Shown here in pieces: positions 1 to 64,000 of a stretch of DNA of 64,000 nucleotides. The notes under the pieces were generated by a model. That model saw nothing but the letters and a program-made list of their open reading frames with translations. It did not search any database and was not told the origin of the DNA. Made by a program: the position numbers and the translations under genes. Source of the DNA: Actinomycetes bacterium (GTDB taxonomy: Bacteria; Actinomycetota; Acidimicrobiia; Acidimicrobiales; RAAP-2); NCBI GenBank assembly GCA_021779735.1, contig JAJYAC010000004.1, positions 1 through 64,000 on the forward strand, read 5' to 3'. How positions within the stretch are numbered: position 1 is the stretch's first letter; each line of letters begins with the position of its first letter.

Positions 1-17
1 AACCGTTCCAGACAGCA

Positions 18-46
18 CGAAGGCCCAGGCGGAGCCTGGGCCTTCG
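18..46 (-). terminator. Probable terminator hairpin after tRNA-fMet
   Basis: A perfect 13-bp inverted repeat (18-30 and 34-46) with a 3-base loop lies eight bases beyond the 3' end of the tRNA. The position and strong GC stem fit a terminator. No clear T-tract follows on the minus strand, so this is inferred from structure and location. It could equally end a gene arriving from beyond the left edge of the window. Confidence 0.5.
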
Positions 47-53
47 ATATTCG

Positions 54-127
<74 letters not shown>

Positions 128-140
128 ATGGGTGATGACC

Positions 141-146
141 ACTCTA
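141..146 (-). promoter_or_regulatory. -10 element for tRNA-fMet
   Basis: TAGAGT on the minus strand, 13 bases before the mature tRNA 5' end, matches the actinobacterial TAnnnT -10 pattern. No convincing -35 is visible at 17-18 bases. The rest of 128-313, between the tRNA and the end of the UPF0182 gene, shows nothing else I can assign. Confidence 0.4.
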
Positions 147-313
147 TCAGGGGCGCCACTCGTCCGATTCGGCAACCCCCCACGCGTGGCGCTTCCTCGC
201 CGTTGTCGAGCCATGATCGACGTCGTTCTTACCGGTTGCTCGAGAGAGACGTACGTACCGCCGCACCGACGACGCGTCAGAGGAACGCGACCGCGGACCT
301 GAGCCACCCCGTG

Positions 314-3202
314 TTAGGGCTTGGCCGCGAGCGCGTTCTGAGCCAGCTGAATCTGGTGATTCATGTCGTTGACGAGAGACTGGTAGCGCCCGAGGTTGCC
401 CGCGATGAGGGCCGCCTGAGCCGACGTCCAGTCACTGGCGGCTCGCTTGAGGTAGTACGAGGCGCTCTGGCCGGACTTTGAGGGCGTGGACGGCGTCCCC
501 GGGCTCGACGGCGTGGAGATGTTCGCGCCGAGCACCAGTGAGAGAGCGCCGGAGAGTGTGGGCGATATCTCGACGTCCTGGTTGAAGACGGCAATCACGT
601 ACTTCAACTGGGGCATCGGGTTCGACGTTGAGGTCACGTAGAGGGGACGAATGTAGAGGACGCTCTGGTCGAGGGGCACCATCAGGTTGTTACCCAACAG
701 CACGCCGGAGCCGTGCTGGTCGAGGAGCGTGATGGTCGAGGAAACTTTGGCGTTCTCTTGAATCTGTGAGTCGGCCTGGACGGGTCCAATGACGAGGCTC
801 GCGCGCGGCGTCTCGTAGACGTTGAGCTGTCCGTAGTCCTTCGGGTCACTCGTGGCCATCAAGAACGCGGTGAGCCCCTGGACCGTTGACGAGTTGCCGG
901 CGGGCACGTAGGCGATCGACTCGAGGAGTTGTTGCTTGTTGGCCATTGGCAAGGATCCCACCTGGAAAACCGGACTCATCGGCGAGAGCGCCGAGGAGAC
1001 CACGTTGCCCGCGGCGTTGGTCACGGCGGTCTGACCGAGAGGTTGGCTCGGGGTCCCCGCACCGGTCGTCGGCGAGACCTCCCAGCGGTCTGAGGCCGTG
1101 TAGAAGGCGTTGGCGTTGGTGATGTGGTAGTGACCAAGCTCGCCCGCCTGCACGCTAAAGAGGTCGACCGGGTAGCGCAGGTGGGTGAGAATCTCCGACG
1201 GCATGTCGCTCATGGGGTGAAACATCGTCGGGAACGCCGCGCGATAGGCCTGGAGGATCGGATCGTTGGGATCAGCCGCGTAGAACGTCATCGACCCGGT
1301 GTAGGCGTTGATGACCACCTTGACCGAGTCGCGCACGTAGTTAAAGCTGTAGGGCAGGCCCCCCTGGTTGATGTTGAGTCCCGACGCGTTCTGGCTGTAG
1401 GGGTACTGGTCCGTTGTCGTGAAGCCATCGAGCACGTACTGAATCGACCCGTCGGCGATCACCGGGTAGGCCTGGGAGTTGAACGAGAGGAACGGCGCGG
1501 CCTTTTGGGCCATCGTCTGGACGTCGCGCACGAACATCACTCGGCTCTTGGAGGTGATCTGGTTCGAGATGAGGAAGTTGAAGTCCCCCAGGCGCAGCGC
1601 GAGCGCGGCCCGACTCAAGAGGCCGCCGACGGCGACGCCCCCATGCGACGCGTAGTGGCTCTCGACGGGCTGTCCCGCGTTGGGTCCCGTGGTGACCTGA
1701 AAGTTGAGCTCGGGCTGCTTGGTGTTGGCCACCACCCAGCCCGGATTCTTCAGTCCGAAGTAGATGTCGGGGTGGGTGAGAACCGGCATGCCGCCGCTAG
1801 AGACCGGCGGGACGTTGGAGACGACGAGGACCGGGTTACCCGTCGAGGTGTCCACCTGATTCGCCGCGACGACGGCCGCGCCGATTCCGTGGGTGTACTG
1901 GAGGTGGTTGTTAACCCACGAGGGCGAGGGCAGATTCGCCGGATTGAGCTGACGAGCGCCGATGAGAACCGGCGTCAGTGTGCCGTTGATCATGTAGCGG
2001 TCCACCGCGAGGGAGGAAAAGGAGTAGTAGGAGCGAATCGACTGGCGGCGCGTCACCGTGGCCAGGGCGATGTTGTTGGCCGGGTCCCAGAGACGAATGT
2101 TGGTCAGGGTTGCCCGGTCGGCGTTGATCTGGGACTGGCTGATGGTGGTCGAGCCCGCGAACGTGTGATAGCGCACCATGTTGAGGCCGTAGGCGGTGCG
2201 TGTGGCCATGATGTTGCGCTGGATGTAGGGGGCCTCGAGGGTCCCCTGGTTCGGACTCACCTTGAGCGCCTGGAGAATCGTCGGGTACAGCACGCCGATC
2301 ACCAAAGCCACGAAGGCCCACAGGCCCACCGCCACCACCGGCAGCGACCAACCGCGCGAACGCACGTTGGCAAGCAAGATGGCGGTCGCGGCCAGCGACA
2401 GGTAGAAGAGTATGGTCAGCGCCGGCATCCTCGCGTGCACGTCGGTGTAACTCGCGCCACCCACGTAGCCATTCGTTGAGTTGACCAACTCCCACTTGGC
2501 CACGACGTAGCCCGCCGCCTTTACGAGGGCGATGCCGGCGCCGATCACCGACAGGTGCGCCTTGACCCGCGGAGCGACCCGGGGGGCGACTCGCGCCGCG
2601 CGAATCCCGCCGTTGAGGTAGTGAAAGCCACTCGTGACGATGAGAATCACCACGAGGGCCACGAGCAGCCACGTCACGACGAAGGACACGAAGGGCAGCG
2701 TGAAGACGTAGAAGCCCAAATCCTTGTGGTACAGCGGATCTCTCACGTGGAAGGGCTGGCTGTTGGCAAAGAGCAGGTACTTGTTCCACTCACCCGTCGC
2801 GTTGAGTCCCGCGATGGCCCCCATCACCAGTGAGATGAGCGCGTAGATTCTCCCGGCGTGGGGACGTACCGCGTTTTGGAAGCGGCGCACCACCTCGTCT
2901 TCAGGCTCGAACGTGAGATCGCGGGCTCCGAAGCGGTCGGTGAGCAGGAGGTTGCTCCACATGAGGGCGAAGAAGATCGCCCCGAAGGTCAGACCGAGGC
3001 CCACCTTGACAAAGAACAGGGTGGAAAAAACTCGGCCCAGGCCCACCGAGGAGAACCACATCTGATCGGTCCACAGCAACGCCACGCTGCGCAAGGACAA
3101 GAAGGCGATGAGGACGATACCAATCAACGAGGAGATGATCACCCGACGCGAGAGTCGCGTCAGGCGTCGAGGGTGGGGTGTTGCGTCAGAGGTGCTTCGC
3201 AC
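314..3202 (-). CDS. UPF0182 family membrane protein
   Basis: This 962-residue protein belongs to the UPF0182 family, whose biochemical role is unknown. About seven hydrophobic helices fill the first 310 residues (the first near residues 18-42). A large polar, presumably extracytoplasmic part follows, with a Ser/Pro/Thr-rich linker and a short helical C-terminus ending in NALAAKP. Length and layout match actinobacterial members such as mycobacterial Rv3193c. The GTG start at 3202 lies six bases after a TAGGCT -10-like hexamer, which suggests a leaderless message. As in mycobacteria, a PDZ-Lon protease gene is nearby, here separated by the DivIVA-like gene. The family assignment is firm. The function is not known. 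Confidence 0.9.
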   Translation of the reverse strand: MRSTSDATPHPRRLTRLSRRVIISSLIGIVLIAFLSLRSVALLWTDQMWFSSVGLGRVFSTLFFVKVGLGLTFGAIFFALMWSNLLLTDRFGARDLTFEPEDEVVRRFQNAVRPHAGRIYALISLVMGAIAGLNATGEWNKYLLFANSQPFHVRDPLYHKDLGFYVFTLPFVSFVVTWLLVALVVILIVTSGFHYLNGGIRAARVAPRVAPRVKAHLSVIGAGIALVKAAGYVVAKWELVNSTNGYVGGASYTDVHARMPALTILFYLSLAATAILLANVRSRGWSLPVVAVGLWAFVALVIGVLYPTILQALKVSPNQGTLEAPYIQRNIMATRTAYGLNMVRYHTFAGSTTISQSQINADRATLTNIRLWDPANNIALATVTRRQSIRSYYSFSSLAVDRYMINGTLTPVLIGARQLNPANLPSPSWVNNHLQYTHGIGAAVVAANQVDTSTGNPVLVVSNVPPVSSGGMPVLTHPDIYFGLKNPGWVVANTKQPELNFQVTTGPNAGQPVESHYASHGGVAVGGLLSRAALALRLGDFNFLISNQITSKSRVMFVRDVQTMAQKAAPFLSFNSQAYPVIADGSIQYVLDGFTTTDQYPYSQNASGLNINQGGLPYSFNYVRDSVKVVINAYTGSMTFYAADPNDPILQAYRAAFPTMFHPMSDMPSEILTHLRYPVDLFSVQAGELGHYHITNANAFYTASDRWEVSPTTGAGTPSQPLGQTAVTNAAGNVVSSALSPMSPVFQVGSLPMANKQQLLESIAYVPAGNSSTVQGLTAFLMATSDPKDYGQLNVYETPRASLVIGPVQADSQIQENAKVSSTITLLDQHGSGVLLGNNLMVPLDQSVLYIRPLYVTSTSNPMPQLKYVIAVFNQDVEISPTLSGALSLVLGANISTPSSPGTPSTPSKSGQSASYYLKRAASDWTSAQAALIAGNLGRYQSLVNDMNHQIQLAQNALAAKP

Positions 3203-3208
3203 GCGACG

Positions 3209-3214
3209 AGCCTA
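3209..3214 (-). promoter_or_regulatory. -10 element, leaderless start of UPF0182 gene
   Basis: TAGGCT on the minus strand ends six bases before the GTG at 3202. This is one of about ten cases in the window where a TAnnnT hexamer sits where transcription would begin at or next to the start codon. Confidence 0.45.
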
Positions 3215-3225
3215 GGCCCTGGGCT

Positions 3226-4926
3226 CTAGACCGGAACGATCGTGCACGCGCAGCCCGCGTGCAACGGCGGGTAGGCCGCGCCTCCCGGGAAGCTCGCGCC
3301 CGCGCTGCGCTCGCCCGCGGCCGCGTCGAGGGCGCACGCGTCACAGGGCGGATCGCCCGGCGAGACGAGGAAGCGAACGTGCCGTCCGGCCGAGGCGGCC
3401 AAGACGCCGATGTGAAAGGCGCGACGGGCCGCGTCGGTGCAGAGGCGCTCCACGCGCGCCCCGCGCCACTCCTTGTACGCCGTGTTGACTCGCTCGAGGG
3501 GGTCGCCGTTACCCTCGGCGAGGATGCGCCGGCGCAGGGCGAGGACGATGGTCACCGCGAGATCCGCGGCGCACTCGAGCAGCGGCGCTCGTCCCGCGGG
3601 TCCGACGTTCGCACCGGTTTCGTCGAAGGCGAACTGCGCGCCGGCCGCCGCCGCGTCCGCCAGCGCGTCGAACGCGGCCTCGGCGTAGCGCTCGCGTTGG
3701 GCGTGCTCGTCTTCGAGCTCGGTGGCCGAGACGACCTTGAGGCTACGCAGTCGTTCCAGGGAGAGGTTCTGGTCGTCCTGGAGAACGCGCTTGACCCGGC
3801 GGGTGAGGACGGCGAGCGACTCGTCGAGGGCCGCGTCGCGCCGCTTGAACAGGTCGCCCACGGGCGTGTCTGGCTTGGCCGCCGGAGCCCGCCGCGGTGC
3901 GTGGGCGCTGGCGCCGCGCTCGTCCAAGGTCGCCTTGCGCAGGCGCGCGAAGATCTCATTGACCACGTCGGTCCCCGACTGATCATCCTCGTGTGGGGCC
4001 CCGGACTCTGTCGAGGCGCCCTGGCGTGGTGCGGGCGGCGCGCTGGGCTCGGGGACTTCGGGCGCGGCTACCTCTAGCGCGGGTGCGGTGGGCGCGACCA
4101 CCGCTTCGAGGGCCACCTCGGGCACCCGGCGCAGCGGCGTTCCGGCCAGGAGTTCCTCTTCGGTGGGCTCGGGGACGGCCGGGCGAAGGCGCAAAGCCTC
4201 GAGCGCGGCCGCGCGAGCGGCCTCGTCAGAGTTGTTCAGTCCCCCCAGGACCGACTCGACCTCGTCGCGCAGCCCCGTCAGGTACGCGCCCAGGTGGTCG
4301 CGCGCGACTCGCAGTTGGTCAATTTGTAAGTGCAGCGCCTTGCGCTTGACCGCGAGGTCGTTCAGCACGGTCTTTCGCGCGTCGCTCGCCTGAGCCAGTA
4401 TCGCCCGACCCTGTTCGCGCGCGCGTTCGACGAGCGCCTCGCCGTTCACCTTGGCCGACTCGATGAGCCGTTCCGCACCGAGCCGCGCGTCGTGATCGAT
4501 GCTCGCCGCGCTGGACTCCGCCTCGGAGATGATCCCCGCGGCGCGTTCCTGGGCCTCGATGAGGTGATTCGCGCTGCGTTGCTGAGTCTCGCTGAAGAGT
4601 TGAGTGCTGCGCTCCTGGGCTTCGGCGGTGACCCGCCCGGCCTCTTCGTGGGCCGAGCGCAGAATCGCCGCGCTCTGGGTGCCGAGCGCGCTGGCCAGGG
4701 TGGCTTCGTCAAAGGTCGGATGGGCCGCGCGATGCTGAGCCTCGGAGAGATGCTCCTGGAGCTCGCGCACGCGCTGCTCGAGATGTCCCATCTCGCGAGC
4801 GACGGATTCGAGGTGTTGGCGAACCTCTTGGGGATCGAGGCCACCCTTGCGAATCGTCGTGAACGTGACGCGGGCTACCTCCGCCGACGTCTGGCGGGTC
4901 GTGGAGAGGATCCGGCGTTCGTCCAT
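3226..4926 (-). CDS. DivIVA-domain coiled-coil protein with Cys/His-rich C-terminal domain
   Basis: The first ~65 residues carry a DivIVA-like motif (FTTIRKGGLDPQEV, then a heptad coiled coil). Residues ~70-235 are a long amphipathic coiled coil with repeated EAQER/SETQQR blocks. A Pro/Glu/Ala linker follows, then a second helical region, and the last ~120 residues form a compact domain ending with CDAC and PPLHAGCACTI. That terminal pattern resembles the metal-ligand or structural tail (PPLHPNCRC) of phage MuF-like head proteins; this is a motif resemblance only. DivIVA proteins mark poles and division sites, so a role in envelope organisation is inferred. ATG at 4926 is chosen because TAGTCT lies seven bases upstream; GTG at 4932 is the alternative. 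Confidence 0.78.
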   Translation of the reverse strand: MDERRILSTTRQTSAEVARVTFTTIRKGGLDPQEVRQHLESVAREMGHLEQRVRELQEHLSEAQHRAAHPTFDEATLASALGTQSAAILRSAHEEAGRVTAEAQERSTQLFSETQQRSANHLIEAQERAAGIISEAESSAASIDHDARLGAERLIESAKVNGEALVERAREQGRAILAQASDARKTVLNDLAVKRKALHLQIDQLRVARDHLGAYLTGLRDEVESVLGGLNNSDEAARAAALEALRLRPAVPEPTEEELLAGTPLRRVPEVALEAVVAPTAPALEVAAPEVPEPSAPPAPRQGASTESGAPHEDDQSGTDVVNEIFARLRKATLDERGASAHAPRRAPAAKPDTPVGDLFKRRDAALDESLAVLTRRVKRVLQDDQNLSLERLRSLKVVSATELEDEHAQRERYAEAAFDALADAAAAGAQFAFDETGANVGPAGRAPLLECAADLAVTIVLALRRRILAEGNGDPLERVNTAYKEWRGARVERLCTDAARRAFHIGVLAASAGRHVRFLVSPGDPPCDACALDAAAGERSAGASFPGGAAYPPLHAGCACTIVPV

Positions 4927-4933
4927 TCCCACC

Positions 4934-4939
4934 AGACTA
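4934..4939 (-). promoter_or_regulatory. -10 element, leaderless start of DivIVA-like gene
   Basis: TAGTCT on the minus strand, seven bases before ATG 4926. It supports this ATG over the GTG at 4932, which would lie only one base after the hexamer. Confidence 0.42.
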
Positions 4940-4964
4940 CGACGTGGCGCCCGCGTGAACGGTC

Positions 4965-6089
4965 TTAGTGCGGCGTGCTGAGGGCCACGGGGGCGTCACC
5001 GCCGAGGGAGCGTAGGTCGTGCAAGACCTGGGCGAGAGTGGTGACGCCGATGATCCGAAGACTCGCCGGGGCCACCGCGCTGGCCGTGGGCACTTCCACC
5101 TGGGGAACAAAGAAGATCTGCGCGCCCGCGCGGGCCACCGCGACGGTCTTCTCCGCCACACCCCCGACGTCGCCGACCAGACCGCTCGCACTCATGGTGC
5201 CCGTCGCGGCCACCACGTAGTGGCCCGTCAGCGAACCCGCGCTGAGTCGGTCGATGAGAGCCAGGGTCATGGCCAGGCCCGCCGACGGTCCGCCAATGGA
5301 GGTCGTCTTGATCGAGATCTGGCCCGGCAGGTCCGCGTGGACGGCGTCCTCGCTGCTGATGCCCAGGTACGAGCGAGCCACGCCGGAGACGCCGGCACAC
5401 GGCGACGCCGACTCTCCGTGGTTCGCCCTCGTGCGCACGCTCACCGTCTGGGGGCTGTCGTAGGTCATGACGCCATCGGCGCTGATGTGTACCCGAGCGA
5501 CCCCCAGGCGCACGAGCGTGCCCGGGGCCACGTCGTGAACCGCGCCTACCAGGGCGCAGGCGTTGTCGATCGCGCGCCCGTCGACGCTCACCACGCGATC
5601 GCCGACGTGCAGACGTGAGAAAGCCGGCGAACCCGAGAGGACGGCCGTCACGGTCGCGCCGGCGCTGCTCAAGCGAATCGGCCAGCCGAGCGCGCGCAGT
5701 GCGGCCACCTCGGCCGCCTGCTTGGAGTCAGCCATCTCGAGGTATCCCTGGGCTTGGATCTGGCTCGCCGGCACCCCGGGATCAACGAGGTCGCTCGCCG
5801 GGACGAACTCGACGTGGGACTGAAGGTGCATGTAGAGCCACTGCCAGGCCGTCAGCGTCGAGAGGTAGACGTCGGTGAGCATGATGGTGTCGTGGTGGGC
5901 GTCACTGGCGAGTCCCCTCACCGAAATGAGCGGCGCGACGTTCGTGGCCTCCCCCGGCGTCAGCGCGTAGTAGGGCACCGTCCAGGACTGACCAAGACCC
6001 ACGAGTGACACGACGAACGCGAGACCAAGAAGCACGCGCAGTCGCACGCGGCGCCGTGGACGCGAAGGTGGTGGAATGGTCTCGTGCAC
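4965..6089 (-). CDS. Membrane-anchored PDZ-Lon (S16) serine protease, YlbL-like
   Basis: The 374-residue product has an N-terminal basic stretch and one transmembrane helix (residues ~15-33). A PDZ domain follows (~145-205, SGSPAFSRLHVGDRVVSVDG) and then a Lon-type proteolytic domain (~235-374). The Ser-Lys dyad is intact: Ser269 in GGPSAGL and Lys314 in GGVAEKTVAVARAG. The family (Bacillus YlbL, mycobacterial Rv3194c) is secreted but anchored, without an ATPase domain. GTG 6089 is chosen because the hydrophobic anchor follows directly and upstream codons run into the oppositely oriented HEAT gene. The two starts overlap by six bases. Confidence 0.85.
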   Translation of the reverse strand: MHETIPPPSRPRRRVRLRVLLGLAFVVSLVGLGQSWTVPYYALTPGEATNVAPLISVRGLASDAHHDTIMLTDVYLSTLTAWQWLYMHLQSHVEFVPASDLVDPGVPASQIQAQGYLEMADSKQAAEVAALRALGWPIRLSSAGATVTAVLSGSPAFSRLHVGDRVVSVDGRAIDNACALVGAVHDVAPGTLVRLGVARVHISADGVMTYDSPQTVSVRTRANHGESASPCAGVSGVARSYLGISSEDAVHADLPGQISIKTTSIGGPSAGLAMTLALIDRLSAGSLTGHYVVAATGTMSASGLVGDVGGVAEKTVAVARAGAQIFFVPQVEVPTASAVAPASLRIIGVTTLAQVLHDLRSLGGDAPVALSTPH

Positions 6090-6701
6090 GCAGATTCCAC
6101 GGTACCGGAGGACGCCAGCGCCCCGATAGTGCGGGCCGAGTACGCGAGCGACGAAGCGAGCCTCGCGGTGATTCACGCGAGCCTCGTCGATACCGTCGCG
6201 CGCACCCGCGTGCTGGGACTGCGAGCCGCGGCGCGGCGCGGGGTGCTCGACGACGCACTCTGGCTGAAAGCGCTCGGGGACGAGGACGCCCAGGTGCGTC
6301 GAGAGGCGATCGCGCTGCTGAGCGAGCGTCGCGTTTCGCCCCGGGTGCTCGATCGCATCCAACGCTCTTTGGACGACGACGATCCCCTCGTCGTCGACGC
6401 CGCGGCCTTCGCCCTCGGCGAGCACCCCGATCCCTCGAGCGTCGAGGCGCTGTGTCGCTGTGCGAGTCACAACGACGCGCGCTGTCGCGAGGCCGCCGTG
6501 GCGGCGCTGGGTGCGGTGGGCGACGAGCGCGCTCTCGCGACAATCATCGCGGCCCTCGACGACAAGGCCCCCGTGCGGCGCCGAGCCGTGGTGGCCCTGG
6601 CCAACTTCGAGGGCCCCGACGTCGACGCCGCGCTCGCGCGCGCGAGAGAGGACCGCGACTGGCAGGTGCGCGCCGCGGTCGAGGCCCTGACGCGCGACTA
6701 G
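6084..6701 (+). CDS. HEAT-repeat protein
   Basis: The product has 205 residues made of about five HEAT-like helical repeats of roughly 30 residues. Recurring patterns are ALGDEDAQVRREAIALL, DDDPLVVDAAAFALGE, HNDARCREAAVAALGAVGD and DKAPVRRRAVVALANFEG. Such solenoids act as protein-binding scaffolds; no catalytic motif is visible. The start is uncertain: GTG 6084 overlaps the divergent protease start, and GTG 6129 in the same frame would avoid this. The gene ends by sharing the palindrome CTAG with the convergent MreB-like gene. The partner is unknown, though placement between envelope genes suggests an envelope-related role. Confidence 0.75.
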   Translation: MHADSTVPEDASAPIVRAEYASDEASLAVIHASLVDTVARTRVLGLRAAARRGVLDDALWLKALGDEDAQVRREAIALLSERRVSPRVLDRIQRSLDDDDPLVVDAAAFALGEHPDPSSVEALCRCASHNDARCREAAVAALGAVGDERALATIIAALDDKAPVRRRAVVALANFEGPDVDAALARAREDRDWQVRAAVEALTRD

Positions 6702-7702
6702 CGGTCGGCGTCGCGAAAGAGGGCGTGCAGCGAGGACATCTCCTCAAGACACATTTGCAGGCCGCGAATGACGACGAGATCGGGTTCGGGCGCCACGCGC
6801 ACGTCGACCCCCGTGCGAGACGCGAGCAGCTCGGCGAGGTCGCGCAGTCTCGCGTGGGCACCCACCAGGGTCATGCCCCGCGCGCTCACGTCCTGAGAGA
6901 GGTCCGGTGGCGCCTCGGCGAGCGAATCCTGGACCATCGCGACCGTGGAGGCCACGGCGTCGCGAATGGCGTCGTTGACGAGGTCGGCGGTGACGGTCAC
7001 CTCCACCGGCTCGCCGCGCTCCACCGTGCGCGCGCTGACGACTTCGCTCTGTCCGCTCGTACGCCCCAGAGCCGAGGCGAGGGCAATCTTGAGGTGCTCG
7101 GCGGCGCTCGGGGCGACGACGACGCCGTAGCGCTGGCGAATCGCGGTGGCGACAGCGTGGTCGAGGTCGCCGCCGCCCAAGCGACGCGTGCCCTTGGTGA
7201 CGATGCCCCCGAGGGAGATGAGCGTCGCCTCGGACGCGCCGGCGCCCAGGACGGTCACGGCCGAGCCCACCGGGTCCTGGACAGGCAGTCCCAATCCGAT
7301 CGCCGCCGCCAGGGGCGACTCGATGAGGCTCACCTCGCGCGCCCCGGCCTGCACCGCGGCTTGGCGCAGGGCGCGTCGTTCGATGGCGGTGGCCAGAGAG
7401 GGCACGCTCATCACCGCGCGCACCCGTGAGACCTTGGAGATCCCCGCACGTTCCATCAACCCCGCCAAGAGGCGGGCGGTGACGTCGAAGTCGATGGTCG
7501 CGCCCTGGGCCAGCGGACGAAAGGCCACCACGTGGCGCGACGTGCGCGCGACGAGGTCCATCGCCCCGTAGCCGACCTCAACGATCTCACCCGATCGCGT
7601 GTCAATCGCCACCGTGGAGGGCTCGTTAAAGAGAACGCCCTGCTCGGCCGTCGCCACCCGGCACGACGACGTGCCGATATCGAGTGCGACGTCGGTGGCC
7701 AT
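6698..7702 (-). CDS. Divergent MreB-like actin-family protein
   Basis: The 334-residue protein aligns by eye with MreB over its whole length. The phosphate-1 loop is present (ALDIGTSSCRV, residues 6-16), as are MreB signatures MSVPS and LIESPLAAAIGLGLPV and the segment LISLGGIVTKGTRRLGGGDLD. The phosphate-2 loop reads VLGAGASE (151-158), where MreB normally has DIGGGTTE, so the Asp is lost. The adenosine motif is GAHA in place of GGGA/GGGS. Nucleotide binding may therefore be altered. MreB filaments guide elongation of the cell wall; this copy may be a regulatory paralogue. The ATG at 7702 lies six bases after a TAGCAT -10. Confidence 0.8.
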   Translation of the reverse strand: MATDVALDIGTSSCRVATAEQGVLFNEPSTVAIDTRSGEIVEVGYGAMDLVARTSRHVVAFRPLAQGATIDFDVTARLLAGLMERAGISKVSRVRAVMSVPSLATAIERRALRQAAVQAGAREVSLIESPLAAAIGLGLPVQDPVGSAVTVLGAGASEATLISLGGIVTKGTRRLGGGDLDHAVATAIRQRYGVVVAPSAAEHLKIALASALGRTSGQSEVVSARTVERGEPVEVTVTADLVNDAIRDAVASTVAMVQDSLAEAPPDLSQDVSARGMTLVGAHARLRDLAELLASRTGVDVRVAPEPDLVVIRGLQMCLEEMSSLHALFRDADR

Positions 7703-7708
7703 TGGTCA

Positions 7709-7735
7709 ATGCTAGAGCGACCGGTACGGCGTCAA
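7709..7735 (-). promoter_or_regulatory. Promoter of MreB-like gene (leaderless)
   Basis: On the minus strand, TTGACG (7730-7735) and TAGCAT (7709-7714) are separated by 15 bases. The -10 ends six bases before the ATG, so the message would start at or next to the initiation codon. The short spacer is suboptimal. Confidence 0.48.
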
Positions 7736-7744
7736 CCCCCTCAC

Positions 7745-7750
7745 TAGCCT
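7745..7750 (+). promoter_or_regulatory. -10 element, leaderless start of HtrA-like gene
   Basis: TAGCCT ends six bases before GTG 7757, in the 54-base divergent gap shared with the MreB-like promoter. Confidence 0.42.
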
Positions 7751-7756
7751 TCTGGA

Positions 7757-8836
7757 GTGATCTGGCGACAGCGCGGCAAGCGCGGGTGGAGTTTGAGAGG
7801 GGGCCAGGCGCCGCCCAGTCAGTCACGTTCGTGGGTGCACCCGAGCGAGCTGCCTTCCTTTGACTCGCTCCCCACGCGCGAGCACCGCGTGCGCAGCCGC
7901 CTCGCGCGCCTCATCGCGACCGTGATGTTCTTCTCCCTGATCATCGGCTTCGTCGTCTTGATCGCGACCAGTAGTTCGCGGCCCCCGAATCAGCCGATGA
8001 CCACCCACGAGAGCGCCTCGCTCTCGGCGCTGCCGGCCTACGCACGCGCGGCCGCCGAGCGAACGGTCGAGTTGAGCATCACGACGCCGGGCCACGTTGA
8101 GCACGTCGCGGCGATGGTGCTCTCGCACGACCTCGCAGTCACGACGACGCCGATCCCGAAAAACGCCCTCTTGAGCGGGTCGCTACCCCACCACGTCAAC
8201 TTCCCCGTCACCTGGGTCGCCCGCGATCAGGCGATGGACTTCACCATCGTGAAGTTGAGCCAGTCGGTCCCGTCCCTGCACTTCGCTCCCATGCCGGCGA
8301 GCGTGTCCGTCCTCGCACTGTCGCCCTTCGCCGCGACGTCAACCGACGCGCCCCACTTCGCCTGGGCGACGACGACCCTGGGCGACCCCCTGCTGCGAGC
8401 GAACAACCTCGTGAGCTACCTCGCTACCAACCCCGACCAGAACCTCAACGGCTTCGTCGACGCCATCGCGGTGAACGCCTCGGGCCACGTCGTCGCCGTA
8501 CTCTCAACCGGCCACCTCTGGTACTCGGCCCTCTTCGTCGCCCGCGTCGCCGAGGTCGAGGCCGCCGGTCACGGCTGTCACGGCGGGCTCGGCGTCTCGG
8601 GCGCCGACGCCCAGGGCGGCGGCGCCGTGATCACGGCGCTGGCCCCGCGCAGCGCGGCCAAGGGCCGACTTCAGCGCGGTGACGTCGTCTCGCGCATCAA
8701 CGGCCACGACATCGACACCTGGCAGACCCTGGCCACCTGGCTCTACCTCACCCCGGCCTACAGCGCCGTGCACTTAACCTTCCTGCGAGGGGCGGTCATG
8801 CACCACGCCGTGGTGACGCTCGCCTGCGCCCTCTAA
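7757..8836 (+). CDS. Membrane-anchored trypsin-like/PDZ protein, HtrA fold without catalytic triad
   Basis: This 359-residue protein has a cytoplasmic N-terminus with WVHPSELP, a motif typical of actinobacterial anchored PDZ proteases, one transmembrane helix (~51-71), a degenerate trypsin-like domain (~90-255) and a C-terminal PDZ domain (~265-359, LQRGDVVSRINGHDIDT). Active HtrA proteins carry a catalytic His in TNAHV and Ser in GNSGGP. Here the matching segments read LAVTTTPIP and NGFVDAIAV, so both are missing; an Asp remains in DFTIVKL. It is probably a non-proteolytic binding or sensing protein. The GTG start is supported by an upstream TAGCCT. Confidence 0.78.
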   Translation: MIWRQRGKRGWSLRGGQAPPSQSRSWVHPSELPSFDSLPTREHRVRSRLARLIATVMFFSLIIGFVVLIATSSSRPPNQPMTTHESASLSALPAYARAAAERTVELSITTPGHVEHVAAMVLSHDLAVTTTPIPKNALLSGSLPHHVNFPVTWVARDQAMDFTIVKLSQSVPSLHFAPMPASVSVLALSPFAATSTDAPHFAWATTTLGDPLLRANNLVSYLATNPDQNLNGFVDAIAVNASGHVVAVLSTGHLWYSALFVARVAEVEAAGHGCHGGLGVSGADAQGGGAVITALAPRSAAKGRLQRGDVVSRINGHDIDTWQTLATWLYLTPAYSAVHLTFLRGAVMHHAVVTLACAL

Positions 8837-8839
8837 GTT
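8834..8839 (+). promoter_or_regulatory. -10 element, leaderless start of DUF2342-like gene
   Basis: TAAGTT, which includes the stop codon of the preceding gene, ends six bases before GTG 8846. It offers the downstream gene its own start within an apparent operon. Confidence 0.38.
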
Positions 8840-8845
8840 GGGACC

Positions 8846-9955
8846 GTGAGCGACAACCCGTTCTCCAACATGTTCAGCGACCTGTTCAACCTGCTGGGCC
8901 AGCAGGGGCCCAACGCGTGGTTCGACAACGCGACACAGCTCGCGCTGTCCATCGCGCGCGGCGCCGACGGCGATCCCAACCCCCTGCCCAGCGAGCGCTC
9001 TCGTCTCGAAGAACTCGCCCCCCTCGTCGCGCGCTACGTCGACGCCCTCTTTGAAGTCTCCGCCGAGGGCCCCATGATCGCCGCCACTCGCAGCGCGCTG
9101 ACCAGCGCGGCCCTCGCGCAGTGGCGTCCACTCATCGAGCCGTCCCTCGCCGTCACCCCCGGGCCCGAGGAGTTAACGAACCCGATGATGGCCCAGTTGG
9201 CCGCCACGATCGGTCCCCTCTTCGCCGGCATGCAGATGGGCTCGATCGCCGGCCACTTCTCCGAACGGGCCTGGTCGCTCGCGGCCCTGGCCCTGCCACG
9301 CCTGGACGACTCGCGGCTGTTGGTCGTGAACAACCTCGTCGCCTTCGCCGACGCGTGGAGCCTCGAGCGCGACGACGTCTACATCTTCGCCCTGGCCCAG
9401 GAGTACGTCGCCTCGCTCATCCTCACCCAGCCGGGCACCGGCGACGCGCTGCGCGCTCTGCTGCTCGACGGGGTCAAGGAGTCCGCCGCGGTCCAGCGCG
9501 ACCTGTTGACTCGACTGCAGTCCATGATCTCGCCCGAGGACCTCGGCGCGCTGATGGGAAATCCCGAGTCGCTCCTCGATGAGATCGAGTTGCCCGAGGA
9601 CACGCCGGCGACGCGGGCCATTAACGCCGCGACCGCGGTTCTCGGAGCCGTCTTCGACGCCGCGGCGACCGATATCACGAACGCGCTCGTCGGCGAGCGC
9701 CCGGCACTCGCTGAGGCCTACCGGCGCCACCGGCGCAGCGACGCGCGTGGCGAAGACGCCGCGGCGGCGCTCTTTGGCATCTCGACCCAGGGTCCTCACC
9801 AGGACGCGGCGGCGATCTTCGTGGCCGAACTGGCCGAGGAGCACGGTCTCGGCGTCTTCAGCGCGCTACTGCGCGTCGACGGGCTGCCGTCGGGTGAGGA
9901 ACTTTCCAACCCGGGGGCGTGGTACCAGCGGGTGACGACCTCGCCGCTGGCCTAA
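8846..9955 (+). CDS. DUF2342 (zincin-like putative hydrolase) family protein
   Basis: The 369-residue, mainly helical protein starts SDNPFSNMFSDLFNLLGQQGP and fits the DUF2342 family (mycobacterial Rv3195 type), often annotated as a putative hydrolase with a zincin fold. I find no HExxH zinc motif; the helix where it would be expected reads ALAQEYVASLIL, so metal-dependent activity is doubtful. The neighbourhood (UPF0182, PDZ-Lon, this gene) matches the mycobacterial order closely enough to support the assignment. Its stop overlaps the stop of the convergent small gene. Family assignment is moderate and function unknown. Confidence 0.68.
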   Translation: MSDNPFSNMFSDLFNLLGQQGPNAWFDNATQLALSIARGADGDPNPLPSERSRLEELAPLVARYVDALFEVSAEGPMIAATRSALTSAALAQWRPLIEPSLAVTPGPEELTNPMMAQLAATIGPLFAGMQMGSIAGHFSERAWSLAALALPRLDDSRLLVVNNLVAFADAWSLERDDVYIFALAQEYVASLILTQPGTGDALRALLLDGVKESAAVQRDLLTRLQSMISPEDLGALMGNPESLLDEIELPEDTPATRAINAATAVLGAVFDAAATDITNALVGERPALAEAYRRHRRSDARGEDAAAALFGISTQGPHQDAAAIFVAELAEEHGLGVFSALLRVDGLPSGEELSNPGAWYQRVTTSPLA

Positions 9956-10227
9956 GCCTCTTCCTCGTAGCCGAGGTTCCACTCGACGAGAAGGTTCTCG
10001 CGCTCGGCGTCGCGGTTGACGCGCTCGCGGTTGCGGCGAAACTGTGGGTCGTGGGGAGGCAAGAATCGCAGCCGCGCGTCGATGCGGTCCACGAAGGCCT
10101 GAATCTGCTCCTCGTCGCCAAAGACCATACGGCACTCCCAGTGGGGCGCGACGGGACCGAGGTAGATGACCTGGACGTGTCCGACCGGCTCGACGACCTC
10201 GGTCTCGATGGTGGGTACCTGGCTCAC
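9952..10227 (-). CDS. Conserved small hypothetical protein
   Basis: The 91-residue soluble protein starts SQVPTIETEVVEPVGHVQVIYLGPVAPHW and has a charged helical second half (RRNRERVNRDAERENLLVEWN). I do not recognise the family. A good ribosome-binding site, AAGGAG, lies four bases before GTG 10227, and TAGACT sits 21 bases upstream. Codon use and this start site support a real gene. Its stop overlaps that of the DUF2342-like gene on the other strand. Confidence 0.65.
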   Translation of the reverse strand: MSQVPTIETEVVEPVGHVQVIYLGPVAPHWECRMVFGDEEQIQAFVDRIDARLRFLPPHDPQFRRNRERVNRDAERENLLVEWNLGYEEEA

Positions 10228-10231
10228 GGTG

Positions 10232-10254
10232 CTCCTTTAGTTGGACTCAGTCTA
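10232..10254 (-). promoter_or_regulatory. -10 element and ribosome-binding site of small hypothetical gene
   Basis: On the minus strand, TAGACT (10249-10254) is followed by AAGGAG (10232-10237), four bases before the GTG. This is one of the few genes here with a clear leader and Shine-Dalgarno sequence. Confidence 0.42.
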
Positions 10255-10354
10255 CCGGGAGGTCCGCGCCTGGCTCCTGCCTGATGGGCCGGGTCGCGTT
10301 GAAGTCTGTGAAGAACTACACGCTTCCTTTAACCCTTCCTTATGGTTTGCTCGC

Positions 10355-10372
10355 TACCATGAGCGTAAGGAG
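10355..10372 (+). promoter_or_regulatory. -10 element and ribosome-binding site of first whiB gene
   Basis: TACCAT (10355-10360) resembles a -10 box inside an AT-richer stretch (10307-10360). AAGGAG (10367-10372) is five bases before GTG 10378 and decides that start over the ATG at 10384. Confidence 0.45.
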
Positions 10373-10377
10373 ACGAG

Positions 10378-10629
10378 GTGGCAATGGTGACCGAGTGGAT
10401 GGCCGACGGCAAGTGCCGTGAGTACCCGGCGGGGACGTTCTTCCCGCGCGACGGGATAGGTGTCATTCGCGCCCAGAAGATCTGCGCGACGTGTCCCGTC
10501 GCCGATCAGTGCCTCGAGTACGCGCTCGCCAATCACGTCGACCACGGGGTGTGGGGCGGCAAGAGCGAGCGCGAGCGCCGTCGTCTCCAGCGCTCGCGGC
10601 GTCGCGCCTCGCGCGTGGACCTCGCCTAA
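10378..10629 (+). CDS. WhiB-family transcriptional regulator
   Basis: The 83-residue protein carries the four WhiB cysteines (Cys13, Cys36, Cys39, Cys45 in CATCPVADQC) that bind a [4Fe-4S] cluster. The turn GVWGG (57-61) and a basic tail ERERRRLQRSRRR, expected to contact DNA, follow. WhiB proteins usually act with the principal sigma factor and sense redox or nitric oxide. The gene ends four bases before the formimidoyltransferase start, suggesting one transcript. Subfamily cannot be fixed by eye; it lacks the N-terminal extension seen in the second copy. Confidence 0.92.
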   Translation: MAMVTEWMADGKCREYPAGTFFPRDGIGVIRAQKICATCPVADQCLEYALANHVDHGVWGGKSERERRRLQRSRRRASRVDLA

Positions 10630-10633
10630 GCAC

Positions 10634-11449
10634 GTGTTCGAGTGCGTCGTCAACCTCTCTGAGGGTCGACGCGCGGAGGTTCTGGACGAGTTCGCCCGCG
10701 CCGCCGGCGCGTCGCTCGCGGATCGACACGCCGACTCTTTCCACCACCGCAGCGTCTTCACCTTGATCAATGATCGCGACGAGCTCGTGCGCGACGTGCG
10801 GGCTCTCATCGGGGCCGCCTTCGACCGGCTCGACCTCGCGACCCACGAGGGCGTGCACCCGCGCTTTGGCGTCGTCGACGTCGTGCCCTTCGTCGCGCTC
10901 GATGTCGCGAAATCGGGCGATGCCTGCGAGATGCGAAACGACACGGCGCACTGGATCGCGGACACGTACGACGTGCCGTGCTTCTACTACGGCCCGGTGG
11001 GCGACGTCACGCTTCGAACGCTGCCCGAGGTTCGCCGCCACGCCTTTCGCTCACTCGACCCTGACGTGGGACCGGCCAGCGCGCATCCTCGTTGGGGGGC
11101 CAGCGCGGTGGGCTGTCGGCCAATCCTGGTCGCCTGGAACCTGTGGCTCGAGAACGTGAGCCTCGAAGCCGCGCGGGCCATCGCCACGAGGCTGCGCCGC
11201 CCCGCGCTACGCACGCTGGCCCTGCCGGTCGGGCACTTCGTCCAGGTGAGTTGCAACGTCGTGGACGTGAGCGCCATCAGGCTCTCGCAGATCTACGACG
11301 ACGTCCTCGCCCACTTGAGCGGCGAGGGCCGCATCGCGCGCGCCGAACTCGTGGGCCTGGCGCCGACGTCACTGCTCGAGGCCGAGGATCCCTCTCGCCT
11401 GGTTGAGCTCGACCTCGCCGCCGAGCGAACCATCGAGGCTCGGGCCTAG
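10634..11449 (+). CDS. Glutamate formimidoyltransferase (FTCD N-terminal type)
   Basis: The 271-residue protein covers both formiminotransferase subdomains without a cyclodeaminase domain. Family landmarks are VFECVVNLSEGRR at the start, HHRSVFTL, and THEGVHPRFGVVDVVPF, whose His corresponds to the catalytic residue. The enzyme moves the formimino group of N-formimidoylglutamate to tetrahydrofolate, the last step of one histidine-degradation route. GTG 10634 is chosen because homology begins there and the whiB stop is four bases upstream. The stop shares CTAG with the convergent second whiB. The other hut genes are about 5 kb away. Confidence 0.85.
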   Translation: MFECVVNLSEGRRAEVLDEFARAAGASLADRHADSFHHRSVFTLINDRDELVRDVRALIGAAFDRLDLATHEGVHPRFGVVDVVPFVALDVAKSGDACEMRNDTAHWIADTYDVPCFYYGPVGDVTLRTLPEVRRHAFRSLDPDVGPASAHPRWGASAVGCRPILVAWNLWLENVSLEAARAIATRLRRPALRTLALPVGHFVQVSCNVVDVSAIRLSQIYDDVLAHLSGEGRIARAELVGLAPTSLLEAEDPSRLVELDLAAERTIEARA

Positions 11450-11721
11450 CCGGCCTGGCTGCGGCGCTCGAGGGCGCGCGCGCGACGCAGGCGACGGCGC
11501 TCGCGCTCACTCATGCCGCCCCAGATGCCGAACTTCTCCCCGTTGTCGAGCGCGTACTCGAGGCAGTCATCGCGCACCACGCAGCCCCGACAGACTTCCT
11601 TGGCCTCCCGGGTGGACGCGCCACGCTCGGGAAAGAAGAGGTCCGGGTCCACGCCCATGCAGTTGGCGCGGGCCTGCCAGCCCCGGTCTTCCATGCCGCT
11701 CAGCAACTCAACGATCTCCAT
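11446..11721 (-). CDS. WhiB-family transcriptional regulator, WhiB2/WhmD-like
   Basis: The 91-residue protein has cysteines at 21, 44, 47 and 53 (CRGCVVRDDC), the GIWGGMSERERRRLRR turn and basic tail, and an N-terminal segment, all as in WhiB2/WhmD, which supports septation in mycobacteria and streptomycetes. Cluster ligands are complete. A GGGGAGGA ribosome-binding site precedes the ATG. The gene follows the VWA gene on the same strand but has its own AT-rich upstream region. The subfamily call rests on overall resemblance. Confidence 0.9.
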   Translation of the reverse strand: MEIVELLSGMEDRGWQARANCMGVDPDLFFPERGASTREAKEVCRGCVVRDDCLEYALDNGEKFGIWGGMSERERRRLRRARALERRSQAG

Positions 11722-11763
11722 GTTGTAGTCCTCCCCGACGGTGCTCGCACCGATGTAATTACA
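11722..11763 (-). promoter_or_regulatory. Upstream control region of second whiB gene
   Basis: A perfect 10-bp palindrome TGTAATTACA (11754-11763) lies 33 bases before the ATG. On the minus strand it also supplies TGTAAT, a near match to a -10 box. GGAGGA lies seven bases before the start. The palindrome may be an operator overlapping the -10 element. Confidence 0.4.
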
Positions 11764-11786
11764 ACGGTGTCATTGTGTCGGGGTTC

Positions 11787-11815
11787 GAGCGAAAAAGCAA
11801 ATGAAATTTTCACTC
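11787..11815 (-). terminator. Possible weak terminator after VWA gene
   Basis: A nine-base imperfect inverted repeat (GAGCGAAAA / TTTTCACTC, one mismatch) lies 20 bases past the VWA stop. On the minus strand the descending arm is T-rich. The GC content is low, so the hairpin is weak, and the stretch may instead be part of the whiB promoter region. Confidence 0.3.
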
Positions 11816-11834
11816 GTCCTGGTCAACGCCGGTC

Positions 11835-13829
11835 TCAGCCGGCGCGGCGATGCCTCACCCAGTCGTCGAGGGCGTATCGTCCCAGGTCGTCGACGCTGGT
11901 GTAGAAGGTGCGACCGCCATTGACCCGAGCGATCTGCTCCACGAAGGGAAACTGCGTGCGTTCGATGTCGAGGGCGAAGACGTTGATCGTGATGCCGGCT
12001 CGCGTGCAGCGCAACACCTCGGCCATTGTGCGCTGGAGCGTCTCGGCCACGGGCGGCCAGGAGAAGAAGGGCTCGCCCGCATCGTCAAGGTGAGCGGTCG
12101 GTTCGCCGTCGGTGACCACCACGATCTGGCGCTGGCCGCGCTCCTCGCGCAGGAGGTGACGCGAGAGCGCGAGCGCGTGCTGGAGGTTCGTCCCGTACTG
12201 GTAGTCGATGCTCAGAGCCGGGATGTCGGCCACGCGCAGCTCGCGAGCGGTCTCGCCAAATCCCACCAGGGCGGTGCGATCGCGCGGGAAGCGCGTGCGA
12301 ATCAACTCGCTCAGGGCGAGGACCATCTTCTTGGCCGGCACGAGGTTGCCGCGCATCGCCATCGAGAGCGAGAGGTCGATGGCAAAGACGGTCGAGCTGC
12401 GACGCGCTGACTCGTACTCTTCGACCTCAAAGTCCTCGGGCGCGAGGCGCAGCGGCAGGCCCGGACCCCCCCGCGCGAGCGCGTTGCGCATCGTGCGCGC
12501 AAGATTCAGTGACAACGGCTCTCCCGCCGCCCAGGGTCGCGAGGTCTCCTCGCGGTCGCCCCCGCGATCGACGCTCGCCTCGCGGTGCTCGCCGACCATG
12601 GGAGAGACGCGCAGCTGGTTAAAGAGCGCGCGCAGCGCGCCGTCGCCAATCTGGCGCACGCCCTTGGCGCTGAGCGTCAGCCCCTGGCGCGAGCGGTCGA
12701 CGAAACCGCCGTCTTCAAGGGCGGCGAGCGCGCGCTGGAGCTTGACGACGTGGCGCGCCGCGTCGTCACCAAGGTGTCGCCGTAGCGCCTCGACGTCGAC
12801 TTCGGGTAGCGCGCGCGCCGCGCCACTCTGGGTGAGAAAGCGCTCGAGGCGCTCGAGCTCGGCGAGCTCTTCGGCGCGTGAGGTGGCTTCGGCGAAGGAG
12901 GACGACCCGCTCAGGCGAGCGCTCTGATGCCAGTCGATCTCGGGCATCGCCTGGCGTAGGTTGGCGCCGAGGCGCGCGAGCGAAAAGTCGAGCTCCATGT
13001 TGCCCATCATCTGCTCAAAGAGCGCGCGCAGCTCCTGTCGCTGGGCGCCCGAGAGCGAGTTGAACATCGCCTCGGCGGCGGCGGCGCGCTCGGCCATCTG
13101 GCGAATCACGTCGTCGAGACTCGCCGCACCGGGAAAGTAGTCCCCGTAGTTCTCCATGAACTTCGCGAAGGAGGGCTCGAGGGTGTCACCGCGACGGTCT
13201 TGCTCGATCATCGTCGAGAGGGCGTCCATCATCTCGCGCAGTCGCGCCAGTTCGGCCCCGTCGGCGCGACCGAGGAAGTCCTTGGCCTGGTTGAAGTAGG
13301 TCGAAAGCACGTCACGCTCGAGCTCGCCGAGGAGTGCCTCGAAGCTCTCGCGCGCCGAGGACGAGACGAAGTCGTAGTGCTGATACGACGAGAGACGTTC
13401 CGCGAAGCGGTCGCTCATCAGGTCTCGCGCGAGGGCACGCTCGTCGGCCAGCGATCGCGTCACCTCTTGACGGCGCGCGTCGCCCGAGGCCTCGGCGCCA
13501 CGCACGAGGTCCTCGATGGCCGCCACTTCGCTGGCCTCAATCTCGGCGAGCCACTCACGGTAGCGATCGAGCTCGTCCTCGGCGCCGCCGCTCTCTTGGA
13601 TCTCGCGGCGCCGACGGCGCGCTCTGTCTCCCAGGGCCTTCAGGCCCTCGACCCTCTCGCCGTCACTCGTCGTGAATCCCTGGCGCAAGAGATTCTCCAT
13701 GGCCGCCTCGAGGTCGCCGCTCTCGAGGAAGTCCTCGGCCAAGAGCTCGAGCAGCTGCGCGGCGTCGACGTCGTCGTCATCGTCATCGTCACCCTCTCGC
13801 CCACGGCGAAAGCCGTAGCGAACAGCCAC
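11835..13829 (-). CDS. VWA-domain protein, partner of MoxR-like ATPase
   Basis: The 664-residue protein begins VAVRYGFRRGREG followed by an Asp-rich run (GDDDDDDDVD), then a long helical region, and ends in a von Willebrand factor A domain over the last ~210 residues. Its metal-ion-dependent adhesion site is intact (DLSLSM and TDGEPT). It resembles mycobacterial Rv0959, encoded next to the AAA ATPase Rv0958. MoxR-VWA pairs act as chaperone-like systems for metal insertion or complex maturation. GTG 13829 shares its G with the TAG stop of the ATPase gene, a classic coupling signal. Upstream in-frame codons only shadow that gene. Confidence 0.85.
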   Translation of the reverse strand: MAVRYGFRRGREGDDDDDDDVDAAQLLELLAEDFLESGDLEAAMENLLRQGFTTSDGERVEGLKALGDRARRRRREIQESGGAEDELDRYREWLAEIEASEVAAIEDLVRGAEASGDARRQEVTRSLADERALARDLMSDRFAERLSSYQHYDFVSSSARESFEALLGELERDVLSTYFNQAKDFLGRADGAELARLREMMDALSTMIEQDRRGDTLEPSFAKFMENYGDYFPGAASLDDVIRQMAERAAAAEAMFNSLSGAQRQELRALFEQMMGNMELDFSLARLGANLRQAMPEIDWHQSARLSGSSSFAEATSRAEELAELERLERFLTQSGAARALPEVDVEALRRHLGDDAARHVVKLQRALAALEDGGFVDRSRQGLTLSAKGVRQIGDGALRALFNQLRVSPMVGEHREASVDRGGDREETSRPWAAGEPLSLNLARTMRNALARGGPGLPLRLAPEDFEVEEYESARRSSTVFAIDLSLSMAMRGNLVPAKKMVLALSELIRTRFPRDRTALVGFGETARELRVADIPALSIDYQYGTNLQHALALSRHLLREERGQRQIVVVTDGEPTAHLDDAGEPFFSWPPVAETLQRTMAEVLRCTRAGITINVFALDIERTQFPFVEQIARVNGGRTFYTSVDDLGRYALDDWVRHRRAG

Positions 13830-15253
13830 TACCGACTCCTCGAGCGATAGAGGGCCCGCGGGCCCGCGGCGTCCTTCGCGAGACGCTTGGTCAGGTAGAG
13901 CCCCTCGAGCACGAACTCCGCCGCCGAGGCCATCTCCCCGGGCGTCGCGCCGGCCCCGGCCACTCGCGCGCTCGCCGCGCGTAGGTCGGCCATCGCGTCG
14001 AGGACGCCGAGGTAGTGCGCGTCGGCCAGGTCGTCGCCCACGTGGACGAGGACCTCGTCGTTGAACGCGTTCACGATGGCGGGCGCTTCGCTCAGCACCA
14101 CGTGCTCGCTGAAGCACTGGCGCGTCGCCAGGGCCACCAGCGCCGCGATGACCTGGTCCGAGTCGGTGTCGTCGACCGTGTCGAGCTCGATCTTGCCCTG
14201 GGTGGACTGGACCATCGCGGCGAGGTCGCTCACGCGCGGCACGACGGTCGCGTCGCCCGTCTTGAGAGCGCGCCGCAACGCGCTGGCGACCACCGTCTCG
14301 TAGTTGGCGATCGAGAGGCGCACCGAAACGCCCGAACGCTGACTGATGACGTGGCTCGCGCGCGCGACGTGACTGACGCGCGCGACGATGTCGTCGATGA
14401 ACCACGGCACCACGATCGGCACCGGCGACGGCGCGAGAGTCGCCTCCTGGTGAACGATCTCGATCTCGGTGGAGATCTCGTAGGGGTAGTGCGTGCGGAT
14501 CTGGGAGCCGAAGCGATCCTTCAGGGGAGTAATGAGCCGTCCGCGGTTCGTGTAGTCCTCGGGATTGGCCGTAGCCACCACCACGAGATCGAGGTCGAGG
14601 CGCACGAGGTGACCGCGGATCTGCACATCTCGCTCTTCGAGGACGTTCAAGAGCCCCACCTGGATGCGTTCGGCGAGGTCGGGCAACTCGTTCATCGCGA
14701 AAATGCCCCGATTCGACTTCGGCACGAGACCGTAGGAGAGGGCGCGCGGGTCGTCGAGGTAGAGTCCCCCGGCGACCTTGATTGGGTCGACCTCGCCGAT
14801 GAGGTCGGCCATTGACGTGTCGGGGGTGGCGAGCTTCTCGGCGAAGCGCTCGCGACGGTGCACCCAGTCAATCGGCGTCTCCTCACCGAGACGCGCGAGC
14901 AGGTCGATCGCGTCAGGTGAGATCGGCGCGAAGGGATCGTCGCGCACGGGTGAGCCCGCGACAATGGGCAGCCACTCGTCGAGCAACTCGACGAGTGCGC
15001 GGATCATCCGGGTCTTGGCCTGGCCGCGCTCGCCGAGCAAGATGATGTCGTGTCCGGCGAGCAGGGCGGTCTCGAGCTGGGGCAAAACCGAGTCCTCGTA
15101 GCCGAGCACCGTGCTGACCAGCGGGCGACCCTCGACGAGGCGCGACTCCAGGTTCGCGCGCATCTCCTCGCGCACCGTGCGGCGTTCGTAGCCCGACTCG
15201 CGCAGGGCTCGAAGGGTTCGAGGCAGGGTTGCGGGGGCGAGGGGGCTACTCAT
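13829..15253 (-). CDS. MoxR/magnesium-chelatase-type AAA+ ATPase
   Basis: The 474-residue protein has Walker A GERGQAKT (74-81), a Walker B-like GIFAMNELPDL in which the usual Asp is Asn, and sensor-1 VVATANPEDYTNRGR. Its layout resembles ChlI/MoxR and mycobacterial Rv0958. The Asn-Glu form also appears to be typical of that branch, so it need not mean inactivity. It likely remodels a client with the VWA protein encoded immediately downstream. ATG 15253 is preceded by TAGTGT six bases away, so the pair probably has its own leaderless promoter. Confidence 0.87.
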   Translation of the reverse strand: MSSPLAPATLPRTLRALRESGYERRTVREEMRANLESRLVEGRPLVSTVLGYEDSVLPQLETALLAGHDIILLGERGQAKTRMIRALVELLDEWLPIVAGSPVRDDPFAPISPDAIDLLARLGEETPIDWVHRRERFAEKLATPDTSMADLIGEVDPIKVAGGLYLDDPRALSYGLVPKSNRGIFAMNELPDLAERIQVGLLNVLEERDVQIRGHLVRLDLDLVVVATANPEDYTNRGRLITPLKDRFGSQIRTHYPYEISTEIEIVHQEATLAPSPVPIVVPWFIDDIVARVSHVARASHVISQRSGVSVRLSIANYETVVASALRRALKTGDATVVPRVSDLAAMVQSTQGKIELDTVDDTDSDQVIAALVALATRQCFSEHVVLSEAPAIVNAFNDEVLVHVGDDLADAHYLGVLDAMADLRAASARVAGAGATPGEMASAAEFVLEGLYLTKRLAKDAAGPRALYRSRSR

Positions 15254-15259
15254 ACAGGC

Positions 15260-15265
15260 ACACTA
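15260..15265 (-). promoter_or_regulatory. -10 element, leaderless start of AAA-VWA operon
   Basis: TAGTGT on the minus strand ends six bases before ATG 15253. It touches the hairpin at 15265-15282. Confidence 0.43.
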
Positions 15266-15282
15266 GCGAGGTGCCCCTCGCT
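15265..15282 (-). terminator. Possible hairpin between GNAT gene and AAA-VWA operon
   Basis: A perfect 7-bp stem (AGCGAGG / CCTCGCT) with a 4-base loop directly follows the GNAT stop codon. There is no T-tract. It may end the hut transcript just before the next promoter. Confidence 0.35.
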
Positions 15283-16140
15283 CTAAACGGCGCGACGAAA
15301 GTCGCGCACGGGGGCGAGTGGGACAAAGCCCGCCGACGCGTACGTGGCCACGGCGCCGACGTTGTCACTGGGCGTGCACACCGTGGCGCTGGAGGCGCCC
15401 ATCTCGCGCAGGGCAGCCGCGGCGCCCCGACAGATCGCCGCGCCGTAGCCGCGTCCGCGATGCTCGCGGTGCACGCCCATCGGCTCGAGCAGTCCGGGTC
15501 GCCCGGCTCCGGCCGACCAGACGGTCACCGCCGCCACCGCGACCTCCCCGTCGTAGCCGACGAGGCACCGGGCCCTGGCGTAGGCCGGACCCTCGGCCAT
15601 CGCGCGCCAGCCCTCTCGGGTGAACGTCGAGCGATCAAAGGACGCGCGTTGGAGGGCGACGCGCACGTCCGCCCGGTCGACGTTGGTCACCTCGAGGCGA
15701 AGATCGCTCTTCTCTACGGGCCCGGCGAGGTCGCGCCGTAGTGGCGTCCACGCCTCGTCAGGGACCCACCCGCCCTCGATCAGCGCACGACGCAGTCGCG
15801 GGCCGCCTCGCGCCTCGACCACCTCCGCCCGAAAGCTCGTCGAGCCTGCGATGTCGCGGAGTATCCCTGTGGCGACGTCATCATCGTCGAACGCATCAGG
15901 CGAGACGGCGAGGCGCAACACGCCGGGGCCGTCCAACAACCCCACCGCGAGGATTTGCCCGTCGCGGCTCCAGGTGCGCGTCGCCGCAGCCGCGGCGTCC
16001 GCGCCACAGCGCGTGTACCAGCCGAGGTCCCCGGGGTGCAGTTGCACCGGTAACCCGTCGCGTTGGAAGCGCGCGAGCGCGGCCACGACCTCGCCGAACC
16101 CGTCCACCGGGGGCGTTGCGCACACGAGCGTCATGCTCAC
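15283..16140 (-). CDS. GNAT-family N-acetyltransferase, tandem domain
   Basis: The 285-residue protein has a C-terminal GNAT domain with the acetyl-CoA motif MGVHREHRGRGYGAAICRGA and a following NVGAVATYASAGF strand-helix. The N-terminal half resembles a second, degenerate GNAT domain without a clear motif A. The substrate is unknown. It is the last gene of the hut run, 64 bases after hutI, and might be cotranscribed. The start is uncertain: GTG 16140 or ATG 16134, with no strong ribosome-binding site at either. Confidence 0.75.
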   Translation of the reverse strand: MSMTLVCATPPVDGFGEVVAALARFQRDGLPVQLHPGDLGWYTRCGADAAAAATRTWSRDGQILAVGLLDGPGVLRLAVSPDAFDDDDVATGILRDIAGSTSFRAEVVEARGGPRLRRALIEGGWVPDEAWTPLRRDLAGPVEKSDLRLEVTNVDRADVRVALQRASFDRSTFTREGWRAMAEGPAYARARCLVGYDGEVAVAAVTVWSAGAGRPGLLEPMGVHREHRGRGYGAAICRGAAAALREMGASSATVCTPSDNVGAVATYASAGFVPLAPVRDFRRAV

Positions 16141-16204
16141 ATTCAACACGTCACCCGATTCCCCCGCCCGCCAACCCGAGGGTGTGCCAGCCGATCGCCG
16201 GCGG

Positions 16205-17370
16205 TTACTCTCCTTGTCCGCGCGCCGCGAGCACCGTCCTCGCCACCAGGTTGGCACCGGGCCGGTAGGCGAGGTGAGCGGCGCGGGGGGCGTCGAGGAT
16301 CACGAGATCGGCGCGCGCGCCCAGTCCCAGGTGGCCGACGTCGCCACGGCGCAGCGCGGCCGCGCCACCACGCGTGGCGCCGTAGAGGGCCTCGTCAGGG
16401 GTGAGACCCATCTCGCGCACGCCGAGCGCGATGACAAAGCCCATGCTCGTGACGTAGGACGTGCCGGGGTTGCAGTCGGTGGCCAGCGCGAGGGTGACAC
16501 CGGCATCGAGCAGGCGGCGCGCGTCGGGATAGGGCGAACGGGTGGAGAACTCCGCGCCGGGCAGCAGCGTCGCCACCGTCGAGGAGGCGGCAAGTGCCGC
16601 GAGGTCGCGGTCGCTGACGTGAGTGCAGTGATCCACACTCGCGCACCCCATCTCCACCGCGAGGCCCACCGCCCCGATGTCCGCGAGCTGGCCGGCGTGC
16701 AGGCGCAGCTCGAGGCCGGCGGCGCGCGCGCTCGAGAGCACGTGGCGCGCCTGTTCGACGCTGAACGCCCCGCGATCGCAAAAGACGTCGGCCCAGCGCG
16801 CGTGGGCCGCGCACGCGTCGGTCATCGCCCCGGCGACGAGTTCGACGTACTCGTCGCGATCTTCGAACTCCGGGGCCAGCGCGTGCGCGCCGAGGAACGT
16901 GGTCTCGTTCGTGAACGAGCGGGCGAGCTCGAGCAGGCGAACTTCGCCCTCCACCGTGAGGTCGTAGCCCGACTTCACCTCGAGCGTCGTCACCCCGCCG
17001 GCGAAGAGCGCGCCGGCCCGGGCGGCCGAAGCGTCGTGGAGCTGCTCTCGCGACGCGGCACGCGTCGCGGCCACCGTCGAACGGATGCCGCCCCCGTCGT
17101 AGGGCGTACCCGCCATGCGCGCGACGAACTCTTCGAGGCGGTCCCCGGCGAAGATCAGGTGGGTGTGCGAGTCGACGAAGCCCGGCACGACGGCTCCCGC
17201 GTGACAGTCCACTCGCACATCGGCCGCCGGCGCGTGGGCCGCCTCCCCCACCCAGGCGACTCGACCGTCCTCTTCGACGAGGGCCGCGCCCTCGAGTCGG
17301 CCCATGACCGACCCGTCGCCGAGGTTCGCGTCGTTGGTCGTCAGTTCGCCGATATTGGTGTAGAGAGTCG

Positions 17371-17374
<4 letters not shown>
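16205..17374 (-). CDS. hutI: Imidazolonepropionase
   Basis: The 389-residue amidohydrolase converts 4-imidazolone-5-propionate to N-formimidoyl-L-glutamate, the third step of histidine degradation. Metal and substrate motifs are present: [36 protein letters not shown] and ATDCNPGT. Length is normal for HutI. GTG 17374 overlaps the TGA of hutU (GTGA), so the two genes are translationally coupled. Codons further upstream only lie over hutU. Confidence 0.95.
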
Positions 17375-19026
<1,652 letters not shown>

Positions 19027-19034
19027 CACGCCTC

Positions 19035-20564
19035 CTAGAGCAACGTCACGTGTCGGCCCACGACGTCGAGGGCCTCGCCACTTCTCACCAACTCTCCCAC
19101 CGCAGCGATCTCGGGCGCGAGCCAGCGGTCGTGGCCCGGCCCCCCCGTCACCGCGTTCACCCGCTCGGCGAGAGCGCCGGTCGCCGGACCCGCCATGAGC
19201 GGGGCGCGCAGCGCGAGGGCGCGCGAGGCCGCGAGCAACTCAATCGCCAGCACGTCACGGCCGGCCTCCACGGCGCGACGGAGCTTGCGCGCGGCGTGCC
19301 AGCCCATCGACACGTGATCCTCCTGCATGCCCGAGGAGGGGATCGAGTCGACGCTCGCCGGCGCCGCCAAGCGCTTCATCTCGCTGACCAGCGCGGCCTG
19401 GGAGTACTGGGCGATCATCAGACCGGAGTCGACTCCCGCCTGGTGCGCGAGGAACGGCGCGAGACCGAAGCTGCGCGCCGCGTCGAGGAGTCGGTCGGTA
19501 CGCCGCTCAGAAATCGAGGCGACGTCGGCGACGGCCACGGCGAGAAAGTCGAGCACGTAGCCCACGGGCGCGCCGTGAAAGTTGCCATTGGACGCGAGGG
19601 TTCCGTCCTCGAGGATCGACGGGTTGTCAATGGCCGACGCGAGCTCGACGTCGGCTACGCGCGCCGCGTGGGCCAGCGTGTCACGCCCGGCGCCGTGGAC
19701 CTGGGGCGCGCACCGAAGCGAGTACGCGTCTTGGACCTGGCTGACGTCTTCGAGGTGCGAGGAGACAATGGGCGAGCCGGCGAGCAGCGCGGCCATGTTC
19801 GCCGCGCTCTCACGTTGTCCGACGTGGGGGCGCAGCGCGTGGATCTCCGGCGCAAAGACGCGGTCCGTCCCGCGCAGGGCCTCCACGGACATCGCCGCCG
19901 CCACGTCGGCGAGGCGGTAGAGGTCCGTCAGGTCAGCGATGGCGAGCACGAGTTGTCCCAGCATGCCGTCGGTGCCGTTGATGAGCGCCAGTCCCTCCTT
20001 CTCGGCCAGGGTCACCGGCGTTAGCCCGGCGGCGGCGAGGGCCTCGCCCGCCATGACGCGCTGGCCCCCCGCGTCACGCACGTCGCCCTCTCCCATCAGG
20101 GCGAGGGCGACGTGCGCGAGGGGCGCGAGGTCGCCTGAGCAGCCCAGGGATCCGTACTCGTGCACGATCGGGGTGATCGCGGCGTTGAGCAGGCCCGCGT
20201 AGGCGAGCGCGGTCTCGGGGCGCACGCCCGAGACGCCCGAGCAGAGGTTCGAGAGGCGCGAAACCATCATCGCGCGCACGACTTCCGTCTCGACTTCGGC
20301 CCCCACGCCCGCGGCGTGGCTTCGAATGAGCGAGCGCTGGAGGTCGCGGCGCTGCTCGGGCGAGATGAAGGTCGTCGCGAGAGCGCCAAAGCCCGTCGAG
20401 ACACCGTAGACCGGTGCCCCCGAGGCGACGAGGGCCTCGATCGCCGCGCGCTTGCGCGCGAGGAGCTCGAGAGTCTCAGGCGCGAGGGCGACGGGCGCGA
20501 AGCCGCGCGCGACCGCCACCACCTCGTCTCGGGTGAGCGATTCGCTGCTCAGCACCACGGTCAT
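19035..20564 (-). CDS. hutH: Histidine ammonia-lyase with Cys-Ser-Gly triad
   Basis: The 509-residue enzyme deaminates histidine to urocanate. Active-site landmarks include YGVSTGFG (53-60), [18 protein letters not shown] and [11 protein letters not shown]. The segment that forms the MIO electrophile is [11 protein letters not shown], with Cys142-Ser143-Gly144 in place of the usual Ala-Ser-Gly. MIO formation uses all three residues, and Cys at the first place is uncommon, so activity is likely but not certain. An aromatic ammonia-lyase specificity is possible but the hut context argues for histidine. AAGGAGA precedes the ATG, which overlaps the hutG stop (ATGA). Confidence 0.93.
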
Positions 20565-21475
20565 GTGCGTCTCCTTGTCACGCCCGCGAGGGCTTCGAGC
20601 ACCACGAGCGCCGCGAGGCGCACGGTACGTTCGTCGGCGCTGTCACGCGCCACGTCAATCTCCGTCAGATCAACCACCGCGACGCGCTCGTCGGCGCCGG
20701 CGGCGCGCGCCACGCGGCGCAGCTCGTCCGCGCTGAGACCCCCTGGAACGCCCGCCGGGCAGGCCGGCACCACCGAGCGATCGCACACGTCGAAGTCGAG
20801 GTCGACGTAGACCCGCCGACCGCCCTCGGCGGCGACGTCGATGGCGTGGCCGATCACCGATTCCACGGATTCGCGGCGAAGCGCGGCGCGCGAGACCACG
20901 TGCACGCCACTCTCACGCGCGCGCTGGGAGTAGGCAGGCGAGTTCGCGAAGTCCGCCAGACCCACCTGCACGACGTGCGCACCGTCGAGCCCCGCGGCCA
21001 GGGCCTGGCGCACGGGAGACCCGTTCGAAACACCCTCGCGCAGGTCGTGGTGGGCGTCGAGGGTGACGAGCCCCACACCACGCCAGTCGCCGCCCGCGAG
21101 AGCGCTGAGCGCGAGATAGGTCGCCGCGTTGTCGCCGCCGAGGACGATGGTCAGCTCGTCGTCCCTCGTCGGAGCCATCGCCGCGCTCACGCGCTCGAGT
21201 GCGCCCGGCGCGTCGGGCTCTTCGACGTCACCCAGATCGAGCATGACCACGCTCTCGGCCAGGTCCGCGTCGTCCTCGTAGGACCACGTCGAGTAGCGCG
21301 CGAGGGCCGCACGAATCGCCTCGGGAGTGCTGCGCGCGCTGCGCGCGGAGAGTGACGTCGCGTACGTCGAGACGCCGAGCAGGCCCACGGTGCGCCGGTC
21401 CCCACGACGTTCGCGCTGGAGCAGACTCGACGCGTTCGGCCAGAGGGGATCGTGCGAGGCGGCCACGTCGCCCAT
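20561..21475 (-). CDS. hutG: Ureohydrolase-family protein, probable formimidoylglutamase
   Basis: The 304-residue protein belongs to the arginase/agmatinase/formimidoylglutamase family. Manganese-site motifs are LDAHHD (139-144) and DLDFDVCD (225-232). The first motif is GGDNA, with Asn116 where most members have His. As the first gene of a hutGHUI order, it most likely hydrolyses formimidoylglutamate to glutamate and formamide. Arginase or agmatinase activity cannot be excluded. ATG 21475 is the first start after the upstream gene, 22 bases away; its stop overlaps the hutH ATG. Confidence 0.82.
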   Translation of the reverse strand: MGDVAASHDPLWPNASSLLQRERRGDRRTVGLLGVSTYATSLSARSARSTPEAIRAALARYSTWSYEDDADLAESVVMLDLGDVEEPDAPGALERVSAAMAPTRDDELTIVLGGDNAATYLALSALAGGDWRGVGLVTLDAHHDLREGVSNGSPVRQALAAGLDGAHVVQVGLADFANSPAYSQRARESGVHVVSRAALRRESVESVIGHAIDVAAEGGRRVYVDLDFDVCDRSVVPACPAGVPGGLSADELRRVARAAGADERVAVVDLTEIDVARDSADERTVRLAALVVLEALAGVTRRRT

Positions 21476-21497
21476 GCTACGCACGGGCGCGGCCCAC

Positions 21498-22565
21498 CTA
21501 GGGGTGAGCGTGACAGCCCGCGCCCTGGCGCCGCAGCGGCTGAGCTTGGGCCACACCGGGGTGCGCGATTCCCGAGGCGCTCCAGTCACAGCCCCACTGG
21601 TTCGGCTCGGCGAGGGCGACGAAGAAGTCGCGCTCCCAGCCCGTGTTGTAGATGGTCGGACTGTGCTGGGCCATCGGCAGCTGCACGGGGTAGTTCCCCG
21701 GATGGTGCAGGGGCGTGAACGTCGCGCCGAGGATGGGCCAGTACGGGTTGATGTCGAGCTCCATGCCGGTGACGACCCCCGCGGCGACCATCGCGCGCGC
21801 GAGCGTCGGGGCGAGGACGTGACCCATCGTCGCGACGTAGATGAGATTGCCCGCGGCGTCCACGCCCAGACCACTGCGCGGCTCGCTCGGCACCTCGTTG
21901 AGAGGATCGCCCCAGAACTTCCAGGGGGCGCCCAGGGCCCGTGACGTGGGTCGCGCGTGGTCCACGAGCAAGACGAGGTTCTGGCGCGCGGCACTCACCA
22001 CGAAACCGGGACCCGGAAACGTGGCGCTACCCCACGTGCCAATCGCCCAGTGACCCGCCGGGTCCAGAGCGATGGTGGCGTCGCCACGCACGAGGGGCGC
22101 GAGGGTGACGCCGTCAACCATGGAGCCGCCCGCGTGCGAGCTCTCACGAAAGCCGCCGTTGAACACTGCGACGACGCCCGCGGGTCCCTCGACCGGCCAG
22201 TCGATCGCCGGGCCCGCGTCGCGCGGCGCCTGCGCCCAGTTCAGCGGGTCCCCTGATCCGACGTGCCAGCGCAGCAACGTCGTGCGCGCGCGCAGTCGCA
22301 GCACTCGAAACGTCACGCCGTCGGCGAGCACGTTGCGGTAGTCGACCATCACGCCGCGCGAGGAGTGGCTCACCACGCTCCACAGCGCCTGGGGCCTCTC
22401 GGGGGCAATGGTCGTCGTGGTCGGAGCACTCGTAAGAGTGCTGGTCGTCGCGCTCGTGGTGCTCGAGGCGAGCCGCGGGCGAGACAGCACGGTCCCCAGG
22501 GCGAGCGCCAGCACGACCACCACGATGGCGACGAGGCGCCCACGAGAGCGTCGCGCGGTTCTCAA
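21498..22565 (-). CDS. Exported phosphodiester glycosidase (NAGPA)-domain protein
   Basis: The 355-residue protein has an N-terminal membrane anchor or signal (~10-28, IVVVVLALALGTVL), a Thr/Ser-rich linker, and a NAGPA-like domain. Landmarks are VVAVFNGGFRESSHAGG, RSGLGVDAAGNLIYVAT and GVVTGMELDINPYW. The family includes the human phosphodiester glycosidase that uncovers mannose-6-phosphate; bacterial members are thought to act on cell-surface glycans, exopolysaccharide or teichoic-acid-like polymers. It starts three bases after qcrB and precedes hutG by 22 bases, so it sits between respiratory and hut genes on one strand. The substrate is unknown. Confidence 0.78.
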   Translation of the reverse strand: MRTARRSRGRLVAIVVVVLALALGTVLSRPRLASSTTSATTSTLTSAPTTTTIAPERPQALWSVVSHSSRGVMVDYRNVLADGVTFRVLRLRARTTLLRWHVGSGDPLNWAQAPRDAGPAIDWPVEGPAGVVAVFNGGFRESSHAGGSMVDGVTLAPLVRGDATIALDPAGHWAIGTWGSATFPGPGFVVSAARQNLVLLVDHARPTSRALGAPWKFWGDPLNEVPSEPRSGLGVDAAGNLIYVATMGHVLAPTLARAMVAAGVVTGMELDINPYWPILGATFTPLHHPGNYPVQLPMAQHSPTIYNTGWERDFFVALAEPNQWGCDWSASGIAHPGVAQAQPLRRQGAGCHAHP

Positions 22566-22568
22566 CTC

Positions 22569-24104
22569 TTAGCGTTCGACGATGCGCACGCCCGTGTCCT
22601 CAGCCTCACTCGGCGCGGACTCGGCGATGAAGGTCGGAACCTCGGCGGCTTCGAGCTCGTCGTGACGGTCGTCAACGTAGGCCGGCGCGGGAACCGCGAC
22701 GTACTCACCCTCTTCGGTGCGCGTCACCACGTTGGCGGTCTTGCGCTTGCCCGCTCCCCTGGTGCCCTGCATCTCCTTGCAGATGCGATAGGTCAGCGGG
22801 TAGGCCACGAAGGGCGAAACCAGCACCAGCACCCGCATCGCCCACAGCACCGTGTTGAGCGACACGTGAAAGAAGTTGGCGATGACGTCGGTGGAACTCG
22901 CGATGAACATCATGGCCAGCAGAGCGAGCACCGCCACGCCCGCCGCCGTGCGCTTGGGCCGATTGCTCGGTCGATCCAGCAAGTGGTGCATCGCGTGATC
23001 TTTGGTGAAGCGACGTTCGATCGCCGGCCAGATCATGATGATGTTGAACAACAACCCGGGGAAGATCACCGCGGGAATCGTCACCTCGAGGGGGATCGTG
23101 TAGCCAAAGGAGTGGAAGGACCACGCGGGGAAGATGCGCAGGGCTCCGTCGAGGAATCCCATGTACCAGTCGGGCTGGACGGCGTAGGAGATGCGCGCGG
23201 CGTCGTAGGGGCCGAACTGCCAGATGGGGTTGATCTGGGCGAAGGCGCCCAGCAGGGCGATGACGCCGGCCACCAGGAAGAGGAATCCGGTGGTCTTAGC
23301 CATGAACACCGGGAACATCGGCGCGCCCACGACGTTGTCCTCGCGTCGCCCCTTGCCCGGGAACTGCGTGTGCTTCTGGCGCACGAGCAGGACCATGTGC
23401 ACGGTCACGAGCGTGATGATCAGTCCCGGCACGATCAGCACGTGCAAGATGAAGAAGCGCGGAATGATGTCCGTGCCCGGGAAGTTCCCGCCGAAGACGA
23501 GGAACCCGAGGTACGTACCCACCAGCGGCACCGAGAGGATGATCGAGTAGGCGATGCGAATGCCCGTGCCCGAGACGAGGTCGTCGGGTAGCGAGTAGCC
23601 GAGGAAGCCGTTGACGATCGCGAGGATCAACAGCGTCGTGCCAATCGTCCAGTTCAGCTCGCGCGGCTTACGGAAGGCGCCCGTGAAGAAGACGCGCGCC
23701 ATGTGCACGACGATCGCGCCGACGAAGATGTCCGTCGCCCAGTGGTGCATCTGGCGCATCAGCAGGCCCGCGCGCACCGCGAACGAGAGGTTCACCGACG
23801 ACGCGAAGGCCTCGGTGACCTTCATGCCATAAAGCGGCAGGTAGCTGCCGCGATAGGTCGTGAGCGCCTGGCTCGGCACGTAGTACAGCGTGAGAAAGAC
23901 GCCCGTGACGAGCAAGACCACGAAGGAGTAGAGCGCGATCTCGCCGAGCATGAAGGACCAGTGGTCGGGGAAGATCTTGTCGAGGAAAGTCCGTCCGCCC
24001 TTGGCCACGCCCAGGCGGTCGTCCATCTCGCCCAGGACCTTGCCGACCTGTCCGTAGGGCCCCAGGGCGCGCCGCTGGCTGCGCCGGGTGGTGACGTCAC
24101 TCAT
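22569..24104 (-). CDS. qcrB: Menaquinol-cytochrome c reductase cytochrome b subunit
   Basis: The 511-residue subunit of the bcc complex holds both b hemes and oxidises menaquinol. It has the typical helix pattern (FMLGEIALYSFVVLLVTGVFL, MHHWATDIFVGAIVVHMARVFF, LILAIVNGFLGYSLPDDLVSG), paired heme His residues in HHWATD/VHMARVF and HVLIVPG/VHMVLL, and the QO-site region. The long cytoplasmic C-terminal tail is usual in actinobacteria. ATG 24104 overlaps the qcrA TGA. It should form a supercomplex with aa3 oxidase. Confidence 0.95.
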   Translation of the reverse strand: MSDVTTRRSQRRALGPYGQVGKVLGEMDDRLGVAKGGRTFLDKIFPDHWSFMLGEIALYSFVVLLVTGVFLTLYYVPSQALTTYRGSYLPLYGMKVTEAFASSVNLSFAVRAGLLMRQMHHWATDIFVGAIVVHMARVFFTGAFRKPRELNWTIGTTLLILAIVNGFLGYSLPDDLVSGTGIRIAYSIILSVPLVGTYLGFLVFGGNFPGTDIIPRFFILHVLIVPGLIITLVTVHMVLLVRQKHTQFPGKGRREDNVVGAPMFPVFMAKTTGFLFLVAGVIALLGAFAQINPIWQFGPYDAARISYAVQPDWYMGFLDGALRIFPAWSFHSFGYTIPLEVTIPAVIFPGLLFNIIMIWPAIERRFTKDHAMHHLLDRPSNRPKRTAAGVAVLALLAMMFIASSTDVIANFFHVSLNTVLWAMRVLVLVSPFVAYPLTYRICKEMQGTRGAGKRKTANVVTRTEEGEYVAVPAPAYVDDRHDELEAAEVPTFIAESAPSEAEDTGVRIVER

Positions 24105-25036
24105 GAGCGCTCCCAGAATCCGGGTCCGACGGGGGTGTGGTAGTCACTCTGGCTGCGCAGGTAGCCCGAGGAGTCCACGTACAGCGGTAGCTGGGGCAGC
24201 GGTCGCGGGGCCGGACCGAAGTTCGGAATCGCGCCGTTGGTGACGTTGAACATCGACTGGTGACAGGGGCACACGAGCAGCTGCAACTGCTGCTCGTAGA
24301 GGCCGACCGGACATCCCAAGTGGGTGCAGAGCTTCGAGTAGGCGAGGTACCCGTTCGGCCCCCAGCTCTCGCGACCCTTCTGGGTGACGAAGTTCTCGTT
24401 CGAGATGCGAATGAGGACCGTCTGGTCAACCGCCTGGCCCCGCTCGGTGTCTTGGGTGCCCTCGGGAAAGACCGTGAGCAGCGAGCCCACGGCGAGGTCA
24501 CCCACGCGCACGCGGCGACCGTCCTGGCCCACCAGGTAGCTTCCGGCACGCCAGTCGGTGTGAAAGAGCGTGTCCTTGGGCAGGGGCCCGAGGCTGCGCA
24601 GCAGCGGGAAGATCGCCACGACACCAAAGGCACCTAGGCCGCCGCCGAGAAGCCCACCGAGGAGCTTGCGGCGCTTGATCACGCCGCCGCCGCGCTCGAC
24701 GATCGCCGCGGCGAACGCGTCGCGCGTCGTCTGGTCATTGGCCAGCGAGTGGCGCTCCTCGACGAAGGGTCCGCGCGGCATGAGGTACTTGCCCCAGGCG
24801 ACGAGTCCCACCCCAAGGAGGAAGAGCCCGCCGCCCATCGTGGCCCCCAGCGTCCAGGGAGCGGCGTTCACCCAGTAGCAGTAGCCAAAGGCGATGATGA
24901 GCGCCAGGCCCACGAGGAAGGTGACGGCGATGACGCGCTCGACGAGGATCGGGTTGCGCGCCGCCGGCGCGAGGCGCGGGTCGTCGGCCGCCAAGCCACT
25001 CAGCGCGACCGGCGTGCGGTGTTCGTGCTCACTCAC
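24101..25036 (-). CDS. qcrA: Rieske iron-sulfur subunit of cytochrome bcc complex
   Basis: The 311-residue protein has three transmembrane helices (~33-57, 62-84, 124-146), the actinobacterial arrangement, followed by the Rieske fold. The [2Fe-2S] ligands are Cys237 and His239 in CTHLGC, and Cys256 and His259 in CPCH; Cys242 and Cys258 form the expected disulfide. It passes electrons from menaquinol to the cytochrome c subunit. Its start overlaps the qcrC end by eight bases. Confidence 0.96.
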   Translation of the reverse strand: MSEHEHRTPVALSGLAADDPRLAPAARNPILVERVIAVTFLVGLALIIAFGYCYWVNAAPWTLGATMGGGLFLLGVGLVAWGKYLMPRGPFVEERHSLANDQTTRDAFAAAIVERGGGVIKRRKLLGGLLGGGLGAFGVVAIFPLLRSLGPLPKDTLFHTDWRAGSYLVGQDGRRVRVGDLAVGSLLTVFPEGTQDTERGQAVDQTVLIRISNENFVTQKGRESWGPNGYLAYSKLCTHLGCPVGLYEQQLQLLVCPCHQSMFNVTNGAIPNFGPAPRPLPQLPLYVDSSGYLRSQSDYHTPVGPGFWERS

Positions 25037-25913
25037 TGCGTTCTCCTACCCAGTAGCCAAGAAGGGCGAGCAGTCCCACGCCCAGGAGGAGGCCGACGAA
25101 GCCCTCGGCCACCGGGCCCAGACCGCCCAGACCAAAGCCGCCCGGGTTCTGCGGGTGCTGAATGTAGGTCGTGACGTACTTGACGATGTCGGCGACCTGG
25201 TAGTCACTCAGGTTGCCGGTGAAGCGCGGCATGTTCGCCGGGCCGGTGCGAATCGCCTCGGCGACCTGGGTCGCCGGGATGTTGCGCAGCGAGGGCGCGA
25301 AAGTGCCCATGGCCAGCGCGTCGCCGTCGCCTTCGATGGTGTGACACGCCGCGCAGTTCAGAGCGAAGAGGGCCGCGCCGTTGGCGACGTTGGCGTCCTT
25401 GACGTTGACCGTGGGAATCGCGGGGTAGCTGGGCGAGAGCGAGTTCACCCACGCCGCGATCGCCAGCGCCTGGTCGTGCGTGAGGCGAGGCACGCGACGC
25501 GGCGCCTGGACCGACCGCGGGTCGGCGGCGGGCATGCGACCTGACTCGATCCAGAAGTCGATGGTCGCCGGTCCCAGGCCCACGAGGTTCGGGAAGGCGC
25601 CGGTCGTGCCGTTGGCGGGCACGCCGTTGGCCTCGGTGCCGTGGCACGACGCGCAGTTCTGCATGAACAGCGCCTTACCCAAGGTGGCGAGGCTCGACGA
25701 CGGCACGTTGTAGGTGATCGCGTTGTTGCCGTAGCTGACGACGACGCCGTCCTTCTTCACGACGTTGTCCGAGTTGGGGGTGCCCGCGTTGGCGCGGGTC
25801 GTCTGGTAGACGGTCTTGCCGGCGGCGCTGGCGCCGCCGGCCAGGGCGAGAGGAACGAGCGCGATCACGACGGAGGCCGTCGCGACGCGCACCCGCGTTG
25901 AAAAGTGCGACAC
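25029..25913 (-). CDS. qcrC: Diheme cytochrome c subunit of bcc complex
   Basis: The 294-residue protein has an N-terminal signal or anchor (~10-30), two class I cytochrome c domains with heme motifs CASCH (87-91) and CAACH (187-191), and a C-terminal transmembrane helix ending GYWVGERSE. In actinobacteria this diheme subunit replaces soluble cytochrome c and feeds the oxidase directly. GTG 25913 is chosen because upstream codons overlap ctaE and the hydrophobic signal follows this start; seven bases separate the genes. Confidence 0.94.
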   Translation of the reverse strand: MSHFSTRVRVATASVVIALVPLALAGGASAAGKTVYQTTRANAGTPNSDNVVKKDGVVVSYGNNAITYNVPSSSLATLGKALFMQNCASCHGTEANGVPANGTTGAFPNLVGLGPATIDFWIESGRMPAADPRSVQAPRRVPRLTHDQALAIAAWVNSLSPSYPAIPTVNVKDANVANGAALFALNCAACHTIEGDGDALAMGTFAPSLRNIPATQVAEAIRTGPANMPRFTGNLSDYQVADIVKYVTTYIQHPQNPGGFGLGGLGPVAEGFVGLLLGVGLLALLGYWVGERSE

Positions 25914-25920
25914 GACCGAC

Positions 25921-26523
25921 CTACTTAAGGAGGAAGAGGGACGAGAACAGCCCAATCCACACGACGTCCACGAAGTGCCAGTAGTAACTCACTCCCTGAA
26001 AGGTCGCGAGCTCACCCGGGTCACCCTCTTGACCACGCATGCGAAAGAGCAAGAAGCCCATCGCGACGAGGCCCAAGAAGACGTGCAGACCGTGCAGGCC
26101 GGTGGTGATGAAGAACACCGATCCGTAGGAGTTGGTGTACCAGCGCGTGGCCAGGTGCGTCCACTCGTAGGCCTGGTTCGCCACGAAGAGCGCGCCCATG
26201 ATGATCGTCACGATCACCCAGCGCCTCGCCTCCTCGCGGCGGCGATGCTCGATGAGCCAGACCGCCCACTGCATGGTGAACGACGAGGCAATCAGCACGA
26301 GCGTAAAGATGCCGGCCTGAATCGTGTCGAGGTGGGTGCCCACGGGCGGCCACGCCTGAAGGTGGGCTCGGATGGTAAACAAGGCGGCGAAGAGTCCCGA
26401 GAAGAACATCAGCTCGCTGCCGAGCCAGATCATCACTCCGATGGCGAGCATCGGGGGACGATCGTGGACGATCTTCTCTTGCTTCGCCAGGCTATTGAGG
26501 GGAATCGCCTGACTCACTCCCAC
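25921..26523 (-). CDS. ctaE: Cytochrome c oxidase subunit III
   Basis: The 200-residue protein has five predicted transmembrane helices and subunit III signatures (MLAIGVMIWLGSELMFFSGLFAAL, EWTHL, GLHGLHVFLGL, SYYWHFVDVVWIGLF). It stabilises the aa3 oxidase. The ctaE-qcrCAB order is the standard actinobacterial arrangement. Oxidase subunits I and II are not in the window. The GTG at 26523 is preferred; a GTG two codons later is also possible, since a GGGAG stretch overlaps this start. Confidence 0.94.
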   Translation of the reverse strand: MGVSQAIPLNSLAKQEKIVHDRPPMLAIGVMIWLGSELMFFSGLFAALFTIRAHLQAWPPVGTHLDTIQAGIFTLVLIASSFTMQWAVWLIEHRRREEARRWVIVTIIMGALFVANQAYEWTHLATRWYTNSYGSVFFITTGLHGLHVFLGLVAMGFLLFRMRGQEGDPGELATFQGVSYYWHFVDVVWIGLFSSLFLLK

Positions 26524-26572
26524 ATTTCTAGTTGACCGGGCTACTAGGTACCCGCCGGTCCACTGAATTTAC

Positions 26573-28867
26573 TCACAGGATCGTCACCGGCAGGGGCCCG
26601 GTGGCGAGGATCGCCAGGCGCCGGGTGGGCCGCGTCATGGCGACGTAGAGGGTGCGCAGTCCCCGCGCAGTTACCGCGCCATCAGCGGACTCGCGCGTGG
26701 CGACCTCGCAGGGATCCACCACGATGACGGCGTCGAATTCGAGCCCGTTGGCCCCCTCGGCGGCGAGGACGACGAGGTCGGCGCCCAGGCCGCGCGTGGA
26801 CTCATCGCGAGGATCCACCGCGGCCAGCCCGCCGCGAGTGAGGATCTCAATGATCTCGGGCACGCGCGGCGCGCTCACAATGACCGCCACGCGCCCCGGA
26901 GCGACCGCGTCAACTTCGCGGCGCGTCGCCGCGACGAGGCGCTCGGCGAACTGCGTCGCGTCGACACGCTCGACGACGGGCGACGTGCCCGCACGGCGCA
27001 CCGGGCGAGGTGCTTCGACCTCGGGCGCGGCCGCGGCCAAGGTGGGGGCGGCGAAGGTGAGTACCTCTTCGGGGGTGCGATAGCTCACGGTCAAGTCCAC
27101 GCGCGACGGCGCGCGGCGCGGCTCGAGCAGGGACAAGGTGGCCGCCCACGAGGCCGGCGAGGACGCGGTGGTGGCCTGGGCCATGTCACCGACGATCGTC
27201 ATCGAACCCGTGAGGTCACGTCGGCGCAACACACGCAGCTCCATCGGCGAGAGGTCCTGGGCTTCGTCGACGACGATGTGACCGTAGGTGACGAACTCGG
27301 CCTCGTCGCGTTCGGCAGACGCGTTGGCCGCCAGACGCGCGGCCTCGCGCAGCGCGGCGGCGCGCACGTCGGCTCGGTAGCTGTCGAGATCGACGCCGTC
27401 GAGAATTGCCGACTCCACGCGGGGGGGGCGCGGTCGACGTCGGGGTCCGAGCAAGACACGCGCCTCGTCGATCAACGCGGCGTCGGCGGTCGTCCAGGCC
27501 ACATCCTCGGGCGAGTCCGAGCGTGGTCGATACAGCATGTCGCACTCGTCGTCACTCAAGACGTCCTTACCCGCGGCGCGCAGCAGAGCGCGCGCGCCGA
27601 AGAGATCGTGGAGGAGCTCTTGACCCGACAGGCGCGGCCAGATGCGTTGGACGATCTCCTTGAACGCCGGCGTCGCGCGGATCGCGTCGGCGACGTCAGT
27701 GAGCGAGGACTGGTCCGCGTCGCGCACGAAGCGGTCACGATACGTGAACGCGAGCCGATTGGCGAGCTCGCGGCCCACGCCACTGCGACGCTGGTTGTGA
27801 TTGCCCGGTCGGCGTCTCGCGCGTTCAACGATCTCGCGCGTCTCGCGCGCGCGCACCGTCACCGAGACGCGTCCGACCATGAACGAGACGTCCTCGCGCA
27901 GAGCCCGCTCACGGGTGGCCAGGGCTCGGTCGATCACCGTGACCATGCGCACGTCACCCTTGAGGCGAGCGACGTCGTCGCGATCGTGTCCTCGCACGTC
28001 GACGTTGGTCACCAGCCCCGAAATGGTCGAGAGTGTGACGCCCGACTCGCCTAAGGAGGGCAGGACGTTCTCGATGTAGTTGAGAAAGAGGGGGTTGGGA
28101 CCGACGACGAGGACTCCCTGTCGCTCGAGGGTCGCGCGGTACGTGTACAAGAGGTACGCCGCCCGGTGCAGCGCCACCGCGGTCTTGCCGGTGCCGGGAC
28201 CGCCCTGGACAAGGAGCATGCCGGCCAGGGGGGCACGGATGATGCGGTCCTGTTCGCCCTGGATCGTCGAGACGATGTCACCCATTCTTCCGGTGCGCGC
28301 TCGGCCCAGCGCGGCGAGCAGGGCGCCCGGTCCGCCCAGGGCGAGACCACCTTCGACCAGACCCTCCTCGCTGGCGCGGCGCTCCTCGCCCTCGGGCAGG
28401 TGCAAGTCCCCGTGAGAGTCGGCGAAGTACTCGTCTTCGACACCGGTAACTTCACGCGCGCGAATCGCCACGTGACGTCGGCGTACCAGGTTGAGCGGCT
28501 CGACGCCCGTCGCGCGGTAGAAGGCTTCGGCGACCGGGGCGCGCCAGTCAATGACGAGCGGGTTCAACTCGGCGTCTGAGACGGCGAGTCGACCCACGTG
28601 GAAGGTCTCGCCGGTCCCCTCGCTGGGGTCGTAGTCGATGCGACCAAAAAACAACGGCTGGTCGCCAATGGCGAGCTGGTCGAGGCGCTGCAGGGCGGTA
28701 CCCATGACGACATCGCGCTCGACGAGGTCGCCTGCGCCGCGCATCGTGGCGATGGCGGCGCTGTCTCGCAAGCTTCGAGCCTCGTCACGCATGTGATCGA
28801 GCGCGCGCAGGGCCAGATCGAGGAAGGCCTGCTCTTCGGCGATTTCTCGCTCGTGGCCCACATCCAC
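26573..28867 (-). CDS. helD: HelD-like RNA-polymerase-associated superfamily 1 ATPase
   Basis: The 764-residue protein matches actinobacterial HelD in length and layout. An N-terminal antiparallel coiled coil (ERE..EEQAFLDLALRALDHM) should enter the RNA polymerase secondary channel. GRIDYDPSEGTGE and VIDWRAPVAEAFYRA are HelD-type signatures. Walker A is GGPGTGKTAVALHR and Walker B VDEAQDLSP. HelD removes stalled polymerase from DNA using ATP and can confer rifampicin tolerance. It lacks the extended helicase motifs expected of a repair helicase. The codon strand contains a C8 run (27421-27428 on the plus strand). It diverges from hemE. Confidence 0.88.
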   Translation of the reverse strand: MDVGHEREIAEEQAFLDLALRALDHMRDEARSLRDSAAIATMRGAGDLVERDVVMGTALQRLDQLAIGDQPLFFGRIDYDPSEGTGETFHVGRLAVSDAELNPLVIDWRAPVAEAFYRATGVEPLNLVRRRHVAIRAREVTGVEDEYFADSHGDLHLPEGEERRASEEGLVEGGLALGGPGALLAALGRARTGRMGDIVSTIQGEQDRIIRAPLAGMLLVQGGPGTGKTAVALHRAAYLLYTYRATLERQGVLVVGPNPLFLNYIENVLPSLGESGVTLSTISGLVTNVDVRGHDRDDVARLKGDVRMVTVIDRALATRERALREDVSFMVGRVSVTVRARETREIVERARRRPGNHNQRRSGVGRELANRLAFTYRDRFVRDADQSSLTDVADAIRATPAFKEIVQRIWPRLSGQELLHDLFGARALLRAAGKDVLSDDECDMLYRPRSDSPEDVAWTTADAALIDEARVLLGPRRRPRPPRVESAILDGVDLDSYRADVRAAALREAARLAANASAERDEAEFVTYGHIVVDEAQDLSPMELRVLRRRDLTGSMTIVGDMAQATTASSPASWAATLSLLEPRRAPSRVDLTVSYRTPEEVLTFAAPTLAAAAPEVEAPRPVRRAGTSPVVERVDATQFAERLVAATRREVDAVAPGRVAVIVSAPRVPEIIEILTRGGLAAVDPRDESTRGLGADLVVLAAEGANGLEFDAVIVVDPCEVATRESADGAVTARGLRTLYVAMTRPTRRLAILATGPLPVTIL

Positions 28868-28900
28868 CTCTCTTCCGCGACCATCAAATGGGGTCTGACA

Positions 28901-28929
28901 AGTCTAGGCGACGCCGCGCGGACCATCGA
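28901..28929 (-). promoter_or_regulatory. Promoter of helD
   Basis: On the minus strand, TCGATG (28924-28929) and TAGACT (28901-28906) are spaced by 17 bases. The -35 match is weak. It overlaps the divergent hemE -35. Confidence 0.38.
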
Positions 28930-28953
28930 CAGGGGCGTGGGCTCCCCTAGATT
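28926..28953 (+). promoter_or_regulatory. Promoter of hemE operon
   Basis: TCGACA (28926-28931) and TAGATT (28948-28953) are 16 bases apart. A GAGGGAG ribosome-binding site precedes GTG 28976. The -35 shares bases with the divergent helD -35, so the two promoters probably exclude one another. Confidence 0.48.
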
Positions 28954-28975
28954 GGAATCGACCAGAGGGAGCGCG

Positions 28976-30010
28976 GTGGGCGAATCAGCATTTCTACGGG
29001 CGTGTCGGGGCGATGTCGTTGACCACGTTCCCGTGTGGTTTATGCGCCAAGCCGGTCGATCGCTCCCCGAGTACCGGGCGCTTCGCGGTAGCGGCTCGAT
29101 CCTCGAGGCCATCGCCGACCCCGCCCTGGCCAGCGAGATCACGCTCCAGCCGGTGCGCCGCTACGGCGTGGACGCGGCCGTGCTCTTCTCTGACATCGTC
29201 GTGCCCTACCACGCGATCGGCTTTGGCGTCGACGTCGAGGTCGGGCGCGGGCCAGTCATCGCCGAACCCTTTCGCTCGCGCGAGGACCTCGTACGCCTGC
29301 GCGACCTCGAGGCCGCCGACATCGCCCACGTCACGGCGACGGTCGAGCTCGCTGTCGCCGAGCTCGCGGCGACCGACACGCCGCTGATCGGCTTCGCCGG
29401 TGCTCCCTTCACCGTGGCGAGCTACCTCGTCGAGGGCGGGCCGACGCGCGTCTTTGGCGTGATCAAGACACTGATGCACGCCGACGAGCAGCTCTTTGAC
29501 GCCCTGCTCGATCGCCTCGTGGAGATCACGGTGGCCTTCCTGCGCGCCCAGGTCGCCCACGGCGCGCGGGCCCTGCAACTCTTTGACTCCTGGGCCGGCG
29601 CGCTGACGCGTGACGAGTATCAGCGTTTTGCCCTCGACGCCACGCGCCGCGTTCTCGCGGGCGTGGCCGACCTCGAGGTGCCGACCATCCTCTTTGGCGT
29701 GGGCACCGGTGAACTCCTCGACCTGATGGCGAGTGCCGGCTCCACGGTGATGGGCATTGACTGGCACGTCGACCTCGACGAGGGTCGGCGCCGCGTGGAC
29801 CGGCCCGTCCAGGGCAATCTCGATCCCGCCCGCTGCTTAGGTGGCGAAGTCGACGCCCTGCGCGCGACGCGCGACGTGCTCGCGCGCGCGGGCACCGACG
29901 CGGGCCACATCTTCAATCTCGGCCACGGCGTCTTGCCCCAGACCAAACCCGAAATCCTCGAAGCCGTCGTGCGCGTCGTGCACGACGAGGGCCGCGCGGG
30001 CGTGCGATGA
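28976..30010 (+). CDS. hemE: Uroporphyrinogen III decarboxylase
   Basis: The 344-residue enzyme decarboxylates uroporphyrinogen III to coproporphyrinogen III. Signatures are VWFMRQAGRSLPEYR at residues ~20-34, FSDIVVPYHAIGFGV, GFAGAPFTVASYL and NLGHGVLPQTKPE. Length is typical. GTG 28976 is chosen because homology starts immediately and a GAGGGAG site lies upstream. Its stop overlaps the ferrochelatase ATG, so the three heme genes form a tight operon. Confidence 0.96.
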   Translation: MGESAFLRACRGDVVDHVPVWFMRQAGRSLPEYRALRGSGSILEAIADPALASEITLQPVRRYGVDAAVLFSDIVVPYHAIGFGVDVEVGRGPVIAEPFRSREDLVRLRDLEAADIAHVTATVELAVAELAATDTPLIGFAGAPFTVASYLVEGGPTRVFGVIKTLMHADEQLFDALLDRLVEITVAFLRAQVAHGARALQLFDSWAGALTRDEYQRFALDATRRVLAGVADLEVPTILFGVGTGELLDLMASAGSTVMGIDWHVDLDEGRRRVDRPVQGNLDPARCLGGEVDALRATRDVLARAGTDAGHIFNLGHGVLPQTKPEILEAVVRVVHDEGRAGVR

Positions 30011-30906
30011 CCGGCGTCTTGGTGATGGCCTACGGGACGCCCACCTCGCGCGAGGACGTCGAGGCGTACTACACCCGTATCCGCCACGGACGCCCCCCGA
30101 GCGACGAGCTCCTCGCCGACCTCGTGCGCCGCTACGACGCCATTGGCGGCACTTCGCCGCTCGCCCAGCGCACGGCCGACCAGGTCAACGCGTTGCGCGA
30201 CTCGCTCGCGGCGACCAACCCCGGCCAGTACCAGGTGGTCTTCGGCTCTAAGTACGAGCCACCCCTCCTCGAAGACGCCGCGCGCGAACTCCTGGCGCGC
30301 GGCGTGACGCGGGTGGTGGGCCTCGTGCTCGCGCCCCACTCGTCGTCGATGTCCACCGATCAGTACATGGCCCGCGCGCGCGAGGCTCTCGGTGAGGGAG
30401 TCGAGTTCGTGGCGGTGGGTGCGTGGTGGGACGCCGAGGGGTTCGCTGACTTGATCGCGCGTCGCGTCACCGGCGCGCTCGCGACGATCCCCCCCGGGCG
30501 TCGCGCGCACGCCGAGGTCGTCTTCTCGGCGCACTCGCTGCCCGAGTCCATCCTCGCCTCGGGCGACACGTACCCCGAGCAGCTTGCTGACAGCGCCGAG
30601 CGCGCGGCCCAGCTCGCCGGTCTCGATCACTTCAGTCTCGCCTGGCAGTCCGCGGGACGCACCGGCGACGTCTGGCTCGGCCCGGACATCCTTGTGGTGC
30701 TGCGCGAGCTGGCCGCGCGCGGCGTACGCGACGTGGTGTCGTGCCCCATCGGCTTCGTCGCCGACCACCTCGAGGTCCTCTACGACATCGACGTCGACGC
30801 CCAGCGGGTCGCCCACGAGGTCGGCCTGAACTTGGTGCGCACGACGTCGCTCAACGACGATCCCGACTTCATCGCCGTACTCTCTCGCGTGGTGCGCGAC
30901 GCGTGA
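30007..30906 (+). CDS. hemH: Coproporphyrin/protoporphyrin ferrochelatase
   Basis: The 299-residue protein starts TGVLVMAYGTPTSREDVEAYYTRI and carries the ferrochelatase motifs LAPHSSSMS (metal-site His) and SAHSLPESIL, plus CPIGFVADHLEVLYDID near the C-terminus. In actinobacteria this enzyme (CpfC) usually inserts iron into coproporphyrin III, followed by ChdC; no chdC gene is visible here. Start and stop codons overlap both neighbours. Confidence 0.94.
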   Translation: MTGVLVMAYGTPTSREDVEAYYTRIRHGRPPSDELLADLVRRYDAIGGTSPLAQRTADQVNALRDSLAATNPGQYQVVFGSKYEPPLLEDAARELLARGVTRVVGLVLAPHSSSMSTDQYMARAREALGEGVEFVAVGAWWDAEGFADLIARRVTGALATIPPGRRAHAEVVFSAHSLPESILASGDTYPEQLADSAERAAQLAGLDHFSLAWQSAGRTGDVWLGPDILVVLRELAARGVRDVVSCPIGFVADHLEVLYDIDVDAQRVAHEVGLNLVRTTSLNDDPDFIAVLSRVVRDA

Positions 30907-32321
30907 GCCGCCCGTCGGTCGTGGTCATCGGTGGCGGCATCGCGGGCCTCGCGGCCGCGTGGGAGTTGACGGGCGCCGCGGAGGGGCCTAGCGCTGAGAC
31001 CCCGCGCGTCGAAGTCATTGAGGCGAGCACCGTCGGTGGCACCCTGGCGACCGCCACCTTTGCCGGTCGCACCATCGACGTCGGACCCGACGGGTTCCTC
31101 GCCCGTCGACCCGAGGCAATCGAGCTCATCACCGAGATGGGACTGGCCGACCAGCTGGTCGACATCGCGGCGAGCGGCGCGAGCATCTACCTGCGCGAGG
31201 CGCTCTACGAGATTCCCCGGGGCCTCGCGCTCGGCGTTCCGACCTCTCGCCAGGACGTCGCCTCCCTGGGCGGGCTCACGTGGCGCTCGCGCCTGGGCGT
31301 GCTGCGTGATCAGTGGCTGCCCGCGCGTCTCAAAGTCGGCGAGGACATCGCCATCGGCGACATCGTGCGCACGAAGTTGGGCCGCGAGCTGGCGTACCAA
31401 GTCGTCGAACCGATGGTCGGCGGCATTCAGGCCGGTCGCATTGACCACTTGAGTGCGCGCAGCCTCTTTCCCGCGCTCTACGAGGCGGCGCGTGCCGGAG
31501 GGTCGCTGACGCGCGCCCTCACGACACCGGCCGCGACACCCGCCACGGCTCCGCCAGCGCCCCTCTTCGCCACGCTGCGCGGCGGGATCGGCTCGCTGGC
31601 CAGTCGCCTCGGCGAACGACTCGCCGAGCGCGACGTCGCCGTGCGCCGCGCGACCCCCGTGCTGGCCCTGCGCCAGTCAACCCACGGCGCGCGGCGTTAC
31701 GACGTCGACACCGCCGACACCACCACGGCCGCTGACGCCGTCATCTTGGCCACGCCGGGGGCAGTGGCGGGCGCACTCGCGGGCGCGCTTGATCCAGCCC
31801 TCGCGGCGCTGTCAGAGCTTCGCAGTGCCAGCGTCGCGATGATCACCCTGGCCCTAACGCGCGGCGAACTCGACCTGTCGTTCCCCGGCACCGGCGTCCT
31901 CGTGCCCCTCGCCACGCCGTGGCGCGGCGCGGACTCGATGCTCACCACGGCCATCACCCTGCTCGAACGCAAGTGGCCCCACCTGGTCGAGGGCGACGAG
32001 ATCGTGCGCGTGCACGTGGGACGTAGCGACGACGTGCGCTTTGCGGCGATGAGCGACGCGGACCTCGTCGCGCGCGTCGTGGCCGAGTTGAACACGATCC
32101 TCGGCTCTTTTCCCGCGCCGAACGCCTGGCTCGTGCGGCGATTCCCGAACTCCCTGCCCCAGTACGAGGTGGGCCACCAGGCCCTCGTCGACGCGGCGAA
32201 GACCGCTGCCGCGCGACGCCACCTCGCCCTCGCGGGCAACGCCTACGACGGCGTCGGCATTCCCGCGAGCATCGGCTCGGGTCGACGCGCCGCGCGCGAG
32301 GTGCTCGCCGCTCTCACCTAG
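30903..32321 (+). CDS. cgoX: Coproporphyrinogen III/protoporphyrinogen oxidase (HemY type)
   Basis: The 472-residue FAD enzyme has the dinucleotide fold VVVIGGGIAGLAAAWEL at the N-terminus and IDVGPDGFLARRPE, and ends with LALAGNAYDGVGIPASIGSGRRAA, which binds FAD. It oxidises coproporphyrinogen III to coproporphyrin III in the Gram-positive route. The predicted substrate follows from its taxonomic setting and gene order with hemE and ferrochelatase. GTG 30903 overlaps the preceding stop (GTGA). Confidence 0.92.
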   Translation: MSRPSVVVIGGGIAGLAAAWELTGAAEGPSAETPRVEVIEASTVGGTLATATFAGRTIDVGPDGFLARRPEAIELITEMGLADQLVDIAASGASIYLREALYEIPRGLALGVPTSRQDVASLGGLTWRSRLGVLRDQWLPARLKVGEDIAIGDIVRTKLGRELAYQVVEPMVGGIQAGRIDHLSARSLFPALYEAARAGGSLTRALTTPAATPATAPPAPLFATLRGGIGSLASRLGERLAERDVAVRRATPVLALRQSTHGARRYDVDTADTTTAADAVILATPGAVAGALAGALDPALAALSELRSASVAMITLALTRGELDLSFPGTGVLVPLATPWRGADSMLTTAITLLERKWPHLVEGDEIVRVHVGRSDDVRFAAMSDADLVARVVAELNTILGSFPAPNAWLVRRFPNSLPQYEVGHQALVDAAKTAAARRHLALAGNAYDGVGIPASIGSGRRAAREVLAALT

Positions 32322-32373
32322 GACGGTCCCTCTCGCGCCGACGGCGCAACCGCCGACCACCAACGGGTAGTAC

Positions 32374-32886
32374 CTACTCGTAGTACCCGGAGTGGATGTA
32401 GATGCACGGCACGCCCTCGGCGACGTACATCGCGTGATTCTTCGGGTCGTCGTCGAGAGCGAGTCGTACGTCGAGACCGTGGGCGAGCAGGTCCGCGACC
32501 GCGGCGCGCTTGAAGGCGTCAACCCCCGAGTAGTCGCCGTACTCGCGCATGATGAGTAGGTCCCAGCGCAACGAGTAGCGCTCTAACCACGCGAGGGTGT
32601 GCGGGCGCACGCGCCGGGGACGCCCCGTCAACAAGACAATGGTCAGTGAGTGGTCGAGAAGCTCAAGAAGGCGCTCGATTTCGGCGATGACCGGGTCGTC
32701 GCCGCAGGCGTCAAAGAAGCTGTGCCAGTCGCCCCACTCCAGGTAGTGCTGACGGCCCTGCGCGTCGGCGAGCACGCCGTCGATGTCAAAAATGACTGCG
32801 GGGCCCTGTCGTGGTCCCTCTCGCCAGTACCAATTCTCACCGAGATCGTCAGTCGTCATATGTCCCGCCCGCCACGAGGGCAACAT
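32374..32886 (-). CDS. HAD-family phosphatase, polynucleotide-kinase 3'-phosphatase-like
   Basis: The 170-residue protein has HAD motif I FDIDGVLAD, motif II LTGRP and an acidic motif LALDDDPKNHAMY. It resembles the HAD phosphatase module of polynucleotide kinases, without a kinase domain. A nucleic-acid end-healing or nucleotide phosphatase role is possible; the substrate is not known. ATG 32886 lies five bases after TAGTCT; ATG 32859 is the alternative. It diverges from the lipid-modifying gene with a 17-base gap and converges on cgoX. Confidence 0.75.
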   Translation of the reverse strand: MLPSWRAGHMTTDDLGENWYWREGPRQGPAVIFDIDGVLADAQGRQHYLEWGDWHSFFDACGDDPVIAEIERLLELLDHSLTIVLLTGRPRRVRPHTLAWLERYSLRWDLLIMREYGDYSGVDAFKRAAVADLLAHGLDVRLALDDDPKNHAMYVAEGVPCIYIHSGYYE

Positions 32887-32891
32887 CTGAG

Positions 32892-32897
32892 AGACTA
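32892..32897 (-). promoter_or_regulatory. -10 element, leaderless start of HAD gene
   Basis: TAGTCT on the minus strand, five bases before ATG 32886. It lies inside the 17-base divergent gap that must also serve the plus-strand gene at 32904. Confidence 0.4.
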
Positions 32898-32903
32898 GGC
32901 GCC

Positions 32904-35903
32904 GTGGGAACCAGGGAACGCGAGACGGTGCCGATTCCCTTCGGGCACCACGTCTACGTCGTCAGCGACCTCTCGCTCTCTCCCGCCACCCGCGCCGACT
33001 CTCGCCCGGTGCGTGAACTGGTAGAACTCCTCGGCGACATTGACGACGCCGCGGTCGTCGTCGTGGCCGGCAATCTCTTCGAACCCGGTCACGCCGATCC
33101 CGCGGCCTACGTGCGCGCGACCTGGGGCGCTCTGTCGGCCCTGGCCGAGGCGGTGCGCGCCTTCGCAGACTTGCCCGAGCACCAAATTTTCGTCTTGCCC
33201 GGTAGTCACGACGCCAGCTTCCTCGAACACCCGGCCGTCATCGAGTCGCTCAGTGACCTCGGCGTCACTCTGGCGCACGATCTCATCTTGCAGGTCGCCA
33301 CGGCGCACGGCGTGCGCGACGTCGCCGTCGCTGGGGGACTCAGCGCCATTGACGTCTCGCGCGCCGACGAGAGCGAGCGCGCCGACGCGGCCCTCCTCGA
33401 AGACCCCGCGGCCCTCGAACGCTTCGCCGCGAGCCGGGTCCTCTACCGTCGACTCGCCGGCTGGGTGTGGTTGCCGATCGTGGCGATGGCGGTGCTCGAC
33501 CTCACGGGTTCGGCGGTCAGCGTCATCAACCACTTCTCACATCGCCACCTCAACTTGCACGTGCACTCGCCCCACGCGAGCAGCTTCTGGTCAAGTCTCG
33601 TCATCGCCCTCGTCGTCATCGCCATCCTCGAGGGCCTTGTCGCCGGCGTGGCCGGGCTGATCGTGAGAGGACGCTTCAGCGCCCACGCGCGCGACGCGTC
33701 CTCGGCCCTCGCCGAGCCGCTCGCCATCACCTTCGTCGACGGCGTGGACACCCTCGAGGTCGCCCGACGCGTGGCAGAACGCGGCGGGGCCGGGGCGGTC
33801 ATCGGCGGCGCGCCGCGGCCCGCGCTGGCCTTTCTCGATCGCGGGGTGTGCGCCTCGCCGGGGCCGAGTCGGCGTGTCGTCCTCGAGCGGCGCGGACGCC
33901 TCGGGCTGCCGCCGGTCTTTACCAACGCGGAGCGGCTGGGCATCGTCGAGATCGAGGCGGCGAGCACCGTCGTCGTACGACTCGTCGCCGCCGAGGAGAC
34001 CCGGCGCGCGACGACACTGCTCGAGCGACTTCTCGGTGGCGCGCCGGTGCAGCCCAGCGTGCCCGAGGCCACGACGACGATCGGCTCGTGGCCGAGCGGC
34101 GATCCTTACCCCGTGGCCCTCGATCGCCTTAGCGCCCAGCGCCGCCAGCGATCGGTTCGACGTCTGGCGAGCGGGCTGATCTTTCTCGACGGCCTTGTCA
34201 ACGTCACCGTGACCGTGCTGCCGCCCCTGCGAAGTCGCCTGCACCTGGTGCTCTCGGTCTTGCCCCTGGACGTGGCCAAGTCCGCGGCCGCGATCACCGC
34301 GGTGGTCGGCGTGGGCATGATCATGATCGCGCGCGCGATGCGTCGCGGCCAGCGTCGCGCCTGGCTCCTCGGGGTCGCCGGCCTCGCGGTGACGACCCTC
34401 GCGCACCTCGCCCGAGGAGGGGGCCTCGCCTCGGTGGCTCTGTCGGTGGCGATCCTGGCCTTTCTCCTCTTCCAGCGCGATCACTTCCAGGCGACCACCG
34501 ACCGCTCGAGCCTCGCGACGGCCCTGCCACGCCTCGGCCTCGTCGGGGCCGCGACGGTACTGGCGGCCTCCCTGGGCATCGAAGCCACCGCACGCCACCA
34601 ACTGCCCGGCTTCGGCGTGGTCGTGTGGGCCTGCGTGGAGCGCCTCGTCGGACAGACCTCGGTCACCCTCCCCGACCGGGTGGGCGACTTCATCAATCCC
34701 ACCCTGCTGACCGTCGGACTCTCGCTCATCGTCTCGGCGCTCTATCTCATCACGCGCCCGGTCGTCGACCGTCGTCTATCCGAGAAGGGTTCTTCCACCG
34801 AGCGTCGACTCGCCGAGCTGCGCGCCCGAGAGATCGTACGTCGCCACGGTCGCGGGACGCTCGACTACTTCGCTCTGCGCGACGACAAGCAGTTCTACTT
34901 CTTTCGCGACTCGCTCATCGCCTACGCGGTCTACGGTGGCGTGGCCCTCGTTTCGCCCGACCCCATCGGTCCCGTGGCTGAACGCAGCGAAGCCTTCTCA
35001 TCATTTCGTTCCTACGCCGACGCGCGTGGCTGGACGATGGGCGTCGTCGGCGCGGGAGAGGAGTGGCTCCCCCTCTACCACGCGGCCGGACTGCACTCGC
35101 TCTACGTGGGCGACGAGGCCATAGTCGACTGCACGAACTTCAGCCTCGAAGGCGGCAAAATGAAGGGACTGCGCCAGGCGGTTTCGCGTCTGACGCGCAA
35201 CGGCTACAGCGTCGAGTTCCTCGACCCGAGCGAGATCGATCCATCGCGCGTGCCCGAGCTGCTCGAACTCATCTCGATGCTGCGCCGCGGCGAGGGCGAG
35301 CGCGGGTTCTCGATGATGCTCGGACGCCTCTTTAATCCCAAGGACAAGGGCCTGCTGCTCACCGTCGTCCACGGACCCGACCACAAGCCCGCGGCGGTGT
35401 GCCAGTTCGTACCCTCGCCGGCGATCAACGGCTACTCACTCGACCTCATGCGCCGTGACCCCGGCGAACACCCCAACGGGCTGATTGACTTCGCGCTGTG
35501 TTCGACCATCAGCCACTTGCGAGAGACCGGCGGCAGGGGACTGAGCCTCAACTTTGCGGCGTTTCGCAACGTCCTCGACGGCGAGCGCGGTGAGGGCACG
35601 TTCACTCGCGTCGAACGCTGGGCGCTCAAGCGGCTCTCGGGCATCTTGCCCCTCGAGACGCTCTGGAGCTTCAACGCCAAGTACTACCCCACCTGGCTGC
35701 CGCGCTACCTCGTCTACCCCGCGCTCGAGAGCTTCGTGCCGGTGGTGGCGGCCGTGTTGCGCGCCGAGAGTCTCACCGAGATCCCCATGATCGGACGCCT
35801 GCTCGCCAACGACCCCTCCAATCGACCCGCGACCGTTGTTCCCCCGGAGGTGCTCGCCGCCGCGGCCACGCCGCCGCGCGAGCACCCGGGCGCGAGTTCG
35901 TAG
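32904..35903 (+). CDS. Lysyl-phosphatidylglycerol-synthase-like (MprF/DUF2156) protein with degenerate metallophosphoesterase domain
   Basis: The 999-residue protein has three parts. Residues ~15-310 look like a calcineurin-type metallophosphoesterase, interrupted by two transmembrane helices (~186-206, ~228-253). Its metal motifs are mostly lost: SDLSLS (22-26) for DxH, AGNLFEP (55-61) for GD, GSHD (100-103) for GNHD/E, and VIGGAPRP (299-306) for GHTH. About six more helices follow, then a C-terminal DUF2156 aminoacyl-transferase domain (~640-960: DYFALRDDKQFYFF, NFSLEGGKMKGLR, SLNFAAFRNVL). The family moves lysine or another aminoacyl group from tRNA to phosphatidylglycerol, lowering surface charge. 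No lysyl-tRNA synthetase domain is present. GTG 32904 is favoured; GTG 32928 is possible. Confidence 0.83.
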   Translation: MGTRERETVPIPFGHHVYVVSDLSLSPATRADSRPVRELVELLGDIDDAAVVVVAGNLFEPGHADPAAYVRATWGALSALAEAVRAFADLPEHQIFVLPGSHDASFLEHPAVIESLSDLGVTLAHDLILQVATAHGVRDVAVAGGLSAIDVSRADESERADAALLEDPAALERFAASRVLYRRLAGWVWLPIVAMAVLDLTGSAVSVINHFSHRHLNLHVHSPHASSFWSSLVIALVVIAILEGLVAGVAGLIVRGRFSAHARDASSALAEPLAITFVDGVDTLEVARRVAERGGAGAVIGGAPRPALAFLDRGVCASPGPSRRVVLERRGRLGLPPVFTNAERLGIVEIEAASTVVVRLVAAEETRRATTLLERLLGGAPVQPSVPEATTTIGSWPSGDPYPVALDRLSAQRRQRSVRRLASGLIFLDGLVNVTVTVLPPLRSRLHLVLSVLPLDVAKSAAAITAVVGVGMIMIARAMRRGQRRAWLLGVAGLAVTTLAHLARGGGLASVALSVAILAFLLFQRDHFQATTDRSSLATALPRLGLVGAATVLAASLGIEATARHQLPGFGVVVWACVERLVGQTSVTLPDRVGDFINPTLLTVGLSLIVSALYLITRPVVDRRLSEKGSSTERRLAELRAREIVRRHGRGTLDYFALRDDKQFYFFRDSLIAYAVYGGVALVSPDPIGPVAERSEAFSSFRSYADARGWTMGVVGAGEEWLPLYHAAGLHSLYVGDEAIVDCTNFSLEGGKMKGLRQAVSRLTRNGYSVEFLDPSEIDPSRVPELLELISMLRRGEGERGFSMMLGRLFNPKDKGLLLTVVHGPDHKPAAVCQFVPSPAINGYSLDLMRRDPGEHPNGLIDFALCSTISHLRETGGRGLSLNFAAFRNVLDGERGEGTFTRVERWALKRLSGILPLETLWSFNAKYYPTWLPRYLVYPALESFVPVVAAVLRAESLTEIPMIGRLLANDPSNRPATVVPPEVLAAAATPPREHPGASS

Positions 35904-35906
35904 TCT
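35901..35906 (+). promoter_or_regulatory. -10 element, leaderless start of diguanylate cyclase
   Basis: TAGTCT, beginning with the stop codon of the previous gene, ends six bases before GTG 35913. Confidence 0.42.
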
Positions 35907-35912
35907 CGAGCC

Positions 35913-36725
35913 GTGAAACGACGACCGTCGACGTGGTGGCTCGTCTTCGCGGCGCTGTGGACGGCTAGCGTCTTCGCGCTCGACGGCGTTCTCCACGACC
36001 ACCGGGTCCTGCCGATCCTCGTCGTCGTGCCCGTCATCGCGCTCGCCACCCAATTTGAACCACGCGTCGTCGTGGCCGTGAGCGCGTTTGACTTGGCGCT
36101 GACGACGGCCCTCGGTCTCCTCGATCCCGACGTCACCGCGTCGCGCCTCATCGCGACCCTGCTCGTCATCATCATGATCGGTGGCCTCTCAGCCTGGGTG
36201 TCGACGCTGCGCACGAGACTCGAAGTTGCGCTACTCCTCGCCCGTCACGACGCGTCGCACGACCCCCTCACGGGCCTGCACAATCGCCGCGCGATCGACT
36301 CGGCGGCGTCGGCACTGGTGCGGGATCACCGCAGCGCCGTCACCGTCGCGATGGCCGACGTCGATCACTTCAAGTGGGTGAACGACGCCCACGGACACGC
36401 CATCGGCGACGAAGTCCTCGTCGAGGTGGGCCAGCGCTTGCGCGCGAGCCTTCGCGTCGACGATCTCGTGGGTCGATACGGTGGTGAGGAGTTCTTGTTA
36501 ATCCTTCGCGGCGACGTCGAGCACACGCGCGACGTCGTCAAGCGCGTCGTCGAGACGGTGCGCGCCTCACCCGTCACCACGTCGGTCGGTGCCATCGACG
36601 TACGCATCTCCCTGGGCGTCTCGGGGGTGAACGGTGACGGCCTCGAGGAGGCGATTCACCACGCGGACGAGGCGATGTACCGCTCCAAGGCCGAGGGGCG
36701 CGACCGCGTCACGGTTTGGGGCTGA
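35913..36725 (+). CDS. Membrane diguanylate cyclase (GGDEF)
   Basis: The 270-residue protein has about four transmembrane helices (residues ~8-95), then a GGDEF domain. The active-site loop is GGEEF (190-194), and an RVDD motif (181-184) five residues before it forms the product-inhibition I-site. It should make cyclic di-GMP from two GTP with feedback control. No separate sensor domain is visible beyond the helices. It follows the lipid-modifying gene and converges with a second GGDEF gene, overlapping it by 17 bases. Confidence 0.9.
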   Translation: MKRRPSTWWLVFAALWTASVFALDGVLHDHRVLPILVVVPVIALATQFEPRVVVAVSAFDLALTTALGLLDPDVTASRLIATLLVIIMIGGLSAWVSTLRTRLEVALLLARHDASHDPLTGLHNRRAIDSAASALVRDHRSAVTVAMADVDHFKWVNDAHGHAIGDEVLVEVGQRLRASLRVDDLVGRYGGEEFLLILRGDVEHTRDVVKRVVETVRASPVTTSVGAIDVRISLGVSGVNGDGLEEAIHHADEAMYRSKAEGRDRVTVWG

Positions 36726-38028
36726 GGTCCTCGTCGGTGGGTTCGTCGTAGATCACCACGCGGTGCTTGCCGTCGCGCTTGGCCCGATAGAGGGCGACGT
36801 CGGCGTGCTCGATGACGTTCTCTCCGTCGCCCCGGGCGAGCCCCCAGGCGGCCACACCGACGCTGACGCGCTGGAGGACATCCGTCTCGGCAATGGCGAA
36901 CGGCTCCTCGAGCGCGCCGAGGAGCCGTTCGGCGATGCCCAGCGCGTCGCGGGGGTCGCTCAGGCGCTCGGCGAGGTAGAGGAACTCGTCGCCGCCGAAG
37001 CGACACAGCGTGTCGACGTCGCGTGCCACGCCCGATAGACGCGCCGCCACCGCGCGCAGCAGCTCGTCACCCGCGAGGTGCCCGAGACTGTCGTTCACCC
37101 GCTTGAAGTCATCGAGGTCGATCAGGATGACCGCGCCGAGGCCGCCGTATCGCGCGACGGCCGTCTTGGCCTGCGCCAGACGATTCTCGATGAGAAAGCG
37201 GTTAGCCAACCCGGTCAGGGGATCGTGCAGCGCCTGGTAGGTGAGCATCGCGGTGAGTTCGGACTCCTCGGTGATGTCGCGCTCGGAGACCACGTAGTAG
37301 AGCACCGTGCCGTTCTCGTCGCGCGCGGGCGCCTTCAGGACCTCCACCACGATCTCGTGACCGTCGCGGTGCACGTAGCGCTTCACGTAGCGCACCTTTT
37401 CCTCGTCACCCACGACGAGGCGCCGGTGAAATCCCTCGGTGATGCCCAAGTCATCGGGGTGGGTGAAGGACTGCGAGTCTTCGTGCATCACCTCTTCGCG
37501 CGAGCGCCCGAGCATCGCGCAGAACGCGTCGTTGGCCGCGACGACGCGATCGTCGAGGTCGGTGAAAATCATCGGAGCCATGGAGTTCTCAAAGGCCAGG
37601 CGAAAGCGCTGCTCGAGTCGTTCGAGTCGCACTCGCGACTCACGCTGGGCGCTGACGTCACGCACCGAGGCGACGACCCACGCGTGCCCGTCGACGTTGA
37701 CGTGCGCGAGGGAGATGTCGACGTACACCACGCCCTCGTCGCGGCGTCGCAGGGCGAATTCGCGGGCCTGGCCCATCGAGCGCGACGACGGACTCTCAAA
37801 GAACTTCTCGACGACGCGTCCGTGGCGCTCGCGCAGCGCCTCGGGCACCAGCACGTCGATGGTTCGCCCCACGAGCTCGTGGGCCTCGTAGCCACTCAGG
37901 GCCAGCAGGCTCTCGTTCACGTCGTAGATGAACCCGGCATCGTCGATGACGACGACGCCATCGGACAGCGCCTCGACGAAGGCGCGCCAGTCCAGGAGGG
38001 GGCCCTGGCGCTGCTCTAGTTTGACCAC
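36709..38028 (-). CDS. PAS-PAS-GGDEF diguanylate cyclase
   Basis: The 439-residue cytoplasmic protein has two PAS domains (~16-128 and ~140-255) and a GGDEF domain with intact GGDEF (345-349) and I-site RDVD (336-339). It should synthesise cyclic di-GMP in response to PAS-bound signals. The first PAS shares an unusual block (FFESPSSRSMGQARE, VDISLAHV) with the kinase encoded upstream. It is the last of four genes on this strand; 43 bases separate it from the kinase. GGAGG lies six bases before GTG 38028. Confidence 0.92.
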   Translation of the reverse strand: MVKLEQRQGPLLDWRAFVEALSDGVVVIDDAGFIYDVNESLLALSGYEAHELVGRTIDVLVPEALRERHGRVVEKFFESPSSRSMGQAREFALRRRDEGVVYVDISLAHVNVDGHAWVVASVRDVSAQRESRVRLERLEQRFRLAFENSMAPMIFTDLDDRVVAANDAFCAMLGRSREEVMHEDSQSFTHPDDLGITEGFHRRLVVGDEEKVRYVKRYVHRDGHEIVVEVLKAPARDENGTVLYYVVSERDITEESELTAMLTYQALHDPLTGLANRFLIENRLAQAKTAVARYGGLGAVILIDLDDFKRVNDSLGHLAGDELLRAVAARLSGVARDVDTLCRFGGDEFLYLAERLSDPRDALGIAERLLGALEEPFAIAETDVLQRVSVGVAAWGLARGDGENVIEHADVALYRAKRDGKHRVVIYDEPTDEDLSPKP

Positions 38029-38071
38029 GGCCCCTCCGAACGGACAAAGGAGTCAGCATACCGACGCCTCG

Positions 38072-39670
38072 TCACTCGGGGGGAGACTCCCGCCCGAGAT
38101 CGACAACACGGCCGGCGATCTCCTCGAGACGGCCCACCAGCTCGACCACGTCGACCGGTTTGGTCAGGTACGACGTCGCTCCGAGCGCGCGCATCCGCTC
38201 GATCTGGGCCGACGACGCGTCCGCGCTCAAGATCATGATCGGCACCTCGCGCGTGGCCGGATCCGCCCGCAGAGTCGCGAGCACGTCCGCGCCCTCAAGG
38301 TCGGGCAGGTGGATGTCGAGCAAGACGACGTCGAAGGACTCCGCGCGCAGTCGCGCGAGACCGTCAGCGCCGGTGGCCGCGTGGGCGATCTCCCAGTTCG
38401 TCGCCCGCTCGAGAGCGTCGTGGATCAGTTGCACGTTCGAAGGATTGTCCTCGATGTAGAGAAGGCGCGCGCGACGCGACACCCGAGGGTGCACGAACTC
38501 GCCTCGTGAAGGAAGTGGCGTGGAGACCGCGCGTGTCGCGCGCGGCAGGGTGAGCGAGAACACGCTGCCCTCGCCCAAGCGCGACGACGCGTCAATACGC
38601 CCGCCCATCGCCTCCGCCAACTGCTGGGAGAGCACCAGACCCACCCCCGTGCCCTCGACGTCGGTGCCGGCCGCCGCCAGGCGCTCGAAGGGCTGAAAGA
38701 GCCGCGACAGATCGGCCTCGGCAATGCCCACGCCGGTGTCGGCAACGTCGAGGCGCACGCCGGGTCCCTCGATCGTCGCGCGAGTGAACGTAACGACTCC
38801 CCCCACGCGGTTGTACTTCACGGCGTTAGAAACCAGGTTGATGAGGATCTGGCGCGTGCGCTGCCGGTCGGCGGCGACCGAGGCGGAGTCCCCGTCGAGG
38901 GAACGCGCGTCGAAGCGCACGCCGCGCTCGCTGGCGATGGGCTGGAGGAGATCGAGCACCTCGCCGAGTAGCTCCGAGACCTGCACCGACTCCGTCGACA
39001 GGCCGAGCGAACCCGACTCGACGCGAGCGATGTCGAGCACCTCGCCGATGAGTTCGAGCAGGTGGCGCCCGGCCTGGCGGATTTGAAGGAACGCGTCGCG
39101 CTGGTGGGGTGCCGACTCCATCTCCAACAGCTGAGCGAAGCCCATCATGGCGTGCAGCGGCGTGCGCAACTCGTGGCTCATGCGCGTGAGAAAACGGCTC
39201 TTCTCCTCGCTGGCGGCCTCGGCGACCTGGTGGGCGTGCTGAGCCTCGGCGCGAAGGCGGTAGTAGTCCGAGACGTCGCGCAGCGAGACGACGACCCAGT
39301 CACGCTGCGCCACGCGCACGTGCGCGAGGGAGACGTCGACGTGGCACTCGCTCCCGTCGGCGCGCATCAACAGGATCTCGCGCAGCGCGCCCATGGAGCG
39401 CGAGGCGGGCTGGGCGAAGAAGCGCTGCACGTGACCTCGGTGTATCGAGCGCAGCCGCTCGGGGATGAAGTCCTCGACCGGGCGCCCCGCCAGCCCCCTC
39501 GGCGCCACCCCCACCAGCTCTTCGGCGCGTGAGTTCGCCACGCGCACCAGTCCCGCGTCGTCGACCACGAGCACGCCGTCGGGCATGGCCTCGAGCACGA
39601 GACGCCCGTTGAGGACGCCGGCGAGCTCGGCGAGGTCCCTCTCTGCCAGCTCGTCCACCGTGCGTGCCAC
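38072..39670 (-). CDS. PAS hybrid histidine kinase with C-terminal receiver
   Basis: The 532-residue protein has a PAS domain (~20-135), a HisKA dimerisation helix with phospho-acceptor His166 in SHELRTPLHAM, an ATPase domain (NLVSNAVKYN, DTGVGIAE, GTGVGLVLSQQLAEAMGG), and a receiver domain with phospho-Asp452 (VLLDIHLPD) and Lys in LTKPVD. There is no transmembrane segment, so it senses an internal signal. GTG 39670 follows the stop of the EAL gene by one base. The receiver may serve as an internal phosphate sink or relay. Confidence 0.92.
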   Translation of the reverse strand: MARTVDELAERDLAELAGVLNGRLVLEAMPDGVLVVDDAGLVRVANSRAEELVGVAPRGLAGRPVEDFIPERLRSIHRGHVQRFFAQPASRSMGALREILLMRADGSECHVDVSLAHVRVAQRDWVVVSLRDVSDYYRLRAEAQHAHQVAEAASEEKSRFLTRMSHELRTPLHAMMGFAQLLEMESAPHQRDAFLQIRQAGRHLLELIGEVLDIARVESGSLGLSTESVQVSELLGEVLDLLQPIASERGVRFDARSLDGDSASVAADRQRTRQILINLVSNAVKYNRVGGVVTFTRATIEGPGVRLDVADTGVGIAEADLSRLFQPFERLAAAGTDVEGTGVGLVLSQQLAEAMGGRIDASSRLGEGSVFSLTLPRATRAVSTPLPSRGEFVHPRVSRRARLLYIEDNPSNVQLIHDALERATNWEIAHAATGADGLARLRAESFDVVLLDIHLPDLEGADVLATLRADPATREVPIMILSADASSAQIERMRALGATSYLTKPVDVVELVGRLEEIAGRVVDLGRESPPE

Positions 39671-39671
39671 C

Positions 39672-40874
39672 TCAGGCCCGCGAGAACACGTTCTCGAGGG
39701 CGGAACGTTCCATTGGTCGCGCCAGGTGGTACCCCTGACCCCAGTGCACGGAGAGGTCACGAATCGCCCCGAGCTCGTCGGCGTTCTCGATGCCCTCGGC
39801 GACGAGCGTGCGATCAGTCTCGGCCGCAAAGCGCACGAGGGCGGTCGCGAGGGCCCGGCGCGTGGGATCGCGGTGGATGTCGCGAATCAGTGAGATGTCA
39901 AGCTTGATGATGTCCGGGTCCAGGCCCAGGAGGTGGCGAAAGCCCGCGTAGCCCGCGCCCGTGTCGTCGGCCGCCAGGCGCATGCCGCGCTCGCGGAACT
40001 TGACGAGGGCGAGCGCCACCGCGCCGTAGTCTTCCACCGGCACGTGTTCGGTCAGCTCGAGCACCACGCGCGAGCAGAAGTCATCAGTGCACAGTTCTTG
40101 GAACGAGGAGGTCAGCAGCGCCCCGGGTGAGATGTTGAGTGCAATGAAGGCGCCCTCGGGCAGATCGTCGACGATGTGAAGCGCCGAGCGAATCGCCGCG
40201 ATCTCGAGCGCCGGACCCAGGCCCACCGAGTGAGCGAGGGAGAACCACCGATCAGGACTGAGCGACGTGTCCTCGAAGCGCGCCAGGGCCTCCACGCCGG
40301 CCACGTGACCGTCCTCGAGGTCAAAGATCGGCTGAAAGTGCATGACCATACGTTCGTCATTGAGAACGGACTCCACCCGCTCGCGCTCGCTCTGCCAGTT
40401 CTCGCGCTCCGTCTGTTCGATCGCTTGGTAGACGTCGAGTTGATCGCGCAGGCGCTGATTGTGTCCTCGCACGCTCTGATAGAGCGTGCGCGTTTCCAGG
40501 AGATTGCGCACGCGCAGCACGACCTCGCTCGCGTCGAAGGGCTTCGTGATGAAGTCGCGCGCGCCGAGGTTGAGGGCCTTGTGGGTCGCCTCGCGCGTGG
40601 AGTCCGCGGAGAGCACGAGCACCGGCAGGTACGAACCCGCCGCGCGCTCGAGGATGGTGGACAGGACCGAGAAGCCGTCGAGGTGAGGCATGTGCAGGTC
40701 GAGCAGCACGAGGTCGGGGTTGATTTCGTCGAAGTGGGCCACCGCCTCGCGCGGGTCGGTGAAGGACACCACGTTGCGAAGTCCGGCGCGGTGCAGCAGG
40801 GCTCGCAGGAGAGCGATGTTCGCCTCATTGTCATCTACGGCGAGCACCCTCGCATTGGCGAAGCGTGACAGCAC
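39672..40874 (-). CDS. Response regulator with EAL phosphodiesterase output
   Basis: The 400-residue protein joins a receiver domain (Asp59 in LVLLDLHMP, Lys in ITKPFD) to an EAL domain by a helical linker. The catalytic set looks complete: VEALARF (EAL 195-197), ALNISPG, LELTEH, AADDTGAGYAG, IKLDISLI and VAEGIEN. It should hydrolyse cyclic di-GMP when phosphorylated, probably by the kinase of the preceding gene. Its GTG shares one base with the TAG of that gene, so their synthesis is coupled. Confidence 0.93.
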   Translation of the reverse strand: MLSRFANARVLAVDDNEANIALLRALLHRAGLRNVVSFTDPREAVAHFDEINPDLVLLDLHMPHLDGFSVLSTILERAAGSYLPVLVLSADSTREATHKALNLGARDFITKPFDASEVVLRVRNLLETRTLYQSVRGHNQRLRDQLDVYQAIEQTERENWQSERERVESVLNDERMVMHFQPIFDLEDGHVAGVEALARFEDTSLSPDRWFSLAHSVGLGPALEIAAIRSALHIVDDLPEGAFIALNISPGALLTSSFQELCTDDFCSRVVLELTEHVPVEDYGAVALALVKFRERGMRLAADDTGAGYAGFRHLLGLDPDIIKLDISLIRDIHRDPTRRALATALVRFAAETDRTLVAEGIENADELGAIRDLSVHWGQGYHLARPMERSALENVFSRA

Positions 40875-42901
40875 TAGCCCTCCCCTTCCTGACGCGACGC
40901 GCTGATCGTGTCGAGCAGCCTCAAGAGGTCCTCGACGTCGATGGGCTTGGTGATGTAGTCATTCGCCCCGGCGCCGATCAGTCGCTCGATCTGACCAGGC
41001 GAGGCGTCGGCGCTGACGATGATGACGGGCACGCGCCGAGTGAGCTCGTTAGCTCGCAGGTGGCCCAGAACTTCGACGCCGCCCATGTCGGGCAGGTGCA
41101 GGTCGAGCAGGACCAGGTCAAAGTCGCGCGTCACGGCGAGGTCCAGTCCCATCTGCCCGTGGCCGGCGTGGGCCAACTCCCAGTGGGGACGACGGTGCAA
41201 GATCTGCTCGAGGAGTCGCACGTTCGAGGCGTTGTCTTCGATGTAGAGGAGGCTGGCGCGCTCGTGATGTCCGCTCGCGACGATGCCCGCGCTCGCCGGC
41301 GCGACGGCGCTCGACGTAGGTGCACTCGCCAGGGGCAGCGTCAGGGCAAAGGTCGTGCCCACACCGCTCGTGGACGTCGCGGTCAGCTCGCCGCCCATGG
41401 CGTGAGCGAGGTGCAGGGAGAGCACCAGACCGATGCCCGAGCCCTCGATGTCGCTCTCGGCCGCGCCGAAGCGCTCGAAGGGGGTGAAGAGTCGAGCCAT
41501 GTCGTGCTCGCTCATGCCGATACCGGTGTCACGCACCTCGAGGCGCACGCTCGACTCAGCGACGCGTTCACACTCGAAGACGACGCTGCCGCCCGCGCGG
41601 TTGTACTTGATCGCGTTGGAGACGAGATTGAGCAAGATCTGCTTGACCCGCTGTCGATCGGCGTGCACGTAGTAGGGGCACCCGTCGGTCGCCGACGTGG
41701 CGAGACTGACCCGTCGCTCACGCGCCATCGGGGTGAGCAGGTCGCCGACCTCGCCGATCATCTCCGCCAGACCCACGGGCTCGGAGGAAAAGGTCATGGT
41801 GCCCGACTCGATGCGCGAGATGTCGAGGACCTCGTTGATGAGATCGAGCAGGTGGCGTCCGGCGCGACGGATCTGGACGAGAGACTCTCGCTGCTCGCCC
41901 TCGGCGTCCATCTCCAGCAGCTGCGCGAAGCCGAGCACTGCGTTAAGGGGCGTGCGCAGCTCGTGGCTCATGCGCGAGAGGAACCGACTCTTCTCCTCAC
42001 TGGCCGCCTCCGCCGACTCGCGCGCGGCGCGCGCGTCGGCCTCGAGGGCGCGCCGGGTCGCGACCGCGTCGGCCAGGTGGCGCGACAAGACCCCCAGCTC
42101 GTCACCCGCCCGATCCACGTCGCCCAAGGGCTCGTCGTCACCCAGGTGGTTGGCGTCCTCGAGGAGTCGGCGCAGGCGACGGGTGAGTCCCAGCGTGAAG
42201 AAGATCATCAGGGCAACGCCGATGACCAGGCCCGCCCCAAGGGCGAGACCCACGGCGACGTTGGCGTGGACTCGGTCGTTGGCCACGACGCGCTCGCGCG
42301 TGGCCAGGAGAGTCTCCTCAGTCGCCGACATTGATGCGAGGACCGTGCGGATCGCATCGGTGGAGGACTTCTGGCGATACAGCCAGCGTGAACGTGCCGC
42401 GGGGTCGGTCACCGGCGGTATTGCCGCAAGGGTGAATTGGTAGCCCGCACCCACCAGCGAGCGCAAGGTGGCGACGCGCGCGCGTTCGACGCGGTTGTCG
42501 GCCACGAGTGCGGCGAGGTTCGAGAGATCGGGACCGATCGCCGCACGCGCTTGGTACATCGGGGCGAGGAACGCCGAGTCCCTGGTGACGAGGTAGCCAC
42601 GAATGCCCGTCTCTCCGTCGAGCACGTCGCCCGCGACCTTCTGGATGGCGTTGCGCACGGTCATCGTGTGTGTGACCCACGACTCGGAGTTCGACTCGGA
42701 CGACGACGTCGAGTAGAAGATGCTCGAGGCGACCACCAGCATGACGAGCGGCACCGCGAGCACGGCCACGCCCTTGGCCGACAGTGACCAGTCAGACCAG
42801 TGCCGCCAGGACGCGGCGCGCCCCGACGGCGCGGCCCCGACAGTTGTGCCCTCTCCTGCGGAAGCGACGTCACCTACCGATATCGGCGATTGGATGCTCA
42901 T
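40874..42901 (-). CDS. CHASE3-HAMP hybrid histidine kinase with receiver
   Basis: The 675-residue membrane sensor has a transmembrane helix (~43-62), a CHASE3 extracellular domain (~70-215, DVLDGETGIRGYLVT), a second helix (~220-240), HAMP, HisKA with MSHELRTPLNAVLGF, an ATPase domain (NLVSNAIKYN, DTGIGMSE, GSGIGLVLSLHLAHAMGG) and a receiver (LVLLDLHLPDMGG, ITKPID). CHASE3 ligands are mostly unknown. It heads the four-gene signalling operon. ATG 42901 is chosen because GGGAG lies five bases upstream; GTG 42931 is an alternative. Confidence 0.93.
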   Translation of the reverse strand: MSIQSPISVGDVASAGEGTTVGAAPSGRAASWRHWSDWSLSAKGVAVLAVPLVMLVVASSIFYSTSSSESNSESWVTHTMTVRNAIQKVAGDVLDGETGIRGYLVTRDSAFLAPMYQARAAIGPDLSNLAALVADNRVERARVATLRSLVGAGYQFTLAAIPPVTDPAARSRWLYRQKSSTDAIRTVLASMSATEETLLATRERVVANDRVHANVAVGLALGAGLVIGVALMIFFTLGLTRRLRRLLEDANHLGDDEPLGDVDRAGDELGVLSRHLADAVATRRALEADARAARESAEAASEEKSRFLSRMSHELRTPLNAVLGFAQLLEMDAEGEQRESLVQIRRAGRHLLDLINEVLDISRIESGTMTFSSEPVGLAEMIGEVGDLLTPMARERRVSLATSATDGCPYYVHADRQRVKQILLNLVSNAIKYNRAGGSVVFECERVAESSVRLEVRDTGIGMSEHDMARLFTPFERFGAAESDIEGSGIGLVLSLHLAHAMGGELTATSTSGVGTTFALTLPLASAPTSSAVAPASAGIVASGHHERASLLYIEDNASNVRLLEQILHRRPHWELAHAGHGQMGLDLAVTRDFDLVLLDLHLPDMGGVEVLGHLRANELTRRVPVIIVSADASPGQIERLIGAGANDYITKPIDVEDLLRLLDTISASRQEGEG

Positions 42902-42944
42902 CGCAACTCCCTGTGTGGCCGAAGGTACCACAAGGAAGAATAAA

Positions 42945-42974
42945 TTTATGAAGAAAATTCATATCTATAGTCAA
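42945..42974 (-). promoter_or_regulatory. Promoter of signalling operon
   Basis: On the minus strand, TTGACT (42969-42974) and CATAAA (42945-42950) are 18 bases apart, inside a markedly AT-rich tract (42931-42990). The leader to ATG 42901 would be about 37 bases with a ribosome-binding site. Confidence 0.45.
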
Positions 42975-43037
42975 CTAAAGCACTTGCTAATACCGCTTCC
43001 GATGAGCGAGTTCACCCCTACAAGACCGCTAACTACC

Positions 43038-43070
43038 GGGTAAACACCGTGATATATCTCGTGTTTGCCC
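43038..43070. repeat. Inverted repeat in signalling-operon upstream region
   Basis: GGGTAAACAC (43038-43047) and GTGTTTGCCC (43061-43070) match at nine of ten positions around a 13-base AT-rich centre. The arms and spacing suit a dimeric regulator. A terminator for the convergent ATP-grasp gene is less likely, as there is no T-tract. The rest of 42902-43168 (267 bases) shows only the promoter listed separately. Confidence 0.45.
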
Positions 43071-43168
43071 CCAAGATACGTGTCCTCGTGAAACGCACGA
43101 ACCAACCAATACGCCCAATGCCCGACGTGTCACGTGGCTCTGGCCCCGCCGTGCCGTCGCGTTGCGCC

Positions 43169-44008
43169 TCAGCGGGGTGACAGGTGCGCGAGGATCGCCC
43201 GGGCCAGACGAGCGGGAGCCGCGTCGTCGTAAGCGAGAAAGAGTGCGGGCTCGACGAGCTCGAGCTCCATCACGGCCCAGCCCTCGGGCGTGGGCACCAG
43301 GTCCACGCGCGCGTAGGTGAGATCAAAGCCCACCTCCTCGAGCACGGCGCGCGCGAGCGCGAGGGCCGCGGGATCGGCGTGCCCGCGCGACATGCGCTCG
43401 GCGCGATAGAGGCGATCGCGGGTGTCGGGTGCGACGTTGAGCATCGCGGCCTTGACCATGGCGTGGCTGAACTCGCCGGCGAGAAAGACGAGTCCCGTCT
43501 CGCCCACGTCGTCCACGCTCACCACGTAGGGCTGGATCAGCGCGTCGCGCCCACTCTCGTGCAGGCGAGCCACGTGCGCGCTCGCGCGCTCGCCCTCGGA
43601 GGGTGCGTAGCGGTCCGCGTCGATCGATCCCGCCCCCACGCAGGGCTTGACGACGAAGTCGACGTCGTAGAACGTCGGGGTCTCACCCACCGAGACGAGT
43701 CGCGTGGGCACGATGCGATGTCCGCGCGCGGCGAGGTCGAAGAGGTAGCGCTTGTCCGAGGAGTACTCGAGCGCCTCGTAGGGGTTGGCCACGCGCGCGA
43801 GCGAGCGCGCCCAGGCGAGAAACGCCTCGCGCTGGCTCGTGTAGTCCCACGTCGAACGCACCACCGTGAGCTCGTACTGGTCCCAGTCGACTCCCTCGTC
43901 GTTCCAGACCTCGAGGCGCGCGTCCACGCCCAGGTCCTCAAGGGCGCCCACCAGCAGTCCAGCGTCGGGATCGACCTCGTGCGCACAGGTCGCGAGAGCG
44001 ACTCTCAC
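43169..44008 (-). CDS. ATP-grasp family ligase
   Basis: The 279-residue protein has an ATP-grasp layout similar to RimK/glutathione-synthetase-like enzymes and the DcsG group. Visible features are SSDKRYLFDLA, the core VDFVVKPCVGAGS, and the metal-binding end WAVMELELVEPALF. It should join a carboxylate to an amine or similar nucleophile using ATP; the substrate is unknown. GTG 44008 overlaps the nuoN stop (GTGA), so it is translationally coupled to complex I, though no direct link is known. Confidence 0.75.
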   Translation of the reverse strand: MRVALATCAHEVDPDAGLLVGALEDLGVDARLEVWNDEGVDWDQYELTVVRSTWDYTSQREAFLAWARSLARVANPYEALEYSSDKRYLFDLAARGHRIVPTRLVSVGETPTFYDVDFVVKPCVGAGSIDADRYAPSEGERASAHVARLHESGRDALIQPYVVSVDDVGETGLVFLAGEFSHAMVKAAMLNVAPDTRDRLYRAERMSRGHADPAALALARAVLEEVGFDLTYARVDLVPTPEGWAVMELELVEPALFLAYDDAAPARLARAILAHLSPR

Positions 44009-45477
44009 GGGGTGAAGAGGACGGTCGCGTGCGAGGCGAGGGCCGCGAGCGGGCCCGGCCAGACGCCAAAGACCAGCGTGATCGCGACGCCGAGACCGAT
44101 CACCAGCGCGCTCGCGCGACCCACGACGACTCGATCAAGCTCAACCGGCTCCTCGGCGTAGAGCGCGAGCACCCAGCGCAGGTAGAAGAACGCCGCGATC
44201 GCCGCGGCCAAGAGGGCGATCACCGCGAGTGCGCCGCCCCCGGCGTCCACCGCGCTCGCGAGCACCGCGAACTTGGCGTAGAAGCCAGTCGTCAGGGGCA
44301 CCCCGAGCTGGCTGAGCAGCAGGATCGCGAGCGCGCCGCCGAGGAGGGGCTGGCGTCGCGCGAGGCCGCGGTAGCGGTCGATCGCGTGCGCGTCGTCTCG
44401 AGCCCCACCCACGAGAGCCACCACCGCGAAGGTCGCCACCACGATGGGCGCGTAGGTCATCAGGTAGAAGAGGGTCGCCGCATTGCCGCGCGTGGTGGCA
44501 CTCCAGACGCCGAGCAAGATAAATCCCGCGTGATTGATCGAGGAGTAGGCGAGCATGCGCTTGACGTTGCGCTGGATGAGAGCCATGGAGGCACCCACCA
44601 ACGTCGTCAAGACGACGAGCGCGAAGAGGATCGGCCGCCACGTGTCCATCTGGGTGCCGAGCGCGGAGATGATCACGCGCACGAGAGCCGCGAACGCGCC
44701 GACCTTGACGATGGAGGCCATGAAGCCGGTCACCGGCGTCGGCGCGCCCTCGTAGACGTCGGGCGACCACAGGTGGAAGGGCACCGCGGCGACCTTGAAG
44801 GCGAAGCCCACCAGCAACAGCGCGCCACCCGCCCACAGCAGACCCGGGCGCAGCAGGACGTTGCCCGCGAGGAAGTACGAGATCGACGAGACGTTCGTCG
44901 TGCCGGTCGCGCCGTAGACGAGCGCCGCGCCGTAGATGAAGATCGCCGACGCGAAGCCGCCGAGGAGGAAGTACTTCAGGGCCGCCTCGCTCGAGCTCGC
45001 GCGGTGCCGGTCCAGGGCCACGAGCACGTAGAGGCCGATCGAGAGGATCTCCAGACCGAGGAAGATCACCACGAGGTCATTGGCCTGGACCATCACGAGC
45101 GCGCCCGCGCTCGCCGCGAGGGCCAGGATGTGAAACTGCGGACCCGAGACCGCGCTGCGCGAGAGCCAGTCGTGGGCGACGAGGGCCGCCATGATCAAGC
45201 TGACGGCGAGCACGCCCGTCGCCACGACCGAGAAGCCGTCGAGAACAATGGCGTGGTCGATGGTCGTCGTCGCGCCGTGGTGGGCCACGTAGCTCCACTG
45301 AAAGAAGGTCACGACGAGTGTCGCGAGTCCCGCGAGGACGCTGATCCCCGTGGAGGTTCGCGTCGAGATCCCGCCGCGCACGAGCGACGTGAGGATGAGA
45401 GCCAGCACCGACGCGCCGAGCACGAGGGCCGCGGGCAGCACGGCCAGGTAGTGGATCGAGGGCATCAGCGAAGTCAC
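44005..45477 (-). CDS. nuoN: NADH-quinone oxidoreductase subunit N
   Basis: The 490-residue antiporter-like membrane subunit has about 14 helices. Key charged residues sit in helices such as FLGLEILSIGLYVLVAL and AFKVAAVPFHLWSPDVYEGAP. It moves protons across the membrane as part of complex I. GTG 45477 overlaps the nuoM stop; earlier codons lie over nuoM. It is the last nuo gene. Confidence 0.96.
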   Translation of the reverse strand: MTSLMPSIHYLAVLPAALVLGASVLALILTSLVRGGISTRTSTGISVLAGLATLVVTFFQWSYVAHHGATTTIDHAIVLDGFSVVATGVLAVSLIMAALVAHDWLSRSAVSGPQFHILALAASAGALVMVQANDLVVIFLGLEILSIGLYVLVALDRHRASSSEAALKYFLLGGFASAIFIYGAALVYGATGTTNVSSISYFLAGNVLLRPGLLWAGGALLLVGFAFKVAAVPFHLWSPDVYEGAPTPVTGFMASIVKVGAFAALVRVIISALGTQMDTWRPILFALVVLTTLVGASMALIQRNVKRMLAYSSINHAGFILLGVWSATTRGNAATLFYLMTYAPIVVATFAVVALVGGARDDAHAIDRYRGLARRQPLLGGALAILLLSQLGVPLTTGFYAKFAVLASAVDAGGGALAVIALLAAAIAAFFYLRWVLALYAEEPVELDRVVVGRASALVIGLGVAITLVFGVWPGPLAALASHATVLFTP

Positions 45478-46967
45478 TTGCTCACCCCCGCCGGCGCCAC
45501 GTGCTCGATCACCTGTTGGACCGAGGGAGAGATGCGATCGAGTACCGGCCGGGGAAAGACCCCGAGAGCGACGATGAGAACGACGACGGGCACCATGACC
45601 CAGCGCTCGCGCGCGCTCGCGTCCGAAATCGCCTCCCCGTGGTGGCGCCCGTGAAAGACCCGCTGGTAGGCCCACAGCAGGTAGAGCGCGGCGAGGACCA
45701 CGCCCAGGGTTCCCACCAGGGCCCACCACGCGTGGGTGGCGAAGGCACCGATGAGGATGAGGTACTCCGAGACGAAGCCCGACAGGCCCGGCAGGCCGAT
45801 CGAGGCGAGCATGACGACGGTAAAGAGCGCCGCGAGAACGGGCGCGGGACCCTGCCAGCCCGTCAGGTCAGCGATCGTCGCGCTACCGCGGCGCTTCTCG
45901 ATGAAGCCGATCAGCAAGAAGAAGCCCACCGTGATCACGCCGTGGTTGAACATCAACAACACCGCGCCGACCATCGCGATCTTCGAACCGGTCATGATCC
46001 CAAGGGTGATGAAGCCCATCTGGGCCAGGGACGAGAACGCGACCAGTCTCTTGAGGTCGGGGGTGACCGCGGCGAGCGCGCTGCCGTAGATGATGCCGAT
46101 CACCGCGAGGCTCAGCATCACCGGACGCACGTTGGCCTGGGCGAGGGGAAAGAGGGCGAAGGCGAAGCGCAGCAGGCCGTAACTGCCGAGCTTGGCAAGC
46201 AGCGCCGAGAGCTCGATCGAGCCCGCCGTCGGCGCCTCGGCGTAAGTGAGTGGCGACCACGTGTGCAGGGGCCAGATCGGCGACTTCACCGCGAAGGCGA
46301 TCGCGAAGGCGACGAAGAGCCACGTCGCGGTGCCCGAGGACATCGCCGTGGACGAGAGCGCCGAGTAGGCGAAGGTCAGCGCCCCCTGGGTCTGGTGCTG
46401 GTGCGCAAAGCCCAGGTACAGCGTGCCCACGAAGAGGAAGGCCGAACCCGTGAACGTGTAGACGAAGAACTTCAGCGCCGCGCGGCTGCGCTGGGCGCCG
46501 CCCCACTGGGAGATGATGAAGTACGCCGGCACGAGGGTCAGCTCGAAGAAGATGAAGAACTCGAGGACGTCGTGGGCGAGGAAGCTGCCCATCGTGAAGG
46601 AGGTGAGTAGCAACAGCCAGGCCACGAAGGCTCCCTCGCGGCGCGTGTCGCGCGCGCCGAGCAGCGCGAGCAACACCACGAGGGCCGTGAGGACCACCAT
46701 CAGCAGGCTGATGCCATCGAGCGCCACGTCGTAGGCGAGGCCGAAGGGCGCGGCGAGCACCCACCGTCCGGCGAAGTCGAAGGTCGCCGCGCCGGGCACG
46801 GCGTTGTTGTAGAGGAACGCCACGACGAGCGAGAGGGCCATCTCTATCACGGACGTTCCCACCGCGACGCGGTAGGCGGCGTTGAGCCGCTCGCGCACCA
46901 GCGCGGCGGCCAGCGCGCCCGCGAGGGGCACCGCGATCAGGAGGCTCAACCACAGGGACGAATGCAT
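45474..46967 (-). CDS. nuoM: NADH-quinone oxidoreductase subunit M
   Basis: The 497-residue antiporter-like subunit has about 14 helices. Signatures include FFIFFELTLVPAYFIISQWGG, with the conserved helix-5 Glu, and AFAVKSPIWPLHTWSPLTYAEAPTAGS, with the conserved Lys. It is a proton-pumping module of complex I. Its stop overlaps nuoN, and two bases separate it from nuoL. Confidence 0.97.
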   Translation of the reverse strand: MHSSLWLSLLIAVPLAGALAAALVRERLNAAYRVAVGTSVIEMALSLVVAFLYNNAVPGAATFDFAGRWVLAAPFGLAYDVALDGISLLMVVLTALVVLLALLGARDTRREGAFVAWLLLLTSFTMGSFLAHDVLEFFIFFELTLVPAYFIISQWGGAQRSRAALKFFVYTFTGSAFLFVGTLYLGFAHQHQTQGALTFAYSALSSTAMSSGTATWLFVAFAIAFAVKSPIWPLHTWSPLTYAEAPTAGSIELSALLAKLGSYGLLRFAFALFPLAQANVRPVMLSLAVIGIIYGSALAAVTPDLKRLVAFSSLAQMGFITLGIMTGSKIAMVGAVLLMFNHGVITVGFFLLIGFIEKRRGSATIADLTGWQGPAPVLAALFTVVMLASIGLPGLSGFVSEYLILIGAFATHAWWALVGTLGVVLAALYLLWAYQRVFHGRHHGEAISDASARERWVMVPVVVLIVALGVFPRPVLDRISPSVQQVIEHVAPAGVSK

Positions 46968-46969
46968 GA

Positions 46970-48841
46970 CTAGCCCACCCTCGCGACGAGATAGGTAACG
47001 ATGACGGCCAAACCGAGGACGGTGGCCAGCGCGTAGTGGCGCACGAAGCCCGACTGGACTTTGCGAGCGCCCTCAGCGCTGCGACGCACCGCGACGGCCA
47101 CGCCCGTGACCGCCCCGTCGATCACGCGCGGCTCGATCACCGCGCCGGCGAACTCACTGGCCGCGGTCAGCGGGCGAGCCAGGACCGTGTCGTAGGCGTC
47201 GTCCCAGTGCCAGACGTGCTCGAAGAACGACTTCTCGTAGCGCGTCGAGGAGACCCGGTCGCGCCAGATGGAAAAGGCCGCGAGCAGGCCCAGGATCGCC
47301 GCGACGACGTCGACGCTGGCCAGTCCCACCTGGGCCATCGTCGTGGGCGCCGCGTGCGCGCCGACGTAGCCAAAGGTCGGCGCGAGGAAGCCCGCGAGCG
47401 AGTTGTGGTGCACCCAGGGCAGGTCGAGCGCGCCGCCGAGCAGGCTCAGCGCGGCCAGCACCACGAGGGGCGCCGTCATCACCCAGGGCGACTCGTGGGG
47501 GTCGGCCCCGTGGGTCACCTCGCGGAAGCGCTCGGTGCCCTGAAACGTGAGGACGAAGAGTCGACTCATGTAGTACGCGGTGAGAATGGCGGTCACCACG
47601 CCGAGGATCCACAGGGGCTTGGAGTAGGAGAAGACGTTGGTGAGCACGTCGCCCTTGGACCAAAATCCCGCGAAGGGCGGGATGCCCGAGATCGCGAGCC
47701 AGCCCACGAGGAACGTGGGGAAGGTCAGCGGCAGGAACTTCGCCAGGGCGCCCATCTTGCGCAGATCCTGCTCGCCGTGGAGCGAGTGGATGACCGAGCC
47801 CGAACCCAGGAAGAGCAGAGCCTTGAAGAACGCGTGGCTCACCATGAGAAAGATCGCCGCCGCGTAGGCGCCCGCGCCCACCGCGAGCACCATGTAGCCG
47901 ATCTGAGAGACCGTGGAGAACGCGAGGACCTTCTTGATGTCCTTCTGGGAGGTGGCGATGGTCGCCGCCACGAAGGCCGTGACCCCACCGATCACCGCGA
48001 TCGTGGCGCGCCCCCCCGAGGAGAGCGCGAGCACCGGCGACATCCGTACGAGCAGGTAGACCCCGGCGGTGACCATCGTCGCCGCGTGGATCAGCGCCGA
48101 CACCGGGGTCGGGCCCTCCATCGCGTCGGGCAACCAGTTAAAGAGGGGGATCTGGGCGCTCTTGCCGGTGGCGGCGAGCAACAGCGCGAGCACGACGAGG
48201 GTGGCGACCGTCGGGTCCAGGGTTCCCGCGCTGGCGAACACCGAGAGGTAGGTCAGCGTGTGCAGGTGGCCAAAGAGCAGGAACATCGCCACCAGCAGGC
48301 CCACGTCGCCGACGCGGTTGTAGATGAAGGCCTTCTTACCCGCGCTCGCCGCGCTGTCGCGGTCGAAGTAGTAGCTGACCAGCCAGTACGAGCACACGCC
48401 CACGCCCTCCCAGCCCACGAAGGTCAGCACCAGGTTGTTGGCGAGCACGAGAGTGAGCATGGAGAACACGAAGAGGTTCAGGTAGAGAAAGAACTTGCGA
48501 TAGTCGCGCTCGGCGTGCATGTAGCCCATCGAGTACAGGTGGATCAGCGCCGAGATGCCCGTCACGAAGAGGCTCATGGTGATCGACAGCGGGTCAACGA
48601 GCAGCGCCGCGGGCACGTGGAGCGTGCCCACCGAGATCCACGTGAAGAGCTGGACCGTGACCTCGCGCGACGAGCTCGACAGCAGCGTCACGAAGGCCGC
48701 CACCGACAGCGCGAAGCTCGTCGCGATCGCGGTCGTGGCCACGGTGCCGATCGCGCGCTCGCTCATGCGCGCGCCGTTGATCAGGACGAAGAGGAATCCC
48801 GCGAGGGGCATCAATAGGATCAGCGTGGCCAGGGGTGCCAT
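46970..48841 (-). CDS. nuoL: NADH-quinone oxidoreductase subunit L
   Basis: The 623-residue protein is the distal proton-pumping subunit, with about 16 helices. Family motifs are FVGWEGVGVCSYWLV, GKSAQIPLFNWLPDAMEGPTPVSALIHAATMVTAG and a long C-terminal lateral-helix region. Length is normal. Only one base separates it from nuoK. Confidence 0.97.
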   Translation of the reverse strand: MAPLATLILLMPLAGFLFVLINGARMSERAIGTVATTAIATSFALSVAAFVTLLSSSSREVTVQLFTWISVGTLHVPAALLVDPLSITMSLFVTGISALIHLYSMGYMHAERDYRKFFLYLNLFVFSMLTLVLANNLVLTFVGWEGVGVCSYWLVSYYFDRDSAASAGKKAFIYNRVGDVGLLVAMFLLFGHLHTLTYLSVFASAGTLDPTVATLVVLALLLAATGKSAQIPLFNWLPDAMEGPTPVSALIHAATMVTAGVYLLVRMSPVLALSSGGRATIAVIGGVTAFVAATIATSQKDIKKVLAFSTVSQIGYMVLAVGAGAYAAAIFLMVSHAFFKALLFLGSGSVIHSLHGEQDLRKMGALAKFLPLTFPTFLVGWLAISGIPPFAGFWSKGDVLTNVFSYSKPLWILGVVTAILTAYYMSRLFVLTFQGTERFREVTHGADPHESPWVMTAPLVVLAALSLLGGALDLPWVHHNSLAGFLAPTFGYVGAHAAPTTMAQVGLASVDVVAAILGLLAAFSIWRDRVSSTRYEKSFFEHVWHWDDAYDTVLARPLTAASEFAGAVIEPRVIDGAVTGVAVAVRRSAEGARKVQSGFVRHYALATVLGLAVIVTYLVARVG

Positions 48842-48842
48842 G

Positions 48843-49148
48843 TCAGCCCTTCATCTCGGACAACTCATCGACCGACGTGGAGCTGCGACGTCGAAAGATC
48901 GCCACGACGATGCCCAGGCCCACCGTCACCTCGGCGGCGGCCACCACCATGACGAAGAAGACCGTGACCTGCCCGGCGATGTCGGACATCGTGCGCGAGA
49001 ACGTCACGAACGTGAGATTGACGGCGTTGAGCATCAGCTCGAGGCACATGAACATGATCAGCGCGCTGCGCCTCGTGAGCAGTCCGTAGGCGCCCACGCC
49101 AAAGAGAACGGCGGCGAGCACCAAGTACCAGGCGGCGGGAACGTTCAC
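48843..49148 (-). CDS. nuoK: NADH-quinone oxidoreductase subunit K
   Basis: The 101-residue protein has three transmembrane helices and the conserved Glu residues of the proton path in [14 protein letters not shown] and [13 protein letters not shown]. Its GTG at 49148 overlaps the nuoJ stop. Confidence 0.96.
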
Positions 49149-49711
49149 GCGTCCTCCTCGTCGATCAAGCGCTCGCGACGCGCGAGCACGATGGCCCCGA
49201 CCACGGCGATGACGAGCAGCGCGGCGGTGGCCTCGAAGGCGTAGAGGTACGTCGTAAAGACCGCGGTGCCGAGCTGGCTGACGTTGCCCGAGCCCGTGGC
49301 GAGCGCCGTGCCCGACGTCGAGACGGACATCGCGCCACTGACCCAGTGGCTACGCGCCATCAAGATCACGATGCCGGCGACGGTGATCGCCACGCCGGTC
49401 GCGGCGAGGGGACGCTGGCCCACGAGGGGCTCGACGCGCACGCCCTCGCGCCGGTCGACGCCGAGAAACATGATGACGAACAGGAAGAGGACGACGATCG
49501 CCCCCGCGTAGACGATGATCTGGACCGCGGCGAGGAAGTCGGCCGACTGGGCCACGAAGGCCACGGCCACGCCGAAGAGGGTCATAATGAGGCTCATCGC
49601 GGCGTGCACGGGGTTCTTGACGCTGATGACGCCGATCGCGCCCACCAGCACTAGCAGGGCCGCCGTCACGAAGACCGCCACGGCGCCCACGGAGTAGGTG
49701 GCGGCGATCAC
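49145..49711 (-). CDS. nuoJ: NADH-quinone oxidoreductase subunit J
   Basis: The 188-residue protein has five transmembrane helices, with [22 protein letters not shown] typical of helix 3 of NuoJ, which carries the pi-bulge involved in coupling. It overlaps nuoI by four bases. Confidence 0.96.
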
Positions 49712-50445
49712 GCGTCCCCACCCCTCTTGGCCCGGGGCGACTTCGCCTTGAGCGAGTTCATCATCCCGGCGAGGCCCCGCTTGTTCGCCGGCACGTCGGC
49801 GGGCTGGAGGTGGCGGTAGAAGGCCTCGCGGATCGACTTGGTGCCGGTCGCCGGATTGGGCTCACCGCTCTGGCCGGCCTCGGCCTCGCGCACGCCCACG
49901 CCGAGCTCGCCGCTCCACTGGACAACACCCTCAAAGGAGGCGTCACCGGCAGGGCTCGTTGCGCGCATCCAGCCGCCGGTCATGGCCGACTCGCCCTCGC
50001 GCCAGTCCTCCCAGGGCAGGTGGCGCGGCTCGCCGGCGTCGTCGACGACGAGCTCGGCCTTGGTGTAGATCGCGTCGGCGCGGTTGGTGAAGGAGAACTC
50101 GAAGAGCTTGGACTCGGTGATCGCCTGCGTGGGGCACGCCTCGACGCACAGGTCGCAGTGGATGCAGCGCAGGTAGTTGATCTCGTAGGTGTAGCCGTAG
50201 CGCTCCCCCGGGCTGACCGGGTTCTCGGGATTGTCCGCGCCGCGCACGTAGATGCAGCCCACCGGGCACACCCCGGCGCACAGCTCGCAGCCGATGCACT
50301 TCTCCATGCCGTCCTCGTAGCGATTGAGGACGTGGCGCCCGTGCTGGCGCGGCTGCTTGGGCCGCTTGGCCTGGGGGTAGCTGGTCGTGACCGTCGGGCG
50401 CCCGATGTGGGCCAGCGTGAGGCGAAAGCCGCCGAAGAAACTCAT
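49708..50445 (-). CDS. nuoI: NADH-quinone oxidoreductase subunit I, 2x[4Fe-4S]
   Basis: The 245-residue ferredoxin-like subunit holds clusters N6a and N6b in CIGCELCAGVCPVGC and CIHCDLCVEACP. It carries electrons from NuoG towards NuoB. The C-terminal extension after cluster 2 (about 120 residues, polar, ending AKRGGDA) is longer than in enterobacterial NuoI but seen in actinobacteria. The start could be ATG 50445 or GTG 50454, whose G overlaps the nuoH TAG; the ATG is favoured because the FFGGF helix follows. Confidence 0.95.
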   Translation of the reverse strand: MSFFGGFRLTLAHIGRPTVTTSYPQAKRPKQPRQHGRHVLNRYEDGMEKCIGCELCAGVCPVGCIYVRGADNPENPVSPGERYGYTYEINYLRCIHCDLCVEACPTQAITESKLFEFSFTNRADAIYTKAELVVDDAGEPRHLPWEDWREGESAMTGGWMRATSPAGDASFEGVVQWSGELGVGVREAEAGQSGEPNPATGTKSIREAFYRHLQPADVPANKRGLAGMMNSLKAKSPRAKRGGDA

Positions 50446-50453
50446 GGCACCCA

Positions 50454-51680
50454 CTACGCGTCCTCCTGGTCGGTCCACTCGCGCAGCACCTCGGGCGGCA
50501 CGGGTCGCGCGCCGATCACGGGCAGAACCGCCTCGGCGCCGCGCTCGCGGCTCGCGCCAATTTCAAAGGCCCGCGTCAGCATCGTCCAGGCGAGCAGGAC
50601 GACGGCGCCCATGGCAAAGCCCCAGGCCGGGGCGATGAGAAAGCCCGAGACCACGAGCAGCCAGCCGAGGCTGAGAGGGATGAGCCGCTTCCAGCCCAGG
50701 TCCATGAGCTGGTCGTAGCGAAAGCGCGGAAGGGCGGCGCGGAACCACACGTAGGAGAACGCAAAGATCGTCGTCTTGAGAACGAACCACAGGATGGGAA
50801 AGATCCAGCGCAGGTGAGGAACAGGGGGCACCCACCCGGCGGGACCGCCAAAGAAGAGGGTGACCATGATCGCCGACATCGTGATGGTGTTCATGAACTC
50901 CGCGAGGTAGAAGATCGCGAAGCGAAACGACGAGTACTCGGTGTGAAATCCTCCGACGAGCTCGCTCTCGGCCTCGACAACGTCAAAGGGCGGGCGGTTC
51001 AGCTCGGCGGTGATGGCGATCAGGAACACGGCGAAGGGAATGAAGCCCAGACGCACCACGTTCCAGTGCCACAGGCCGTGTGCCTGGGCGGCGACGATGT
51101 CGTGGGTCGAGAGCGAGCCGGTGACGAGCACGACCATCACGATCGCCAGCCCCAGGGCGGCTTCGTAGCTGATCATCTGGGCGCTCGCGCGCACCGAGGA
51201 CAGGAGCGGGTACTTCGAGCCCGACGCCCACCCGGCGAGCATGACGCCGTAGACCGAGATCCCCGACATCGCGAGCATCAAGAGGATGCCCATGGGCGGA
51301 TTGGCCACCTGCAAGAGCACCGGGTGGCCCGCAATGGTGAGCGTGCCACCCACCGGCACGATGGCGAAGGTGATGATGCCCGGAATCAACGCGAGGAAGG
51401 GCGCCAACTTGAAGACGAAGCGGTCGGCCTCGGCCGGCATCAGGTCTTCCTTGAGCATCAGCTTGAGCCCGTCGGCCACGGTCTGGAGTAGTCCAAACGG
51501 TCCCCAGCGCTGGGGCCCAATGCGACTCTGCATGTCCGAGATGGCCTTGCGCTCGAACCAGATCATCACGATCACCGCGTTGAGCAAGACCGCGAAGGCC
51601 ACGACCACTCGCAGAAGCACGATGAGCACCACCGCGAGCGAGATGCCGTGGGCGTAGAGCGGATCGATCGAGGAGATCAT
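50454..51680 (-). CDS. nuoH: NADH-quinone oxidoreductase subunit H
   Basis: The 408-residue membrane subunit forms the quinone chamber with NuoB and NuoD. It has eight to nine helices with signatures WFERKAISDMQSRIGPQRWGPFGLLQTVADGLKL and ELNRPPFDVVEAESELVGGFHTEYS. ATG 51680 overlaps the nuoG stop (ATGA). Confidence 0.97.
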   Translation of the reverse strand: MISSIDPLYAHGISLAVVLIVLLRVVVAFAVLLNAVIVMIWFERKAISDMQSRIGPQRWGPFGLLQTVADGLKLMLKEDLMPAEADRFVFKLAPFLALIPGIITFAIVPVGGTLTIAGHPVLLQVANPPMGILLMLAMSGISVYGVMLAGWASGSKYPLLSSVRASAQMISYEAALGLAIVMVVLVTGSLSTHDIVAAQAHGLWHWNVVRLGFIPFAVFLIAITAELNRPPFDVVEAESELVGGFHTEYSSFRFAIFYLAEFMNTITMSAIMVTLFFGGPAGWVPPVPHLRWIFPILWFVLKTTIFAFSYVWFRAALPRFRYDQLMDLGWKRLIPLSLGWLLVVSGFLIAPAWGFAMGAVVLLAWTMLTRAFEIGASRERGAEAVLPVIGARPVPPEVLREWTDQEDA

Positions 51681-54256
51681 CGAGACTCCAGTCGCACGAG
51701 GGTGAGCGTCTGGGACGAGCACAGTCGCGAGAGCAGATTCTCGCCGTCGCGTCGCGTACCAAAGCCCACCTCGGCCACCCCGCGCGGCACCGCGTCGTCG
51801 CTGGCCACCGGCAGCGTCACGCGCTCGTTCTCTCCCACCACGCTCACCGTGTCACCCGTCACAAGTCCCAGGCGATCGAGGTCGGCGTGGTGCGCGCGCA
51901 GCGTCGTCTCGTCGATGAGGCCCCGCAGCGAGGGCGAACCAGACATCGCGATCCCGTGGTCGTAGAGGCGCCGGCTGGCGAAGAGGCGCAACGAGTACGC
52001 GTCCACGTGCGGCAGCGCCACGCCGGATCCGGCCGTGACCTGGTCCCAGGTCACCGGCGCCGACGAGCCGTGGCCGTGCGCGTGGGCGAGGACCGTGTCG
52101 CCGGCGAACTCGCCCTGGCCCAGGGCGTCGGTCGAGCGCACCCCCGGAAAGGCCATGGGGTCGAGCGTGCGCCTCGCGCTGCGTTCGCCGGTGCTCGCGA
52201 GCACGCCGTCAGCGCTCGCGTCGTTGAGCACCGAGAGAGCCGGGTACCCGGTCGTCTCCTCGAGGAGCTTGGCCGCGACCTCGAGGGAGGTGACCTCGGG
52301 CGAGGCGCCCAACGCCACCGCGAGCTCGGCGGCGATCGTCACGTCGTCCCAGGCCGAGCCGGGCGCGGCGACTTTGGCGGCGAGGGCGCTGACGCGGCCC
52401 TCGAGATTGGTCACCGTACCGCGACGCTCGTGCGAGACCGCCGCGGGCAATACGACGTCCGCGTACGCGAGGCTGGCCCCACCGTGACCGGTCACCGCCA
52501 CCACGTGAGCCCTCTCGAGGGCCGCGCGGGCGCGCTCGACGTCGAGCACATTGCCCAGGAGGCAGCCCCCCAGCAGCACGACCGCGCTCTGGGCGCCACT
52601 GGAGAGAGCGTCAATCTGGGCGAGAGTGTCGCGTCCGGGCGCGCCGAGGCGACGCCCCGGGGCTAGCCCCGGCGCGAGACCCATGTCGAGGGCGCCTCGC
52701 ACGTTGGCGCGACGCAGGGCGACGAGAAAGCGCGCGCGCGGGAACCGCTCGGCGAGCGTGCGCAGCGCGGTCTCGATGACCGCGGGGTCCTCGGCCAGGT
52801 TGGGCCGTCCCACCACGACGACGACACCCTCGCCGTCACCCAGCAGCTCGCGCGCGCTCGCGATGTCGGCTGCACTGGCGGCGATGTCGGCCGTCGGCGT
52901 CTCGCCGGCGAGCGCGTGGGCTACGAGGTGGGCCTCACCCGGTCGAACCGCGAGCGCGACGCGCGCGAGCGAACGCAGCGCGCTCGCGCCAAAGGCGAAC
53001 TCGATGAGAGCGCTTTTCTGGCGCACAGCCTCGCGCAGGCGTAGATAGAGCACCGGCAGCTCCTGGCGCAGGTCTCCGGTCAAGGTCACGATCACGCGCG
53101 CCGAGGCGGCGTCGTTGATGGTGGCGCCGGGCAGCGCCTGGAGCAGGCGCCCGTCGAGTCCGTCGCCGTAGTGGCAGTCCACGTGCTCGGTGTCCAGCAC
53201 CTCGCGCGCGAAGCGGCTCCACGCGTACGCCGCCTCGTTGGTGAGAGCGGCGCCACCGATGACGCCCACGCCGTCGGGTCCGCGCGAAGACTCCCCCAGC
53301 ACCGCGGCGGCGCGCGCGAGGGCGTGCGACCAGCTCGTCGGGGTTAGGACGCCGTCTTCGCGCACCATCGGCACGCTCACGCGTGTCGCCGGCGAGAGCA
53401 CGTCAGTGCTCTCCTCGTTGCCGTCGACGCTGTCGAGGCTGAAGCGGCCCTTGTCACAGAGCCACCCGTGATTCACCGCGTCGCTGTCGAGGCCGAGCAC
53501 GCGACTGAGACGCCCGCCCGAGGACTGCACCGCGATGCGACATCCCACCGCGCAGGTCGTGCACGTGCTCTCGACCTGATCGAGGTCCCAGGGGCGTGCG
53601 CTGAAGCGATAGGGCTTGGCCGTGAGGGCCCCCACCGGGCAGATCTGGACCGTGTTGCCCGAAAACACCGAGTCGAAGGGCTGGGTGGGCGAGGGCGCTA
53701 CCTCGAGAAGGTCGCCCCGGCCGGCGAAGTCGATTTGGGCGTCGCCGGCGACCTCGGCGGCGAAACGGGTGCAGCGCGAGCACTGGATGCAGCGCTCGCG
53801 GTCGAGCAGGACCAGTTCGCCGATGGGGATCGGCTTTTCGAAGTGGCGCTTCTCCTCGACGAAGCGCGTCTCGCCCGAGCCGTGGGCCAGGGTCTGATCC
53901 TGCAGGGGGCACTCGCCGCCCTTGTCACAGACCGGGCAGTCGAGGGGGTGATTGGCGAGGAGGAACTCGAGGACGCCGTCTTGGGCCTTCTTGACCTTCT
54001 CGGAGTCGGTGACCACGGCCATGCCGTCGTTCACGCGCAGGTAGCACGAGGGCTGCAGCGTCGCCCCGCGTGGGCCCTCGACCTCGACGAGGCACATGCG
54101 ACACACCCCCACCGGCTCCATGCGCGGGTGGTAGCAAAAGCGCGGAATGTACGTGCCCGCCCGCTCGGCGACGCTGATCAAGAGCTCGCCCGGCGCGGCC
54201 ACGACGGGCCGTCCGTTGAGCGTGATGGTCACGGTGGTGGGGGTTTCGTCAGCCAT
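51677..54256 (-). CDS. nuoG: NADH-quinone oxidoreductase subunit G
   Basis: The 859-residue subunit carries a chain of iron-sulfur clusters: a [2Fe-2S] site (PRFCYHPRMEPVGVCRMCLVEVEG), a His-Cys3 site (HPLDCPVCDKGGECPLQD), CIQCSRC for the next cluster, and an N7-type site CTTCAVGC plus WLCDKGRF. The C-terminal two-thirds is a molybdopterin-oxidoreductase-like fold without a required cofactor. It overlaps nuoF by eight bases. Confidence 0.96.
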   Translation of the reverse strand: MADETPTTVTITLNGRPVVAAPGELLISVAERAGTYIPRFCYHPRMEPVGVCRMCLVEVEGPRGATLQPSCYLRVNDGMAVVTDSEKVKKAQDGVLEFLLANHPLDCPVCDKGGECPLQDQTLAHGSGETRFVEEKRHFEKPIPIGELVLLDRERCIQCSRCTRFAAEVAGDAQIDFAGRGDLLEVAPSPTQPFDSVFSGNTVQICPVGALTAKPYRFSARPWDLDQVESTCTTCAVGCRIAVQSSGGRLSRVLGLDSDAVNHGWLCDKGRFSLDSVDGNEESTDVLSPATRVSVPMVREDGVLTPTSWSHALARAAAVLGESSRGPDGVGVIGGAALTNEAAYAWSRFAREVLDTEHVDCHYGDGLDGRLLQALPGATINDAASARVIVTLTGDLRQELPVLYLRLREAVRQKSALIEFAFGASALRSLARVALAVRPGEAHLVAHALAGETPTADIAASAADIASARELLGDGEGVVVVVGRPNLAEDPAVIETALRTLAERFPRARFLVALRRANVRGALDMGLAPGLAPGRRLGAPGRDTLAQIDALSSGAQSAVVLLGGCLLGNVLDVERARAALERAHVVAVTGHGGASLAYADVVLPAAVSHERRGTVTNLEGRVSALAAKVAAPGSAWDDVTIAAELAVALGASPEVTSLEVAAKLLEETTGYPALSVLNDASADGVLASTGERSARRTLDPMAFPGVRSTDALGQGEFAGDTVLAHAHGHGSSAPVTWDQVTAGSGVALPHVDAYSLRLFASRRLYDHGIAMSGSPSLRGLIDETTLRAHHADLDRLGLVTGDTVSVVGENERVTLPVASDDAVPRGVAEVGFGTRRDGENLLSRLCSSQTLTLVRLESR

Positions 54257-55553
54257 GCGGGCAGCTCCCGTGATCGACGTGGGCGACGAAGTCGTCGCGG
54301 AACAGTGAGAGAGCCGAGTGAATCGACGAGGGTATCGACGATCCCAGCACGCAGATGGTCGTCTGCTGGGGCGGCCAGGTGAGACCCGGCGCGATGTTGT
54401 CGGCGAGGTCGAGGAGCAGGTCGAGGTCCTCGACGCGTCCGCCGCCGTGCTCGAGGCGATAGAGGATGCGCTCGAGCCAGCCCGAGCCCTCGCGACAGGG
54501 CGTGCACTGTCCGCAGGACTCGCGCGAGAAGAACTTCGTGATGCGCCAGGCCGCGCGCACGACGCAGCTGTCCTCGTCCAAGACCACGATCGAGCCCGAG
54601 CCGAGCATCGAGCCCTCGGCCGCGACCTCGTCTTGACCGAGGGCCAGGTCGAGCTGATCGGGGCCGAACCACGGCGCCGAGACGCCGCCAGGGATGATGG
54701 CCCTGACGGCCTTGTCCCCGATGACCCCGCCGCCCAGGGCGGGGTCGTAGATGATGTCGCGAAAGGTGTTCTTCACCATTTCGATCTCGTAGACGCCCGG
54801 GTTGTTCACCCGTCCGGCCAGAGCGAAGAGACGCGTGCCGGTCGATCGCCCGGCGCCGAGCGCGGCGAAGGCGGCGCCCGAGTGGGTGACGATCCAGGGC
54901 AGGTTCGACATCGTCTCGACGTTGTTGACAACCGTCGGCTCCCCGTAGAGGCCGGTCACTGCGGGGAAGAAGGGTGGCTTGATGCGCGGAAATCCCCGCT
55001 TGCCCTCGAGGGCCTCGATGAGACTCGTCTCCTCGCCACAGATGTAGGCCCCCGCGCCGGGGTGCACGACGATGTCGAGGCTAAAGGACGAGCCGAAGAT
55101 GTGACGACCGAGGGCGCCGTGCTCGTAGGCCTCGTTGACGGCCTGCTGGACGCGCTCGAGTCCCAGCGCGAACTCCCCGCGCAAGAAGATGAAGGCGCGA
55201 GTGACCTGCAGGGCGTAGGCGGCGATGATGACGCCCTCGACGAGCTGGTGGGGATCGCGCTCGACGAGGTAGTGGTCCTTGAAGGTCGCCGGCTCGGACT
55301 CGTCACCGTTGACCACGAGGTAGGACACGGCGGACTTGCGCAGCATCGACCACTTGCGCCCCGCGGGAAAGCCCGCGCCGCCGCGGCCCAGCAGGGAGGC
55401 GGCGTCGACCTCGGCGGCGACCTGTTCGGGAAACATCGAAAGCGCCTTGGTGAGACCGGCGTAGCCACCGGTCGCCAGGTAGCGCGTGAGGGTGAAGGAG
55501 TCGGCGAAGTCTTTGCGGCTCGTGACGATGCGCGGCGAGTCGAGGAAGGCCAC
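54249..55553 (-). CDS. nuoF: NADH-quinone oxidoreductase subunit F
   Basis: The 434-residue NADH-oxidising subunit binds FMN and NADH (GRGGAGFPAGRKW, NGDESEPATFKDH) and cluster N3 (ESCGQCTPCREGSGWL). It accepts hydride from NADH. GTG 55553 shares one base with the nuoE TAG stop. The C-terminus ends HVDHGSCPHG, with a pair of extra Cys/His residues. Confidence 0.97.
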   Translation of the reverse strand: MAFLDSPRIVTSRKDFADSFTLTRYLATGGYAGLTKALSMFPEQVAAEVDAASLLGRGGAGFPAGRKWSMLRKSAVSYLVVNGDESEPATFKDHYLVERDPHQLVEGVIIAAYALQVTRAFIFLRGEFALGLERVQQAVNEAYEHGALGRHIFGSSFSLDIVVHPGAGAYICGEETSLIEALEGKRGFPRIKPPFFPAVTGLYGEPTVVNNVETMSNLPWIVTHSGAAFAALGAGRSTGTRLFALAGRVNNPGVYEIEMVKNTFRDIIYDPALGGGVIGDKAVRAIIPGGVSAPWFGPDQLDLALGQDEVAAEGSMLGSGSIVVLDEDSCVVRAAWRITKFFSRESCGQCTPCREGSGWLERILYRLEHGGGRVEDLDLLLDLADNIAPGLTWPPQQTTICVLGSSIPSSIHSALSLFRDDFVAHVDHGSCPHG

Positions 55554-56161
55554 TACTGCTCCCTCAACGCGCGCGCGTCGCGCGCACTCGCGCGCTCGGC
55601 GGCGATCTCGGCGCTGTCGACGCGCAGTCCCCCGCTGCGGCGCACGCGAATGAGCGTTCCGTGGGGGGGGACATCGTGATCGAGACGGCCCGCGCGCAGG
55701 TCCGCGACGAGGCCGTCAAAGGCCTCGGGGGTCGTGGTGCGCACGTAGCGGTGATTGACCTGCACGACGGGCGCGACGTTGCAGTCCGCGAGGCACTCGG
55801 TCTCTTCGAGGGTGAAGAGGCCGTCGTCACTCGTGGCCCCCACCGCGCAGCCGAGGACCTCGCTCGCGTGGGCCAGGAGTTCCTCTCCCCCACGCAACAG
55901 GCACGCGATGTTCGTGCACACGCCCACGACGTAGCGCCCGACGGGCTCGAGGTGGAACATGTCGTAGAAGGACGCGGTGCCGCGCACCTCGGCCGGCGTG
56001 GTGCCCGTCAACTCGGCGACCTCGGCCATGGCCTCGTCGGTGAGATAGCCGTCTTGCTCCTGGCACAGGTGCAGCAGCGGCAACATCGCCGAACGTCGCG
56101 ACGGGTAGAGCGAGACGAGCTCCTCGGCCCGCTGTCGCATCTCGGTTCGCAGGTGACTCAT
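55553..56161 (-). CDS. nuoE: NADH-quinone oxidoreductase subunit E
   Basis: The 202-residue thioredoxin-like subunit has the [2Fe-2S] ligands in CTNIAC and ECLADCNVAP. It sits next to NuoF in the NADH-dehydrogenase module. A C-terminal extension of ~40 residues is rich in Arg and Ala. ATG 56161 overlaps the nuoD stop. Confidence 0.95.
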   Translation of the reverse strand: MSHLRTEMRQRAEELVSLYPSRRSAMLPLLHLCQEQDGYLTDEAMAEVAELTGTTPAEVRGTASFYDMFHLEPVGRYVVGVCTNIACLLRGGEELLAHASEVLGCAVGATSDDGLFTLEETECLADCNVAPVVQVNHRYVRTTTPEAFDGLVADLRAGRLDHDVPPHGTLIRVRRSGGLRVDSAEIAAERASARDARALREQ

Positions 56162-57510
56162 CGATCAACTTCTCCCAGGACCGGATCGACCGTCGAAATG
56201 ACGGTGATGGCGTCAGAGATGGAGCCGCCGCGCATCAGCAGCGGGACGGCCTGGAGGTTCACGAAACTCGGCGCGCGCACGTGGATGCGCCAGGGCTTGG
56301 CCCCGCCGTCGGCGACGAGGTAGCAGCCGAGCTCGCCCCGCGGGGACTCCACCGCCGAGTAGACCTCGCCCGCGGGCACGCGAAAGCCCTCAGTGAAGAG
56401 CTTGAAGTGGTGGATCAGGGCCTCCATGGACTCGCCGATGCGCGCGCGCGGTGGCGGGGTCACCTTGGGGTCCTGGCTGCGGTAGTCGCCCGCGGGCATC
56501 ATCTCCACGCACTGGCGCACGATGCGAATCGACTCGCGAATCTCGTTGAGGCGAATGGCGTAGCGATCGAAGTTGTCCCCGTAGGTGCCTACGATCACAT
56601 CGAACTCGACCTGGTCGTAGGCGAGGTAGGGCATCGTGCGCCGCAGGTCCCAGGCGACGCCCGTCGAGCGCAGCAGCGGACCCGTCACGCCGAGGGCGAG
56701 CGCCTCCTCGGCCATGATGGGCGCGACGCCGATCATGCGCTGGCGAAAGATGGGCTGACCGGTGAGGAGCTGGTCGTACTCGAACGTGCGCTCGTAGATG
56801 GTGTCACAGATCACCGTCACGTCGTCCTGCCAGCCGTCGGGCAGGTCGGCCGCCACGCCGCCGGGTCGCACGTAGTTCAAGTTCATGCGAAGTCCCGCGG
56901 TCTTCTCAAAGAAGGCCAGTACGAGCTCGCGTTCGCGCAACCCGTAGATCATCATCGACGACGAGCCCAGGTCCATGCCGTTGGTCGCCATCCACACGAG
57001 GTGCGAGGAGATGCGATTGAGCTCGCTCATCATCATGCGAATCCACGTGGCGCGCTCGGGGATCTCGACGCCGAGGAGCTTCTCGACCGCGAGAGAGTAG
57101 GAGAGCTCGTTGATCACCGGGCTCAGGTAGTCCATGCGCGTGACGTTCGTCGCGCCCTGGACGTAACTCAGCTCCTCGCCGGTCTTTTCCATGCCGGTGT
57201 GCAGGTAGCCAATCACGGGCTTCGTGCGCAGCACGAACTCGCCGTCGAGCTCGAGCATCAGGCGCAGCACCCCGTGGGTCGAGGGGTGCGACGGGCCCAT
57301 GTTGAGGATCATCGTCTCGTCGTCGGGACGCTCGACGTCGATCGAGCGCGCGTCGAGCACGCGGCCGTCGAGGCGCAGCACGGCGCCGACTTCGCGCCCG
57401 AGCTCGTTAGAGGGCGTGAGATCACGTCGCTGGAGTTCCTGGGCGCCCTCGGAGGTCTCGGCCGTGAGCAGGTCAACCCGCTCGGCCGCGCGCACGGTGG
57501 GTTCGCTCAT
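56158..57510 (-). CDS. nuoD: NADH-quinone oxidoreductase subunit D
   Basis: The 450-residue 49-kDa-type subunit shapes the quinone pocket. Signatures include NMGPSHPSTHGVLRLMLELDGE, with the conserved His, GYLHTGMEKTGEE and ESPRGELGCYLVADGGAKPWR. NuoC and NuoD are separate here, not fused. Its start overlaps the nuoC stop. Confidence 0.97.
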   Translation of the reverse strand: MSEPTVRAAERVDLLTAETSEGAQELQRRDLTPSNELGREVGAVLRLDGRVLDARSIDVERPDDETMILNMGPSHPSTHGVLRLMLELDGEFVLRTKPVIGYLHTGMEKTGEELSYVQGATNVTRMDYLSPVINELSYSLAVEKLLGVEIPERATWIRMMMSELNRISSHLVWMATNGMDLGSSSMMIYGLRERELVLAFFEKTAGLRMNLNYVRPGGVAADLPDGWQDDVTVICDTIYERTFEYDQLLTGQPIFRQRMIGVAPIMAEEALALGVTGPLLRSTGVAWDLRRTMPYLAYDQVEFDVIVGTYGDNFDRYAIRLNEIRESIRIVRQCVEMMPAGDYRSQDPKVTPPPRARIGESMEALIHHFKLFTEGFRVPAGEVYSAVESPRGELGCYLVADGGAKPWRIHVRAPSFVNLQAVPLLMRGGSISDAITVISTVDPVLGEVDR

Positions 57511-57998
57511 CGGGGACCCGGCGCTTCCTTGAACTGCACGGGCACGCGTCCCACGGCGTAGTCCTTGCGCAGGGGGTGACCCTCCCAGTCCTCGGGCATG
57601 AGAATGCGCGTCAGGTCGGGGTGTCCGTGAAAGATCACGCCCATCAAGTCAAAGGCCTCGCGCTCCATTGCCTCCACGCCGGGGTAGAGCGCGAAGAGCG
57701 AGTCCACCTCGGGCGCGTCGCCGGCCTGGACGCGCACGCGCACGCGCGAGCGCTTGGTCAGGCTGAGCAGGTTCACCACCACCTCGAAGCGAGTGGCCGC
57801 CACGCCCTCGGGCAGCGGACGATCGTCGTGGCCCAGGTAGTCCACCGCGCACAGGTCCGAGCACATCTCGTAGCCACTCGCCTTGAACGCGGCCACGAGC
57901 GCGACGTACTGATCGCGCGTGGGAAAGCACGCGACGTCGGTGGCGGGGGCGTCGGCGACGATGACGCCCGCGGGAGCGTCGACGGGCAGGTCGATCAC
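57507..57998 (-). CDS. nuoC: NADH-quinone oxidoreductase subunit C
   Basis: The 163-residue 30-kDa-type subunit has the family end motif [27 protein letters not shown] and LRKDY. It belongs to the peripheral arm. GTG 57998 overlaps the nuoB TGA. Upstream codons in this frame lie over nuoB and are not part of the gene. Confidence 0.95.
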
Positions 57999-58558
57999 TT
58001 GGGCGTCCCCAGTCTGACGGCGACCGGCACCTGGGGCGTCCACGGGCTCTCCTCGTTCGCGAGCTGAATGGGACGGCCCTCGTGGCGGCGCTTCATGATC
58101 TCGTTGGTGCGAATCGACTCGTGGAGCGTGAGGATCGAGTGCATCAGCGTCTCGGGGCTCGGCGGACACCCCGGTGCGTACACGTCGACGGGCACGATCT
58201 GGTCGACGCCCTGGACGATCGCGTAGTTGTTGAACAGTCCGCCGGTCGAGGCGCACACGCCCATGGAGATGACCCACTTGGGTTCCATCATCTGGTCGTA
58301 GACCTGACGCAGCACGGGGGCCATCTTCTGAGAGACCCGTCCGGCGACGATCATGAGGTCGCTCTGGCGCGGGGAGGCGCGAAAGACCTCCATGCCGTAG
58401 CGCGCGAGGTCGAAGTCCGCCGCGCCGCTCGCCATCATCTCAATGGCGCAACAGGCCAGACCGAAGGCGGCCGGCCAGAGCGACGCGCGACGCGCCCAGC
58501 GCACGAGGTCCTCGACACGGCCGGTAAGAAAGTTGTGTTGCAGGTCCTCTAACGCCAC
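57995..58558 (-). CDS. nuoB: NADH-quinone oxidoreductase subunit B
   Basis: The 187-residue subunit holds cluster N2, the last electron donor to menaquinone, through the tandem Cys of LACCAIEMM, a Cys in VCASTGG and a Cys in PGCPPSPE. Its GTG shares a base with the nuoA TAG stop. Confidence 0.97.
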
Positions 58559-59010
58559 TACGCAACCCGCTCTACGTCGGCGCCTAGGCGCACGATGGTC
58601 GACGACGAGGTCCGAGCCGGCAGGCCCGGCGTGAGGTGCTTGACCGGGCCCCAGGTCAGCGCGCCCTCGGAGACGAGAAAGAGCAGCGCGGCGAAGACGG
58701 CGAGCGAAAAGGCCAGCACCTCGACCAACGCGAAGGCGCCCAGCTGGCGAAAGACCACCGCGAAGGGGTAGAGGAAGACGATCTCGATGTCGAAGATGAC
58801 AAAGATCATCGCCACCAAGTAGAAGCGAACGGGGAACCGCTGCGGGGGGTCAATCTCGGGGACAATGCCACACTCGTAAGGCGCGAGCTTCGCCTCCGTG
58901 AGGCGCTTGCGCGGCGCCAACATCGACGACGCGACCAGCGACCCTGAAGCGAACAGCACTCCGAGTATGAGCAGTCCCAGTATTGGCAGGTACTGGTTCA
59001 CGTTCATCAT
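58558..59010 (-). CDS. nuoA: NADH-quinone oxidoreductase subunit A
   Basis: The 150-residue membrane subunit has three helices and the conserved motif [37 protein letters not shown] (Cys and acidic residues of the quinone loop). It heads the nuo operon. The start is ATG 59010 or 59007; a strong ribosome-binding site is not visible. Upstream in-frame GTG codons would add residues of no recognisable homology. Confidence 0.93.
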
Positions 59011-59106
59011 TTCTACCAGAATCACCAGGGTCACTTTTCGCGTCTCGCGCAGAGTCCAACGTCCTCGCGGGTGAGCGCGGCGCGAAGCGCGTCGCACGGG
59101 GCGACC

Positions 59107-59112
59107 TAATGT
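59107..59112 (+). promoter_or_regulatory. -10 element, leaderless start of MenJ-like gene
   Basis: TAATGT ends six bases before GTG 59119. It lies in the 108-base divergent gap with nuoA; no clear nuoA promoter was found there. Confidence 0.42.
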
Positions 59113-59118
59113 GGTCGA

Positions 59119-60441
59119 GTGCTGCGCGTCGCTGATCTAGACCACCGAGAGTTCGACGTCGTCATCGTGGGCGGCGGACCCAGCGGCAGCGCCTGCGCGT
59201 ACTGGCTCGCCCAGGCGGGTTGGTCGGTGTGTCTGATCGAAAAGAAGACGTACCCACGCGAGAAGACCTGCGGCGACGGGCTCACGCCGCGCAGCGTGCA
59301 CCAGATCGCCGCCATGGGCCTAGAGGCCGAGGTCGCGGCTCACGGACACCGCTACGACGGCCTGCGCGCCTTCGGCTTCGGGGCGAGCCTCGAGCTGCAC
59401 TGGCCCGAGCACCCCGTCTTTCCCTCCCACGGCTACACGATCACGCGCTTTAACCTCGATGGACTCGTGGCCGCTCGCGCCGAGAGCCTCGGAGCGAGCG
59501 TGCTCGTCGGCGCCGAAGCAACCCAACTACTCGAGCTGAGCCCCGCACACGAGCACGAGCTGCCCGGCGCGCGCGCGGTGGCCGTGCGCGACACGAAGAG
59601 TGGCGACGTCGCCGAGGTACGCGCACGCTTCATCGTCGTGGCCGACGGGCAGAACTCGCGCCTGGGCCGCGCGCTCGGCGTAGAGCGCGTGCGCGACTGG
59701 CCGATGGGTATGGCGCTGCGCGGCTACTACTCGAGCGAGCGCCACGACGAGCCCTGGATCGAGTCACACCTCGACATCCGCAGTCCCGAGGGAGAGGTCG
59801 TGCCGGGCTACGGCTGGATCTTTCCCCTCGGCGACGGTCGCGTCAACGTCGGGGTGGGTCTGCTCTCGACGGGTGGCAAGTGGAAGGGCGTCAACACCAC
59901 CAAGCTCCAAGAGTACTTCGTCGCCCAGGTGGCCGAATCGTGGGGACTCAGTGAGGCCACGCGCCTCAGCGAGCCCACGGGCGGGCGCCTGCCGATGGGG
60001 CTCGCGCGCGGACCGCGAGTGGGGGCCAACACGTTGGTGATCGGCGACGCCGCGGGCACCATCAATCCCTTTAACGGCGAGGGCATCGCCTACGGGTACG
60101 AGTCCGGTCGCCTCGCGGCCGGCGTCCTCGGCGAGGCCCTGGCCCACGACGACGCCGGGCGACTCGCCCTCTACGACGTGCGCCTCGAGGAGGCCTACGG
60201 CGAGTACTACAAGGTGGCGCGCGCCTTCGTGCGCGTGATTTCCGAGCCGGCCATCCTCGCGGCGTGCGTGGGCGTGGGCATGCGCATCGAGCCTCTCATG
60301 CGCGAACTACTCGCGGTGATGGCCAACTTGATGCGAAACGACCGCTCCGGGCCCGCCGAGGTGGGATATCGCGCACTCGCGCGACTCGTTGACGTCGTCC
60401 CCGAGAGTCTCCTCGACACGCTCCTCGGCGCCGACCACTAG
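59119..60441 (+). CDS. menJ: Geranylgeranyl-reductase-family FAD enzyme, probable menaquinone reductase (MenJ-like)
   Basis: The 440-residue flavoprotein has the FAD-binding fold VVIVGGGPSGSACAYWLAQAGW, the family loop PREKTCGDGLTPRS, and a second FAD motif VIGDAAGTINPFNGEGIAYGYESGR. Members saturate isoprenoid chains; MenJ of mycobacteria reduces one double bond in the menaquinone tail. Divergent placement beside nuoA supports a role in making the quinone used by complex I. A phospholipid-isoprenoid reductase function remains possible. Confidence 0.85.
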   Translation: MLRVADLDHREFDVVIVGGGPSGSACAYWLAQAGWSVCLIEKKTYPREKTCGDGLTPRSVHQIAAMGLEAEVAAHGHRYDGLRAFGFGASLELHWPEHPVFPSHGYTITRFNLDGLVAARAESLGASVLVGAEATQLLELSPAHEHELPGARAVAVRDTKSGDVAEVRARFIVVADGQNSRLGRALGVERVRDWPMGMALRGYYSSERHDEPWIESHLDIRSPEGEVVPGYGWIFPLGDGRVNVGVGLLSTGGKWKGVNTTKLQEYFVAQVAESWGLSEATRLSEPTGGRLPMGLARGPRVGANTLVIGDAAGTINPFNGEGIAYGYESGRLAAGVLGEALAHDDAGRLALYDVRLEEAYGEYYKVARAFVRVISEPAILAACVGVGMRIEPLMRELLAVMANLMRNDRSGPAEVGYRALARLVDVVPESLLDTLLGADH

Positions 60442-60463
60442 CCCCAGCGGGCCGCTCGACCGT

Positions 60464-60469
60464 TAGCCT
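60464..60469 (+). promoter_or_regulatory. -10 element before FTR1 leader ORF
   Basis: TAGCCT ends six bases before a GTG at 60476 that opens a nine-codon reading frame just upstream of the iron permease. Confidence 0.4.
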
Positions 60470-60475
60470 GGCCCC

Positions 60476-60505
60476 GTGACTCTCGCACTTCACAGGCACC
60501 GCTGA
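60476..60505 (+). CDS. Possible nine-residue leader peptide of iron permease gene
   Basis: GTG 60476 reads MTLALHRHR and stops with TGA at 60503, three bases before the permease GTG. The hexamer TAGCCT is spaced as in other leaderless genes here. Two His and two Arg codons near the end could respond to histidine, arginine or metal. Translation could couple to the permease, which has no good ribosome-binding site of its own. This is inference from spacing and length alone. Confidence 0.3.
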   Translation: MTLALHRHR

Positions 60506-60508
60506 GCA

Positions 60509-61351
60509 GTGCTGCCCACCTTCGTCATCTTCCTGCGCGAGGGCATCGAGGCGTCGATGATCATCGCGATCTTGCTGTCGTACCTGGCCAAGATCGACCA
60601 GCGCCAGCGCTTTCGAGACGTCTACGTGGGCGTCGCGGCGGCCTTGGGGCTCGTCACGGTGGGCGGTGTGCTCGCCTACCTCTTGATCGAGCAGTACAAC
60701 GGGTCCAACGTCCAGACCTACTTCGAGACGGTGACCTACCTCTTGGCGACGGCGATACTCACGGCCATGACGCTGTGGATGCACGCCCACGCGCCCACCA
60801 TGGCCGGCGAACTGCGTAGCCGCAGCGACCTCGCGCTGTCGAAGTCCGAGCGCTTCGGGCTCGGACTCCTCGCCTTTCAGGCGGTGGGGCGCGAGGGCCT
60901 CGAGACGATGGTCTTCACCCTCGCGATCATCTTCGCCTCGAGCAAGCAAGCGGCGACGCCCGTGCACGGCAACGGTCTGCTGGTGGGGGCGCTGCTCGGA
61001 CTCCTCGTCGCGCTCGCGCTGGCCTTTGCGATCTACCGCCTGGGCACGAGGCTCAACTTCAAGATCTTCTTTCGCGTCCTGGGCGTGCTCTTGATGTTCT
61101 TCGCCGCCGGGATCCTCGTCGACGCCGTGCAGAACCTCCAGGGGCTGGGCTGGCTGCCCCTGGGCACCCACGTGCTGTGGAACACGAGTGGCGCGCTGGC
61201 CGAGTCCTCGAACTTAGGCGACCTCGCCCACTCGTTCCTCGGCTACGCCGATCACCCGACGCTCCTTCAAGGCGTCGTCTGGTTGGCCTACGTCCTCGCC
61301 AGCCTCGTGGCCTTCAGTCTGCTCGGGCGTCGTCGACCGATCGCCGCGTGA
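60509..61351 (+). CDS. FTR1-family iron permease (EfeU-like)
   Basis: The 280-residue membrane protein has about seven helices and two FTR1 motifs: REGIEA in the first helix (residues ~10-15) and REGLET at ~130-135, whose Glu residues bind iron. It imports ferric iron, usually after oxidation by a partner such as EfeO/EfeB, which are not seen nearby. The N-terminus MLPTFVIFLREGIEASM is the usual FTR1 start, fixing GTG 60509. The stop overlaps the next gene start (GTGA). Confidence 0.9.
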   Translation: MLPTFVIFLREGIEASMIIAILLSYLAKIDQRQRFRDVYVGVAAALGLVTVGGVLAYLLIEQYNGSNVQTYFETVTYLLATAILTAMTLWMHAHAPTMAGELRSRSDLALSKSERFGLGLLAFQAVGREGLETMVFTLAIIFASSKQAATPVHGNGLLVGALLGLLVALALAFAIYRLGTRLNFKIFFRVLGVLLMFFAAGILVDAVQNLQGLGWLPLGTHVLWNTSGALAESSNLGDLAHSFLGYADHPTLLQGVVWLAYVLASLVAFSLLGRRRPIAA

Positions 61352-61950
61352 AACTCGAGCCACTCACACTCGAGGGGCGCCACGTGCGCCTCGAGCCCCT
61401 CGGAAGCGCTCACGCCGAAGCACTGGCCAGCGCCGCGGCCGAGGATCGCGACACCTTTCGCTACACCGTGGTACCCAACGGGCTCGAGGACGCCACGCGC
61501 TACGTGGCGGACCTGCTCGAGGGTCGCGCTCGCGGCGAGACCCTCCCCTTCGTCCAGCGCGACCTCGCCACCGAGCGCGTGGTCGGCGCCACGCGGTTCA
61601 TGACGCTGCGCGTCGAGGGAGCGAGGCTCTACGCGGTAGAGATCGGCGGCACGTGGCTCGCCGCCTCGGCCCAGCGCGGGGCGATCAACACCGAGGCGAA
61701 GCTCCTGCTGCTCCGCCACGCCTTCGAGACGTGGGGGGTCGTGCGGGTCGATCTCAAGAGCGACGCGCGCAACGAGCGCTCGCGCGCGGCGATCCTTCGC
61801 TTGGGCGCGAGCTTCGAGGGCGTGCTGCGACACTGGCAGCCATCCTTGGTCGTCGGTGAGGAGGGCCTCTACCGCGACACCGCCTACTACTCGATCACCG
61901 CCGAGGAGTGGCCCGAGTGTCGCGAGCGTCTCGCCGCGCGACTTCGCTAG
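61348..61950 (+). CDS. RimJ/RimL-type GNAT acetyltransferase
   Basis: The 200-residue protein begins VKLEPLTLEGRHVRLEPL and contains IGGTWLAASAQRGAINTEAK and SDARNERSRAAILRLGASFEG, typical of the RimJ/RimL/AatE-like group that acetylates protein N-termini or small molecules. The substrate is unknown. GTG 61348 overlaps the permease stop; the TAG stop is shared with a convergent gene through CTAG. Confidence 0.85.
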   Translation: MKLEPLTLEGRHVRLEPLGSAHAEALASAAAEDRDTFRYTVVPNGLEDATRYVADLLEGRARGETLPFVQRDLATERVVGATRFMTLRVEGARLYAVEIGGTWLAASAQRGAINTEAKLLLLRHAFETWGVVRVDLKSDARNERSRAAILRLGASFEGVLRHWQPSLVVGEEGLYRDTAYYSITAEEWPECRERLAARLR

Positions 61951-63029
61951 ACCGCGAGAGTGTCGAGAGAGTCCACGCGCGCCTTGAGAGTGGAGAGCAG
62001 CCCGCTCAAGAAGTCGCGACTCTGGGGCCACTGGGCGACCAGCGCGCCGAGGGTGACCTCGTAGTGGTGCGCGATCGTCACCACCATCACCAGGTGTAGC
62101 GGGGTGGTGATCCCGGGCACCGTGACGTCGACGACGCCCCCTCGCGCCCAGGCTCTCACGTAGGTCGACGGCGTCCAGTTGATGCCCCCGGTTTGCGTCT
62201 CGCCCGTCCCCGTGGCGCCGTCGACGAGAAGTTGGGCGTTGGCGCGCGCGAAGCACGCGCCGAAGTTCGCCCGGCTCATCTCGGCGCGGTCCTTTTCCAC
62301 CATCGCCGTGGTCGCGTAGTACTGGGTAATCGTCGCGAGCTGGATGCCGCCGAAGTCGCTCGAGCTGAAGATGGGCGAAGTGACCTGGTAGTCCGGCATC
62401 TGCCCGGCCGCGCCGTAGACGCGGTCGGCCGAGTGGCTGACGCCCAGGCAGGACTCGAAGGCGGCCGTCGCCTTCACCCACGACGAGCCCGCCGGTGCCG
62501 CCGTGGTGGGCGTCGAGGTGATGACCTGGTTCGCGGGGCCAAAAAGGTAGCCCAGCACCGACGTCGGCGCCGCGCTGAACGAGCTCGGCAGATCGCGAAT
62601 CGAGAGGTTGACCGCGCGCGCGCTCGCGAGCTCGTGGGGACCCGAAGAGAGCCAGGCGGCGATGCCCCCGGCGAAGGACGCGAGCAAGAGCACGACCGCG
62701 AGGGCGAGGGGACCCGCGCGGCGACGTCGACGCGTGACCTCGCCGCCGTGGGCTCGCACGACGTCGCCGACAGCGTCGTAGTCCGCGAGGGAGGCGTTGC
62801 GCCAGCAGTAGCGCACGCCGGCGACGGTGCCAAAGAGCGCCATGGCGCGACCCGAACGCGCGAGCTGGAGGTGGACGATCTCCACCCAGGGCGTCTGCCA
62901 GGCGACCGGCTCGTCGCCGGCGAGCTGGGTCAGCGCGTCGTCGTCAAAGAGCAGGGTGACCGGCGCGCTCGCTCCGTGCGGCACGAAGCTCGGTGCCACG
63001 CTCCAACCCGAAGACGAGAGGGGGCTCAC
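61947..63029 (-). CDS. Membrane-anchored hypothetical protein
   Basis: The 360-residue protein has an N-terminal domain (~1-100) with a VEIVHLQLARSG strand pattern resembling a PH-like or nucleoid-type small fold, a basic stretch RRRRRAG, one transmembrane helix (~107-127), and an extracytoplasmic domain with two Cys (LESCLGV and GACFAR) that may form a disulfide. I do not recognise the family. GTG 63029 overlaps the hemL stop, so the two are translationally coupled. Confidence 0.7.
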   Translation of the reverse strand: MSPLSSSGWSVAPSFVPHGASAPVTLLFDDDALTQLAGDEPVAWQTPWVEIVHLQLARSGRAMALFGTVAGVRYCWRNASLADYDAVGDVVRAHGGEVTRRRRRAGPLALAVVLLLASFAGGIAAWLSSGPHELASARAVNLSIRDLPSSFSAAPTSVLGYLFGPANQVITSTPTTAAPAGSSWVKATAAFESCLGVSHSADRVYGAAGQMPDYQVTSPIFSSSDFGGIQLATITQYYATTAMVEKDRAEMSRANFGACFARANAQLLVDGATGTGETQTGGINWTPSTYVRAWARGGVVDVTVPGITTPLHLVMVVTIAHHYEVTLGALVAQWPQSRDFLSGLLSTLKARVDSLDTLAV

Positions 63030-64000
63030 GCGAGGTGGCCCGCGACGTCGGCGGCCGCGTCGGCGGCGACGTCAACGGCCGCGTCCAAGACCTCGTCGTC
63101 GTGGGATAGACCCACGAAGAGGATCTCGTAGGCGCCGGGCGCGAGCGCGACGCCGCGCGCGAGCATCGCGTGAAAGAACGCGCGGTAGAGGCCGTTCTCG
63201 GCCCAGACGCGCGCCTCGGAGAAGTTCGTGGGCGCGGGCGACTCCTCGCGCGCGAGGTAGAGGCCGCTCAGCGAGCCCACGACGGGCACGATCGCGTAGA
63301 GCCCCGAGGCGCGAATGGCCGCCTCGAGGCGCGCCGCAAAGCGCGAAACCCGCCGCGCGAGCTCGTCGTAGTCACGCGGGCCCACCAGGGCGAGCACGCG
63401 CGAGCCCGCCGCCATCGCGAGCGGATTACCCGAGAGGGTTCCCGCCTGGTACACGGGCCCGGCGGGCGCGAGGTGGGAAAGCAGCGCCGCCGAGCCGCCG
63501 AAGGCCCCCACCGGCAGTCCCCCGCCGATCACCTTGCCAAAGCACCACAGGTCCGGCGTGACGCCAAAGTACTCTTCGGCGCCACCGGCGCCCAGACGAA
63601 AGCCGGTGATGACCTCGTCGAAGATGAGGAGAGCCCCGACGCGGTCGCACTCGGCGCGCAGTCCCGCGAGGAAGCCCGGCGCCGGCGCGACCAGATTCAT
63701 GTTCGCCGCGACGGGCTCGACGAGGACCGCCGCGACGCTCTCGTCGAGTTGGGGCACGACGTTGAAGGGCGCGACGATCGTGTCGGCGACCGCTCCCTCG
63801 GTGACTCCGGCCGAACCCGGCAGGCCCAGCTGGGCGACTCCGCTGCCGCCCGCGACGAGGAGCCCGTCGGAGTGGCCGTGGTAGCAGCCGTCAAACTTGA
63901 CGATCTTGGCGCGTTGGGTCGCGCCGCGCGCGAGGCGAACGGCGCTCATCGTGGCCTCGGTGCCCGAGGAGACGAAGCGCACCTGCTCGAGACCGGCCAC
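63026..64000 (-). CDS. hemL: Glutamate-1-semialdehyde 2,1-aminomutase (partial)
   Basis: The last 324 residues of HemL lie here; the N-terminus is beyond the right edge. It converts glutamate-1-semialdehyde to 5-aminolevulinate with pyridoxal phosphate. Signatures are FVSSGTEATMSAVRLAR, GCYHGHSDG, LIFDEVITGFRLGAGGAEEYF and the PLP-binding Lys in FGKVIGGGLPVGAFGG. This indicates the C5 tetrapyrrole route and complements hemE-hemH-cgoX. It is truncated only by the window. Confidence 0.95.
   Translation of the reverse strand: MAGLEQVRFVSSGTEATMSAVRLARGATQRAKIVKFDGCYHGHSDGLLVAGGSGVAQLGLPGSAGVTEGAVADTIVAPFNVVPQLDESVAAVLVEPVAANMNLVAPAPGFLAGLRAECDRVGALLIFDEVITGFRLGAGGAEEYFGVTPDLWCFGKVIGGGLPVGAFGGSAALLSHLAPAGPVYQAGTLSGNPLAMAAGSRVLALVGPRDYDELARRVSRFAARLEAAIRASGLYAIVPVVGSLSGLYLAREESPAPTNFSEARVWAENGLYRAFFHAMLARGVALAPGAYEILFVGLSHDDEVLDAAVDVAADAAADVAGHLA

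Follow-up and report, generated by a model that had tools for sequence, protein, structure and literature searches.

Two sister hybrid kinases, one an apparent mosaic, in a putative cyclic di-GMP operon of an Actinomycetes bacterium

In the Roc system of Pseudomonas aeruginosa (RocS1, RocS2, RocR), two paralogous kinases converge on a receiver-EAL phosphodiesterase, as described in the available text of PMC12051241. In Escherichia coli, the DgcO-PdeO pair (DosC-DosP) brings together in one operon the enzymes that make and degrade cyclic di-GMP (c-di-GMP), each with a haem-based O2 sensor, and in Shewanella oneidensis, the kinase HnoK controls the receiver-coupled phosphodiesterase HnoB in response to gas via haem (both from the part of PMC8846402 available). 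A further described case is that of Pseudomonas putida, in which the c-di-GMP response regulator CfcR needs the CHASE3 hybrid kinase CfcA (PMC6849547, available text).

Enzymes with opposed actions on c-di-GMP are numerous in cells, and the question is how synthesis and breakdown come to obey one cue. Here, we describe a locus within a 64-kb stretch of DNA (64,000 nucleotides, hereafter the window) from a single draft genome (88.7% complete, 108 contigs), in which the wiring appears legible from sequence: a duplicated partner kinase seems to have acquired a sensor of the class borne by the adjacent cyclase.

Layout of the locus and its four genes

Four genes, designated g1 to g4, lie in this order on the minus strand and encode a CHASE3-kinase-receiver protein (g1, 40874-42901, 675 aa), a receiver-EAL protein (g2, 39672-40874, 400 aa), a PAS-kinase-receiver protein (g3, 38072-39670, 532 aa) and a PAS-PAS-GGDEF protein (g4, 36709-38028, 439 aa). 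The g1/g2 junction is a 1-base overlap (TAG/GTG), g2 and g3 are separated by a 1-base gap, and the 43-base gap between g3 and g4 holds a ribosome-binding-like site of its own. This gene order and these spacings had been proposed in the first-pass annotation, and our coordinates and Pfam matches agree with them. Its claim of intact motifs for phosphotransfer and for c-di-GMP synthesis and breakdown also holds by pattern for the motifs checked in g1 to g4, the catalytic roles being those usually assigned to these residues. We do not regard the architecture as a product of chance, since the frames are long, the domain matches are strong, and pairs of the g1-g2 type recur in relatives. From the sequence, we infer that g1 to g4 form one cotranscribed operon.

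The intergenic region upstream of g1 (42902-43168, 267 bases), presumed to be the promoter region, has a GC content of 52%, compared with a window-wide value of 68.7%. No 120-base stretch in the 64 kb is poorer in GC than the one starting at 42941, just upstream of g1 (40% GC). This low-GC stretch is consistent with a promoter there; a search upstream of g1 for sigma-70 consensus promoters returned none, and terminators around the genes are not above chance (3 found, 2.7 expected). Rfam at gathering level gives a tRNA as its sole match across the window, and riboswitch control of the operon was rejected on this ground. On the plus strand, a convergent gene (35913-36725, 270 aa) shares 17 bases with the end of g4 and encodes a membrane GGDEF protein with three hydrophobic segments and a GGEEF motif (Pfam GGDEF, 6e-39). 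We treat this gene, absent from the first-pass annotation, as a neighbour of the operon and not as a member; it is a fifth c-di-GMP gene at the locus.

Both g1 and g3 have the composition of hybrid histidine kinases, with a HisKA domain bearing the phospho-His, a HATPase_c domain and a C-terminal receiver. The ATG start of g1 is preceded by aGGGAGttgcg (the longest frame, taken mechanically, begins at 42931), and the protein matches CHASE3 (2.9e-24), HisKA, HATPase_c and Response_reg, with the CHASE3 domain placed between two hydrophobic segments and with His313 and Asp600 as the intact phospho-His and receiver Asp by motif pattern. For g3, which starts at a GTG (the longest frame begins at 39829, inside g2), the Pfam matches are PAS, HisKA, HATPase_c and Response_reg, and the corresponding intact residues are His166 and Asp452. 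The earlier division into one membrane and one cytoplasmic sensor stands. A Pfam search of g1 at a threshold as loose as E <= 10 gives no match for the HAMP domain that had been assigned to it.

Between the two kinases, g2 matches Response_reg (6.5e-27) and EAL (1.2e-47); with Asp59 and its EAL motifs intact by pattern, it has the features of a receiver-EAL response regulator and is a predicted c-di-GMP phosphodiesterase. The last gene, g4, matches GGDEF (9e-41) and contains two PAS stretches. The motifs FKRVNDSLGHLAGD, RDVD and GGDEF are present, the GGDEF and substrate motifs as well as the RxxD inhibitory site are intact by pattern, and g4 is predicted to be a diguanylate cyclase. Its closest relatives are mostly PAS-PAS-GGDEF-EAL proteins of the genus (51-55% identity among the first matches listed), and one protein of this architecture, 57% identical, is encoded in the same genome. 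Such relatives occur elsewhere as separate genes. Unlike most of them, g4 stops after the GGDEF domain, and the EAL domain of the operon is that of g2. A PilZ output of the operon was rejected, no PilZ receptor having been found in the draft genome.

Kinship of the kinases and composite structure of g3

We identify full-length relatives of g2 (at least 381 of 400 residues aligned; 40-53% identity) in 15/100 related genomes and, within the genus, in 13 of 99 genomes, its own included. Among 20 fetched regions with g2 relatives, which take in all 15 full-length ones, a hybrid kinase adjoins the receiver-EAL gene in 13/15 full-length cases. This kinase is mostly upstream, with downstream placements in genomes G065 and G004, and it is cut by a contig end in G008 and G015. 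The two cases lacking an adjacent hybrid kinase are G034 and G044, the latter having a membrane GGDEF gene directly after the receiver-EAL gene. The paired genes often overlap, by 4 bases or, like g1/g2, by 1 base. The sensors of the partner kinases vary, with membrane sensors in G097, G092, G088 and G007 and a FixL-like PAS domain in G039, G015, G003, G057 and G004. Because the adjacency recurs while the sensors differ, the kinase and receiver-EAL pair is, as read from these sequences, a conserved cassette with an exchangeable sensor, in which this bacterial group appears to keep the output constant. A named genome collection adds one clear further case (locus L039), in which a receiver-EAL gene is followed by a CHASE3 kinase gene. 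The full set of g1 to g4 is seen at no other locus among the genomes and loci examined. Two seemingly damaged copies were also observed: one in G031, with receiver and EAL split apart and an intact copy also present, and one in G023, with the PAS domain detached from its kinase.

In a tree of 100 kinase cores, those of g1 and g3 are sisters (support 100/97) and join the receiver-EAL partner kinase of G004 (98/82) within a group that is rich in such partners. The partner label changes 7 times on this tree versus 15.1 in shuffles, with 0/500 shuffles as low; the label of one locus (L126) was changed by hand for this test, its frame overlap being beyond what the automatic rule allows. In the surroundings of the phospho-His helix, g1 and g3 differ at 7/24 residues, and the helix of g3 has a mean likeness of 0.66 to partner kinases against 0.48 to others (77/100 rows compared, the partner mean taking in g1 and g3 themselves). 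Since the two cores are sisters among receiver-EAL partner kinases, both g1 and g3 probably act on g2. Pfam detects no Hpt domain in either kinase, and a search of the draft genome finds none, against 8/14 control genomes with Hpt. An Hpt relay was rejected for this reason, and direct phosphotransfer from g1 and g3 to g2 would be the simplest route, although the absence of Hpt, like that of PilZ, is weak evidence because the draft is only 88.7% complete. The first-pass annotation had suggested that the two kinases oppose each other. We observe instead that both resemble partners of the same EAL regulator, and the opposed outputs are the EAL domain of g2 and the GGDEF domain of g4.

The g3 gene is, to judge from these comparisons, a mosaic that combines a g1-type kinase core with a g4-type PAS domain. 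Its kinase half (residues 133-519) is nearest to g1, with 54% protein identity, and its PAS domain (39266-39604, minus strand) is nearest to the first PAS domain of g4 (37651-37974, minus strand), with 46% identity over about 115 residues. At the DNA level, the best match is g1 for the right part of g3 (68% over 1103 bases) and g4 for the left part (70% over 132 bases). When compared against 230 fetched loci plus the window, with loci carrying the same own-genome stretch left out, both halves keep these best matches for DNA as well as protein. When 99 genomes of the genus are queried with the g3 PAS domain, g4 again ranks first after the self-match, at 92.9 bits; below it, at 79.5 bits and less, follow HisKA_3 kinases and GGDEF-type proteins of relatives.

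Assignment to a PAS class gives the same picture. The g3 PAS domain scores 106.1 bits with a GGDEF-type profile versus 79.8 bits with a kinase-type profile, a 26-bit margin, and leave-one-out profiles put 54/54 domains (22 GGDEF-type, 32 kinase-type) in their own class, with the circularity that the g3 and g4 domains themselves served as seeds for the profile by which PAS domains were found. Two trees place the g3 PAS domain with the GGDEF type, with supports of 99/98 (58 rows) and 99/94 (72 rows), the queries used to fetch the rows having been g4 or the g3 PAS domain for the GGDEF type and g2 or g3 for the kinases. In AU tests, on an alignment of only about 114 columns, a placement among kinase PAS domains is not rejected for the 58-row tree (p 0.33). 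For the 72-row tree, with groups named once a first tree had been inspected, two groupings of the g3 PAS domain are rejected, one with the G004 kinase PAS domain (p 0.0127) and the other with 8 PAS rows from partner kinases of the genus (p 0.0105); a sister relation of g3 and g4 is not rejected (p 0.487). Inheritance of this PAS domain from the kinase's own relatives is disfavoured by these results, and we conclude, on the sequence evidence, that it was captured from a g4-type protein.

In the 72-row tree, the g3 PAS domain branches basally in the GGDEF clade and not certainly beside g4, and the claim that g4 itself was the donor was dropped on this ground. A strict split between kinase and GGDEF PAS domains held in the 58-row set and is broken by HisKA_3 kinases of the genus. 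As the PAS domains of these kinases lie near the GGDEF clade, we do not claim g3 as the sole kinase with such a PAS domain. With a PAS domain of the g4 class on g3, the sensor class of the synthesis enzyme would also be that of the kinase acting on the breakdown enzyme. Neither this common class nor the mosaic nature of g3 was part of the first-pass annotation.

Candidate haem sensing and the proposed wiring

The best matches of known structure to the N-terminal PAS domain of g4 are DosP (2.9e-12) and FixL (1.3e-10), and those to the g3 PAS domain are 10jx (4.1e-10), which is the haem PAS domain of FG214, and FixL (1.2e-8). A helix-F His aligns with the proximal His of FixL/DosP in both (His77 in g3, His69 in g4), and the distal-Arg column is filled by Arg97 and Arg89, respectively, FixL R220 and DosP R97 being the reference residues. 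Both domains keep His, Met(+16) and Arg(+20), the Met being Met93 in g3 and Met85 in g4, and the His and Met are spaced as His156 and Met172 of FG214. In FG214, these residues are described as the proximal ligand and an alternative distal ligand, respectively (preprint PMC13060918, available text). For the FixL/DosP cluster, the helix-F His is given as the primary determinant of haem binding, and about 40% of the sequences in cluster 3 of the same PAS survey lack the histidine (PMC10468136, available text).

An AlphaFold model of the g4 PAS domain (mean pLDDT 86) has the haem domains of DosP and FixL as its best Foldseek matches. With VIA-align, the PAS domain of CPS_1291, for which no haem is described, ranks first, and the scores of LOV, NifL, flavin and other PAS folds are nearly level. 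The haem His and Arg occur together in 2/22 GGDEF-type PAS domains, g4 being one; among relatives, the His is found at the expected spacing in 21/33 and the Arg too in 1/33, by a regular-expression count that misses FixL itself and was applied to GGDEF rows only. Since the two residues are rarely kept together among GGDEF-type relatives, haem is not a family-wide trait. On balance, we lean slightly towards haem binding by the PAS domains of g3 and g4. A stronger case for haem can be made for the FixL-like PAS domain found in three partner kinases, those of G039, G015 and G003.

In the model that we propose, a single operon would encode a branched two-component system acting on g2 together with the g4 cyclase. 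The membrane kinase g1 would read a periplasmic cue through CHASE3 and g3 a cytoplasmic cue through its PAS domain, and Asp59 of g2 would receive phosphate straight from both kinases, with no Hpt step in between. Phosphorylation of g2 would set c-di-GMP breakdown by its EAL domain, and g4 would make c-di-GMP. A copy of a g1-type kinase core joined to a g4-type PAS domain would have given rise to g3. One cytoplasmic cue would then reach both the breakdown-controlling kinase and the synthesis enzyme, g1 adding a second cue, and the model predicts that a single cue acts on both outputs, breakdown by g2 and synthesis by g4. The PAS domains would most likely bind haem and report O2, NO or redox state, and the outputs of g2 and g4 would most likely respond in opposite directions, this push-pull sign being the one that we choose. 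By sequence, the architecture, the motifs, the kinship of the kinases and the mosaic g3 are in place, and the view of the locus as one module is partly supported by the tight spacing, the recurrent kinase and receiver-EAL pair, the sister kinases, the lack of Hpt and the low-GC upstream stretch. For the model as a whole, with its haem and push-pull elements, we consider the balance to be even. A bolder version, in which recombination between operon neighbours built the kinase from a core and a haem PAS domain, one haem cue drives the push-pull, and the duplicated membrane kinase acts as a periplasmic veto, seems to us distinctly unlikely. If it were true, sensor sharing through domain capture inside an operon would offer a general means of placing opposed enzymes under a single signal.

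The same wiring could operate with PAS domains in g3 and g4 that bind no haem and that respond to another ligand or serve dimerisation only. The rarity of the His/Arg pair (just 2/22 GGDEF-type PAS domains), the roughly 40% of cluster 3 that lacks the histidine (PMC10468136, available text) and the near-tie with LOV, NifL and other PAS folds in the structural comparison all fit this reading. It has to contend with the retention of His, Met(+16) and Arg(+20) in both g3 and g4 and with haem PAS domains as the best sequence matches of known structure, and we consider it a serious possibility that falls somewhat short of an even chance. A mere neighbourhood, with a g1-g2 pair beside independently placed g3 and g4 and no joint function, would explain why the four-gene set appears at no other locus examined, why the 43-base gap before g4 has its own ribosome-binding-like site, and why g4 relatives stand apart as separate genes. 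The 1-base spacing of the first two junctions, the PAS class common to g3 and g4 and the chance-level terminators (3 vs 2.7 expected) make this quite improbable.

Duplicated kinases usually come to differ in specificity, and only one of the two kinases could be the true partner of g2, the other having drifted to another regulator or acting mainly as a phosphatase or decoy. The 7/24 differing residues around the phospho-His helix point in this direction, as does the single adjacent kinase per receiver-EAL gene in relatives, in addition to the general tendency of paralogues. Yet g1 and g3 are still sisters within the receiver-EAL partner cluster, and the helix remains nearer to partner kinases (0.66 vs 0.48 for g3, a mean that includes g1 and g3), such that a single partner appears rather unlikely to us.

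Relation to described systems

When compared to the Roc system, the locus is alike in having two sister kinases (100/97) and one receiver-EAL gene, here placed between them. According to the available text on Roc, its kinases are unorthodox and carry Hpt domains, whereas g1 and g3 do not, and its genes occupy two loci with the transcription factors RocA1 and RocA2, whereas here there is one putative operon with a GGDEF gene. The match of g2 to NCBIfam PvrR reaches 107.7 bits (cut-off 580). With no Hpt, another layout and a score this far under the cut-off, membership in the Roc/PvrR type was rejected. The likeness to DgcO-PdeO lies in the joint operon for synthesis and breakdown; in that pair, as far as the cited account goes, the sensor of DgcO is a globin and that of PdeO a PAS domain, whereas here the breakdown enzyme would be reached via a kinase and the haem is putative. 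The g4 protein resembles the front part of DosP (NCBIfam DosP, 151.3 bits, cut-off 857), and its identification as DosP was rejected on this score and on the lack of a C-terminal EAL domain.

In HnoK-HnoB, the haem resides in a separate protein, HnoX, and the available description includes no cyclase and second kinase like g4 and g3. CfcA-CfcR is comparable to g1-g2 in that a CHASE3 hybrid kinase acts on a c-di-GMP regulator; CfcR is a GGDEF/EAL response regulator that acts as a cyclase, and one kinase is named in the text available. The closest solved PAS domain to that of g3, the haem PAS domain of FG214 from Fimbriimonas ginsengisoli, belongs to an HTH protein described in the available text as having a distal His175, whereas this His is missing from g3 and g4, which carry the Arg seen in FixL/DosP. 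Matches of g1 to g4 to the NCBIfam equivalogs PvrR, DosP, FixL, NahK and TorS all fall under the curated cut-offs, and our literature searches, judged mostly by the entry alone, found no description of a kinase and a cyclase with the same sensor class in one operon. Each part of the locus is of a known kind, and it is the combination, together with the mosaic kinase, that is new.

Genes flanking the four-gene set

The last gene of the minus-strand set at 36709-42901, g4 (PAS-PAS-GGDEF), is convergent with a membrane GGDEF gene (35913-36725, +), and the two overlap by 17 bases at their 3' ends. The cyclic di-GMP gene set proposed in the first-pass annotation left out this convergent gene. Also on the plus strand, a long protein (32811-35903) has a phosphatidylglycerol lysyltransferase domain at its C-terminus, while its long N-terminal part is without a Pfam match. 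On the minus strand, a DcsG-like gene (43169-44008) overlaps nuoN by 4 bases; its product scores 219.9 of 360 bits, below the cut-off, with the D-cycloserine synthetase DcsG model, and Pfam gave no match.

A few kilobases separate a protoporphyrinogen oxidase gene (haem synthesis; 30741-32321, +) from the PAS of the hybrid kinase g3 and the N-terminal PAS of g4, both candidate haem sensors, which have nuoL, nuoM and nuoN on their opposite side. The closeness of these genes to the candidate sensors may be coincidence.

Cassettes and related kinases in other loci

Two copies of the hybrid kinase and receiver-EAL cassette are apparently damaged: in L131 (G031, 11304-14468), receiver and EAL lie in two different frames, and in L125 (G023, 8996-12157), the PAS is separated from its kinase. 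These split frames could be assembly errors. In L130 (G044, 388-3260), a receiver-EAL gene is directly followed by a multi-pass membrane GGDEF gene, their listed frames having one base in common; judged by sequence, this is a further breakdown/synthesis pair.

The window's own genome encodes a third kinase of the g1/g3 core type, a PAS-kinase-receiver protein (L230, 4542-6113, G000:C11); no receiver-EAL was detected on the 8.9 kb contig that carries it. Within the genus, L232, L233, L236, L237 and L254 encode HisKA_3 kinases with PAS domains and GAF, and the His/Met spacing of their first PAS resembles that of FG214, the haem PAS protein of Fimbriimonas ginsengisoli.
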